Below, in pieces: positions 1 through 64,000 of a stretch of DNA of 64,000 bases. Both the position numbers and the translations under genes were made by a program. The stretch comes from Ilex aquifolium (taxonomy: Eukaryota; Streptophyta; Magnoliopsida; Aquifoliales; Aquifoliaceae). The notes under the pieces are model-generated. The model did no database searches. It saw nothing but the letters and a program-made list of their open reading frames with translations, and was not told where the DNA came from. The stretch covers positions 55,380,093 through 55,444,092 of the forward strand of contig OX637392.1 of NCBI GenBank assembly GCA_951799425.1, in the 5' to 3' direction. How positions within the stretch are numbered: the first letter of the stretch is position 1; each line of letters starts with the position of its first letter.

Positions 1-104
1 GCATCATCAACCCATTCTGTCAACTATGCAAAATCCCATTAACTGTAAATCCAACTGATAATGACTCATCAAATGTCGAATCGAGAGTGAGAAAGAAAGA
101 AGTC

Positions 105-3100
105 TCATTTCCATAACTTCACCAAGTGATCATGATTTGCTGAGGCAATCAATTGAGTCTGAGGAGATGCTGCCAATGCAGGAATTATACCCTTGTGTGC
201 TTGATAGCTCAAAGTTTTATTGCTTTCAATTGGATTCCATAGTTCAAGTGTCTGCAAGAACACTCAAAAAAATTATCCATGAATTCTAAAAATTATTTCA
301 CTCTATAAAGTTGAAACAAATAGTAATACTTGGTTAAAGATTCACTGTCCCAACTTGGTGAAAAACTGATGCAAACTTTGACAAATGTTTGGGTACCATA
401 ATGTATCTCATCAAAATAAGAGGTTAAGATCAGAGCTTTTTCGTTCATGGTTTTATAAATACAGCTCAGGGATCAAAGGTATGGACAAAAATTTTTAAAA
501 GAACCGTTTGTTAGGCTGATTAAGTGCATGATAACAGGAATGGCCTCTATCTAAAAGAGAAAAAATCATCAAGGATTGAAGTGCAAAGTTTCTCATGCAA
601 GAACTGCTTGACAATAAATTGGATTGACAAACTATGGCAGCAAGAAATAGCCTCTTTATGCTGACCAAATGCTGAAAACAAACTTCGACCTACGTTTGCG
701 TTAGTTTCATTTGTTTGTGGAAATATAATTCCCAAAAAAACCATTAAGTGAAATTCATTTTTTCTCAAGGATTCACTTGGCTCGATGGGCAATCTATAGA
801 GGAAATTAGGATGATTTATCAAGTTTTTTCCGGAAAGTAGGATGATTTATCAAGTTGCCTCAGCTGGTTTTTAACTTGTAGGAGGTGGGCATATCATGGA
901 AAATAATACAGCTGCAGAAATTTTCTTTTCTAAACTGGCACGAAAAGTACGTAAAAAAACAATATAATAGTGGGCATATACTTACGCCTCCTCCCCCCAA
1001 CAACAAAAAAAAAATTGTGGGCGTATTATGGAAAGAATAATGTTATGCTTACCAAATATTGACCAAAAAATGCTTTTACCAAATGAGTTGGCAACTCTAT
1101 CTCCAATCAAAAACATTTTGATCAGCATTTGGTGGATCCAAGAGTGATATGGAACTGTCAATTCATTTGGTAAAAGCACTTTTTGATAAAAAATTTGGTA
1201 TGTATAGCATTTTACTTATGGAAATAACACCATGGCAGATATCTTGTTTTGTGGAAAGCCACAGTCGTAAGAGTGAACACTCTGCCAGAATGGTATGGTA
1301 TACTATCAAATTTGGAGCAAATTGTTTAATCAAAAGTTGTATCTTCAGTGGACAAGTATCACATAGTAATCAAGTCAGCACAACCATGACAATGGCCTAG
1401 CATATGCAGAACCCAGAATGGAAAAACCCACATGGTAAAGAGGATATTCCAGTAAATGGTCATTAAAATGTTGAATAAGGACAAAAAGTACTAGCAGAAC
1501 TGTCATGAAAGAACACTTGATACCTGGTAAGAACCAACAACCAAGAGTTGAGAATACACAGGATGAAATGTGCATGATTCAAATTTGTTGCCATTGGAAG
1601 GCAATTCATATATGCATTTTGCACCTGAGACGATTGACCATATCCGTGCACCGTCTTCACCGACAGAGGCGATGTACTTGCCACTCATATCCCAGCAGAT
1701 AGAGCGGACATCTTTGACATGTCCCTGAAGAATCAATAGCAAATAAATAATTAATGTCATTAACCAACACGGAGGCGTATAACTCTACCATCCGAAATGT
1801 GTAGCTTGTCATCAGTCATACCTCCAGGCAGAATACAAGGGTGTTGGTATCTACATCAATTAGACTGATAGAATTTCCTGAAGCAGCAGCCAAAAGGTTC
1901 CCCGGTCGAGGCTGGAATCTGACTTGTCTACTAGCTCCCTGAAGTGATATTAAGCGAAAAATCTAGGTAAAGTTCGTAAAAAGTACAGAATTTCAACTAT
2001 CATCTCTAAAGAAGCAGGACATCATAAGTCAGCATAGTTATAAATCATAAAGGGAAAAGATTCAGAATACTGAACGATTGATCATTATCACCATCTATCA
2101 CAAGATACCTTAGATGATAATGACAATGGGGGCAATAACCATCAGGTAATGATTGCCTTCTAACTTTGTCAAGTGTTTAGGACTGAGAGACCCCCTTATG
2201 CATGAGTCATTCATTTCATGACTCTTTGGTATATTTTCTATGTTCAGCGACGAACTTCCCATAAGCAAGCAGTAAGGTATAAACTTAGAAGGTATTTGAT
2301 AAAACCCAAACTTGAGGAACACCTAATTGCAACACACAATGTTGGACTGCAGCATCATCCAGATGCGAAAATTTGACACTGATAAATGCTCAGAACGTAA
2401 TTACTGAGATGTGCAAAAGGGCTGAAAAATGAATTAATGAAATGCACTTCTACAATTGCATAAACTGACCTTAGAGATGTCTCTGCAGGCACCTTTATTG
2501 ACATCCCACAGTCGGATCTCATTATTATTATCACAAGAGCAGAGGAGATCCAACCTTCTTGGATGAAAATCCAGCGACATCACTTGTCCAGCATGGCCAA
2601 GAAGGTTAAAGAGAGGCTTTCTCGACTGCAATACCAGGACATCAAACCAATAAGTATCTATATCTGTAACTAATGCAAGTGGATACAAAAAAGGAGAAAG
2701 TACACAGACATTTAAAGAGTGTGAACCAACAAATAAAAATAAATAATACAAAGATACGTAGTCACTGTAAATTAATTTTCTAACACAAGATCCAGATTTG
2801 TGGATGTAGATTACTAGAAGTATACATAAAGTGGAACATCTTTAATGTCAAATTGGTATCACTTATGTCAGCATATCTCATGCCAATGAGTACCCGGTCA
2901 ATTTTTGAGAAGCAGATGTATCGACATATCATGTGTTGGAATAATAGCAACAAACAATCAGGGAATAGAATCTTGGAATGGAAACATCAATGAATCCCAA
3001 AACAAAACTAAAGCATTTATCAACATGCTCAAAAGGAAAAGAAAATCTAAAAAAAAAATTGGAAGTTAAGCCTCAATGCCAGTTCTTGGTAATGTACTTA

Positions 3101-6100
3101 TATTTGAAACCAGTATGAAACTCTATTGTGAATAAGAAAAGGAACTTTCTAAGAAGATCTCCTCAAAGCAAGAAAAAGAACATAACATACAAGGAAAGTT
3201 TAAATAGTTACCCTGGCTGTATCCCATATTCGCACAGTTCTATCAAAAGAAGAGGTGGCCAAAACAGTTGAACTGGGCCTAAATCGAACATCGGTGATGA
3301 GATAATCATGCCCTTCAGCAGTATTTATAAAATTAAAAGTTTGTGTGTTCCATAGCACGACCTGTTACAGAAAAAAGTAACGAGGTCTCAAGAACTGATT
3401 TTTCAAAGCAATTAACAGCAAGAATGATGATTGGTTGCATTGAACCTTCTTCTCATGCCCAGCAAAAGCTAAAAACTTCCCATCTGATGAAAAATGACAG
3501 CATAAAACCTTGGTCATGCTTGAACAAAGGCTGCGATACTCTGATAATAATGGAACTGCAGATGATATAATAGAAACTGTCAATTGCTCAATATATGACA
3601 TGTAGATGTAGTGTAGTAGTGCCTTCTCAGCTTCACATCAAAAATATGAGAAATATCTTCTGTTAGCTTTTGCCCGGGAGTAATTATCATTTTTTCCTAA
3701 TAATCCATTGTTTTGCACCAAAACTCCTGTTAAGCTTGGTGGGAACCTTGGAGACCCAAGAGCCAAAAACTCAAATGTTAGGTCCTAAAGGAAGTAAGCA
3801 AGCCCAGTGTGTTAGTGATGCCTCAATATGAAAGTTATGCCCCTAACTAATAATTTCATTAGAGGGATAAATTTCATTCACTAAACTACACAGCAGACAA
3901 ATAAGAAACTGTCCAATAGGATCGAGACAAAGACATTGAAGAAAAAATCATGATATATTATTACTCCACCACATACAAAATCTTCCATTTCTTTCAAAGG
4001 ATGAGTAGTATTAACTTTCTATTTTTTCACATGGCGTACTTTTGCATGATTGCAGTAGTTGCAGTCACCCTTAAATTGTGAGGGTGCCCAAAAATTAAAC
4101 ATAAAAAAGCTTCAACAAGATGGCTTTTCTTTCTCCCAACGATAAATGAACACAGCCAACAAAAGAGAAGAGTAAGCCACAGAGATAATTAGCTAATAAT
4201 TAGCCATAGAGAGGAAGTTGAGGAGATTCCTTTAGTATATGGGGCTATAAGGGTAGAAGCATTAGAGAAGAACAGGGGTAGAACATGGTTACCACAATTC
4301 ACTAAACTCCTGACGACCTATGATCTGGGTACATCGATCCAAAACGGGGTGGGTTCCTGATCCAGATCACTAAAAGGGCAATCCTAAAATGTAATACTAA
4401 CCCTAAATCAATTTGCTTGTAGAACACATATAAAATACATATTAATTGACTGCATGTATATAGATTCATAATTATATATTATTTTAAATAATAAAAAATC
4501 AAGCACAATTATAAGATAAATGATAACTGACTTAGTTTTGTATAGTAGTGAAAACGATCTACATAAGAGTTCCAAAACGAATTGCGATCCAAAATACCGT
4601 ACCAACTAAGCCTTACCCTATCATATTACGTACCTAATAAAGTATCGTACCGTGTATCCGTACCCATACCAGGCTAGAACAAGAAATTTTGAGCTAATTT
4701 GTTGAGTGAATAGGAAAAATACAATCAAATTTCACATAGCAGGGGTAGCCACTGTGACCACCGACTGATATTGTATTTCTGTACTGTTAACCTTACACTC
4801 CCACTTTATTCCTTTTGGCGATTTTACAGTTTATAGAATGATCAAGGAAGATTTGCACTGATTCCCGACTTGTAAAGATCACTGTCTGCACTTTATCCTT
4901 TGCATAAGTTAGAGCCAAGTATTGATTTGAATCATCAACAATATTACTTGTAGAATGAAACGTTACAATATACCTTTGTGATTATCTTGGTTACAAGTTG
5001 AAGAACTTACGTTGCAAAGCGCTGAAGGAAGTGTTCATAACATCAATGGTATCATCATCATGGTTGGACAAAAATGAATCAACATTCAAATCGGATTGTT
5101 TATCCAGCTCAGCCTCCTTAACACCCTACAATTTTATGGACCAAATAAATGAAGAGAGAAAGTTGAAAAAGTTATACACTACAAAAAAAATATATATATA
5201 TATATTTCTGATGCTAAGGGAGACAGGCCCAGCACAACAATTATAAAAACTCTGAAAACTGTTGTAGATATGATAGTCATAAAACAAAGAAAAACGTTAA
5301 TATGTGTTCCATAAAAAAATTAAAGGCGCAGCATTCACATTTTGTAGAGAGGCATGTAACCTAACAAAGCAGGAGTGGATTTAATGTACTGTTGAATGGC
5401 TCAATAAGGCCTATTATGATACCAACCAACCTCATGCGACTGCTGGTTTCGTTTCTGAGCTGTTTCTCTAATGGTCATCATTTGTTGCTCTGTTGTTTCT
5501 CTCAGGGGAACCATCATCTGAGTATCACACAATTACTCATTCATAATTAAACACAAAACGAATGAAACGATTCTGCAAGACAGATGGATTAATGAAGTTT
5601 TTGAAAGGAAACATGAAATATATTATGTACATGTGTAATAAAAAAGCAGAACTTAATTATTTCTTCCCCTTCAATCTACTTATTCTGAACCCGAGAAAAT
5701 ATCAAATGTAATTGCACAAAAGATTTGTGCTACTGCTTCTTTTGAACAAAGAAATCATTGTCCAACAGCCTTTAACATTGCTGAACTTTCATACATACAG
5801 ATACTCAATGCCTTCTCTGGAATAAAGATATAATCGGTTCGTTAAGTAAGCCTTTAACAACAAACAAAGCCATCCATAAAAATTTAGTGTTTCCAGTCTC
5901 TCACACTTAGGCTTGAATTTCCTTGACTTTTCGAGCCATTTCTATTCTGGACTTTTCTGTGTATAACAAGCAAAAGAATTTGGAGATGAACTAAAAAAAA
6001 AAAAGAGAAACATGTAGTTCAATCACCACACCCACCAAGGTGTCAAGCCACAATACTTACAGAACCAAGGTATAGAACTTATCTTCTCAACAAACAGGTC

Positions 6101-9100
6101 CACTAGGTCCAAGGATTAAAATTTCTTTTTGAAACGGTCGAAACAACCTAATTGTTTCCGTTTCTAAGAAGACCGAAACGATTCAGTGATGGAATCGAAA
6201 TTATAATACTTCGAGGTATTTCATAATGTTTCGAGGTGTTTAGTAATGTTTCGACACATTTACACAATTGTTTCAAAATGTTTCAAGGTGTTTCAATATG
6301 CTTGGTATAGTTCGACCAATATTTTGGAAAAATAAGTCTCAAATTTTTTATTCGTTTCCATTATGTTTTTGAAACTGGCCGAAATGCATTGAAACGAAAT
6401 TTTGATCCTTGACTAGATCAATGGCTCTTAGATTACCCAAAAATCTTGAATGCATTATATGCCATTTACACATATTGCAATCCAAGGAAGAACCAGCATT
6501 ATTGGGTTTATCCTTGCTTCCTTTCCCACCAGCAGAACAACAGGCATGCAAAATTTATGTCCCAAAGTCTTCAAATCATCAAAGAATAAGCATTTACTAA
6601 GAAAGTAATGACTGTGCCAATACAAGAATAAAATAGTACATTCAGTAGTATTGCATTAAAAATCATTTCATGCAAAAAGGGAGGGGAATTTTTTTTTTTT
6701 TTTTTTGGGGGGGGGGGGGGAATAAAGAAACTACAATGAAATTATATTCAATTGGCACATTACTAAAATTTCCAACAGAGTAAAAAGCAAACAGTCATAT
6801 CCCCTATTATTTCCCAATGAAGATTTATTCCATCCTTGCAGCTCTCTATGGTGAAAAAAGCCAATAGCAATTGATGCTCTATTTACTGCCTCCTTCACAT
6901 GATAGCTTTACCTTTCAGCAACATCATATACTATATCCTATTACTCATAATCATTTCAAAATCCAGTTTTTCTATTACTACCTTTTTTGAACTTCCTACA
7001 ATCCTCACGGATCATCACTTTTAAGGAATCAACAAGTTCACAAAATCTGATTACCCTTGGCTCATGTCCTCTTGGTACACTCAACTGAAATCAACAAAGT
7101 CTTTTCTCATGTAATTTACTGTGCAAATCAATCTTCAGAATGCTACAGCATCCAACTCAAAACAAATTGGCAATGAATGGAGAGGCCAATCCAGCATATA
7201 AACCAAACGTGGGTGATCCTATGGGGTATAAGCTCTCTTTGCAATATATTTTCTCCAAATCTCTCTATATTTATTTAGTGGAAAACGCTTGCTGCAACAG
7301 CAAAAGCTTTGGCTCCAAAGCTTGCTGCAGTTACAGGGTTAGATCTGTAATGGTGAACCTGTCCAACACCATCAAGTAATGAAGACCAATGCTAGGTAAT
7401 GATCTTTCTGTTGTTTTAAGTCAATCTTACACACTTAAAGATTTACAGTTCTCCTTAATGTGTTATATAATTATGCATTCTGAATACATGTAACTGTTGC
7501 ACAAACAAAAACACCAATGTAGATAGTGACAACAACTATACTAAGGATGTGATTGTTTAATATGGAATGTGAAGACACATGGATATGCAGGCAAGCAGAA
7601 TTCCCTATGCAAAAGGAATATTTTTAATCACCAAAGATTCTATTGAAATGAAGGATAAAAGATAGATTTAAACTAGATCCATCCCATTCAAGGATCAAAA
7701 TTTCGTTGCGGGACATTGTTTCAGTCACCTTGAAAACGGAAATGTTTTGGAAATGTTTCGGAAATAGAATGAAATCAGATAAAAATTTTGGAAATTAATT
7801 TTCAAATCATTCTCAACCTTTGATCAAAATATATCAAAACATCTTGAAATACTTTGAAATATTATAAAACCTCTGTTGAAACATGCCGAAAAATCTCGAA
7901 GCACTTCGAAATCCTTAAAGCATTAGAGTTTTGATTCAATTCGTTTTCAGTATCCTTGGAAACGGAAAAGTTTCGACTGTTTCGGAATGAAATTTTGATC
8001 CTTGATACCATCTACACAGTGCTGTAAATTAACTGACCCGTTGAAGCCCAAATTCATCATCTTGGCTTACCTGTCCTCTGTTTTTACTTAAGTTACTCCT
8101 GGGAAGCACTGCACGTGAATTGCTAGCACTTCTTCCAAAAGAAGGCATCAGCTTTCCTGCTGTTTCTGCCATTCCAAGGGAAACCGGGCCAACTCCCTGA
8201 GAAGAGATAGACAGAATAGACAGAGCTGTTAAATTAATGATAACTGTTAATTGACACTAAAAAAGTTCAACTCCAGCTGAATAGCTCTAAATGCCAAAAC
8301 TTGACATGCCACCTACAGTTAAAGGCCGTCCAGTCACTTGCATCATATTGACAACTTTGGCTTTCCCTGCAAACGATGGGCATCAAGCATTATGAGTAAC
8401 AAAATATCTAGCAATCAAGGAAATAAAAGAAAATAGAAATAATAATGATGGAATGCAAAATTTTTGAATCACGGGGATACAAAAAAATCATTAGTAGATT
8501 TTGTCACTAAAAATTGTAGCATAAAACCACAAACTGCAGCATTTTATCCTCAGTGCATTTGTAACAAATCAATAATTATTGCCAATTTTAGAGTTTGTGA
8601 TACAAATTTCTGAAAAGAACAGAATTGATTGAAACTCATTCATACACACATCTCTATTTATACTGCCTATATCAGGATATTACAAGAATGCCCATCATTC
8701 TAATTCTCCAGACATTCTAACAGCATCTAATTGGATCCATCACCCTCTGTGTGTTTGACTGTTTGTGTGTGCATTCAGAATAGCATTGTTTTTTAGCTGA
8801 GTGTCGCTTAAAGCCATAACAATGTTTACATCAGTGATGAAACCATGTATGACATTTCAGGTTTTTCAGTAAGCGAAGCTACCAAGGTCATCACCCAGTT
8901 TGGTCCTAGTTAACTGAGAGTGTTGGGATGGGTGGATTGGGTACATGCCTAACATTTAATAAAATGGCACTTCATGGTTGTTAGCCCAAGTATTTTGTTA
9001 TTGACCTCGTAGGCAAACTACTAAAGGAATTTCAAAATTGCTTAATTTCTAAGCTCCATCAAAGTCATGAAAACCAAAAATTTATTCATGTCAAACTCAA

Positions 9101-12100
9101 GACAGTTCAACGCTCCTAAAATTCATTGGTAGTGGAATGTGATATCCTATAGTTATTTAAAACAAGCATCTAGTTAGATAATATCACCTAAGGAAAAAGT
9201 CAACCAACAAAAAAGCAAAAGAAGGAAAACTATTTTGGCGATAACTCTACCCCCTTTAAAAATAAGTAAGTTTCAAAAAAACTTGAAATATAAACTTGGA
9301 CAAAGTCCTATGATTGTAAGATCGCTTCGCTAACAATAATCTCCAAATGTGAAATTTAACTTCTTCATAAACACTCAACGAATCTAGCATAAGCTATTCA
9401 ATATTCTACTCAATTCAATATAGATTTCAAGGGAAGATTCCTACTTCTAAATAAGATTCAGAATTTGATCTGAGGTTCCCGATTAGATATTTAAGCACAA
9501 CAAACCAGGTAGCCCTTTTCGAAAGATATAACTGCGACTTGTCAATAGTATAATCCTTATTAACATATCAATCTTTCAGAACACACAATTTTTGGAACAA
9601 TTATTTTAGGACACAAATTATTGTTTCTACCAATTATTGTGTGTAGTTTCCAGTTTTTGCGCTTATGAAATGTTTTTGTAATGAAGTCAAAGTTTTTAAA
9701 ATCGGGATCCTACCTTGGATCGATGGGGAAGGCTATAGGGTCGGGAGTAGAATCGGATCGAGAATCGTAAGATCCTACAAATTAAGAAAAAAAAAAACAA
9801 GACAAAAAAATATGCAAACCTAAAATTTATGTAAATTGATGTGTTATAAAAAAACATAAAATTTAGAGATATGATTATTTGAACAACCTGAGCATTGAAA
9901 ATGGTTGGTTGAAAATTAAAAGCAAACTGTTAATCTTGTGGGATGTTGTGAGGAGGAGTAGGAGAAATAAAATATTTTGATCCTAACTTTTATAAAGAGA
10001 CAAATATAGTGGAGAGACTAGAAATTTGAGAGGCTGTTCAATAAATTACTTTAATGATTCGACATCTAAAAAAAATAGAAAAGAATAAAAATGGAAGACC
10101 ATTTGGCAATTATTACTCATGAAATCAAACCTATCAGTTGTTTTTAATTTTTAACAGGAGAGACAAACAGATGAAAAGAGATTTCTGTAGCAAAAAGAAC
10201 TTTATGAAGCTTTTTCATCCGTTGAAATTCTCTAATAGATTGACAATTATACGAGACAATCACATTTAAATTGAGTCTTTAAAACTTTCCGAAAAAAAAA
10301 TTGAGTCTTTTAAGTTTTAAAATAATAAATATGAATTAGGTCAGCTTAATAATTAAATGCACCTAACAAACAAACTCATCAATTATGATAGTAAAATCGT
10401 AATTCGGATCCAGATTATACGATCCTATAAAATCCGGATAACAATTCACTAAGATCCTATCAATTTGGAATTCTATATGAGACTCAACTCGATTTATCTA
10501 TTCTGCGTAAAATCGTAAGATCCAAACACTCAGATTGAAATTTTGATAATCATGAATGAAGTTGATGGCATTTGTGCCAATTTCTGAAGACATAAAAAGA
10601 ATGATCATTCAGTTCCACGTTTGAAGAGAAAAGACATGGCATCCAATTAAAAAGGTATGGTCATGTGCAGTGAAGACTAATAACTGCACGAGGACGCTGA
10701 AAATACATATCAACCGTAATTTTAAGTGGAAGAAAATAACAAAACTAATGTGTACTCATAGTAAAGAATGAACCAGTAACTTATGCTTTAATGGAACTAT
10801 GGCCTTAAATAGGGTGGAATGTGAAACAAAATTCTTGTGCCCAACTGTAACTAGTTGGAACCTAAGTGCTGAAGACATGGAGAAAGAGTATGAGATTTTA
10901 GAAGAATGATTTTTAGAGATCAAGAGTGCCTCCAGGCTATGCAGATATATGTTTTTTAGGTATGGTATATTGTTTGTAAGTTTCGACTTTAATATCGAAT
11001 CAAATCAAATAGCCAAAAATATTACCATAAAAGGGCAAGTGTTGAATGTTTATCAGGTTCAGAAATCTCAAGTTTCCTCGGTCACTTTTGAGATTCACCA
11101 TGTGCCCCCGTCTTCTAGTTTTTCACTCAAAGTTCTGAAATTAGTTTACAATGTTATGCTTAAATCTTCAATTGCTTCTTACATAACTTCCCTTGGAACC
11201 ATAGTTCAAAGTATCGAGATACAAATACGAGTCGGTCGAGTCCTATCCGACTCGGCACATTCCGATACGATATCGTTACACGATACATATAAACTCCAAA
11301 TCTCGCATGACTCAGCTGACTTGTCAGTGTTACATCCGAATTAATTCCCAGTCGCCGAGTTATCGTCATTGAATCAGTCGATATGGTTTCGTGACACCAG
11401 GTATGATCTTAATCTCTCGTTATGTTCAATATTTTGTTTTTAGGTCGTAAGTGTGTCTCAAAGCTCTCTGAGTCGATGACTAATACCGCGCCTTGAACCA
11501 CATTTGGAATATCCATATATACACAGCTACAGAACGCCTGAACGATAAGCCGTTTGTTGACTGTGTAGGCCATTCAGTTAGGTTGTCCAGCCGTCAGCTA
11601 ACTGTATTAACTGTTTTTCCATTTTTGTTCCAAAAATAATTTTTTTGTGATTCTTTTGCCCATTCGGCACATAGGCATTGCCCAGAATAGTTATGAACCT
11701 TCCAAGCCTTGTTATGTAGCTTATAAATTGATTGCATAGTTCTAAAACAGTCCAATCATTGAGAAATCATGTAGTTGGTCTTAATAAGTAAAACAATGTA
11801 TTTAAATATATTTAGAAGATACTATTTTATTTTTGTTAAGAAGTATAATTTATATACTATTGTAATAAGTACATCACTCATGTCCGTAAGTCTTTTATCT
11901 TTTATTTTGATATCTAAACATACAAATCTCATCCCCTCCCCCATCACCCACCAAATATAAATAAATGTAGGTAGGTTGAATTAAGAGTATGAGAGTTTTA
12001 GAAGGATGATTTTTAGAGATCAAGAGTGCCTCCAGGTAGTCTATACAGATGTATATGCAAAAATATGTTTTTTAGGTATGGTATATTGCTTGTAATTTTT

Positions 12101-15100
12101 TATTTTAATATTGAATCAAATCAAATAGCTAAAAAGATTACCATAAAAAGGCAAGTGTTGAATATTTATCAGGGTCAGAAGTCTCAAGTTTCATCGGTCA
12201 CTTTTGAGATTCACCATGTGCGCTTATCTTCTAGTTTTTCACAAGGAAAATCTCAAAGTTCTGAGACTAGTTCACAATGTTATGCTTAATCTTCAATTGC
12301 TTCTTACATAACTTACTTTGGAGTCATGGTTTAAAGTATCAAGATAGCGGTACGAGTCGGCCGAGTCGGGTACAAGTCGGCCGAGTCGGGTACAAGTCGG
12401 CCGAGTCGTACCTTCCGATACGATACCGTTACACGATACATATAAACCCTGAGTCTCACACGACTCAGCTGAGTTGTCAAAGTTATATTCGAATCAATCC
12501 CGAGTCGCCGAGTTATCATCACTAAATCAGTCGATACGGTTCCGTGATGTCAGGTATAACCTGAATCTCTCGTCATATTCAACATTTTCTTTTAGGTCGT
12601 ATTGCTCGATATCGCGACGCCACGATCAGTGTGTCACAGAGCTCTCCAAGTCGATGGCCAATACTACGCCTTGAACCACGTTTGGAGTATCCATATCTAC
12701 ACAACTACAGAACGCCTGAACGATAAGCCGTTTGTCGACTGTGCAGGCATTCAGCTAGATTGTCCAGCCGTTGATTAACTGTATTAACTGTTTTTCTATT
12801 TTTGTTCCAAAAATAATTTTTTTGTGATTTTTTTGCCCATTCGGCACATAGACATTGTCAAGAATAGTAATGAACCTTCCAAGCCTTGTTATGTAGCTTA
12901 TAAATTGATTGCATAGTTTCTAAAACAGTCTAACCATTGAGAAATTATGTAGTTGGTCTTAATAAGTAAAACGATGTATTTGAATACATTTACCAGCATA
13001 TCACTTATTTTATTTTTGTTAAGAAGTATAATTTATCTATTATTGTAATAAGTACACCACTCATGTCTATAAGTCTTTTATCTTTTATTTTGATATCTAA
13101 ACATACAAATCTCATTCCCTTCCCCTTCCCACCCACCAAATATAAATATATATAAGTAGGTTGAATTAAGAGTATGAGAGTTTAAGAAGAATGATTTTTA
13201 GAGATCAAGAGTGCCTCCAGGTAGTCTATACAAATGTATATGCATATATATGGTTTGTAGGTATGGTATATTGTTTGTAATTTTTGACTTTAATGTCGAA
13301 TCAAATCAAATAACCAAAAAGATTACCACAAAAGGGCAAGTGCTAAATGTTTATCAGGTTCAGAAATCTCAAGTTTCCTCAATCACTTTTGAGATTCACC
13401 ATGTGTGCCTATGATCTAGTTTTTCACGAGGAAAATCTCAAAGTTTTGAGACTAGTTCACAATATTATACTTAATCTTCAATTGCTTCTTACATAACTTC
13501 CCTTGTAGTCATGGTTCAAAGTATCGAGATAACGGTACGAGTCGCCCAAGTCGTATCCGACTTGGCACCTTTCGATACAATACCGTTACACAATATATAT
13601 AAACTCCGAGTCTCACACGACTCAGTTGAGTCGTTAGAGTTATATTTGAATCAATACCGAGTCGCCGAGTTATCGTCACCGAATCGGTCAATATGGTTCC
13701 TGTGATGCCAAGTATAACCTGAATCTCTCGTCATGTTCAACATTTTCTTTTAGGTCGTATCGCTCGATATCGTGATGCTACGATCGATGTGTCTCAGAAC
13801 TCTCCGAGTCGATGACCAATACCGCGCCTTGAACCACATTTAGAGTATCCATATCTACACTGCCTATTCGGCACATAGACATATAGTTATGAACCTTCCA
13901 AGCCTTACTATGTAGCTTATAAATTGATTGCATTTTTGAAACAGTCCAACCATTGAGAAATCATGTAGTTGGTCTTAATAAGTAAAACGATGTATTTGAA
14001 TACATTTACAAGCATATCACTTATTTTATCTTTGTTAAGAAGCATAATTTATATAATATTGTAATATGTACACCACTCGTGTCTGTAAGTCTGTTATCTT
14101 TTATTTTGATATCTAAACATACAAATCTCATTCCCTCCTCCTTCCGACCCACCAAATATAAATATATATAGTTACGTTGAATTGAGAGTATGAGAGTTTA
14201 AGAATGATTTTCAGAGATCAAGAGTGCCTCCAGATAGTCTATATAGATGTATATGTAGATATATGGTTTGTAGGTATGGTATATTGTTTGTAATTTTCGA
14301 TTTTAATATCGAATCAAATCAAATAGCCAAAAGATTACCACAAAAGGGCAAGTGTTGAATGTTTACAAGGTTCAGAAATCTCAAGTTTCCTTGGTCACTT
14401 TTGAGATTCACCATGTGCACCTATCTTCTAGTTTTTCACAAGGAAAATCTCAAAGTTCTAAGACTAGTTCACAATGTTATGCTTGATCTTCAATTGCTTC
14501 GTACATAACTTCCCTTGTAGTCATGGTTCAAAGTATCAAGATAGCGGTATGAGTTGGCCGAGTCGTATCCGACTCGGTACCTTCCGATACGATACTGTTA
14601 CACGACACATATAAACCCTGAGTCTCGCACGACTCAGCTGAGTCGTCAGAATTATAACCGAATCAATCCCGAGTCGCCGAGTTATCGTCAACGGATCAGT
14701 TCGTGACGCCAAGTATAACCTGAATCTCTCATCATATTCAACATTTTCTTTTAGGTCGTATCGCTCGATATCGCAACCCACGATTGGTGTATATCAGAGG
14801 TCTCCGAGTCGATGGCCAATACAGCGCCTTGAACCACGTTTGGAGTATCCATATCTACACAGCTGCAGAACTCCTGAACGATAAGCCGTTTGTCGACTGT
14901 GCAGGCCATTCAGCTAGGTTGTCCAACCATCGGTTAACTATATTAACTGTTTTTCCATTTTTGTTCCAAAAGTAATCTTTTTGTGATTCTTTTGCCCATT
15001 CGGCACATAGACATTGCCAAGAATAATTATGAACCTTCCAAGCCTTGTTACGTAGCTTATAAATTGATTGCATAGTTTTCGAAACAATCCAACCATTGAG

Positions 15101-18100
15101 AAATCATGTAGTTGATCTTAATAAGTAAAACAATGTATTGGAATACATTTACAATTTTTGTCAATAACTATAATTTATATACTTTTGTAATAAGTACACC
15201 ACTCATATTTGTAAGTCTTTTATCTTTTATTGGTCGGCCTACTACGGGCACCTGTAGGGATTAGTGAGTGAGACCGCCATCCACAAATTGAATCATGGGA
15301 CTCACCCTTTACTTGGGAATAGAGAGGGGAAACATAGCATGCCACAAGAGCGAGGCGAGGTTTGGAACCTTAATGCGAGAGGGACGCCTCGCGAGCCGGG
15401 CTTTTAGAGATGAGGCCTTTTGACGAAGCCAAGTCAATTTCGGTCCACCAAACCCTACAACTGATGAGAAGGCCCTATGGAGTCAAAGGAAGCGTGTACG
15501 TTGTCACACTCCCTACCTTCCAAAGGTGCCTAGAGGACGGGCCAGACGCAGCAGAGCGACAACTTGGGAGCGGATTCCCAAAAGATGAATTTCTTGAGTT
15601 CTTGGCCAAACAAGTTGGTCGTCAACCAAGCGTGGCCAATCTCAGCCAAGGACTAAGGCTTAACTAAGGTTAAAAGCATTATCGCATCAATAGGTAAACT
15701 ATGAAGGCCAAACAGTTTCCTTGAATGAATTGAACAATCCACGCCCCCTTACCTAATAGGGCTCCCTTAACGGGTTCTTGTAAGTGTTGGGACCAGAAGA
15801 CCAGGTTTGATATCAAAACATACAAATCTCATCCCCTCCCCCTTTCCACCCACCAAATATAAAATATATAAAGGTAGGTTGAATTGGTTTTCACCCTCTC
15901 CCATAGTTCTTCAACATTTCTCTTTAATCCTAAATTTACCATGGTATCAGAATAGGAGGTCGTACATTCTAATCTTGCCACACCCTAATTATAATATCTG
16001 CATGTGCTTGGCCCAAAGTCTAACTTACTTGTGAAGGGGGCGAGCATATAACATTTATGTTACATCCTCTCTAATAGCTTAAACTCTTAGATGAGTTTAT
16101 GATTTTACATTTATGACATGTAAATTGTTCCTTCAGTTTATAAAAAGTGATGTATGTACTTGTCTTGGCAGTGTTTGCTTATATTTCTATGGGTAAGGAT
16201 TGTCAAATGCAGTCGCGCTCCATCCTAGGAGGGTGGGTTGATCCTTCTAGGCTGAAGTGTGACGTTTGCACAAACAAATTCTAGTTAAGATGCATAACAA
16301 AAATTGAAGAAGAAAGGGAGGTCACATTGATGAGAGCTAGATATAATAGGAAACTCAAGCCTCGACATCACATTAGTCTCAGTAAATACATAATAATTTT
16401 TTCTACTAGACAATGCCCTTCTCTACTTATTTAATTGTCATGTCCATTCACCATGCCATGCCAATGAGAATACGAGCAGCTAAAAACACTTCAAGTCACA
16501 GTTCAAGTCGCCGAAATTCAGGAGCTGGAGTTGGTTGAAGAGCCTGACAGTAACAGCAGCAAGGGAACATATGTTACATATTGGCTAACAATCTACAACA
16601 TGCCCAATGATTCACTATTTAATTTTCTATGTTGGGTCAATAAAACTAGTAAATGAAATACTATAGTCTCAATTTGCTAAAAAAGACCCATAGATTACCA
16701 AATACTGAATTGCATGAGAGTTCTGTTTTTCCCCTTCGTGTCATCTCTCCACAACTCTATTCATCTCAAATTTTACTTGGACTTAACCCACTATCGACCC
16801 ATCCTCAAACTTTACGTAACCATGGGTTTATAAGCATTGACAACTTTTGAAAATTTCCTTTCCATGATGGTCCAATAATGAAACTACTGGCTCAGTTAGC
16901 CTCTTATGTTTTTACAACACATTGGCTCTCTGCAGAATTCAAATTCCTCCAAGCCAAAATGCAGCCGTACTTTTAAAATGATATATAAATTCCCCCAAGT
17001 ACTATAACCCAAAGTTCACGACAGATCCATCTCCTGACACCATTTGGCTTTCTAGAAATGTTGCCATTGTTCCAGAAGTGTTGACATCAAATTGAGAGCC
17101 AGTCCCAAATTAGCCAAATTTTGATGAATCATAAGTTGATACATAATGGCAATCCCAAGTAATCCACGTTGAGAATTTGCAACATTGTACACACTTAATA
17201 TAATAAAAACATTACATCAAAATAGTTGGGACAATACTTTGTTGAGTTTGAGTTGAGTATGCATACATAAAATGTATGAAGATAATTACAATTACCAATT
17301 AAACAATAAATAAATTACGACAGATTGTGGGTATATACAGCTATAGATTCATACTCTGATTGTCTATGAAATCTACAGCTACAGCTACATATTATGCATT
17401 TGGCAACTTTTTTCTCAGAACATACAAATTATGAGTTTAAACAATTACAGATTTACCCTTTGATTTTATATAATCAGATATTCAGATGTGCTTCAACAAA
17501 TACAGTAGGGATTTGTAAGATAGAATGACAAGTCAATAGTACAAACGTCATGTCACATCATTTTTTATTTATTTCACGCCTTAACAGCACAGCAGAGAAT
17601 ATGCATATATTATCTCAATTATTCAAATTCATAATACTGTTGTTATGTCAAATAAGATTGAAGGCTATAGTTGAGGCCAAGCCCAATATTTCTCAAGAGA
17701 CCAAAGTTAAAAAACTAACATAACAAAAAACAAACCTGCATCAGGAAGTTCTGTTGTTGGAGCTATGGCCTTTGGTACTCCATAGATGGTTGAGTCCATA
17801 GGGAAAGATTTCCCCAAACAAACGCCATGTATATTGCCCTGCAACACAAGCAAAACATAAATTTCGAATTCAATTCCAGTAAATATGATTCTCACTAATC
17901 TTTAGAACCATACTCTAGCCACCTGCTGCTCAGCCTTCTGCAGGATTTGCTGCTGTGGGTTGCTGTGACACATAAAAGTAAATCAAATAAGAAACCAGAA
18001 ACTCTATAAATGTGAACAAATCAAATTGATACTCGCTGTTCCCTTCTTATGAGCACAGGGATCATATCAGGTTCTGTATTGAGCAATTCGTTCAAATCAC

Positions 18101-20644
18101 ATAATCATGCAGGACTAGATTGTACAGAGGTCCATATCCTCGTTTTATTGATAGTCGAATCATGCTCAGAATGATTGCAAGGTACTCATCAACATAGAAA
18201 ACTTTTAATGCTACAAATGCATTCCAAATAAAATTCTAAACTTTTTCAGTGTCTCCTCAGCAATCAATCAGAGGATTAGTCCACTAATACGCACACACCC
18301 TTTGCTTGCCCACCCACACCTGACATGCACATTTAACTGAACCAGATGAACAGCATACATGGATTATAAATGATGAATATAGTGTCTAATTTGACGGATT
18401 TGGACATTATTACCTAGCATTGCTTGAAGATGCCTCGGTCATTGTCAAGTTGTCAACATCAAGAAGCCGTAAATTTGAATGCAAGTCTGTAACAGGGAGC
18501 TTAAGACACTCTTGCTCATACATTTTTGCAGCAAATAAACTTTCCATTGGTTGAGGCAGTATATTTTCAAAGTTCATACCAATAGGAATCTGTCCAGCCC
18601 TCTGCTGATTCATTCCTGGGCTTGTCATCATAGGAAAGACATTTTGTAGCTCATTAGGAATCTGTCCAGCCCTCTGCTGATTCATTCCTGGGCTTGTCAT
18701 CATAGGAAAGATATTTTGTAGCTCATTAGGAATCTGTCCAGCCCTCTGCTGATTCATTCCTGGGCTTGTCATCATAGGAAAGACATTTTGTAGCTCGTCC
18801 CCCATCATTTGAGAAGCCTGAGAATTAAAAGAAGCACATATGAAATGCATTATCTTACAAACCCGAGCACTATACAACAGCACTTCAAAGGTTATCAGAG
18901 AACACCTTAACAGAGGATTCTTCCCCGGCCTCTTGATGGCTTGGTAGCCTAGAGGAATATACCTCCCAGAATACTGACCACCATTCAGTCAAAAAACCTT
19001 CAGGAGAACTAAGCACTAGAACAAAACCCAATGCAAATTATATTGTCAGACTGCATATAGCAACTTTGGTAAAATCCTATAATGAGAATAATCATAAATG
19101 TCCCAATCAAATATGTCATTACCAAATATTTGAAGTGCATTCCAATTACTTTGAAAGTAACTACATTAGTGATCAATAATACAGTTGCTATACACAAGTA
19201 GACATATTAGAAGAACAATGTGGCATATTTGGACTCAAAAACATCACAAAAACCTTCATGCAGTGCACGAAACTTCCCCTATTAATCAAAAGAATAAAAA
19301 AAAATCTGAATTAGCATGAACCCAGGGCCGGTTCAATGGCAAAGCCATTGAAGCCGCCGCTTTAGGCCCCTCAAATGATTAGGGCCCCATTTTATGGAGG
19401 TTTAATTAAGTCTAATGTTTAAATAAAACATTTAGATATATATTCAATTAAGTTCAATTTTATTTTAGATTTTTTAGTACCTCAAAAAAATAAAATTTAG
19501 AGTTTTTTAGATTTGATTTGAGTTTGTTGAGCATTTGTTTATGTTGTTAACAGCAACATAAAATACCATTTGAGTCTATGATATTTAGCTTAAGTTTTAT
19601 TAATTATAATTTTGTTTCTTTTCATTGATTATATTAACATTAAATCCAATAAAATTCTATTTTACCATTATATTAGGTATCACGCTTTGTTCGAATTAAT
19701 TATACTATCTATTGAAAAAATGTGTTAACAAAACTTAAATACAAAAATCTAATAATTATTTTCATATCTCAAAAGACAATAATATAAATAATACTTAATA
19801 ATAATATAAATTTTATTTTAAAAATTAATAGGGCCTCATTTAAAATTTCGCTTTGGGCCTCATTTTGTGTCGAGCTGCCCCTGCATGATGAACCACATGG
19901 CCCACAACACATCTTAAAGACATTTGATGGACCCGAGTGGAATTCAATCAATACATCCATTTCTGTTCCTTTCTTGTTCTTGAATACAGGAGGGGAAATG
20001 CATGGAATCAAGACCCATCAAAATTAAGCAACAAACCCTTAATATTAATTAAAAAAAACATTAATGGTTGTAATTTAGTGTCTTAATCCATCACAATCAT
20101 TAGATTAGTTGCGGATACCAATAAATACCGAGACTCCCTATTAATCCAATGGTTATGAGTGATCACGCAAACAAATTAATCCATCACAACCATTAGATTA
20201 GTTGCGGAGGCCAATAAATACTGAGATTCACTATTAATCCAATGGTTGATAAGGATAACAAATTAAGCCAATAAATTGGGTCGAAACAGAATTGTTCTAA
20301 TAAAGATTAATAATCAGGAAAATAATTATATTATGTCAAATACTTCTTCCATGGATACATCTATCATTTAGGAAAATCAAGCAACTTAACAAAATGTGAT
20401 CAAGAACAGATACCAGCTGGATTTGGAGGAACACCAGCCTCATTGGCGAAAATCTCAGCAGTTTCGTGCATGTTGTTTCTCTTCATGTAATCAAGAATGT
20501 AAAGGTCAAGCCTGAAAACCCCAAATCAAACAAAACAAAACAAAAAAAACCCAAGAAATTAGCATTTGTTGGAAGCAAAAACAAAAAAAAAAACCCATTG
20601 AAATATATAAAAACTCACATCTTCTGAGGGTCCCACGATTCCAT
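105..20644 (-). CDS. LUG-like: LEUNIG-like transcriptional corepressor (LisH/LUFS + WD40), 16 coding exons
   Basis: Nuclear Groucho/TLE-type corepressor of the LEUNIG/LUH family, which in known members binds SEUSS-type adaptors through the N-terminal LUFS domain. Coding exons, 5' to 3': 20644-20619, 20511-20414, 19015-18906, 18817-18414, 17962-17923, 17838-17736, 8366-8317, 8196-8071, 5517-5431, 5125-5011, 3555-3446, 3361-3212, 2625-2470, 1938-1822, 1724-1524, 251-105. They total 2040 nt in one frame (679 aa). The start MESWDPQKM leads into a LisH helix (LDLYILDYM), then [14 protein letters not shown], the LUFS hallmark. Residues from about 390 form WD40 blades (for example [24 protein letters not shown]), ending HDHLVKLWK at the stop. 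It is shorter than Arabidopsis LUG (about 930 aa, from memory) and lacks the long Gln-rich stretch, as in a divergent LUG-like clade. Exon 5 could alternatively run 9 nt further (+3 aa). The 3' UTR runs off the window. Confidence 0.93.
6110..6411. mobile_element. hAT-like MITE (302 bp) in LUG-like intron 8
   Basis: Ends are CAAGGATTAAAATTTC and, inverted, CAAGGATCAAAATTTC. It is flanked by ACTAGGTC (6102-6109) and ACTAGATC (6412-6419), an 8-bp target duplication with one mismatch. The interior is rich in GAAACG/TTTCGA words. Same family as 7689-8004. Confidence 0.75.
6681..6720. repeat. Poly-T followed by poly-G tract in a LUG-like intron
   Basis: About 18 T followed directly by about 13 G within intron 8. 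It may be a real low-complexity tract; run lengths of this kind are error-prone in assemblies. Confidence 0.8.
7689..8004. mobile_element. hAT-like MITE (316 bp), same family, LUG-like intron 8
   Basis: Ends CAAGGATCAAAATTTCGTT and, inverted, CAAGGATCAAAATTTCATTC. The interior again is GAAACG/TTTCGG-rich. Flanks ATCCCATT and ATACCATC match at 6 of 8 positions, consistent with an aged 8-bp duplication. Confidence 0.65.
10890..15890. repeat. Four-copy tandem array, ~1.0-1.2-kb unit, in LUG-like intron 6
   Basis: The anchor GATCAAGAGTGCCTCCAG recurs at 10919, 12018, 13203 and 14216 (spacings 1099, 1185 and 1013). Each copy continues in the same order: GGTATGGTATATTG block, AATCAAATCAAAT, a segment rich in GAGTCGG/CCGACTC and GATAC motifs, GGCACATAGACATTG-type block, then CACCCACCAAATATAAA. 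Copy 3 lacks an internal piece; copy 4 is split by an insertion; copy 2 has a small extra tandem (CGAGTCGG unit, about 12355-12408). No long ORF. I do not recognise the family; the GTATCGAGATA/TCGATATCG segments look transposon-derived. Confidence 0.8.
15231..15805. mobile_element. GC-richer insertion splitting tandem copy 4
   Basis: Copies 2 and 3 read straight from TATCTTTTAT into TTTGATATCTAAAC. In copy 4 about 575 bp intervene, beginning TGGTCGGCCTACTACGGGC and ending GACCAGAAGACCAGGT. The insert is clearly more GC-rich than its surroundings and contains an 85-codon ORF (15410-15667, starting MRPFDEAKS) that I do not recognise. No clear terminal repeat or target duplication was found, so the class is unknown. 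Confidence 0.6.
18581..18796 (-). repeat. In-frame 72-bp x 3 tandem repeat in LUG-like exon 4
   Basis: Three near-identical 72-bp copies lie head to tail in exon 4 and encode three 24-residue units (residues about 86-157). Each starts ELQN(V/I)FPMM and ends [10 protein letters not shown]. Copies differ by only a few bases, so the expansion is recent. It sits between the LUFS domain and a segment ([13 protein letters not shown]) that resembles the KMYEERLKLP region of LUG. Confidence 0.9.
19323..19883. mobile_element. hAT-like non-autonomous element in LUG-like intron 2
   Basis: Termini are CAGGGCCGGTTC and, inverted, CAGGGGCAGCTC, an imperfect hAT-style repeat. Subterminal regions carry GGGCC/GGCCTC motifs and the centre is AT-rich. 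The flanks CATGAACC and CATGATGAACC look like a target duplication altered by a 3-bp insertion. No transposase ORF. A related right end is visible near 42650-42705. Confidence 0.6.
20090..20255. repeat. ~85-bp tandem duplication in LUG-like intron 2
   Basis: Two adjacent copies share AATCCATCACAA(T/C)CATTAG, GTTGCGGA and CTATTAATCCAATGGTT in the same order. No coding content. Confidence 0.7.
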
Positions 20645-20990
20645 GATCACCAAAACCAACTTCACTCTACTGAGTAAGAAGAAATGCAGAGAACCGAAGT
20701 GAGTTTTCAGACTTAAAAGTGAAGAAGTTCAATGAAAAAAAGCATAACCCAGATGAAAATTAATTGTTAGAAATAATCAAAAGCTAAAAACCCACATGTG
20801 CTTTGACAACATACACACGCATAGAGAGTGATAAGCAAGAGAAAAGAGCGACAGAGAAGAGGGGAAAAGGAAGGGGATACCTTCGTTTGCTGAGAGGTAA
20901 GTTAGTGCCATGCAAAAGAAAAACGGAAGAAAAAGAACAAACGACAAACCTGGTTTTCGTACAGAGAGAGATAGAGACAGAGAGTGAGTG
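20645..20990 (-). other. 5' leader of the LUG-like gene, with upstream ATGs
   Basis: CT-rich leader between the TATA-like motif and the start codon. Unspliced, it holds an upstream ATG at 20912 opening a reading frame of about 45 codons (starting MALTYLSANEG) and further short ATGs. Possible donors (after ACCAG near 20952, after CGAAG near 20881) and an acceptor (TTACTCAG near 20672) suggest a leader intron that would remove some of them. Transcript data are needed to choose. Confidence 0.5.
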
Positions 20991-21000
20991 AGAGCTGAAG

Positions 21001-21010
21001 CATTATATAG
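21001..21010 (-). promoter_or_regulatory. TATA box of the LUG-like gene
   Basis: CTATATAATG on the minus strand, followed about 30 nt downstream by the CT/TCTC-rich start of the leader. The spacing fits a TSS near 20975. Confidence 0.5.
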
Positions 21011-22745
21011 TAGTGGACTTGTGGGATAACTACACCTGAAAAGGGTGTAGTGTGAAAAGAAAAGACAGGGTTGAGAGGGAAAGTGTGTCAAATTAATTTT
21101 AAAATTAATATAATTAATAAATATATATAACAAATAAATTAAATTAATATTTAACGCATATAATATATTAAATAATTTTTTTTATAAATATTAAAACAAA
21201 TATAATTTCAATTATAATAACACAACACTTGACACTACACGACATGATACGAAACGAATTAACGTTGATACCCCTTGTTAAGGTGAGTGAGTGTGGCTGC
21301 TGTGTGGGACCAGTTGTTGGATTTCTGATTCTCAATATTTAGATTATTTATTTTTTTGTATTATTCTAAATCTCGTTTAATAAATAAATGAGTTTCATTA
21401 AAGTTTACGGTGAATAATTTATTAAAGAAAAAATTAAAAGAATATTATATCGGAGAATTTCACTCTCATACATTATTTTGTCCTTTTATCAAACGAAGCA
21501 TAATGATGTACATAAATTAAGTCCGATTTCAACCTTTTTTCGTAATTGTATATGCATGAAAGAATTAAAAACTACTAAATTCCTCATTTTACGTTTAAGT
21601 AAATTTTAAATAATAAAAAAAAAAATAAGAGTGAAAAATAATTATTAAGAGTAAAAAATATAATTATTTTTTATTTTTTTTCAAAATAATACGTCATGAT
21701 TTCAAGTCGAAAAAACCTCTAAGTGAATGTAGTCGTCTTTTTGCACTTGTAACGGCCGTTACGAAAATTGAAGGAAAAGCACTTTTATTTAAAGTAAAAT
21801 GAGACAAATCCATTTTAATTTTTTAGTTGACAAGGAGACAAAGATTGGCTCCAAAGGTTTGTCCCTATTGTCAAAATGACAAAACATCACTAAATTGGAG
21901 TTTCATTATTTTAAGGAAACGTAAAGAGATTATGATAATCCAACTCTATTTTTCCATCCATAAAATAAGTACACAGTTTCTGCATCAGTTACAAAAAATA
22001 AAAAGAAGGAAGATTACGTTACAAAAATCGATATTGTACCGAAATTTATAATTTTTTGGGGTCAAATTACACATTTTAAAAGTGAAGGTACTGATCAATA
22101 TTCGTGGTGTATCGTAACATTTGATGATCGATCATGAAGTTAACTCAAACGGTTGTAAGTTCACCTTTAAAGGGCTATTTATTTGATGAGTTTGAGCAGG
22201 TGGGTTTAAGTAAAATAGTCCGATGGACCATTTAATTTCATATTTGGTTAAAACTTTTAAACTCGTAATTCATATCCTGGCTCGTAATTTGTCCGAAAAA
22301 TTAAACCCATGAATATGAGTTGCAACAAAACCATGGGAGTGTTTGAAATCAACCAACTTAGGATATATTGTTAAAATGACTTTTCTGCCCCGAATAAATT
22401 TAGTCAATTACATGATAAATATTTAGTTATAATTGTGTTTAATTTGTGGGTCCCACATATTTATGCTACTTACCTAACAAAATTTTTGAGAGAATTTATG
22501 TATGAATTCCATGCACAAAAGGGAGGAGGCTTTGGGTTTGTTAAAAGTAATGCAATCCCTCCATTTTTAAATCATCCAAAAGTAATAATTTTCGGTATGG
22601 TACTGAATATTTTTTTCCTGGTACCGTGAAATTACCCTACAAAAAATAAATTCAGGCTTATTGGTTTAAAAATCAAGTTGTACAAATGAACTCAAATTAA
22701 ATATGAAATGAGATTCACCTATCTCATAATTAACTTACTCAATGT

Positions 22746-22751
<6 letters not shown>

Positions 22752-22789
<38 letters not shown>
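22752..22789. repeat. (TA)n microsatellite
   Basis: About 19 uninterrupted TA dinucleotides. Confidence 0.95.
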
Positions 22790-22792
<3 letters not shown>

Positions 22793-23107
22793 TAGCTACC
22801 ATTATTATTTACTATCTATATATAAATTAGCTACCATTATTGTTTACTATAGTTGGATATGAGGAAAATCCACATTTAGAAAAAAAATTTATGGCATAAA
22901 TTTTTTTATTACCAAAATTTGTGGTAAGTTAATCATGGATTCATGGTTGAATCTAATCTCCAGATTTTCGAATTTAAAGTAAGATAAACATCTGTGTAGG
23001 ATCATTAAAACAGTGACTTGTAATTTGTGTGTCAAATAGGTTGGTTACTAACACTTAATCCTACAATAATTAAATATCAACATTTTTTTCCTCTTAATGT
23101 CGGGGAG

Positions 23108-23376
23108 TTGTCAACGGTACCGGAAAAAAAATCGATACCGTACCGATATTTATTATATTTATGGACGTTTTTATTATTGTTGTAGCATTGAAGAAAAGTG
23201 ATAAAAATAGTTACCACTTCAGTGGTATACATATCTACAAATGTGGTAAATCATCCACAAAAGTGATAAATTTTTTGATTGTAAAATGACCTATGAAAAT
23301 AATATAAACACCTATTAAAGTAGTAAATTTTGGAAGTACGGTACCAAATTTTTTTTTCAGTACCGTGGTCAAGTCC
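23108..23376. mobile_element. MITE with long inverted ends
   Basis: The left end TTGTCAACGGTACCG followed by A-rich sequence and GGTACCGTAC-type words is mirrored at the right end (inverted TTGACCACGGTACTG followed by A-rich sequence and GGTACCGTAC). The interior is AT-rich without an ORF. I could not find a convincing target duplication. Confidence 0.5.
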
Positions 23377-24900
23377 TAATATCGAAGGATCATTCCAATC
23401 ACATTTTATTTGGATTCATTGTTGCAAAATAAACTCCAAATACGTGCAACCAGCCATAAAACTATATTCTTTTTGGGTCAACCGCGGATTGGACTTATAA
23501 CCTTGAGCAATTACACCATTTGACGATCTCAAATAGACTCATACAACGGCCACCAACATCCCTCTCAAAACTATTCATATTACACTGTACTTTCGTGCAT
23601 GAGTCACCCTAGTTATTCAAAAAAAAATGACAATAGTGCGGCACATAAAAATAGGTTTAGCTCAAGTACAACTCTCAAGGAGGTACTGTTTTTATTTTAA
23701 TACATTAATATGAGTAAATATTCAACTCTCAAGGAGGTACTGTTTTTATTTATTATGTTAGAAATTATTACATAGTATCACCAATTAATGATAAAATATG
23801 AAATGTGCAAGGTGAGCCTCATTTGGATAATTATTGAATTACATAAAAGGAGAGTGAGTAATTATTAACTTATATGGAGGGGTATTTAATATTGGGTGTA
23901 ACAGTTACACTACGTAAGTATTGTCATTTGGTGTAACCGCTCAATAATAAACAAATAAGAGGGTTAGTGAACCCCACTTTTTGAATATGTGAAGATTACT
24001 ATCTTAGATAGAGAGGTGATTATTTGAAGAAGTGTGTGTGATCCATTTTGTCCATTTGTTTTTTTTATCATTGGGTGATTACACTACGTGATAATTCAAT
24101 GTCAATGGTGATATCATGTCAACATGATCACAAGATATCACCAACCAATGATAAACACCAAATGAGTAACATAAACTACACTTGGGTAGTTATTGGATTA
24201 CATGGAAGAAAAATGGGCAATTATTGACTTACATGAAAGGGTAGTTATTGATTTGTGTGAGGGTCCATTTCCTTATTTGTTTGTAAATTATTGGTTAATT
24301 AGTTATTACTCGTACTTGAAGGCACAGAGTAAAAAAAAAATAATCAACAATAAACATATTTGTATTCAAATCCAAAATCAAATCATAAACATAAAAGAGA
24401 GAGAAAGGAATTTAAGAACCGGTTGCAGTGGGGGTGAGCGGTGGTAGTGGTGGTGGACGGTAGTGGTGGTGGTGGGAGACAGTGATGGTTGTGGTAGGTG
24501 GCGACGACCATGGTGATGGTGGTAGACGTGGTGAGAACAATGGTGGTGGTGGTGGGTTTTGGGTGACGACGGTGGTAATGGTAGTCATGAGTGACAACGG
24601 TGATGGGTGACGGTGATGGTGGTGGGGCAATGACGGTGGTGGTAGTGGATGACAAGGGGTGCTTTTAGGTGATAATGTGATTGGTGGTGGCGAATGACAG
24701 TGGTGATATTGGGAGACGACGGGTGCTTCTACGTGATAGTGTGATGGGTGGTGGCGAATGACGGTGGTGGTGATAGGTGTGGTGGGAGTGGGTGACAGTG
24801 GCTGGCGGTGATGGTGGGCAACAACGGGCGGTGGTGGGTTATGGTAGTGGGTGGTGGTGGGCAACAATAGTGGTGGTGTGTGCTGACGATGGGTGACAAT

Positions 24901-26080
24901 CTATGAAGCACGGATACGGATACGGGATACGGGTACGATACGATACGGATACGGCGATACGACAAAGTCTAAAAAAGTAGGATACGGGTACGGCCAAGAT
25001 ACGACTATAATAAAATATTTTTATTATTTTCAACCAACTTAATACTTATATATTTTAGTAGTTCTTTAACATATAATAAGAAAAATTAGTAATTCTTTTT
25101 AGTTTCAAGAAAATATATATCGTATCGCTGTGGTATATTCACAAAGTGAAGTGACAAATTAAAGGAATCAAATCTAATATTTACCTAGTATTTAGAAGTA
25201 ATTTTGCTAAAATTATAATGTAATAACTTTAATTTATACTCTTTTGACATGTAATTTTAGATAATACTTAAAAAACACTCATGTACCTTTGAAGTAATAT
25301 GAATTTTTTGTTAATGTATTGTATGGTATGTAAATTCGAAAAGAGATGTTAAAAGTTCAACTAAAAAATTATATATGTTGGTCGACTACAAAAGTATCCG
25401 TGAAGTATCATAATATTTAATTATTATCGGATACGTAGAAGATGTATCCGACGAGTATCCGACGAGTATCGTATCCGTAAAGTATCCGATACGGATACGT
25501 CAACCTCAACGAAGTATCCGTGCTTCCAGGGGCGGAGCCAGAAATTTTGTCCAGTGGGGGCAACTTAAACCATATGAATATTAAAATTATTAATGTTCAC
25601 AAAAGTATAATTTCATTAATAGAATGTCATTTAAAATAACAACTCATATACATGAGCGTTATATAAAAGAGACAAAAAAAGTTCACGATAAATTTATCTA
25701 TAAGACCTAATCACCTAACAAAAAATTTTGAACCAAAAAATTTGGTTCAAACTATGACTGTTTTATTAAACTAAACTTTGGTATAGGAATTACTTAACCA
25801 ATCACAATAAAACTATTAAAAACACCAAATCAACATAATTTAATTTAACACATAATTGAGGCATTTAGCCTTTCAAAGGAATTTTTTTGACATTTATAAG
25901 TGACCCATATATTTGTCAAAAATATCATAACTACCTATAAATCTTTTAAAAAAAATTCAGTGGGGACAAATCTCTAATAAATTTTAAATTTTTTAAAATT
26001 ATACTTACTCCCCAAAAACTTTTAAAATTCCAGTGGGGGTAGCTGCCCCCACTGTGGATCCGCCACTGCGTGCTTCATAG
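24901..26080. mobile_element. hAT-type element with CTATGAAGCACGGATAC ends, inside the GGT array
   Basis: A perfect 17-bp terminal inverted repeat CTATGAAGCACGGATAC is recovered once the nested insertion is removed. It is flanked by a perfect 8-bp target duplication GTGACAAT (24893-24900 and 26081-26088). Subterminal regions are full of GGATACG/CGTATCC words. About 630 bp without its insert. Non-autonomous. The 8-bp duplication points to the hAT superfamily. Confidence 0.85.
25527..26068. mobile_element. hAT MITE (542 bp) inserted in the end of another element
   Basis: Termini CAGGGGCGGAGCCA and, inverted, CAGTGGCGGATCCA are typical of plant hAT ends. It is flanked by a perfect 8-bp duplication CGTGCTTC (25519-25526 and 26069-26076). 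The target is the right terminal repeat of the element at 24901-26080, so it is the younger insertion. No transposase ORF. Confidence 0.9.
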
Positions 26081-27049
26081 GTGACAATGGTAGTGTGATG
26101 ATGGTAGTAGTGATAATAAATATAAGAATGAGATTACGATAGTGATGAGTGGCGGCGATACACAACGGTGGTAACAATCGGTGGTGGGTGGCGATGGTGG
26201 TTATAAGAGTGGAGTTGGGGCAGTGGCGATGGTGGTAGGGGTGGTGGTGGGGTGGCGACGATGATAGTGATGATGGTCGTGGGGGCGGTGGAGGTAAGAG
26301 TGATGGTGAGAAAGTGGCGGTGGTGGTAGGGGTGGGGGTGATGGCAGTGGGGATAGTAGTGGTGGGGGGTGGCAGCAATAGTGATAGTGGTGGTGGTGGT
26401 AGTGATGGTGGTTGTTGCGGTAAAGGTGGTGGTAGGGTGGCGACCATGGTGGTTATGGTGGTTGTGGTAGAGGTGGTGGTGGGGTGGTGGTGGGTCGATG
26501 GTGGTGGTGGTGGTGGTGATGACGACAGTTGTAGTGGTAGGGTGGCGGCAACGATAGTGGCAGCAACGGTGGTGTTGGTGGTTGTTGTAGTAGAGGTGGT
26601 GAGGGGGATGACGGCGACGGTGGTGGTGGTGGTAGTGGTAGTGGTGATGGTGGTGGAGTGGTGGTGGTGGGGGGGTAGTTGTGGTGGTGGAATGACTGTG
26701 GTAGTGGTAATGATGATGGTGGTTGGGCGATGGGGGTGGTTCTAAACACTACTTTTTTCTTTAAAGTACTTATGAGAAGTTATAAGTCATAGAAACACTT
26801 TTAAAAAGTCACATCAAATACACATTTAAAGACCTATTTTCCTTATTAAATTTGGAGTATTAATATTAGTCGTCGAATTAACTTTAAAATAAAATTTAAA
26901 AAGATCTCAAGTCTCAACCGTAAAAAATAAAAATCATTTTATTTATCTTTTGATTTGTATTATATTGTATTTTATTATATATATAGTATCACATGACAAT
27001 ATTAACGTGATATTACCATTGCAATAAATATTATCTCAATCAATACAAG

Positions 27050-27948
27050 TAAGGGTGTCCATGAGTCAAATTATCCATGGGTCCCATTACCCGAACTAAA
27101 AAAATAGTTTCGAAACCCGATAGTTGGCCCGCTCGAGTCCAATATCTTTAAAGGGAGGGCTTGGCCCTACCCCAAACCCATTACTTGGCCCAAAAACACG
27201 GCCCAATAACCCGCCCGCAAAAACCCTGCCCAAGAATCCACCCAACCCGCCCGCCCGCCCGCCATTCATTTGAAAAAAAAGTTAAACACATTAAATTTGA
27301 AACTTTGAAAAAGTTTGATAGGTGGAAAAAAGTTAGACGCGCAAGTTATTTTTGAAGGTATTTATAATCAGTTACAAATTTTTTCGTATTCAAAACAAAT
27401 TTTTTACTATTATTTTAAATCATGCAACAAATAATAATGAGATTGTAAGTCATTTAAAATGTTAGTTAACTTTACCATGTGAAGTTATTTTTTTTTCATA
27501 TGACATGCATGTGTCATATCATATATATCATACTACAAAGTGGTCAATATGATATTAAATTTGTAATTGATAAATTTAGACATATTATTTATTATATAAT
27601 AAATTTTGAAAATAGACTTAAGATATTTGGAACTATGTATAAAAAGAACAGTTTAAAATACAAAAAAATATCATATAGTGTACAACATAAGTGAAACTCC
27701 ATCTATAAAAATGCTAGATGTGACATAAAGTATTATACTTGCCTTAAATGAAATTGTATATAAAAAAACTCGTCCAACAAGCCCACCCAACCGACTGAAT
27801 AACAAGATTCGCCCAATGAGTGACGGATTGGCCTACGCATAACTTATCTCCACTCGAAGCCGGCCCGGCCCGGCCAATAACTCACGCCCAAGCCCAACCC
27901 AAAAAAAATTTTGAGGGCCGAGCCCAACCTGGCCCATAGACACCTCTA
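27050..27948. mobile_element. hAT-like non-autonomous element (899 bp)
   Basis: Ends TAAGGGTGTCCATGAG and, inverted, TAGAGGTGTCTATGGG, with a perfect 8-bp target duplication AATACAAG (27042-27049 and 27949-27956). The subterminal regions are unusually rich in CCCGCC/GGCCCG words while the centre is AT-rich. No transposase. Confidence 0.85.
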
Positions 27949-28566
27949 AATACAAGTTTAAATCTTCTTGTCCTCTAAACGACATCTTTGTAGACTAAGA
28001 AATCAACCGTTCACACAAACTAGTGAAAAAAGTGTTCAGAAAATTCATGTTTTGTGTAAAATTACTCTAAATGCCCACAAGAAACAAATATCAAACACCT
28101 TACAGCAATGCACACATTCTCTGTGAAGGCCTTGCACATAGACTCGGAGAAATTTGCATCTAAATTAACATTAACATTCTCTACAAATTCGAAAAACCAA
28201 TAAAATGCCCTGTTCAAAGAGGCCTTCCGGGTTGATCTACTTAGTTTGTCTAAGCCCAAAGACTTCTATGAGCTATAGATTTTGAACTCTTGCTGGCTTA
28301 CCCAAAAAATCTTACCGCAAGGAAAAGTAAGAAAAGAACCTACTTTTTCCAGTGCACATGGTAATATGCCATGCATAAAGACACAAGAAAGTTCATTCCA
28401 ATCCATCATGGCAACGATCAAGCTAGGCATCTTCTTATCTGTAATGAATTGGTATAGAATCTACTGTAAATTACATAAAAGCAAATATAAATAGGTTAAG
28501 AGGGGTTGCAACTCTCAATACAAAGTGGTTGTTTTGGCCCTTGATATCATTGGAAAAACCGAAGAC

Positions 28567-28662
28567 ATGAAGTTCTTGTTCCAGTTTCCTTGCTGCTCAT
28601 GTTTCTGCTTCATTAAGCAGAAAAAGAGTAAACCAAAAGAGAAGGTTCCAAAGGCTGAATGA
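28567..28662 (+). CDS. Possible 31-aa Cys-rich basic micropeptide
   Basis: A short ORF starting MKFLFQFPCCSCFCF, continuing with a Lys-rich tail (KQKKSKPKEK) and ending KAE. Four Cys lie in a CC-x-C-x-C pattern after a hydrophobic start, followed by a basic tail, which resembles a lipidated or membrane-bound microprotein more than random sequence. It lies antisense just beyond the 3' end of the Pkr1-like gene and no promoter was identified. It may equally be chance; I do not assign a family. Confidence 0.3.
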   Translation: MKFLFQFPCCSCFCFIKQKKSKPKEKVPKAE

Positions 28663-28891
28663 GAGATGCAATTAGCTGACCACAGGAGACTCTCATGAAA
28701 GATGAACAAAGGGGTCATGGTTTGTTAGCAGTTAGCGGTTCCTATTTTCTGCTTCCTCGTTGTCTGCTTATTTCTCAAGGAATAAATTAAGAATTGTACC
28801 TAGCGTCTCCATCCAAATTGTTACCATGGCCCCTTTGATGTCTTCTCCTTTAAAAATTGTTGATGTAATGATACTGTAGTGTTAAAAATCT

Positions 28892-31800
28892 TCAATTGCT
28901 CTTTTTGCTTTTCTCTCCACTATCTTTGGGTGCCAAACCCATCTCCTGCATTTGATGTTCAACCGAAACCAGGCCTGTCTGGTCAAGAAATCTGCAGGAA
29001 AATCCAATCACAATGCATTAGGGATCCTCTAGAATAAATATCCACAATCATGGTCATGGCTTCGAATTTCGTTTTGGTAGTTTTCATACTATCAAAATAC
29101 AAAATATATTGAAAATCACAATTATGTTTTGCAGATGACTTGTTCATGTCCTGTTATGGTGATATGCACTCTGCTTATGTGCTGCATGATTCTCTTGAAC
29201 ACTTTTGAAGCCATTTCTGGACTTAGCCATTTCTAAAAGCCAGATTTTCTTTTCTGGGGTTTCCGAAGAGGTTTAAGTGGCAAATTAAGGACTGTTTGGG
29301 GTTTGATGAGGGGAGTATTCCTATTAAATATCTTGGGGTGCCTATTATATCCACCAGGCTTAAAGCATTAGATTGTGGTTTTCTTATTAAAAAGGTGGAA
29401 ATGAAAATCAAGAGTTGGATTTATAAATCCCTCTCATATTCTGGGAGAGTGCAGTTAGTTCAAGCAATATTAAGCAGTATGTGATCATTTGGTGTAGTCA
29501 TTTGATCCTTCCTAAATGTCTTGAAGAGGATTGAAAAACTTTTAAGGGTTTTCATCTGGTCTGGACCTGATCTAAAAGCTACCAATTCTAATATAGCTTG
29601 GGAAGAGATCACCAAACCAAAGAAAGAAGGGGGGCTTGGTATTAAAAAATTGACCGAGTGGAATAAAGCCTTAATGTTGAGGTACATTTCGAATATTTTT
29701 ACTGATGATAGTAGTATATGGACTCAATGGACTAGGGCCAATTACCTGAAAAACAGAACCTTTTGGGAGGTGAAAACCCCTCACATACTTGTTCTTGGAG
29801 TTGGCTGAAAAAAAGTATGGTTGGACCCTTAATTAAACATGTTATTGGGGATGGGACTAATACAAGGTTGTAGTTTGATAATTGGCATCCACAGGGCCCT
29901 TTGCTCACCCAGTGGTCACATAGAGCTGTTTACGATTCTGGTCTTCCTTTGGAGTCCTTAGTTCCATTATCCAAGACAATCAATGGTGTTGGCCTGCTAT
30001 TTCTGATGAACTTAGAGAAATCCAAACTTCTATGCTTGCTTACCAACCATGTGCTGATAAGAAGGATGCTATCAAATGGATTCCATCTGCAAATGGACAT
30101 AATTTGTTGCATCTGCTTGGAATGCTATTAGGGAACACTTTGGTGTTGTTACTTGTTAGCTGGTATCATATTATTTGGGTTTAATCAGGCAGTTCCTAGG
30201 TGGAGCTTTAAAGAGTGGTTAGCATTCAAAAGGAAACTTTGTACTAAGGACAGATTGCAATCATATTGTTACAGTGTTGATATCCAGAGTGTATAATGCA
30301 ATTTTGCTCCTGAAGATCACTGCCATCTATTTTTCCAATGTTCGAATTCGTATGGGGTTTGGGGTTCTATTATTAATAGATGTGACTCTTCTATGTCAGT
30401 ATTATCTTGGGAAAACATGATTGCTAAAGCTGCTAATACTTGGACAGGGAAGAATATTTGGTAATACATTCAAGAATTCTCATACAGTGATACAGGTGAT
30501 ACTAAACATGATTCGAGGGAGGATATCTGCGGTGCAGATCCATCTGTCTCCAAAGGACAGAAGAACTCTACAAAATTGGGAATTGATTTGATGTTCTTAT
30601 TGCTGCTAAACAGAGTGAATGGATAATAATCTATGATGATCATTGAACTGCAGTGATGGTGGCAGCTGAATCATCTTTACTACAGTTGGAATTCTTTTTG
30701 GAGCAGGAGTGGCAAGGCTGGAAAGAGAACAAGTTGTTCATGGATTCTTGTTTTGTTTGGTATAGTTTGGTACGAACTAGGCTTCAATTTTCACCTAGAG
30801 ATGTCAGTGGACCGGAAAAAAACGGGTATTCGTCCAAACCCGAATAAACCATATGTATTGGACGGTGAAGGTATATACAGATACCTGTATAACTTGTGCA
30901 GGGAAGGAGCAGGTGATGGACTGAAACTCATCCCCTCCCTGCCCCAATAAACCCGTGATATATATATATATATAATATTAAAAAGACCCACCCTCCCACC
31001 CACTTATTAATACATATATATAATATTACAAACTTCACTCACCCACACACTTTTCTCTTTACCAAAAAAAAAAAAACATTTTACTTTCTCTCTCTCCTTT
31101 TTTTTTTTTATCCATATGTTATATAATGTTGACCAAAAAAAAAGTTGTCATATAAAAGGGTTTCTTCCATTAGTGAGGTTTTATGATTTTTTTTTCAACT
31201 TTTTTCTTAAAATCATAGAAATTATTATGGATGAGAACGGTAGCCAAATTTCTCCCGCTAACAAGGGTTGGACGAATATTTTTGAAGTGAGTACGGGAGT
31301 GGAGACTACCCCCTGCCCCTGCCCCGATCAACTGTCATCCCTATTTTCACATCAGAGTGTATTAACCTGAGATGAAAAAAAAAAATTGCTCAAAGGGGTT
31401 TTCTTGTTTTCCCCTTTAGCTGTAAAGCTTTCATTTCCTATCTGAATAAAATCCTTTATTTACCAAAAAAAAAAATACAATATATAAAGGCAAGTTTATA
31501 TGAAGATGCCTTTATTTTTCTCTTGGTCTGCATAACACGAACCGCACCTAAATTGTGACATACAAAGCATTGACTGAAACATAAGCTGATAGTAATTACA
31601 TAACTAGAAACAAAATTAGCTCACATTAACAGCAAATCAAAACACTACCCATCTCCATTCAAACAATATAATCAAATATACACATAGATCCAGCTAAACA
31701 AGTAACCAATTCCTGAATGCTATCAGCAATTACACAACTAGAAACAAAATTAGCTCACATTAACAGCAAATCAAAACACTACCCATCTCCAATCAAACAA

Positions 31801-32391
31801 TATAATCAAATATACACAAAGATCCAGCTAAACAATTAACCAATTCCTGAGTGCTATCAGCAAAAACATATATAGCAATTCATACATGTGTGCACAAGTA
31901 CATGTAAACAGAAATCCTCACTGAACTAAGACTCGATCTCAGTTCACCCATCTATACTATTACTTTTACGGTTTCACTTAACCCTTCCAACTTGTGAACA
32001 AACTACAGATGTAATTCAACTCAAGATTGCAAATATCACCAAAAGAAAAATGTCATACCTGGTAAGAAGCAAGAACAGGGTCCCAGTGATGAGAACAAGG
32101 AAGGTAACATGAAGTATCAAAGCAGAGTCACTAGCAGAGAAAGCCAATCCCAACATAGCAGCTAGACACAGACCCAGCATCAAAAATGCTATTTTTAGGG
32201 TATTCCAAGTTGGACCCTGAAATAGAAACAGCGAAAGATCACTACTATGTTAGAGAGATTTTAGGGGGCAAAATGAATTGATGATAGAACGGATAACTTG
32301 TACGGACGTTAACTCCAGGAGCAAGGGCTCCAAGTAATACTGCTTGTGTTGATGATACATCTTCCCCATCGACACGTTTGACTTCCTCCAT
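28892..32391 (-). CDS. Pkr1-like V-ATPase assembly factor (ER membrane), 3 exons
   Basis: Small two-helix ER membrane protein of the Pkr1 family, whose yeast member helps assemble the V-ATPase membrane sector. Exons: 32391-32308, 32216-32059, 28991-28892; 342 nt, 113 aa. Residues 1-28 read MEEVKRVDGE...GALAPGVN, followed by GPTWNTL. Hydrophobic segments are about 37-54 and 61-80, then FLDQTGLVSVEHQM and a Lys/Ser-rich end (KSKKSN). Splice phases agree (AAC|GTCCGT, ACCAG|GTATGA, CTGCAG|ATTTC). The start lies 85 nt downstream of a GGTATAAG motif and a CT-rich leader. The last intron (28992-32058) is stretched by a LINE. The plant family match (AT5G52980-type) is from memory. Confidence 0.87.
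29111..31475 (+). mobile_element. 5'-truncated L1-type LINE with poly-A tail, broken
   Basis: Starts at the catalytic reverse-transcriptase motif FADD (about 29132). It continues through the RT C-terminal part (PIKYLGVPI, 29323-29349; SGRVQLVQA, 29440-29466) and a downstream region (WEEITKPKKEGGLG, about 29599-29640), with frameshifts and stops. It ends in a poly-A run at 31465-31475. AAAATACAAAATATA-type sequence left of 29111 resembles AAAATACAATATATA at the tail, a plausible imperfect target duplication. It lies in the last intron of the Pkr1-like gene, opposite strand. Non-functional fragment. Confidence 0.82.
30796..31343. mobile_element. hAT-like MITE (548 bp) inside the LINE
   Basis: Ends TAGAGATGTCAGTGGACCGG and, inverted, TAGGGATGACAGTTGATCGG. 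The flanks TTTTCACC (30788-30795) and TTTTCACA (31344-31351) form an 8-bp duplication with one mismatch. It inserted after the LINE, splitting its 3' region. Confidence 0.78.
31588..31862. repeat. 134-bp tandem duplication in the Pkr1-like intron
   Basis: Two adjacent copies (offset 134 bp) share ACTAGAAACAAAATTAGC, CAAATCAAAACACTACCC and GATCCAGCTAAACAA with few differences. Non-coding and recent. Confidence 0.9.
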
Positions 32392-32528
32392 CTTTGGTGG
32401 ATTCAGATCACCAAATTCCAGATTCTGCTGTGAAGAAGTGTGTGTGTGAGGAGAGAGAGAGATTGTCAATTGTGAAACTTATACCATTCCAATCTGTTCA
32501 AATATAAACCTTCGACAATTAGGTATTA

Positions 32529-34284
32529 GGGTATGTTTGGATGAGGGTTTAAAGGGGATAACTCGGGATTAAAAAAATAGGTAGAATTACATTCAAACTC
32601 CACGAGGTTTATCATTTAATCACTTAAACTCCTAATATTTCAAATATTATATACGGACCTCATGAGATTTGTACGCGCGTAATACTTAGTCCCCTGCCGT
32701 CAAATGTCTATTAATATATCCGTTAATAAATTACATCCAGACTCCCTAAAGTTTGTAGAAATATAATACTTAAACTCCTTAAGTTTAAAATATTATATTT
32801 AGACCAAAAATACTCTAATCAAAGATAGAATATCAAATATTTTAAATTTTACAACCAAAATTCATATTCTATTGTATCATTATTGAAATAAAATCAAAAA
32901 TTAAAAACCAATTTTTTCTTAAAAAATCGTAATTAGTATACAATTATACTATCTATTGGAATAAAACTAAAAAAATAAATAAAGGGTCTAAGTTATTCAT
33001 AATAGAACATGAAATTTTACAATCAAAATTCATGTTCTATTATGTCATTTATTGAAATAAAAATATAATTTTTTCTTAAAAATTTATAATTAATATACAA
33101 TTATACTATCTATTGGAATAAAACTAAAAAATCAAACAAGTGGTCAAACGGTAATTGACACAATATATTCTAGCTTTAATTAGGGTAATTTGGTCGTTTA
33201 AACGACTAAATTAAATTCCAATATATAGTATAATTATATATTAATTATGATTTTTTAAGAAAAAGTTAGATTTTTATTTTTAATTTTATTTCAATAAATG
33301 TTATAATAGAATATGAATTTTGGTTGTAAAATTTAAAATATTTGATATTCTATCTTTACTTGGTATATTTTGTGTCTAAGAATATCATTTTAAACTTGAG
33401 GGATCTAAATATTACACGTCTACAAATTTCAGGGACTCTGGATGTAATTTACTAATGGACATTGACGACAGATGTGTAAGTATTATGCGCGTACAAATTT
33501 CAAAGGGTCTATATATCCCACAGTAAGTAAAAAATGTATCAGAAATCCTATTCAGATTTTATCTCAATTCAGTTTGAAAAGTCAAGTTAAACTCATTTAC
33601 ATGCGTTAAATGAAATCCAAGGGGACTGACATTTTTTGTTGTTAGAGTAACTAATGCAAATGATCGAATTACCCTGTTCTCTTCTCTCCCCATCTTTCTT
33701 TCTCTCTCTCTCATTCGTCTCATCCTCCTATTTTTTCACAAACCTATTTTTTTTTAATAAATCTATTTTGTCAAAACAAGGCTATGCCAACATACCTAAA
33801 GACCAAAACATCTTCTCCAACAAAACAACTAATTTAAATAATAAACTAACTCTAATAAAGCAATATCCTATTTGGACTAACATTAATTAACAACTAATAA
33901 TAAATTAACTAATTAATTAAAACTTCAGTTAATTTTCAATAGTCCTCGTAACATATAAACATCCGTCTAAAGGATATGAAATTAAAATATTTTTAAAAAT
34001 TACATGTAAGAAAAATTTATTTGAAATTGGTCAAAAGACTAATTTATAAATCAAACATGGTGTTGGATTTGATAGATTAGAGGTAAAACAGTCAATGGTA
34101 CCATATTATATCACTCTTCTCCATTGGTCCCACAGAAGTACTTATGTGTTATCCAAACTCCGAAAATGATAGGATAAAGTTTTTAAATCTTAACCAGTTC
34201 AATGATATGTGAGTTTGAGTTGAATAGGAAATAATATTTTTTAGATCTTCAATCCAGTCCAACACTGCCATCCAAACACACCCA
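32529..34284. mobile_element. Transposon with GGGTATGTTTGGATG-type ends, copy I
   Basis: The left end GGGTATGTTTGGATGAGG is mirrored at the right end (inverted GGGTGTGTTTGGATGG). Interior blocks (GGTTTGAAAA-TCAA, GTTAAATGAAA-CAAGGGG, TATATCACTCTT-TCCAT, ATTTTTTAGATCTTCAATCCA) recur in the same order in copy II at 34287-37925. It carries a foldback element. No transposase ORF. Confidence 0.6.
32581..33525. mobile_element. Foldback / long-inverted-repeat element, Mutator-like
   Basis: Left and right halves are inverted copies over about 400 bp each. For example AAATTACATCCAGACTCCC at about 32730 pairs with the inverse of GGGACTCTGGATGTAATTT at about 33435, and ATAGAATATCAAATATTTTA at about 32826 pairs with its inverse at about 33337. 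Part of the arm is duplicated in the centre (about 32980-33140). Flanking A-rich sequence may be a ~9-bp duplication, as expected for Mutator-like MITEs, but it is low complexity. Confidence 0.75.
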
Positions 34285-35250
34285 AAGGGTATGTTCGAAT
34301 CGTGGGTTAAAGATGGATAACTCTGGTAAGATATGATAAAAAAACATGTGGAGCTCATGTATCACACGTTTGGTAATTAAAAAAATGCATAGGAAATCTC
34401 ATTTCGATTTTTATCCCGACTCGGTTTGAAAAATCAACTTTAACCCACCTATATGAGTTAAATGAAACTCAAGGGGGGTTGAGATATTTTTTTGCCAAAC
34501 AGGATATGTAATACAATTGATGGATATGCCCACCCTTAGGTGAGGAGATCTCCTTGGTTAATTTTGTAAACATTATATGTTGTTAACTTGAATGGTTGAT
34601 GAGATGTATTTTTTATTGTTACAATATATTTAAAAATATTTATTTTATATTTGAGTGAATTGTTAAAAAAAATAGATGTGAAAGCATAGTTTCCTATTTG
34701 AAATGAGTTGGAAGCTAATTTATAAACCAAATATGGTGGTGGATTGGATATAATATAGATATAACTAGTTATTGTTCATGCTTGAAGGCACGGTGTAATA
34801 AAAAATTGTCAATCATAAACATATTTGTATTCATACTCAAAATTAAATTACAAACATAGAGGAGAGATAAATAAATTTAAGCACCAATTGTAGTGATGGT
34901 GGTGATGGTGGAGGACGGTGATGGTTGTGATGGGCTACAACGACTGTAGTGGTGGTGGCAACCATGGTATGGCAATGATGATGGTGTGGTGGTGGGTTTT
35001 GAGTGACGATTGTGGTAGTGACAGTCATAAGTGACGGCGGTGGTGGTGTTGGGTGTGAGTGGTGGTGGACAACGGTGATGGTGATTGACAGTGGTGATGA
35101 TGAGGCAGCGACGGTGGTGATGGGTTATGGTGGTGGCGGCGGTGGTGGGTTATGGTGGTGGCGGCGGTGATGGGTTATGGTGGTGAGCGGTGACGATGAT
35201 GGTGGTGGGTGACGATGGGTGCTTGTGGACGACGGTGGTGGTATTGGAAC

Positions 35251-35579
35251 TAGGACTGTTAATCGAACGAGCCCGAGTTGAGTTCAAGCCCAGCTTGAAA
35301 AGCTTGTTTTTTAATCGAGTTTAAAAAATTGTTCAAGTTCGGCTCATTTAGGAAACGAGCCGAGCCTGAACGAGCCAAAAACAAGTCGAGCCCGAGTATT
35401 TGCACATAAACGAGTCGAGCCTGTCGAATTTGAGCCGAACTTGTAGGGCTTGTTTTCTAAACAAGCCAAAAATTTTGTTCAAGTTCGGATTTGTTTAGAA
35501 AACGAACCGAGCTTGAACGAGCCGAACCCAAACCGAACTCAAGTCAAGTTCGAGTAGCTCAGTTTGATTAACAGCCCTA
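35251..35579. mobile_element. 329-bp hAT-like MITE, GAGCC-rich family
   Basis: Ends TAGGACTGTTAATCGAAC and, inverted, TAGGGCTGTTAATCAAAC. The target duplication is ATTGGAAC/ATTGGAAT (7 of 8). The interior alternates GAGCCGAGC/GCTCGG and AAACGAG words. Exactly the same length as the copy at 53486-53814. Confidence 0.8.
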
Positions 35580-35587
35580 ATTGGAAT

Positions 35588-36895
35588 GAAAATTCCTATA
35601 ATCATTGACAATGCATATGTATCGAATACAAAAAAAAAAATTTCCTTTAAAACCCTACAAGGCGGAATTAGGGTTTACCTTCGAGATCGCTCTGGTTTGA
35701 TCTTATCTCAGCACAAAAGGCAGACGTAGAAGGTGGCTCGCTGAACCTCACGATCTTCTGTCGTATATCTCCAAACACCAAAAATCCAGATGTAGTATGG
35801 CCTGCAAGAACCTCTGAACTTCTGCTCTTTCTTTCAACCTCTCTTAAAACGTGAGTAATGAATTGATGCTGATTTAGAGAGCTCAGACGTCTATATATAG
35901 GCTACGACAGAAACTCTAAGGAGAAATAAGGACCGGGCTTCCAATGAGATTATGATTCCTATATTCAACCCAGAACAAACATCCTACAACCCATTAATAA
36001 TAAGTTAGTCCACTAAAAACTTATTACTGATCTCCTAAGTCTTATCTCAAAATTATATTCGAGCTCTTTATTATTATATGTTTAATAATCTCCCCACGTT
36101 TAAGATTACAGATGTCTATCAATTAAATAAATTATTGACAATTATATTTAATTGACTTTTTTTATTCTTTGAGACCTTACCACTCAACTTATTTGTCATG
36201 TCGGATAATTAAATCCACCTGCAATGTTTGACATGAACAAAACTTATGAGCTTCCTCAAGAAGACATCATCAACCCATTTAAATATCAGGACGTGGTTTC
36301 CTTTAATAATTAATTTTCACCATACAAATAATATCGTCTCCCAATTCACCGAGTTTATTGACTCAATATGAATATCACTTTTTGATGAATTAAAATAACG
36401 AACATTATATGCACGTGACAATTAAATATTTCAAGATTAAGAGTATAAGAGTATAAACAATCATAATAATCATGAGATATTTATTATCTTACTAAATCAG
36501 TAAAAAAATAATAACCTCAACATGAGTCTGTTTAATACACAAAGTGTACTAGCGCAATAATCTGAGACATCAAACAGTCTCCTACAGTCAAGAAAAACTA
36601 TACTAGAATATTACAATACAATTATACTGATGATGTGTCCAATTTGATCTAGGATTGTGAACCTATACTCATATTATACAAGGATCCGATAATCTGGTCT
36701 TTTGCGCATAAGCCGAACTTTACACATCAGATTATTTATAATGTAAAATATAAGGCACACATGCATACCATATATTAAATATAATGCAAATATTTTGTCC
36801 ACATAGATTCTCAATAAAATGGAAAGAACAAACTTTTATTAATTAATAAAATGAGTTTCACTACAAAAAATAAACTTTTAGTAAACAACTCTATC
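35588..36895 (-). mobile_element. LTR-retrotransposon-derived fragment inside GGT copy 2
   Basis: In minus orientation it shows a TATA box (GCCTATATATAGACG at about 35890-35904), a leader-like segment with TAAACCCTAATTC and an A/T-rich upstream (U3-like) part ending at the resumed GGT array. No gag-pol coding was seen, so it is probably a solo LTR or an LTR with a short internal piece. The termini are not certain. Confidence 0.4.
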
Positions 36896-37925
36896 AGGTG
36901 GTGGGTGGTAGCGAATGGCGGTGGTGGGTGACAATGGGTGGAGGCGATGGTAGGCGAAAACGGGTGGTGGTGGTGGGTTGTGGTAATGGGTGGCGGTGGG
37001 CAACGATGGTGATGGTGGGTGGTGGCGGTGGGCGACGGTGGTGGTGGGATGATGGTAATAGTGGTAATAAATATAAGAATGAGATAATAATGACGATGTT
37101 TGGTGGCAGTGATAACAATCGATGATCGTAACGATAGTGGTGGTGGTTGGTGACAATGATGGTGGTAATGGTGATGATGGTGGGGTGGTGTGGGTGATGG
37201 TGGTGGTGGGATGGTAGCGGTAGTGGTAGTGGTGATGGTGGCGGTGGTGGGGTGGTGGCGGTTGTGATAGGGAGACAACAACGATGGTGGAGGTAGTGGT
37301 TTGTGGCAGAGGTGATGGTGGGGTGACGATGGTGGTGGTAGTGTTGATGGTGGTGGTGGGGCAGTGGAGGTGGTGGTGGGATGATGACGATGGCGGTTGT
37401 GGTGGTAGTTGTGATGGTGATGGGACAGTGGAAATGGTGGTAATGGTGGTGGTGGTTATGACAGAGGTGATGGTGGAGTGACGGTGGTGGTGGTAGTGGT
37501 GGTAATGGTGGTGGGGTGAGGGTGGTAGTAATGGTGGTGGGGCGGTTCCAAAAACAATTTTTTTTTTTTAAGTGATTATGAGAAGTTAAAAGTTAGAGCG
37601 CCTATTTTTCCTATTAAATTTGGGGAGTTAATATTAACCGTCTGATTAACTTTAAAGTAAAATATAAAACAATTTTAACCGCGAAAAGCAAAAGTCATTT
37701 TTTTTTTAATCTTTTGAGATTTGAGATAACTAATGAAAACAAATTACATCACTCTTATCCATGTGCTCCACAAAAATGTATAATATGCCTAAACAGGGGA
37801 AAGAACTAGATATATCAATTTATATTCTATTTGAATGACAGCTGGGTAGATTTGGATTGGATAGAAAATAATATCTTTTTTAGATATCCAATCCACTCCA
37901 TCCTTGTCATCCAACGCTCGGAGTA

Positions 37926-38480
37926 TGAATGAAGTCAAAAAAAATTACACTATATCGACTTGTTTATATATCAGTTATATATATGATTTATACACTACAT
38001 GTACCCGATATAACACAATTCGTTAGACACAAATTAATAAACGAATATGGTATGAATAACTATTTTTTGACACGAACCCGTTAAAACTCGATATAAACCC
38101 ATTTCACTCAACACGATTGACAGACCTAATCGTAACAATTAAATTAACTATGGATCCCAATATTTGATGTAACTATCACGAAAATTGCTATGTGGGTGGT
38201 AAGACTCGATTCAGATTATGAGATGAAAAAACTCGCATTAATCTTCCAACGGTCGACTTTGCTCTGGTGAGTTACACTTGCCTCCTTCGAATTTATGTTA
38301 TATTCTCTGCTTCATTTTGCTTGGTGGTTTGAAATTTTCAATCAAAATAATTGATTATCATTTGGGTATGGGTTTGAATCTAGATATGATCTCAATTTTA
38401 AAATATAGTAATTCACGACTAATTGAATCATCTATCATCAAAATTATCGAGTTTCGAGTCTCGTCGAACGTTCCGTAGTC
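37926..38480. other. Intergenic, AT-rich
   Basis: I see no gene, RNA or clear repeat structure here. Confidence 0.5.
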
Positions 38481-39030
38481 CAATTAATGCTGTTAACTTT
38501 CCCACGATTATCTCTATCCACTGCATTCTATCAACTTGTCTTGGTCTCGCACTCTATCCCACATGTGAGATTTGGAGACTCACAAAGGGCACTGATGTGT
38601 TACTTCTTGCCTGATCATCAGTCCCTCGAACCTCGACTCACTTGCATCAATGAAACCTGTAGAAACCCATCTCTCAAATCAATCATTTGGGCAGTTTAGA
38701 TCAGTAATAAGATATGGTGGTTGATCACCAAAGTTACATGTGAGAAAAGGGAAGTCATGTGTGCCTGGACCAAGTGTCAAGTGCTCTAAAGGAATACCAT
38801 TTCAATGTATGTTCTGATGAATCAAATACTTAGAAACCTGAGGTCTATGCTCTGATGACCAGTCTACAAAGAAAAACGCCTCATACTTGCTGCAATTCAA
38901 CTTCTTCCTAACTTCTCAGCCGAGAATCTAAAATCATTGAAATCCCCTCCTTCGACGTAAAGAACTTGAGGGGGGTAAACAAGGTAAAGCGGCTTCCTTC
39001 GCACTTTCACCTCGTAAACTCAGTAAAGCT
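38480..39030 (-). pseudogene. Coding-like but frame-broken fragment downstream of SMG7L
   Basis: On the minus strand, frames with protein-like composition follow one another: one about 39012-38905 (VRRKPLYLVYPPQVLYVEGG), then from 38927 to about 38690 a frame reading KYEAFFFVDWSSEHRPQV, a TGA, then LGPGTHDFPFLTCNFGDQP. The frame shift and stop argue for a decayed gene or unrecognised exons. I do not recognise the product. It could be chance, but the composition differs from nearby AT-rich DNA. Confidence 0.25.
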
Positions 39031-39484
39031 TTATTAAACAAATGAGAAACTTTACTTTGAGAAAGAAGGGGGCGCACTAAAAAAATGTTTGGATGCATCA
39101 CTCTATGTAGAACCTTTCAGGGTTCTTTGAACATCAGAAGTAAGTATTTGCAAGCCTACTTTACGAAAAAAGAAAAAGTTCTGAACCTCCATAAGACGAG
39201 AACGTGTACACATACCGTCACAATTAATTTGTCATCGTTGTTGGATAGTCCAAAAAAAAAGGGAAGAAGAAGAGCTCCAATGTAGGCAGGTGCACATTCC
39301 CTACACTAGTTTAACTCACTGTTATACAGGGTATACACATATACATATAGACATCTACACATGCATGTAAGCCATCTGAATTTGACATTACAGGCTATAT
39401 GGATGCAAACTATATGCAAAATCACGCATCCAGTCACAGAAAATGCATGTTTTTTTTTTTTTTTCGGGTTTTCACACGATATAT

Positions 39485-42400
39485 TCAATTCCCCATGTAC
39501 GTAGGACCTCTTAGTTGAGCGTCCCGCTGCAATTGCCATTCTCTTTCTTTAAGATGTTGCAGAAGATGTGGCTGCTCGGCTCCCAGATCTATACCTGCAG
39601 GTCCTGTACCACATCCATAAGGGGATTGCCTTTGGTAGCCAAGAAAGAGTTTATCCCTGTTTAGTTCTTCCAGATGATAAACAGGAGGTGAACCTGGATG
39701 CGATTCTGGGCTCTCCAAATATACCATCCGGCTTGAAACCAAAGGATTTCCCCATCGATTAAAAAGATCAAACCTTGAAGTGTCATGACCATTGAAGTTT
39801 CCAATATTTCCAGGTGGATTGACTTGAACCGGTTGAACATGGTTATTAGCTAGCTCGTGATTGCGATTGTTTGCATACTGATAAAGCCATTCAGAAGAAC
39901 TCATTCCAAAAATTGGTGGGTATCCACCAATGAAACCTGGTACAACAGGACCAGAATCGAATGGTCTATGAGCTACAGACCAATTTGAGTATCCACCAAC
40001 AGGTGATGCACCAAGAATACCATCAGCTTCCTTAATCCCCACTGTGTTTTTGCTCTCAGAAAAACTTGAATTGCTCCTGAACCAAACAGCATCATCAGGT
40101 AATAAAGGGGCAGAGGGCACTGGAGCCACATATGGAGAGGAGTTGTTGCGGGTTATGGGAGAAACGTGCCCAGTTACATTGTCCTTAGCTTCGCTGATGG
40201 AGAGAGCATTCAAGGATGCAGAAGGTACTTCCTCAATAGGGCTCAACAAATGCTTATTATAATCCATTGTTCCTTTCTCTCTTTCAAGGTTCTGACAGCT
40301 ATTGAAGACCCAACCACTGAGTGAGGGAGGTCCTGCAGGGTATGTTGCTGAATCCTTCAAAATAGGCTCTTGCTGCTTGAATGGCTTGTTGAATCTGACA
40401 TTAGAGGTGTTTGAATGAAAATTGAAGGGATGAGTCTGCAACTGGTTTTGTGCTATAAGCAATGATGTGGCACGGCGCAAGCATTCATCAGAAGGTGCTG
40501 CGTGCTCCTTTGTACCTTCAGTAGAACTTTGATCATTTGTGGTGATGTAAGTATGAAGTGGTTCTGAATTATATCTCGCGAGAGGCTTGAAGAGAATGAC
40601 TTCCTCCTCTTCCACATTGAGAGATTCGACATTTGTACTAGGGTGTTTTTGATGCTTCCCATTGACTTCTTCCTCATTTTCTTCTGTGGTTCCACATTTA
40701 TGCTGATGGGACATTTTACCTTCATGAGAATAACTGCATGCCGCTACTTTTGTTCCTCCTTGGTCTTGAAGTTTCACCGACTCTGCCGTATAGAATTTTC
40801 TTCCCAACTTATCATAAAAGATCCACTTTTGAGAATCATTGGATCTGACCACCAATTTCATTGCAGCACGAAAGATACGATGGACACGACACACATTCAT
40901 ACTATCAAAATTGTCCATAAAATCCCCATGAGTAGTGAAATCCAATGGCAGATGTGATTGGGCCACGGGGGCAAAGCCCCTCAACTCGTACTCTTCCCAA
41001 AGAGCAGTATGATAAACAGACTCAACTTCATCCTCATTGTTATCAAGTCGGTTCAGAAGTTCAGCAAAAGCACCAAAAAAGTAAGACATTGCACAGGTAA
41101 CTTTTTCATCAGCGCAATACGCTCCTGCTTTATCAAGCATGCCAACCAACCACTCTATGAACACTAGCACAGCTGGTAAAAGGGAGTAGAAGTCCAGAAG
41201 ATTATCCTTTACACATCTATCAAGAAGGCGACCCATGCAAATGAATGTAGCCGTCCATGCCATTTGGATCAATGCAGACTGCTTCATATCCTTTTTAAGT
41301 TTTGGATCCTTTAGTTCTGGGCCTTCAGTCAGACTATGGATGACGAAGATCAATATGGAAACAAGTTGAACAGATCGATACGGGCCTCTTCGAACGGAAT
41401 TCAGATGTTGGTAGCACTCTAATGACGCTTTTAGTTTTGTATCATCTAGAGCCAGCAAAGCTTCCAACTCTCTCATGGTGGAAGCGAACACACCAGGGAA
41501 GTCCTTCAAACTGCATCACATATAAAGTTGCACCCCTCGTCAAAATTCAAATTAAAAATTTCAAACCTTGTCTAAACATCAGAAAACAGTTATTATTCTT
41601 CAAATTTCATAGTGGCAATACCGTGAAATGTAAATGCTTAAATGATATTTTTTTCATGAAATTTGTCCTAAAATCATTTTCCTAGTCTTGAGTGGTATCA
41701 ATTATTGCAGCAAGGTCAAGCAAATTATACATCTTGTTACATGTATCTGAGTGAGGGGGTACATTCGTAATCTTCCTCACGTGTCTGTTTATTCCAATTT
41801 TGATCCAACACAAGTGAATGAATACTTTTTTATTACCTTTGTTTTTTCAGTCTTACCTATTATTTATGTAAATACTAAAAATATGAGTTATCTTAATACA
41901 CAATTCTTTACGTTAAGTGAGACTTTTATAAGGTCCCGTCTTTTTAAAAATTCCAAACGACCTTAGGATGAGTTCTTTAATTTTAAGACCACTTGAAGAA
42001 ATATTCTTAAGGATCCTAAAAAAAGTTTTTTATTTAAACCTTCTTCAAGGAACATTCTAAAAATATACAAGGTATAAAGATATAAAAGAGACCTAAAATG
42101 TTCTTCTACATATTAAAAGACTAGATATTCGCATAAAAGATTCTAGAGACACTATAAATGTATAACATTTGATAAGATCATAATCATTCATGGTAAGACG
42201 AATGACCTATAAATAGGTGAAGGGTTTCACTTGTAAGAACCAAGAAACAAACAATCAAGTCTGAGCTTAAATTTGAGTCATTTTTCGTGTGTCAGAATTT
42301 TTACTTTATTATTATTTTTTTCAACACATAACAAATACACACAAAATAGTTAAAAAACAAAGTGGGTTGGGATAGCTTTCTATTCAAAATCCTACTAACA

Positions 42401-45400
42401 TTCATCATGTGAAAAATTATTTTGCTATATCAATAAATTTTAATTCTTTTTCTCTATATTTTTAACTGATAAACAGACTTTATTATATTTTGGTTTACAA
42501 ATTCAACTTCAACTAATGGAATTATATACGAAAAATTTGAATGCAAAATCAGAATTTGTATTTTTACATCTCAAAAATAAGAAAAATAGTTTTAAATACA
42601 TAATATTAATATTTGAATAATTATTTTGTCATATTTATATTATATTGTCATGGGCCTCATTTAATATTTTCGACCAGGGCCCAAATTTGGGTCGGGCTGC
42701 CCTGATGAGATATTAGGGTGGTCAACCCATTTTTAAGAAAAAGAGGTAAAGAACAAGTTTATATAATTTTGACTAACACCCATGAATCAGCTAATAACAC
42801 CAATATAAATTTCCAAATATTTTTTCACATCAAAATTATTTATAGAATGATCAAAAAACCATGTGAGAATACTATAAAATATGTGTGTGCCTACATAAAC
42901 ATGAAATGAATGGTTATCCAACAATGTTCACTGTTCAAAAAAGAGTGGTTATCCAACAAATAAGGAGTTATAACAATCTCCTAATTCCAACCAGGCCTCC
43001 AAAAATAGAAAAACAAGAAGTGATAAACGGATACCCTCCAACTATCAACGCCTCCAAAAATAGAAAAACAAGGAGTGATAAACGGTACCCTCCAACCATT
43101 AAGGCCACCTAAAATAGAAAAACAAGGAGTGATAAACGGGTACCCTCCAACCATCAAGGCGTCCAACAATAGAAAAATAAGGAGTGATAAACGGGTACCC
43201 GATAGGTTAAGTGCATTACATAATGTTAGTTATCTAAGGTGTTGCACCAGCTAGACTAGATACGACTGAATCATCTCGTACAATTCGCATGAAGTGAGTG
43301 AAACCAAGACATCTAAAAACCTCCCTACCACACATCTTTCTTTTTTTGTATTCATGTCCTCTACCCCTCCTTCAACAAAGATCAAGAGACCAGGCAACAA
43401 CTAAATCTGTCTCTATCTCATCATTTCTCTAAATATTCTTATTTTGGTCCATGAATGTGTCTTCGGCTTGGGTTGATTCTCCTCCTCATGGCATTAGCCA
43501 TGAACGTAGAGACATCATCAATTACTAATGATGCCAGCTGGAATTCTTTTGCCCATTACAACATCGATTCACCACGTTTCCACAGCATCGAGAACTGTAA
43601 TGGCAGAGTAGGTGACTGTATTGATGAGGCTGAAGAGATGATGATGGATTCTGAGGCTAGCCGGCAAACACTAGCCCTTGGGCAAAGGTTTGTGAGCTAC
43701 AGAGCTTTCAAGAAGGACCATGTTCCATGTAATCATCGTGGCTTATCCTACTATACATGCAATATTAAAGGAAGGGATTTTCCTTAAAGATCTAATTGCT
43801 GGATTATGTATATTAGCAAATCAATAACAATAAATGCATCATAATACTGGAAGCACGCCCAAATATCTTGCTGTTCTAAAATATTGTTCAGTTTAGGGAA
43901 AACCCATTAGTGTTGTTCTGATTGACGGAATGTGGTACATACCAAAAATCCATTCAATAAAACATACTTCCGATTTGAGTACATGACAAAGAGTTTTATA
44001 AAGCAGCCAACTTTTCTCTCTCAGATATGTTGGGCTACTAAAATCACCACAAAATTTTCAGATCAGGCAAAAGAGAATTCATTCTCATCATGCACAGATA
44101 ACCAGAGTTTTTATATAGGTGCAACTATAGTGAGTTTATCATCCAGGAAAATACGCTGTTAAATGAGATTGCAGATCAAAACAGCAGTAAGATTATAGTG
44201 ATGATACACTGGTACATAATACACACAAAATTAAGACATGAGCTTGAGTGAATTTGATATTAAAAGGATGATATGTTACACCAAGTACCTGGATCTTACG
44301 AAAAAGAAACTTATCATTCTGACAAAAAGAGGCCATATGTCAGTTTCTCCAGAGCACACATATTCAGCAGCTTCCACCTTATTTTTGCTCAAGGAACCAC
44401 TGCTTGTGTTTGACTTCATCCACGAAGAACTTCTCTCAGATGTTTTTAAGAAATCAAAGGCAGCCTCGGTGGAAAGCAAATGCAAAGAAGATGAACTGTT
44501 CTGCACCATAATAAAGAAAAACAAAGCACCACTGAGACTAATAAGAAACACGTCATAAATCCACCACAAGCTGAAAAGATTACTTAAAAGCAATATAAGG
44601 TCCCAGTATTATAAGGTAAGTAAAAGGTGATAATAACGATTCTTACGGTTTCAAAGAGTAACTTAAGATTATCCCAGGCATCAGGAAAAGGTTCTTTAAC
44701 AGCCAGGCTTCTAACGCAATGGTACAAGGCAAGAAAATCATCGCCAACATATGTTGCCAATAACGCCAGCTACAAAAGAAGTTAGATGATCAAATGTTAC
44801 CAATGAAATAGAAATGCTCCAAGCTTCATAAAATTTAATTTCTCGTAAATCAGCAATAATCAGATCCCACAGTAATCAAGACAATAATTTTTTTTGGTGG
44901 TGTTTACCTGATTTTGGGGATTCCCACTATCTGGCCAGATCATTGTTGCTTCTAAGTAGTAACTGGCTGCAAGTGACCAGTCACAGTTCTGAATAGCAAG
45001 TTTTTTACAAAGTTCTTGGTATCTAGCAAGATCCCCAAGGCAAACATAAAAACGATGACATGAATATCTATACTTGAGCAATTTTGCAGGTTCAATAGAA
45101 ACTGAGCCACCACCCATCCTATACAACAAAGGTTCCTCGGGGAGCTCATAACATCTTCTCAGTTCTGTGATCAAATTTTGGTAGTATTGAGCCGCTTCAG
45201 ACAGAAATGATTTGAATCCTTCCATATGATTGTCCATGATATTTTGCATACTCACAACATCTTGTGGAGTTCCAGATCTCGTATTCTCATCAGCAGAACT
45301 TTGCCGTATTCTTTTACGAAATTCATCAATATGCTTGTAGTGAAGCTTCCACAAAGAATATTCCACATCTTGAAATTCCACCGTTTCATGGTCATTCAAG

Positions 45401-45686
45401 ATGATGTCTTCATAACCATCGCGGACTTTGCGGTACAAGGCTTGAACGTCTTCGTGCAATGGACCTTTAGAGTTAATCAATGCCCACAACTGCTTTTCTG
45501 CACTGGCAACCTGAAAAGAGAACAATTTCAGTGGCCAAGAATTTCACGTTCATAGTGACTCTGCAGATCAAAATTTATGAATAAGAATTAAATTTAAATA
45601 CAAATGCAGCTTCAAGGGATCACCTCGACAAGATGACTCTGTTCTTCTTTCTGATCTTCAAGGATATTAGATGCATGAACACTCAT
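39485..45686 (-). CDS. SMG7L: SMG7L-like nonsense-mediated decay factor (EST1/14-3-3-like), 5 coding exons
   Basis: SMG7-like protein of the EST1/SMG5-SMG7 family; the 14-3-3-like N-terminal domain of such proteins binds phosphorylated UPF1 in mRNA surveillance. Exons: 45686-45624, 45510-44908, 44769-44647, 44500-44289, 41510-39485; 3027 nt, 1008 aa. It starts MSVHASNILEDQ; exon 2 has VASAEKQLWALINSKG and DVEYSLWKLHYKHIDEFR, typical of EST1 N-termini. Helical TPR-like repeats follow (LATYVGDDFLALYH; WPLFVRMISFFFV; CVKDNLLDFYSLLPAVLVF). The long last exon ends in a Pro/Gly/Asn-rich low-complexity tail (stop 39485). Splice phases close perfectly. SMG7L is preferred over SMG7 from the VEVA/VASAEKQLWALI-type N-terminus and overall layout. 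Intron 4 (41511-44288) contains a RALF-like gene on the other strand. Confidence 0.93.
42640..42705. mobile_element. Right-end remnant of a hAT-like element
   Basis: GGGCCTCATTTAA...GGTCGGGCTGCCCTG resembles the right terminus of the element at 19323-19883. The matching left end was not found, so it is probably a truncated copy in SMG7L intron 4. Confidence 0.4.
42995..43200. repeat. ~54-bp minisatellite, about 4 copies, SMG7L intron 4
   Basis: Repeated unit built of AATAGAAAAACAAGGAGTG, ATAAACGG and TACCCTCCAACCATCAAGG, with increasing similarity toward the right. It lies about 250 bp upstream of the RALF-type start codon. Confidence 0.85.
43455..43787 (+). CDS. RALF-type secreted peptide precursor, C-terminally shortened, nested in an SMG7L intron
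   Basis: A single-exon 110-aa precursor of the rapid alkalinization factor family; RALFs are secreted and signal through FERONIA-type receptor kinases with LLG/LRX partners. Residues 1-22 form a signal peptide (MCLRLGLILLLMALAM). The propeptide has the family pattern C48...GDC55...EEMMMDSE and RQTL in place of the usual RRxL site, still fitting RxxL. The mature region FVSYRAFKKDHVPC92 NHRGLSYYTC102 matches the YISY...VPC..RG.SYY.C core. It stops eight residues after the second Cys, so NPYxRGC and the last two Cys are missing and no downstream frame restores them. It could be a functional two-Cys variant or a pseudogene. It lies antisense within SMG7L intron 4. Confidence 0.78.
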   Translation: MCLRLGLILLLMALAMNVETSSITNDASWNSFAHYNIDSPRFHSIENCNGRVGDCIDEAEEMMMDSEASRQTLALGQRFVSYRAFKKDHVPCNHRGLSYYTCNIKGRDFP

Positions 45687-45706
45687 GATTTCCACTGAAC
45701 AGTTCT

Positions 45707-45742
45707 TCAATTATACCCAATCTTCTCTTGTATGGAGGGCAT
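45707..45742 (-). promoter_or_regulatory. Upstream ORF in the SMG7L leader
   Basis: An 11-codon uORF (MPSIQEKIGYN, then TGA) lies in the same leader exon as the main start, ending 20 nt before it. The exon begins at the acceptor AATGCAG (45747), so the uORF ATG is only four bases into the exon. A uORF can make a transcript sensitive to nonsense-mediated decay, the pathway this gene serves. Confidence 0.7.
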
Positions 45743-45746
45743 ATGC

Positions 45747-47295
45747 CTGCATTGGTGACTTTGTTATATGTAGAAACCACATTTATTGATGGAGACTACA
45801 AACTGCAGACAAACATCCTCGTAATGTTCGGATAAAATGCTATGGAATTTAATGTATTTTGATAATTGTGGCCAGTAAAAGTCATATAAATCATCCCATT
45901 GTTGGATAAAAGTTCTACATTTAAACAAATGACATTCTAACTCCAAACTAATCAAAATGTGCAGGCATCATGATTCATTTACCGTCCATTTCGTGACTAC
46001 AATTATAGGGTTTTCCTTGCTGTCTTTGATTTAAAAATAAATGTTGACGCGGCAAAGCCTCATTGCCAAGTCCAATGAGTATCCAAACTCGAAAAAGTAC
46101 CTAATTATTTGAACAACATTTGGTCACAATACATAAAAGAGTAGTTTGGTTAAGAAGCTTTCCTTTTGCACTTGACAACAATCATATGTATTTTGAGCTT
46201 AGTTATACAACTATATGTAGAAATGGTCTTAAGTTTGACTACTACTAAAATTCGAAATAAAATGAAGAAATCAGTGCACCAACTCAACTTAAGGTCACGG
46301 GTTTAAACCTTAAATCTCAACCGGGTTCTGCAACATTTTCGAGTCACTATTATCTAACCAAGAAATATAAATGGGGATTTTCAATCAAAATCAAATAAGC
46401 CACTAAGAAGATAAGAAGATGATCCTCATCATCATCATCCTTACCAAATCATAGCAGAGAAGTATGAAACAATCACTTCACTTGCAACCCAATTCCATTG
46501 AAACCTATTAACTTGTAAGGTAGACAAATCGATCGATCAAGCATAAAACAAAAATTCACACTAGCCATGTAAAAAAATAACTAAAATTAGAAGATTAGTT
46601 TTTTTTTTCCCCTATTGAAAAGGGGAGAAGCCAGTAGGTAGTAACTCCTTGGGCGTGACCATGAGAGTCCCCCAATATGGAATATCCGATTTGAGCCATA
46701 GCTACTAATCGTCACCACACCACCACTAGCACCACTAAAGCCATGGAGCAAAGCATGTTGCTACCATGAATCAAACCTTACTTGATAACCATATGGGAGT
46801 TAAGGACGACGCTCCACTAGACCACAAGTGCAGGGTGGTAATTAGAAGATTAGTTAAAAATGGAGAGACAGTACCTCTAATAATCAACAAACAAAGCACA
46901 TACAAAATGCAAAATTGGAGAGATATTGAAAATTAACAATAATTACATCCAACAAAACTCAATTAATAACAGTTTAGTCAGCAATATAACATCAAACAAA
47001 GTAAATTTAATCAGAAAAGAAAGAAAATTGAACTAGATAAAGCAGAGTACCTCAAGAATCTGCAAAAAGACTAACGATTAACTGTGACCACTTAGTAAAT
47101 TCACTGCAACAATATGAAGAAAACAACTGAGATAAAAACCAGCCAAGAACAACTGTGTGAGAGAGAGAGAGAGAGAGAGAGACAGGCGCGGGGAAAGGGA
47201 GATGCAAAGAAGGGGAAACCGGGTTTGGCCACTTTGACTTGTTCTTAGTTGTGAAACAGACAAAGGCAAAGGTGGCTTGTCTTGATGAACTAAAG
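45747..47295 (-). other. SMG7L 5' leader exon and leader intron
   Basis: A first non-coding exon likely ends at 47051 (TTCTTGAG|GTACTC) and is joined to the exon beginning at 45746 (AATGCAG|GCATATG). The leader is CT/GA-rich and includes a (TC)n run (minus) at 47159-47182. Intron 45747-47050 contains the SINE at 46601-46839 and otherwise AT-rich sequence. The TSS is inferred near 47290; no clear TATA box seen. Confidence 0.6.
46601..46839 (-). mobile_element. tRNA-derived SINE (239 bp) in the SMG7L leader intron
   Basis: Flanked by a perfect 16-bp target duplication AATTAGAAGATTAGTT (46585-46600 and 46840-46855). In minus orientation it has a Pol III A box (TGGTCTAGTGG, 46824-46814), a B box-like GGTTTGATTCATGG (46777-46764) about 37 bp away, and ends in a poly-A run (T run at 46601-46608). 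The intact duplication implies a fairly young insertion. Confidence 0.9.
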
Positions 47296-48613
47296 CAAAA
47301 GACTGTTTTACCCTTCTTTCTTAGCATTTTTTCATGTCATAAAGTAAGAATTAAAGGGGAAAAAGAGTAAAGTGAACTTATTATCATATGATCATTTTTA
47401 TCTGTGGAGGATCCCTTCTAATCCAAGCTATACTTATAGAATGGATTCTGATGATGCACAAAAATGGTTTTGCACACCACCTGTTAATTGTAATTAATAA
47501 ATGCAGTAAAATAGTAGGGAATAGGAAAAGGCAGAATTTATAGTGGTTCGGTCAACGTGACCTACGTCCACTCTTGAATGACTTTGGTTGCCGGGGAGCT
47601 TTTATTAACTCAAGGGAGCGGGGAGCAGAGTTTACAAGCTTTGAGAGAGAAGAGGGAGAGTCGTGCTCAGGTAAGTGTGATGCCCCCCAAGTGTTGGTGG
47701 GGCTTACAATTTATAGGGGTCCCCTAACAGGTTGGGCTACTCTTCAGCAACTTAGCAAGCATTTCGGTGGAGCTCACGACTTATCCTTAACGGGCGAGGT
47801 GGTTGAGGAGCTTCCATGAGATGCGGTCAAAGATAAGGTGAGGGTGGACCATTTCCTTCTGCTGTGCAGGTGATGCTCCTCTGCTCTCCCCTTGATGACG
47901 TGGCAAGGCATGAAGCCTGATTGGGCTTGGTGGATCTTAAATGAAGTTGGGCTCCTCAAATGGGGATTTGGGCTTTTTATATAGATTGGGCCATTTGGGC
48001 TTGACCCATCAGATTCTATTCTTTGCATCATACTATTTTATATTTTAGTAGGATAACTCGTGCCTAAAAGTACGTGCAATATGAATGGTCTTGAGAGGGA
48101 TGTTGATGACCGTTGAATAAACCTATTTGAGACCGTCGGATGAGTTTATTGAAATCTGCCTTATTTTATATTATAGATTATCGAAAATTGTTATGTTGCC
48201 CAAATCAAAACTTAAATATTTTATCTTAAATATATTTACATCACATATTGAGTGAAAAAAATCACTTTTTTAAAACCTACAAAATAATATGTGTGGTACA
48301 CACGCATTTAAGATATAAAATTTGGGTTTTGATTTGTGTAGCATAAGAGTGCTCTTTATTAGCATGATACCACCGTAAAATAGAGACCTCAAGAATAAGT
48401 TACTAGGTTTAATTTGATTCCCGAATAACTTTCATTTTTTACTAAAATGTACATCAACAATGCTATACACATCAATTTTATTTACCACCTTAACATAAGT
48501 CGTTAGATTAGTAGGTCCCACAGAGTTTATTAAATATTCACTGACTCTGATTATGCCACATTAGGTGGTGTAAGAAAAATGGTGCACAAAAGTGGTGTCC
48601 ACAACATTATTCA
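47296..48613. other. Intergenic with LTR-like segment
   Basis: No gene. 47520-48030 contains GTGGTTCGGTCAACGTGACC and a following GC-richer stretch typical of R/U5 regions of plant LTR retrotransposons, but no borders could be set. 48030-48613 is AT-rich without recognisable content. Confidence 0.4.
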
Positions 48614-48849
48614 ATTATAACCCCAAGGGGGGTAACTCAACTGGTAACAGAAACTAGATGTAAATTCAAACGTCTTGAATTCGAATCTTGGCAATTCCTT
48701 AGGGTCAAACCATAAGGGGATTTATCCTTTATGAATACCCTACTCCCGATATGGATGATCTATATTTGACCAGACTAGGGAGAAAATTAGTTAAAATGCG
48801 AGTGAATGGGTTCAGACATCCCTGACCGTTGAATAAAAAAAAAAACAAG
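48614..48849 (+). mobile_element. tRNA-derived SINE, Au-like family, copy 1
   Basis: A box-like GGTAACTCAACTGG (48631-48644), B box-like GAATTCGAATCT (48677-48688), a conserved body (GATTTATCC, ACCAGACTAGGGA) and tail TTGAATA followed by A's. Target duplication CATTATTCA (48605-48613 and 48850-48858). Confidence 0.82.
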
Positions 48850-49297
48850 CATTATTCAGTGTACATATTTCAAGCCTTACTAGAGACAAGACTCTCGTGT
48901 TTTTAAGTCGCCAAAAAACCACTAACATGTGTAGTTCCCCTTCCCTTAAGCTTAGAAGGAGGAATAGGAGCATATAAAATTAATGCAATGTTTAAAAAAA
49001 ATGGTGTGGAACATGTGCCCCTCTCTGGTGGGGGTGTTTTTCATCTTTTTTCTAGGGTTAAAGGAGTCATTTAAATTTGATTGGCCATAGATTGTAGAAG
49101 CTTCCATGGAAAAATGTTTAATAACATGGTAGATGACCTATGTGCCCCACCAGGACAATACCACCATTTGTTGCCATGAAAAAATTGATAACTACCAAGT
49201 ACCAACTCATTGGGATAGCTCACATTATAAGACTAGCAATATTTCAAGATTATAAATTCCAATTATCCATTCAATATATGTGTATAGATTGTTAATT

Positions 49298-49583
49298 TAG
49301 GGCTGGTAATCATGCCGAATTACTCAGATTCGGCTCAAATTCGACTCGAGCTCGACTCATTTTAACAATTTTTTTAAGTTTGTTTAGAAAAACAAGCTTA
49401 AAAAGACTCGATTTCGACTTTCAAACTTCTGTTCATTTATACGTAAAATAGTTGAGCTATTCGGGGCTCGGCTTATTTTGGGCTTAACTCGTTTTCTAAA
49501 CGAGCTAAGTATAAACAATTTTTTAAACTCTTTTAAAAAAACGAGCTTAACAGATCGTAAAACTCGACTCGATTATCAGTCCA
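49298..49583. mobile_element. Decayed copy of the GAGCC-rich hAT MITE
   Basis: TAGGGCTGGTAATC start, inverted TTGGACTGATAATCGAG end, and an interior of GAGCTCGACTC/AAACGAGC words like the 329-bp copies. No exact target duplication. Confidence 0.6.
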
Positions 49584-50903
49584 ATGATAATAAGTTAAGG
49601 GTTTTGATTGATTTGATGTGTATAGTGGTTGTGGCTAGTTATGTAAATCCAAAATTTGTATTATAAGTCTTGAATATTAAAAAGTTTATGATTGAAATGA
49701 TTCTCTAATTAAAAGACAACATCCTATTGTTATGTGGCTGGTTAATTTTAGGAATAGTTGGAGATTATTTCTGTTCAAACAGTGGAACCAACCAACCCCC
49801 TTTGAGAAAAGGAAGAAGTTGATAGTCAACAAAATTATGGCATGGCTTGGCATGGGGCCCCCATATGGGTCTATATAGTAGTTGTAAGGTTGATAATTTG
49901 GTCCAATTTAAAGCTAGATTCAAAAGCACATTAATTGCAATATATAAGATAAGCATGCCTAACATGGTGGTATGATCATGTGGGTTTGGACTTAGACATT
50001 GTATTGGATTATTTTCAATCATGACCAACAGATGCTAAGTGAGGAAAGTGATCAGATGGTAGAGAGAGAGAGAGAGAAAGTTCACCTCATTTTAGCATGA
50101 GGCTGCCACATGGTATAGATTTTAGGTTGTGTATTGGTCAATTATTGAGCTTGAGATGTGGTGAGGATAATATCTTTTATATTTTTCTTGTCGTCGTAGT
50201 TGTTTGATTGACACTTTTTTGGACACCATTTTTGGGGGTTGGTTCGTGTTTTAAACGAGTCAAATTTAAATAATTTTTTAGACTCATTTAAAAAACGAGT
50301 TTAAAAAAGTTCAGCTCAAGCTCACAAAACTCGGTTTATTTATATGTAAAATAGTTGAGTTATTCAGGTTTGACTCAAGTTCGGTTTGTTTTGGGCTCGA
50401 TTTGGGCTCGACTTATTTTCTAAACGAGCCAAGCTTGAATAAATTTTTCGACTTATTTAAAAATACAAACTTGACAAACTCGACTCGAACTCACAAATCT
50501 TGATTGGATTATGAGTCCTATTCACTCCATTAATTTTGAATAAACAAACAGTGATTTTTTAAGGTTCCAATGTCCAAACAATAATATCCCAAGTTAATAT
50601 GATAAGATTAAGTTACAATCAAATAGACTAAATTCTAACCTATTAAAATCGAGTTAGAATTTATTTGAAAAATTTATTATCAATTTTCAGATTTTAGACC
50701 TCATTGAATCTCAAATTAAAGACTCATTGAGATAGTACGCAAAGTAACTATCATACGATACTGGTGATATGATAGTTATTGACGATAAACATAGAGATAG
50801 AAAAAGATTAAAATGAACATTTTTTAATACAAAAATACAACGGCCAATAAATTGCAAAATAACCAACTTTTAAATCTCCTTCTCCAAATTAAATCTCATC
50901 CTA
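49584..50903. other. Intergenic, AT-rich, with a partial MITE
   Basis: No gene. 50240-50520 shows a further, more diverged partial copy of the GAGCC-rich MITE (AAACGAGTCAA, CTCGACTTATTTTC, AACTCGACTCGAAC). The remainder shows nothing recognisable. Confidence 0.45.
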
Positions 50904-51131
50904 ATTTTTTTTTCAATGGTTAGGAGTGTCCAAATCAGTTTACGCACATCTTGACTAATCCCTTCTCCGGTCCGGTCAAAGGCAATTCATCTATGTCGGG
51001 ACTAGGGTATTTATGAGGGATAAATTCTTCATGACTTGACTTCAAAGAGTTGTTAAGTTTCGAACTCAGAACATCTGAATTTACAATTCGTCCATGTTAC
51101 TATTTGAACTACCTTTAGAGAGTTATCACCT
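50904..51131 (-). mobile_element. tRNA-derived SINE, Au-like family, copy 2
   Basis: Minus orientation, with its A tail as a T run at 50904-50912. B box-like GAGTTCGAAACTT (51067-51055) and the body blocks GGGATTAGTCA and AATTTATCCC shared with the other copies. Confidence 0.75.
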
Positions 51132-51253
51132 CATTTTATCCATAAGAGCTTCACCATCAATCTTTTTTACTATACTCACCATCCTTACCGGGGAGGCTGT
51201 AATGTTATTACAAGGGGTGGCAGGCACTAGCTAGGATCCACCATGCAAGCAGC

Positions 51254-51254
51254 A

Positions 51255-51281
<27 letters not shown>
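51254..51281. repeat. (AG)n microsatellite
   Basis: About 14 AG dinucleotides. Confidence 0.95.
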
Positions 51282-51286
<5 letters not shown>

Positions 51287-51980
51287 ACATTTGCATTTGG
51301 ATTAATGGAAATCTTTGGTGATTATGATTGCACTTTTTTTTTGCATTAAAAATGGTGTCTGGGCCTCCTCGATTTGATCAAAGAGAGACCACCCACATCA
51401 AATTTTGATCAAAGAGAGACCACCCCATCAAATTTCGAACTCCAGATATCTAGGTTTAGAGCTCATTATTGTATCCACCGAGCTATCCTTTGCGATTCAA
51501 TTTTTTAGTCCTTATCTTTGGAGTTTATTATGGTGAAAAATCAAAATAGCTAGGCACGGGGCATCTTCTTCTTTCATCTTGATATAACTAGGGTTTTTGT
51601 CTACAATTACTCAGTTATAGTCATGATGTAATGTCACAAAATTAGCCATCCACTTGAAAAGCACTGAAAAACATTCGTCTCGGCATTAGACAATACACAC
51701 AAAATGCTATCTAGAACAAGACATTTGGCATTAATTATGATTTAAGGCATATCAAGGCGTAGCAAAGCCAAGAAAAGGACCCAGTCAGTACACTTGGGCG
51801 AATAGAGATCCCATCTAAGTAGATTGGAGACTCATGGCTTCCTTTATTTTTCGAATAAATAACGTTTGAACTTAATTTGTTAACATAATTTGTCGACCTA
51901 ATCATTCACTGTCATCGAATTGACAGTTTATCAATTCAATGGTTGTGATGAATTAGATTAACAAATTAAGTTATTAAATT

Positions 51981-52347
51981 GGGTAAAATACACTTTTAAT
52001 CTCCAAAGTATGCGTTTAGTGTCTATTTGGTCACCAATCTTTCAATTGTGTCTATTTGATCTATAAGGTTCCTAATTTGTATCTAAGTAGTTCAATTTCA
52101 AACATCAATAAAAAAATCGTGATGATTCTGGTAACACTTAATCACGTGGTTCCTAATTTTGTGTCTATTTAATCCCTAAAGTTCCTAATTTGTGTCTGTT
52201 TGATCTCACGTGATTGACGCGTGACCGAAGATATTAAAAAAAATTTGACGGATGTTTGGAATTGAACCACATAGATACAAATTATGAATCTTAGGGACCA
52301 AATAAACACTACACACATAATTTGGGGACAAAAAGTGTATTTTACCC
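51981..52347. mobile_element. Mutator-like MITE (367 bp)
   Basis: Inverted ends GGGTAAAATACACTTTT with a near-perfect 9-bp target duplication TATTAAATT/TATTGAATT (51972-51980, 52348-52356). The interior has inverted GTTCCTAATTTGTGTCT-type blocks. A 9-bp duplication fits the Mutator superfamily. Confidence 0.82.
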
Positions 52348-52356
52348 TATTGAATT

Positions 52357-53477
52357 AGGTCCAAATGGCATTGCTCTTATTTTTCAGACAGCTCTATTTA
52401 TTTGGAAGTGGAAGCAAATGGTTGGCTGTGGGCTCATGGATCACTGGGCTATGTACAGATCTGGCCCATCACATGATGGTCAATGGACAATGTGATAGCC
52501 AGCAGAGAGGTCCATGGAGAATGATATTGAGCCCATAGCCCATAAAATGAACTAATTGAGATCTGCAAAGATGAACTGATTGATAGGGCCCACAATCCGA
52601 TACATTGGCCCAACAAATTAAAAAAACTAAACATAGGTGAAATCAGAGGAAAAGAAAACTAAAATAGACACATTAGAAACACTCCAATGGGCATGTTAAC
52701 CCGATCCAACTCATTAATTGGTCAACAGCCCGACCCACAGCCCCCCATTGGACATATTTTTTGTCAAACACTATTACATAAGAAAAGGACGATCAGGTTC
52801 GAATTCAGCAATCTTAAAGTCCAACAGTGGATAAAATGATCATTAGATCAACCGCTAACCTTACCATTAGACATTAATTTGCCCCAAGATTAGTTGATTA
52901 GTTGGTAATCATGTTTGAAGTGTAAGGGAATTTTAGTATTGATAATCATATGTGGACTACTTCCTTAGGTTGTTACCACCTACAACTGCAAAATAGGTAA
53001 ATTATATTTTAACCCCTTCAACTATGACTCCTCTTCACATTGTCCCCTCAACTTTCATGTTCCACACATTGCACCTTCAATTATGTCATTGGATTCACAT
53101 TACTCCAAGATGTTAGCCCCTCGAATTTGTTTACATCTGTTAGAAAGTTAACGAAAAATATTTCATTTAGCCTCTCGAATTATGTGATTTTATTTCGCTT
53201 TGTCTCGATGCGTTGACATTTTCTATCCGAAAAGACAATAGATTTTTGAGTTTGAGACAATGTGAACAAACCAATAGTTCAAGGCACAAAGTGAAATTGA
53301 GTCTATAATTAAAAGGTTTGATTTTCATTAATATTCTGCTGATTAACAGCTGGTAAATTAATCCAGGGTTTGACAAAAAATAGAGAGAATGAACCTGGCA
53401 AATTAAGGAGGAGCGAGGTCCCATCCGATATATATTTTTTTCATTTCGTCCTTAATAAATTATCGATAGTAGATTCA
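52357..53477. other. Intergenic
   Basis: No gene is supported. Around 52985-53440, opposed blocks (CCCCTTCAACTATG... and ...CACAAAGTGAAATTG) hint at another decayed MITE, without clear ends. Confidence 0.4.
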
Positions 53478-53485
53478 CGTGTGAC

Positions 53486-53814
53486 TAGGGTTGTTAATCA
53501 AACTGAGCTACTTGAACTTGGCTTGAGCTCGGCTTAAGTTCGGCTCGTTCAGGCTTGGTTCGTTTTTTAAACAAGCCCGAACTTGAACAAGTTTTTAAGC
53601 TCGTTTAGAAAACAAGTCCAACAAACTCGGCTCAAACTCGACAGGCTCGGCTCGTTTATGTGCAAATATTTGGGCTCGGCTCGGGCTCGACTTATTTTTA
53701 ACTCGTTCAGGCTTAGCTTGTTTCCTAAACGAGTCAAACTTGAACAATTTTTTAAACTCGATTAAGAAACAAGCTTTTCAAGCTCGGCTCGAACTCGTTC
53801 GACTAACAACCCTA
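53486..53814. mobile_element. 329-bp hAT-like MITE, GAGCC-rich family, intact
   Basis: Ends TAGGGTTGTTAATCAAAC and, inverted, TAGGGTTGTTAGTCGAAC. Perfect 8-bp target duplication CGTGTGAC (53478-53485 and 53815-53822). Interior of GCTCGGCTC/AAACGAG words in inverted halves. Confidence 0.9.
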
Positions 53815-54053
53815 CGTGTGACTTAAGTGGATCCACATAAATACATGACGGATGATTTATCAAAAAAAAAAAACGAATATATATATCTCAAAGGAAATCA
53901 GGATTAAACCAAGGATGGCAAACAGTGCACATGAAAGTATCAAACTTGCAATCAATGACCCCCCAACCATAAGGTTTCAAAGTCCACAAAACCATATCCA
54001 CACAAACCAAAAAAGAAGGAAACAAACAAGACAAATGGACAAAACACAAAGAG

Positions 54054-54055
<2 letters not shown>

Positions 54056-54086
<31 letters not shown>
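54056..54086. repeat. 31-base poly-C tract
   Basis: An uninterrupted run of 31 C on the plus strand. It may be genuine, but homopolymers of this length are often assembly or polishing artefacts. Confidence 0.9.
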
Positions 54087-54812
54087 ATGTCTTCTTTTTC
54101 TTTCTTTTATCATCACAACTCCCACTTTCCTCCCACCTTCACTTTCCCATGTCTCCATTCATAAGGGTTTGGTCTTTCTTTTTTTTTTTTGAGTCAAAAG
54201 AGACTTAAATGTGTTGGCTGTAGAAAAAGATGAACTAACTTTGAATGATTTCTATACACCAATTCAAAGTTGCCTTAAAGAATTTTGACTTAGGAAACTG
54301 AGGTGGGTCATTGTTTTTCTGTCATAGTTCCCCAGTCAGGTGGGACCAAAATACTATGGGTCTCATCTGTTTTTCCTGTGGCCGAAACCATTACAATTGG
54401 GGGCAGGAAGATTTCTAATCATTATAAGAAATTATACTTATTTCAATACTCTTCTCAACTCGATTCAATAAAGCCTTTTTTTTTTCAATTATTTGGGTCA
54501 GATAAGCGTTTCTTTGTGTTCTATTAAGGGCCATATTTTCCGTTAAATCTCAATTTGGGAGTAGTTTCACAGGTTCAGATTATTAGATTAACATGATCCA
54601 CTTCTTAGTGCAATACACATTAGCAATCAGCTTGTGGAAAATCAACCCAAACATCATCACATATCTACTTTGACCCCACTTAGATTTTCTACACAAAAAA
54701 ACATAAGAACAAGGATACATATGCTGTAGTAATGTGTAGAATTCTCATTCAGAATGACCCAATTAATTAGACCAAAGTCATGAAAGTTAATCAATGATCG
54801 ACGTGCTTAGTA
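54087..54812. other. Intergenic
   Basis: I see nothing recognisable here beyond T-rich tracts. Confidence 0.45.
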
Positions 54813-55023
54813 ATCAGGAGTTTCCGGGTCAGTTTACGCGCACATTGACTAATCCTCTTCCTGATCCGGTCAAAGGTAGGTGATCCACGCCGGGATTAAG
54901 GTATTTATATGGGATAAATTCCTACTGAACTTGCTCCAAGAGTTAGTCAAGATTCGAACTCAGGATGTCTAGATTTACAATTCATCTTTTTTTACCACTT
55001 GAGCTACCTTGGGGTTGTAATCC
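54813..55023 (-). mobile_element. tRNA-derived SINE, Au-like family, copy 3
   Basis: Minus orientation. B box-like GAGTTCGAATCTTG (54962-54949), A box side AGGTAGCTCAAGTGG (near 55012) and shared body GATCCGGTCA-type and GGGATAAATT (inverted) blocks. Ends are not sharp and no clear target duplication was found. Confidence 0.72.
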
Positions 55024-56109
55024 AAATACTATCACCACCTCAAAGATGAGAATTCTAAATAAAACTCTCTGCTTCTGAAAAAATTTCCAAGATAAAAAAA
55101 TTCAAGCAATCACCCAGTGAAAGCCATTTGAGTATGTAAAATAGAGCAGTTCTAATGGGAATCCTTACACATCAATTGGTGCTTCTGTCTTCTATCATGA
55201 ACCATGAAACTTACTACATGAAGATGCATCAACGTGGTTACTCTAAATGTTAGGGAATATCTATGGAGTAAGACTATGGTTTTGAATGAGGTGCTGTACC
55301 AAAAATTATAACTTTTTTCGGCACGTTACGACAAAAAAAAGTAGGATTCATTCTAACATTTTTTGGATCGATCTTCAACAAATACAGTCAGTGTTTACAT
55401 GCCTTGTGTAGTGCAAATAAAATTATTAAAAAAAAATCATTGAATACTTACAACACAAGCACATAGTATGCTTCATGCCATGCCTGCCTTCTCTTGGCAT
55501 TTTCCTCTCTAACAGACAGACAATAAAAGAGTCAAGATTCCTTGCCCATTCCCCCATTTCTCTACTCTTTCCTTTGACAGGTAATAAGCCTATTCCAATA
55601 CCCCCTCCTCTCTTCTCCTTTTTTCCCACCCAAAAACAAAATACACTCATCCCAAACAGCCCATTATGACATGTAACATTACATTTGCCTATGTTATCAA
55701 CCCAACCATTGATTCAAAAGCTTCAAAACTTGTGGGATTAGAACTTATAATTATTTGATCGTAACATTCCACCAAGTCACGTCCACACCGACTTGCTCTA
55801 TCGATATTAGTTCAACGGTAGCCCTTTCTTTTTTGCGGCTTCACTCACCTACCGGTATTCATCGCGAAAGCACAATACCCATATATAATACTAAAACATT
55901 GTAATCTAATTTATAGGTCGCCCCGAACTCATAATGTGGTGTTTATTCTGATATCAATTGTTATGAACTGAATCATTAATCCAAAAGTTCATGACTTGTG
56001 AGGGATTAAAGCTCGTAACTATATGATCGTAACAGCCTCATTGATTCCATATTACATATAAACTTAGTTATATAATCATACAGGCAAAAAAAATAAATAA
56101 AACCCTAAT
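55024..56109. other. Intergenic and 3' flank of the VQ gene
   Basis: No gene is supported. The right end likely includes the VQ gene 3' UTR. A ~50-bp block on not-fully-matching direct repeats (ATTATTTGATCGTAAC at 55752 and CTATATGATCGTAACAG at 56019) suggests a decayed repeat element. Confidence 0.45.
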
Positions 56110-56865
56110 TCAAGAAAATGAATTAGAAGAACCTGAAACTCTAGGAGATGAAACTGGGAACAAGGGCAAGAGTCGGAGCTCCGAATCCCTCGGAGTATTC
56201 GCCGGAGATGGATGGAAGAAAAAACCCTTTTTGGCAATCGCTTTGTCCTCAGCTTCCAAATCCAAATTATTTCCAATAACACCAGTGTGTGGAGACCTGT
56301 TAAACGGGTCGGGTATGAGAGGAGTAACCGGGCTGAGAACCAGAGATGGAAAATCAAGAATACTCGGTGACAAAATCTCAGGCGTTCCGGGTTTTCGAGG
56401 GGAATTCGAATACCCACCTGAAAACCCGGAATTGTTCAGGAGTCCGGGGATCAAAGGGCTAATCTTGAAGTTCTTGAGACTGTTTCTTCTCTCGTAGAGT
56501 TTCGAAGCTTTATCTTTCCTGGGTCCGGTTTTGATGGGTGGAATAGGGTGGTTTCTTGGTGGGTCGGGCCTGGACACAGCGGTGGCGGCAGCAGCGACCT
56601 TGGCGGTTTCTGAGGATCCGGTGAGCATCTGAACAACTTGCTTGAAGGAGGTGGTGTCTGCTTGGACGAAGGTTGTTGGGTACGGGTTGTTGGGTTCGGA
56701 TCTGGTGATGGGTAGGGGTGTGGTGGGTGCTTGTGGTGGTGGTAATGGTTGATGATGGAGTCCATCGCTGCTGGTGCTACTGCTTGAACTGGTGGTTCCA
56801 TGGCTATTTGGGGATGGTAAGAGAGATGGGTTTCGGTTTTCTTGGAATTTTAGTGAGTTTTCCAT
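56110..56865 (-). CDS. VQ4-like: VQ motif-containing protein (VQ4/MVQ type), single exon, 251 aa
   Basis: VQ proteins are nuclear cofactors of WRKY transcription factors, and several of this type are MAPK substrates in immunity. The VQ motif is FKQVVQMLTG at residues 74-83 (F74, V78-Q79, T82-G83), embedded in TTFVQADTTSFKQ as in the VQ4/13 group. Before it lies a Ser/Pro-rich tail; after it, a basic KLYERRNSLKNF (helix) and several Ser-Pro sites (ISPLIPG, ILSPSILDFPSLVLSPVTPLIPDPF, HPSPANTPR) that look like MAPK targets, and an SSPRVSGSSNSFS end. The start is the first ATG after a long CT-rich leader (56866-57000). Uninterrupted, no sign of decay. Confidence 0.93.
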   Translation of the reverse strand: MENSLKFQENRNPSLLPSPNSHGTTSSSSSTSSDGLHHQPLPPPQAPTTPLPITRSEPNNPYPTTFVQADTTSFKQVVQMLTGSSETAKVAAAATAVSRPDPPRNHPIPPIKTGPRKDKASKLYERRNSLKNFKISPLIPGLLNNSGFSGGYSNSPRKPGTPEILSPSILDFPSLVLSPVTPLIPDPFNRSPHTGVIGNNLDLEAEDKAIAKKGFFFHPSPANTPRDSELRLLPLFPVSSPRVSGSSNSFS

Positions 56866-57000
56866 TGTTGGGTCTATTGAGAGAGAGGGAGGGAGAGAGA
56901 GAATTAGGGAATTTTAGACAGAGAAAGTGAGGTGAAGGAGAGTGTAGAGAGAGAGGGGAAGAAGAACAAAGTTTGATGAGAGATCAGATGAGATGAGAGT

Positions 57001-57536
57001 TTGGCATCTTCCACTGCTTTGTTACTTTCTTTGGTTTGGTAAGAAATGTTTTTGTTGAAGACAATGGGTCTTTTGTTCTACTTTCTCACTCTCTCTTTGG
57101 AAAGTGGATTTCACTGTCCAATCATATTTGGGCTTTGTGTTGTTTATGTGGGGCCATTCCCCCTTGCATGAAGAAAGGGAGTGGTGGAGTGTTTGGCAAA
57201 TGGTGAGACATGCCATTGGTGGTTTTTGGAATTTCAGACCATGAAGGGTGTGGTGGGGCTAAGAGAGAAGAAAATGTCAAGCTAGTGTAAGTATAGGCCA
57301 TTGACTTGAAGGGGCCCTTGAAAGCTGAAAATTACTATAGGTTTTTTATTTATTTTTTTCTGGTCAGTTTCTGACATTAGTGGTGAGTTTTTTTATTTTT
57401 ATTTTTTTTAGGTAAATATCTTTTGAATTCGGAGTTTGGTCCAACAAGTATCATACATAAGATCTTATTGTCTTCCTCTCATTCTTCTTGCTTGCTGGAG
57501 AACAAAGGGAAGTCGAAGATCAAACTTAGGTGAATT
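57001..57536. other. VQ gene upstream region
   Basis: Proximal promoter of the VQ gene on the minus strand. I see no clear TATA box, and no other gene. T-rich stretches lie at about 57340-57410. Confidence 0.4.
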
Positions 57537-58632
57537 GTCAGTGATGGGACATTTTTAAGACCTCAATAAGAAGCGACACGTATCCTCGGCACCAGATTCC
57601 TCGGAGTGTTGGAACAGTGACATATATCCTCGGTATCTGATTCCTCAGAATGTTGGTGTAGTGACACGTATCTTCGGCACAAGGGTCCCTCAGAATGCTA
57701 CGATAGTGACACATGTCCTCGACACTATGGTCCCTCGGAGTACTCAGAATGTGACACGTGTCCTTAGCCCAACTCTCCTCTGAACCATATGCGATTGACA
57801 CGTGTTCTTGGCGTGGTTGAATCCCCTGAGGTTTATTCCTAGACACGTCACCTCGACGCCAGGACTCCCGAAACAGGGGTGTCAGAATGACGGTTATCGT
57901 TCTTTGGAGTTAGATTTGATTTATAATCATTGACTTCTCTTTCCAAAGCAGTCAGAATTGGCAGAGAGGACATGCCCCCACCCAATGACGACGTTACACG
58001 TGGCAATGAGCACAGAGTCAGGGGTCAAAAGTCAAATACGCCCCTGCTCGTGCGCAACCATCACATGAAGGCATTTAATGATCCCTTAGAGGGATGTAAC
58101 GTGTTCATGGCTTGAAGATTCCCAAGGGAAGAACATTAAGTGCTTGAGAGCCCGAGCAGTTAATACTCATAGTCCTCTCACGCAAAGCAGAAGACACTCT
58201 GCTCGAAGACTGAGCACCCCTGTCTGCTGCCTGCTAAATGGGTAAATGGGAGACTTCTCTCGTGAGGGAGTCCACCTGTTCACAATGATTACCTCCATAA
58301 AAGTATAAATAACCCTCACAAACAAAGAGCAAAGGTACACAAGACAGATTAAGCAATACAACAGTATTTTGACCCCTCACACATACTAACTTGATCGTCG
58401 GAGGGGTCACGCCGGAAAACATTCCGGCGCCCTTCTAACTTTTTGTTTTGAGTGGCAGATTCCTTCAAGACTCGTCGGAATAGCATGGACAGTCGGAAAA
58501 ACCATTCATCACCACTCCTTATGACCTTTTTCACTCGCTTTTGCTTCAGGATCCTTGACTTTCAGGTAAACCCCGTGTTCATCAAAGGAGATATTTGTCC
58601 CTTTTATTTATTGTGCGAAAATCATCGCGCAC
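57537..58632 (+). mobile_element. LTR (probably solo) with tandem repeats and a TATA box
   Basis: Starts TGTCAGTGATGGG and may end ...GCGCACA (TG...CA), though I found no target duplication, so the borders are tentative. It has a tandem repeat at its left side, a TATA box AGTATAAATAACC (about 58299-58311), then an R/U5-like part (CTTGATCGTCGGAGGGGTC) near 58390. No gag-pol coding follows within the window. Confidence 0.5.
57575..57885 (+). repeat. 44-45-bp tandem repeat x 7 carrying GACACGT/G-box cores
   Basis: GACA(C/T)(G/A)T-type cores start at 57575, 57619, 57663, 57708, 57753, 57797 and 57842 (spacings 44-45). Full G-boxes CACGTG occur at 57755-57760 and 57799-57804, and a further ACACGTGGC lies at 57996-58004. 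Between cores are TCCTCGGCAC and CCCTCGGAG(T/A) blocks. G-box/ABRE elements bind plant bZIP/bHLH factors. Confidence 0.8.
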
Positions 58633-60848
58633 AGTCAGGTTTCACCTATTGTTGTTCCAAAATCTGTCGAGAAAAATTTTAAACGATAGACAGTTTTCAG
58701 ACGATTGTTTGTGAGCAATTCAAATAACTTATTTCGTGATTTCTTTGGATGAAAACAATGAATAAGCACATAGTGTAGGGAACTTCTAAAAGAACAAACT
58801 CATTATTAATTCAATCGAATGGAGATCGATTACAGAAAAGACTATTAACAGCCTTGAATACATCATTAATTGTTTCCTAAAACTACTATTAAAAATGTCC
58901 AAATTAATCGTGGGTCTTGTGAGATTTTGAGTGTATCCTTCATCTTCTCTACTATGTGTCTTTTATAGCCACTATCTTCGACGATTTTTACTTCCATCGA
59001 CGGTTACCTAACATTCAATCTATTACTTTTCTTTTTTTCAAATATGACTGTGACCGATCGCCTCCTACCTTTTTAGATTTTTGTCACGTGGCATTTCCTC
59101 AGTGCATCCAAATTGTCAAATATCGATACATTAAATATTCATAAGATTTGATATTTCATGTGTAAATACCTACATTACGGTTTCACAAGATTGAATTTCT
59201 TTTGTGCACCAGGGAGTATAAGATATAAATGGCCACTAATTACCTATTTCAGCACAACACTTTTTCATGTAACCAGCATTGGATGATAGCATTTCCAAGG
59301 CGTCTGTGATTGAGATATTATTTAGTTGTCATTTTGTGTTTGTTTTTGGGCAAAGTCATTTAGTGTCCATTTGTGACACCTTAATTTCAATGCCATTATG
59401 CCATTTGTATCGAACTTAAGCATTGGGTTCATGTGCAAGCACTTGCAAAAAACTTTTTTTTTCGAGAATGCTAGAGTTTGAGTTTCTAACTCTTTAACCC
59501 CTCTCCTCTCTTATAAGATGTCATGTTAGTATTTAATCCATCGTGTCATGAATTTGTGTGAGGGATCGTCAAAATACCAAATCATCCAAAAACAAAGACG
59601 TACGGTTTTCAATGATGGTTATTTAGTTATAGAAGCGACCTCATAAATTTTTGCTTTCACGTCTCTCTAAAATCTCTCTAAAATTACGGTCAAGATAAAA
59701 ATCTTGATTTATTTAATTATTGTTAAGAAATTGATTGTAATTTACTAATTTTATGAAATTTTGTTATAAATCTCAACCTAAATCCATGAATATGATTTTT
59801 CAGAGATCAAGTTCTGAAAGTTTTGAGAAAATAAGAGTTTAAGTGTCAAACCAAATCAAGAGATCTCTAATACACTGTCAATGATTGGGACAAAGGTAAT
59901 GACCTACCAAGACCTAAAACCCTTAATTTAATTTTAAACTTAGGATAATTAGGTTAAAATGAATTTGAGAATTATCCGTGAATGACTTTTAGGATTTTTC
60001 TTGAAAAAGATTTTCTAAACCTTAAATATGTTCTGAAAACATAATTTGAGTCATTCATCGCACCCTATTTGAGCAACACCATTTAGTGTTCAATAGATCT
60101 TACTTTTGCTTGATTTCTAGCTTTAAAACTAGTAGATATTGCCCTCGACTTATTCATCTTCGACTAGAACAGTTTCTGAACACTTACGGAGACTAAACTG
60201 GAGAACCAGTAGAGACGGCTCTCTGGTGGCTTTCTAGCCTTTCGCGACCGTTCAAGCGGTTTGGGAGATGGCTCAAAGCTCTTGAGATGGTTCAAGCAGT
60301 TTGTTCCTTGGACATCTAGAGTGACTTATTTTTCACACCAGAAACCACCTCAATTTAGAACTATAGTAAGCGATCTTATCTCTTGACCCGATATATTGTG
60401 GGTTTGAATCCAAAAAAAATTCTCCCCAAAATAAGGGTAGGTTACGCCTCACACTTACCTCTTACATACGCTATGGACGAAAAATGTTATTTACTCAAAA
60501 ACGACCCTATATAGCACTTTGTCAAGTCAAATTGGTTGATACCCACATTAATGTTGATGCTCATTGCCTGAATCTTGAAACTACATCAAGAAGAAAAAGT
60601 GAAAATGAGAGGTGAATCAAGTTCTCATTTATTAAAGAAAATTATAAAAAGTAAATGCCATTTAAAAGATGAAGGGACCACTCCTTTTTTGATGTGTTAC
60701 CATCGATGCAAGAACCCGGTTTTCCTCTTGTGCTGATTTATTTTGAGAGAGAGAGAGAGTCATTTTTGAGAAGATAGAGAATTTTGTCATCATTTAATGA
60801 AAAAATGAAAAATAAAATTCGAGAAGGAAAATTAGTGAATGAAAATAA
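58633..60848. other. Intergenic
   Basis: No gene, RNA or clear mobile element is supported. At 60395-60480 a GTGGGTTTGAATCC box-B-like word followed by GGGTAGGTTACGCCTCACAC may be a further SINE remnant. Confidence 0.4.
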
Positions 60849-61076
60849 GTCATGGGTAACTTAAATGGTAATAGGAATGAGCTATAAATTTAGACGTTTT
60901 AAGTTCGAATTTTAACAATTTCTTGGGACTATGCCATAATGATTTATCCATCATGAATATTTTAATCCCAGAGTGGATGACTTATTTTTGATTGAATCGA
61001 GAAGAGGATTATTCGATGTGCGCATAAGTTGGTCTGAACATCCCTGACCGTTGAACTTAAAAAAAAAAAGATGATA
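60849..61076 (+). mobile_element. tRNA-derived SINE, Au-like family, copy 4
   Basis: A box-like GGTAACTTAAATGG, B box-like AAGTTCGAATTTT, body GATTTATCC and CCCTGACCGTTGAA, A-rich tail (about 61059-61069). Flanked by GAAAATAA on both sides (60841-60848, 61077-61084), a plausible target duplication. Confidence 0.8.
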
Positions 61077-61139
61077 GAAAATAAACTAATGCTGCTGCCA
61101 AAACTTGAAATGCATTCAACAATTAGTTACATAAAATGA

Positions 61140-61730
61140 CTTTAAAAGCAACAAAAACAAGCTTTATTACGTTTTTCTAAAATTCAATAATGGAATTCTC
61201 TTCAAGAACTACGGAACTAGGAGATATACTTAACAATCCTGATTTCCTTGAGTAATTTTTTCTTTCATTTTCTTTCTTAGTAGTGTTAGAAATTTTAATG
61301 ATTCGTATATGAAATTTAGAACACTTAAAATCAAGATTTAGATCATATATAAGATTTAGAACATACATGTATGAATCATGATACTCAATCTCTGGATTTC
61401 TTTCTTGAAAGGGCAATGTCTTTCTCTCCTTCTTCAAAATAATAGGCGACTCTCAATGGGACAAGTCAATTTAAGATTATGAAGTGGAAAGGAGACCTAA
61501 CCTGCTATTTATAATGAAATCTAATGGACTCTCCCATTACGGACCACAATTAGATTAATGCGTACACTTAACTGCCTCAACCACACCAATTAAAAGATGT
61601 ACATAAGCCCATCAAAATAGATCACTTAATAATATTGAGCTCATCTTATTGGACCATAAATTCAACCCGTTTTTTCACAAACTAAAAATTAACTATCAAT
61701 TAATGGAAGTCCATATGAAAAATTCCAACA
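61140..61730 (-). mobile_element. 3' LTR of a copia element
   Basis: The minus-strand LTR begins TGTTGGAATTTTTCAT (61730) directly after a polypurine tract AAGTGGGAGAA (61741-61731). A TATA box ATTATAAATAGC lies at about 61515-61504. The 3' end was not fixed, so the left coordinate is approximate. Confidence 0.65.
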
Positions 61731-62479
61731 TTCTCCCACTTGGACAACATTAATTATAATCATTTAAAAATAAAATAAAATAAAATAATATATATATATT
61801 GTTTTAAAAACGACTCTCGGGCTAATCAAACAAAACTCAATGTGACCACAATAAAAAATAATATGGTCATGAGACAACATCTCAAACACAATCCAATCCA
61901 ATAAAATTACTATTTTCGAACCATGGCAGTCGTTACATCTTTTATTGACATAGGACCAATCCATGATTATAAAAAATAATAATTCTATTGACATGGATCA
62001 AGATGTGGTAGTGTAGCAAGAAAATAACATCTCAATATGTGATCTGATAAACATGTTATTTTCATTGTCAGTCCTCCAAATGATTTATCTTTAACAACAT
62101 GCTTCAATAATAAGCTAGAGAAATCTGTTAGTTTTAACAATAAGTTAGTATGTCTCATAAAATCACAAAATTTTCTCAAATGGTGTAATCAGAGACATAC
62201 TCAATTGACAAAACAGTCATACTTAAGACATACACAAAGTCTTAAGATTTTGTGTAAATTGACATATCATAAATGTGCACACAGATAACATAGTAAGAAT
62301 ATCGTGCTAACAATAAGGATAATCATCCAAATATTTATTATTCATCAAACAGATGTTTCTCAACCATAATGAGTATCAAATATCACATATGAAATTAAAT
62401 TAATACTAAAGTTCTTAACATGTAAATAAACCTCCACTAACTAAGTACATCAAAAGACCCCAAAATTTTCATGTTGTCA

Positions 62480-63430
62480 ATATGTTTCTTAAAAGTTACA
62501 AGTCTAAGTCATTTGGTTAAAGGATCAACAAGCATTGATTCTGTATCAATATATTTGATCACAATGTCATATTTCTTAACTAGATCCCTAAAAGAAAGAT
62601 ATTTAATTTTCATATGTTTATACTCACTAGAATGTTTGTTGTTCTTTGAGAAGAACACTGATGCACTATTATCACAATAAATTGTTAGTGGTCTAGAGAT
62701 AGAATCAACAATCATAAGTCCTAAAATAAAAATTCCTTAGTCATATAGCTTGTGTTGTAGCTCCATAACAAGTTACAAATTCAGCTTGCATAGTGGAAGA
62801 AGTTGTGAGAGTTTGTTTAACACTATTTCATGTTATTGCTCCTCCAGCTAACATGAAAATATATTCTGAAATAGATTTTAAATCATCTGGACACCCAACA
62901 ATATTTGAATATAAGTAACCAATCACCTCAAGACTATTAACTCTCCTATAAACAAGTATGTAATTTTTTATTCTTTGCAAGTATCTCATAAATTTCTTAG
63001 CTGCCACACAAGATCTAATCCTAGTTTGGAAAGATATATGTCAAGAACATTAACTGCAAAAGCAATGTCAGGCCTGGTACAAACATGTGCATACATTAAA
63101 CTGCCAACATCACTCGCAGAAGGTATATTTTTCATAGACTCCTCCTCAAAATCATTCTTGGGACATTAACTTAAACTAAATTTATCACTTTTCACAACAG
63201 GTACATCCCCGAACTTACAATTATGCATATTAAATATTTCAAGCACACGATCTATATATGCCCTTTCAGAAAGTCCCACCAATCCAACGACTCATATCCC
63301 GATGAATCTTAATGCTTGACACAAAAGATGTTTCCCCAAGATCTTTCATGTCAAATGTTTTGCATAATAATCTTATAAAGTAAGCCCAAATCATTACAAG
63401 AAAGTAAAATATCATCAGTATAAAAAATAA
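62480..63430 (-). pseudogene. Ty1/copia polyprotein remnant (RT tail and RNase H)
   Basis: Minus strand. The RT-RNase H linker (SLMYAHVCTRPDIAFAV, about 63115-63065) is followed by frame-broken RNase H and then an open stretch at 62715-62509 with TIYCDNSASVFFSKN, KHMKIKYLSFRDLV and a terminal DPLTK, the usual end of copia polyproteins. Multiple stops make it non-functional. It precedes the polypurine tract and LTR at 61140-61741; the 5' part lies outside the window or is lost. Confidence 0.82.
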
Positions 63431-63439
63431 AAAATAAAT

Positions 63440-64000
63440 AAATGAATAAATTTAGAGACTATCCCGTAACAAAAAATATGTATTATAATTTAGAGACCAT
63501 CACGTAACAAAAGCATGAGAAAAACTTATAAATTTTAATGAATAGACCATTTCCATCCATCTCAACCTATAAATTTTTTTTCAAATCAGGATATTTTCAT
63601 GATATCTTTAAATTACAATATAGAATAACCTCATTTGGGCAAGTAATTATATATTATAATTTAAAGACCATCCCGGAACAAAAGCATGAGAAAACCTATT
63701 AATTTTAATGAATAGAGCACTTTGGTGGCAATTATTCATCTTAACTCATAGAATTTCTCAAACCGGAATATTATAACAAATTGTCCATAATTAAGTATCA
63801 TGTGATAATCAATATGAGATACTAATCAATATGTATCTCTTTAGATCACTCATCATCAATCGTTGCATTCAGGTCTCAATTCTATTTTTATTTTTGAAAA
63901 TTAAGTAATTAAATTCACATCTACCAACATTTAATAAATAATATGTAGATCATAAAAAAAAAAAAATTCATCATATAAATCACTATGGACTAAAATTAGA
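63440..64000. repeat. Short interspersed direct repeats in AT-rich end of window
   Basis: The block TTTAGAGACCATC-CGTAACAAAA recurs at about 63450, 63490 and 63660, followed in the last two by GCATGAGAAAA and AATTTTAATGAATAGA. Unclassified; no gene. Confidence 0.55.

Follow-up and report, generated by a model that had tools for sequence, protein, structure and literature searches.

A RALF gene apparently split between the fourth intron of SMG7L and the SMG7L-VQ interval

Introduction

In Arabidopsis, SMG7L is AT1G28260 (PMC6232500), RALF4 is AT1G28270 (PMC11591785), and VQ4 and VQ13 are AT1G28280 and At2g33780, respectively (PMC4585807). SMG7L, RALF4, and VQ4 thus carry consecutive locus numbers, and the same three families are found in the window that we describe, a 64,000-bp stretch with plant gene content (C2:55380093-55444092 of an 800-Mb, 103-contig genome). 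A sequence-only reading of this DNA had recognized the three families and their microsynteny, and both are borne out by Pfam domains and by the Arabidopsis numbering, the two blocks being compared by locus number. Unlike in Arabidopsis, the RALF here is in two pieces, and the larger one lies within SMG7L.

The four cysteines of RALF peptides form two disulfides, and a RALF4 in which all of them are replaced binds LRR extensins less strongly (PMC9113046). According to the same report, two-cysteine RALFs make up 10 of 61 in Brassica napus, have either cysteines 1 and 2 or cysteines 3 and 4, and belong to clades III and IV (PMC9113046). The RALF in the SMG7L intron resembles these atypical peptides in having two of the four cysteines in its ORF; on the other hand, its relatives are four-cysteine RALFs, and its loss lies at the edge of the proposed rearrangement. 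With RALF4/RALF19-type peptides (Pfam PF05498) it has in common a signal-peptide-like start, a propeptide, and the VPC..SYYxC core, but it stops before NPYxRGC, leaving cysteines 3 and 4 outside the ORF.

Nested genes and natural antisense overlaps offer a second comparison; in strawberry, a putative natural antisense region is reported to contain FveRALF3 (PMC7098601). As in such systems, the RALF sits on the opposite strand in an intron of its host, although here the nested gene looks broken. For the host, Arabidopsis SMG7L is reported to have no redundancy with SMG7 in NMD or meiosis (PMC6232500) and to be dispensable for NMD (PMC3711448). In the literature on RALF microsynteny and nested genes, covered in part through titles and the beginnings of abstracts, we found no description of a RALF nested in SMG7L.

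Results

When joined, the five coding exons of SMG7L encode 1008 aa with no internal stop, and all four introns begin with GT and end with AG (Table 1). The EST1 and EST1_DNA_bind domains both score above the Pfam cut-off; EST1_DNA_bind (residues 202-519) runs uninterrupted across the 44289/41510 join at residue 334, and the first 489 residues match the EST1A and SMG-7 chains in the PDB. A genome search with the last exon returned three matches, namely, SMG7L itself and relatives on C15 and C9 at 33% identity, which we take to be putative SMG7 genes. Assignment of the window copy to the SMG7L rather than the SMG7 branch rests on synteny, since it is the one copy beside VQ and RALF.

Aligned by eye, both relatives have an intron at the same codon and in the same phase as SMG7L intron 4, measuring 87 and 88 bp and with the AG placed before TTTG or CTTG. 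Since position and phase are common to both, intron 4 is older than the split from these relatives, which therefore excludes a 5' extension of SMG7L and supports the 44289/41510 junction independently of RNA data. Such an extension across an older RALF had been one of two explanations offered by the sequence-only reading. While it is consistent with the order of exons around the RALF, we consider it extremely improbable given the shared intron, the continuous EST1_DNA_bind domain, and the normal N-terminal EST1 part with its PDB matches. As judged from the alignments, the join is sound and the intron ancestral.

Table 1. Features of the SMG7L-RALF-VQ locus and the intact RALF paralogues grouping with it (window positions unless a contig is given).
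Feature	Position	Strand	Remarks
SMG7L coding region	39485..45686	-	spliced open frame, GT-AG introns; Pfam PF10374 and PF10373
SMG7L coding exons (n=5)	45686-45624, 45510-44908, 44769-44647, 44500-44289, 41510-39485	-	
SMG7L fourth coding intron	41511..44288	-	2778 bp, phase 2
RALF4/19-type gene, 5' part	43455..43787	+	encodes signal-peptide-like start, propeptide, and the half of the mature peptide that bears cysteines 1 and 2
TCCTTA, intron piece	43781..43786	+	at 3' edge of RALF homology
Solo LTR	47449..48011		563 bp, TG...CA ends, 5-bp target duplication GATTC
Dispersed repeat	50922..51116		close upstream of RALF remnant
RALF C-terminal remnant	51180..51230	+	16 codons and stop; reads HPYRGGCNVITRGGRH; fourth cysteine lost
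TCCTTA, gap piece	51182..51187	+	at 5' edge of RALF homology
VQ-motif gene (VQ4-like)	56110..56865	-	open frame of 251 aa; convergent with RALF pieces
Intact RALF L005	C4:46684035		of the same group
Intact RALF L021	C4:37849708		of the same group
Intact RALF L022	C10:5009151		of the same group

The RALF frame lies inside intron 4 on the strand opposite to SMG7L, as had been claimed. Family and position stand, but not the wholeness of the gene: the ORF matches the Pfam RALF profile (E 5.8e-14) over positions 1-47 of 65, ends ahead of cysteines 3 and 4, and after 110 open codons has a TAA on the Tyr codon of the conserved NPY motif. Judged by its alignment to the intact paralogue L021, the ORF has a signal-peptide-like start and a propeptide, and both of its PDB matches are RALF-like 4 sequences. 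The S1P site, canonically RRxL, reads RQTL, retaining R-x-x-L without the RR, and FVSY stands in place of YISY; only two of the four conserved cysteines are reached before the ORF is over. A 55-bp tandem repeat of 3.8 copies occupies 42993-43200 of the same intron, upstream of the RALF part.

Beyond the stop, the profile match can continue to position 57 of 65 with one TAA inside, a gain of ~2.5 bits that we take as chance. Downstream of the stop, 13 of 39 nt are identical to L021, and 11% of random placements in the intron reach this value. We considered a Tyr-to-stop point mutation with a decayed tail behind it and rejected it, as likeness past the stop is at chance level and a clear tail lies at 51180. 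On the same evidence, we dropped a simulation-based argument for selection on the ORF that drew on the decay of this supposed tail.

The clear tail is a C-terminal RALF remnant between SMG7L and VQ, on the same strand as the intron RALF and 7.4 kb from it. It reads HPYRGGCNVITRGGRH followed by a stop, compared to NPYSRGCNIITRCGRH followed by a stop in L021, and is changed at conserved places, with cysteine 3 kept, cysteine 4 lost, and the Arg of RGC altered. When the three intact RALF paralogues were used as tblastn queries against the gap (8.9-kb subject), all three matched one place (E 5.8e-4, 8.8e-4, and 0.023). The intron RALF itself gave chance-level matches only, as expected because the tail is absent from it. 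In a 16-residue scan, the remnant scored 66, while 300 simulated gaps averaged 24.8 (sd 4.0) and reached 41 at most, and in 179,966 bases of 18 loci the only matches of at least 38 were the 13 true RALFs. Identity to L021 is 35/48 nt in the remnant tail versus 10/45 nt just upstream. We saw no plausible pair of sites for splicing the intron piece to the remnant in 43720-43787 and 51110-51200, where GT occurs at 43722, 43729, and 43738 and AG at 51117, 51119, 51121, 51145, 51147, and 51194. The sequence-only reading had set an intact RALF between SMG7L and VQ against its own account; RALF sequence is indeed present there, but as this remnant rather than as an intact gene.

To compare the two pieces, sliding 16-residue segments of L021 were matched to intron 4 and to the gap, with 12 simulated sequences per region. 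Within intron 4, segments passed at starts 1-9, 41-65, and 73-97, while the variable stretch between failed and none passed beyond residue 112. On the plus strand of the gap, the sole segment to pass was the C-terminal one; the other strand gave one weak hydrophobic match at 51270. Intron RALF and remnant thus divide the protein between them, with the edge at NPY in both, and the TAA of the intron RALF coincides with the Tyr codon at the homology edge. Both edges carry TCCTTA, a hexamer that is not rare, with five occurrences in 43701-51300. We infer that the two pieces derive from one gene and not from two copies, and that a RALF4/19-type gene beside VQ was probably broken by a local rearrangement that placed its 5' part in SMG7L intron 4.

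The main rival is duplication and decay, in which the RALF was copied, for example by tandem duplication of the SMG7L 5' half together with the RALF or by duplicative insertion, with one copy ending up truncated in intron 4 and the original eroding in the gap until its tail was left. This would yield the same order and orientation, and the dispersed repeat near the gap remnant could have removed the remnant's 5' part. Just upstream of the tail, FYYT shows a weak likeness at the protein level that hints at a second copy, although the DNA likeness of 51100-51180 to the intron RALF copy is non-significant, with 139 of 1000 shuffles reaching the score. SMG7L exon sequence was sought in the intron, the gap, and the vicinity of the paralogous RALFs, with chance-level matches or none. 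Neither RALF 5' sequence in the gap nor SMG7L exons 1-4 in the intron rose above chance, and a second copy would not explain why both edges fall at the same codons; we regard duplication and decay as a credible but rather unlikely origin.

Misordering of contig blocks in the assembly would also give a block order that departs from expectation. However, the remnant itself is altered at conserved places (the fourth cysteine and the Arg of RGC), and the 11 direct-repeat families listed for 36000-60000 all lie outside 43250-43950, making such an artefact very unlikely.

The gap had been described as about 9 kb of transposon-rich DNA. It measures 10.4 kb between coding sequences (45686 to 56110) and ~8.9 kb from the presumed SMG7L 5' end, placed by eye near 47.2 kb. 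The solo LTR and short repeats bear out part of this description, but when 47200-56109 was scanned in six frames, not a single domain scored at or above its curated cut-off. A DNA search with 47250-51160, in which 40 of 11,738 first-look candidates were scored, found at least 39 other copies of the solo LTR at 96-99%; eight pairs of the copies listed are spaced by 4.1-4.2 kb, the arrangement expected for both ends of one LTR element. The dispersed repeat upstream of the remnant has a second window copy at 54816-54986 (matching 50922-51092), its part at 50999-51116 matches another locus (L018), and further short dispersed repeats in the gap match other loci.

The solo LTR lies ~250 bp from the CT-rich presumed SMG7L 5' end and could affect the SMG7L promoter. 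Elsewhere in the window, GGTGGT/GATGGT-rich repeats at 24300-27000 and 34750-37720 match the same stretches of other loci, and ORFs at 29227-29805 resemble, by eye, a LINE reverse-transcriptase remnant. On the minus strand at 1500-19000, there are ORFs with the look of exons encoding a LEUNIG-type WD40 co-repressor.

A search of the genome for the RALF family gave 65 matches, and we examined the 13 other RALFs with at least 77 bits, leaving out 51 weaker family matches. In all 13, the frame continues through an NPY, NSY, or HPY...GC tail. The tree of these 14 RALFs groups the intron RALF with L005, L021, and L022 (support 94/95, not starred), and its end branch is the longest of the group (0.87 vs 0.54, 0.13, and 0.084). 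The label RALF4/19-type is drawn from synteny and the PDB match, as the tree contains no Arabidopsis RALFs. Among the weaker matches, clusters at C10:8.85-9.23 Mb (19 or so), C3:36.86-37.00 Mb (8), and C9:5.756-5.774 Mb (6) have frames of 49-137 aa, which suggests local expansion of divergent RALF-like genes.

In a codon model with 106 columns and one topology, omega was 0.37 on the intron RALF branch, which also spans time before the break, versus 0.22 elsewhere. An omega of 1 on this branch was only narrowly disfavoured (LRT 3.70, about P 0.05), and equality with the other branches was kept (LRT 1.05). When neutral drift to 10% divergence was simulated, the intron ORF stayed open in 38% of runs with substitutions only and in 2.3% at an assumed indel rate.

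These results bear on whether the intron ORF may be a functional nested gene, with a promoter of its own and a secreted two-cysteine RALF-like peptide as its product. The open frame, signal-peptide-like start, R-x-x-L site, and branch omega would agree with such a gene, as would the two-cysteine RALFs of B. napus (PMC9113046). On the other hand, the ORF is cut at a conserved motif and has FVSY for YISY, its nearest relatives have four cysteines, its branch is fast, and its openness fits limited neutral drift. We therefore consider a functional nested gene improbable. Our assessments of origin and of function answer separate questions and do not sum to one.

The VQ gene is intact, with FKQVVQMLTG fitting FxxxVQxxTG and a Pfam VQ match at E 4.3e-11, and lies 12.3 kb from the intron RALF 5' part. 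Its close relatives are at C10:4994052 (+, 68%) and C4:37793828 (+, 64%), with four others listed at no more than 46%. The C10 copy is paired with the intact RALF L022 (-), convergent and ~14.4 kb away, and the C4 copy with L021 (-), convergent and ~55 kb away. Since both close VQ copies have intact convergent RALF partners, RALF-VQ linkage is old. Around L005, the third intact RALF of the group (C4:46.68 Mb), no VQ match was found within the 20 kb read.

For VQ, dS is 1.6 when the window copy is compared to the others and 0.37 for C10-C4; for RALF, the window values are 2.8 and 2.2, near saturation, compared to 0.55 for C10-C4. Therefore, the C10/C4 pair is younger than the window block. The 30 kb examined on C10 contained no SMG7L-like sequence, and the C4 VQ-RALF interval was read in part. 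We take the ORFs in the C10 VQ-RALF interval to be DEP1-like and the ORF on the other side of the RALF to be early-nodulin-like. This order at C10:4.994-5.014 Mb (L022/L028), VQ - DEP1-like - RALF - early-nodulin-like, presumably resembles the Arabidopsis VQ33 neighbourhood. Arabidopsis RALF19 (At2g33775) adjoins VQ13 (At2g33780).

Discussion

We propose that the ancestral order was SMG7L - RALF - VQ, with the plus-strand RALF and VQ in convergent orientation. The RALF would then have been broken at its NPY codons by a local rearrangement, and its 5' part (signal peptide, propeptide, and first mature half) would have come to lie antisense in the ancestral fourth coding intron of SMG7L, an intron that would have lengthened to 2.8 kb from probably ~90 bp. 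Between SMG7L and VQ, the last 16 RALF codons would have stayed in place and begun to decay, while SMG7L splicing would have continued across the RALF piece, as it presumably does in vivo. We rate the feature as a real local gene break; the rearrangement itself, its direction, and the loss of RALF function are our interpretation of the two pieces. Between the explanations offered by the sequence-only reading, its proposal that the RALF had moved is the nearer one, although it was a truncated 5' piece that changed place or was duplicated, and a 3' remnant still lies between SMG7L and VQ. Against a split, the open 110-codon ORF and its omega leave room for selection; moreover, the tail is just 16 codons long, TCCTTA is not rare, and L005 has no VQ in the 20 kb read around it.

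Most likely, the intron RALF is a non-functional gene fragment, and as many as three intact paralogues probably fulfil the role of the group. It is improbable that the break yielded a C-terminally truncated two-cysteine RALF that would be transcribed antisense in SMG7L, secreted, and under selection, for example as an antagonist of the intact RALFs of the group; such a putative antagonist would lack the C-terminal module and keep the mature peptide's N-terminal half. Transcriptional interference between SMG7L and the RALF had also been suggested. We see no support for regulated interference because the intron RALF looks broken, being without cysteines 3 and 4, and Arabidopsis SMG7L is reported to be neither redundant with SMG7 in NMD or meiosis (PMC6232500) nor needed for NMD (PMC3711448).

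Together, these findings indicate that an apparent nested gene can arise as a by-product of rearrangement, and that claims of functional nesting should await a search for remnants at the expected syntenic position. Altogether, RALF-VQ linkage is old and has been kept in three blocks of one genome, in which the copy on the SMG7L side is broken and intact paralogues remain.
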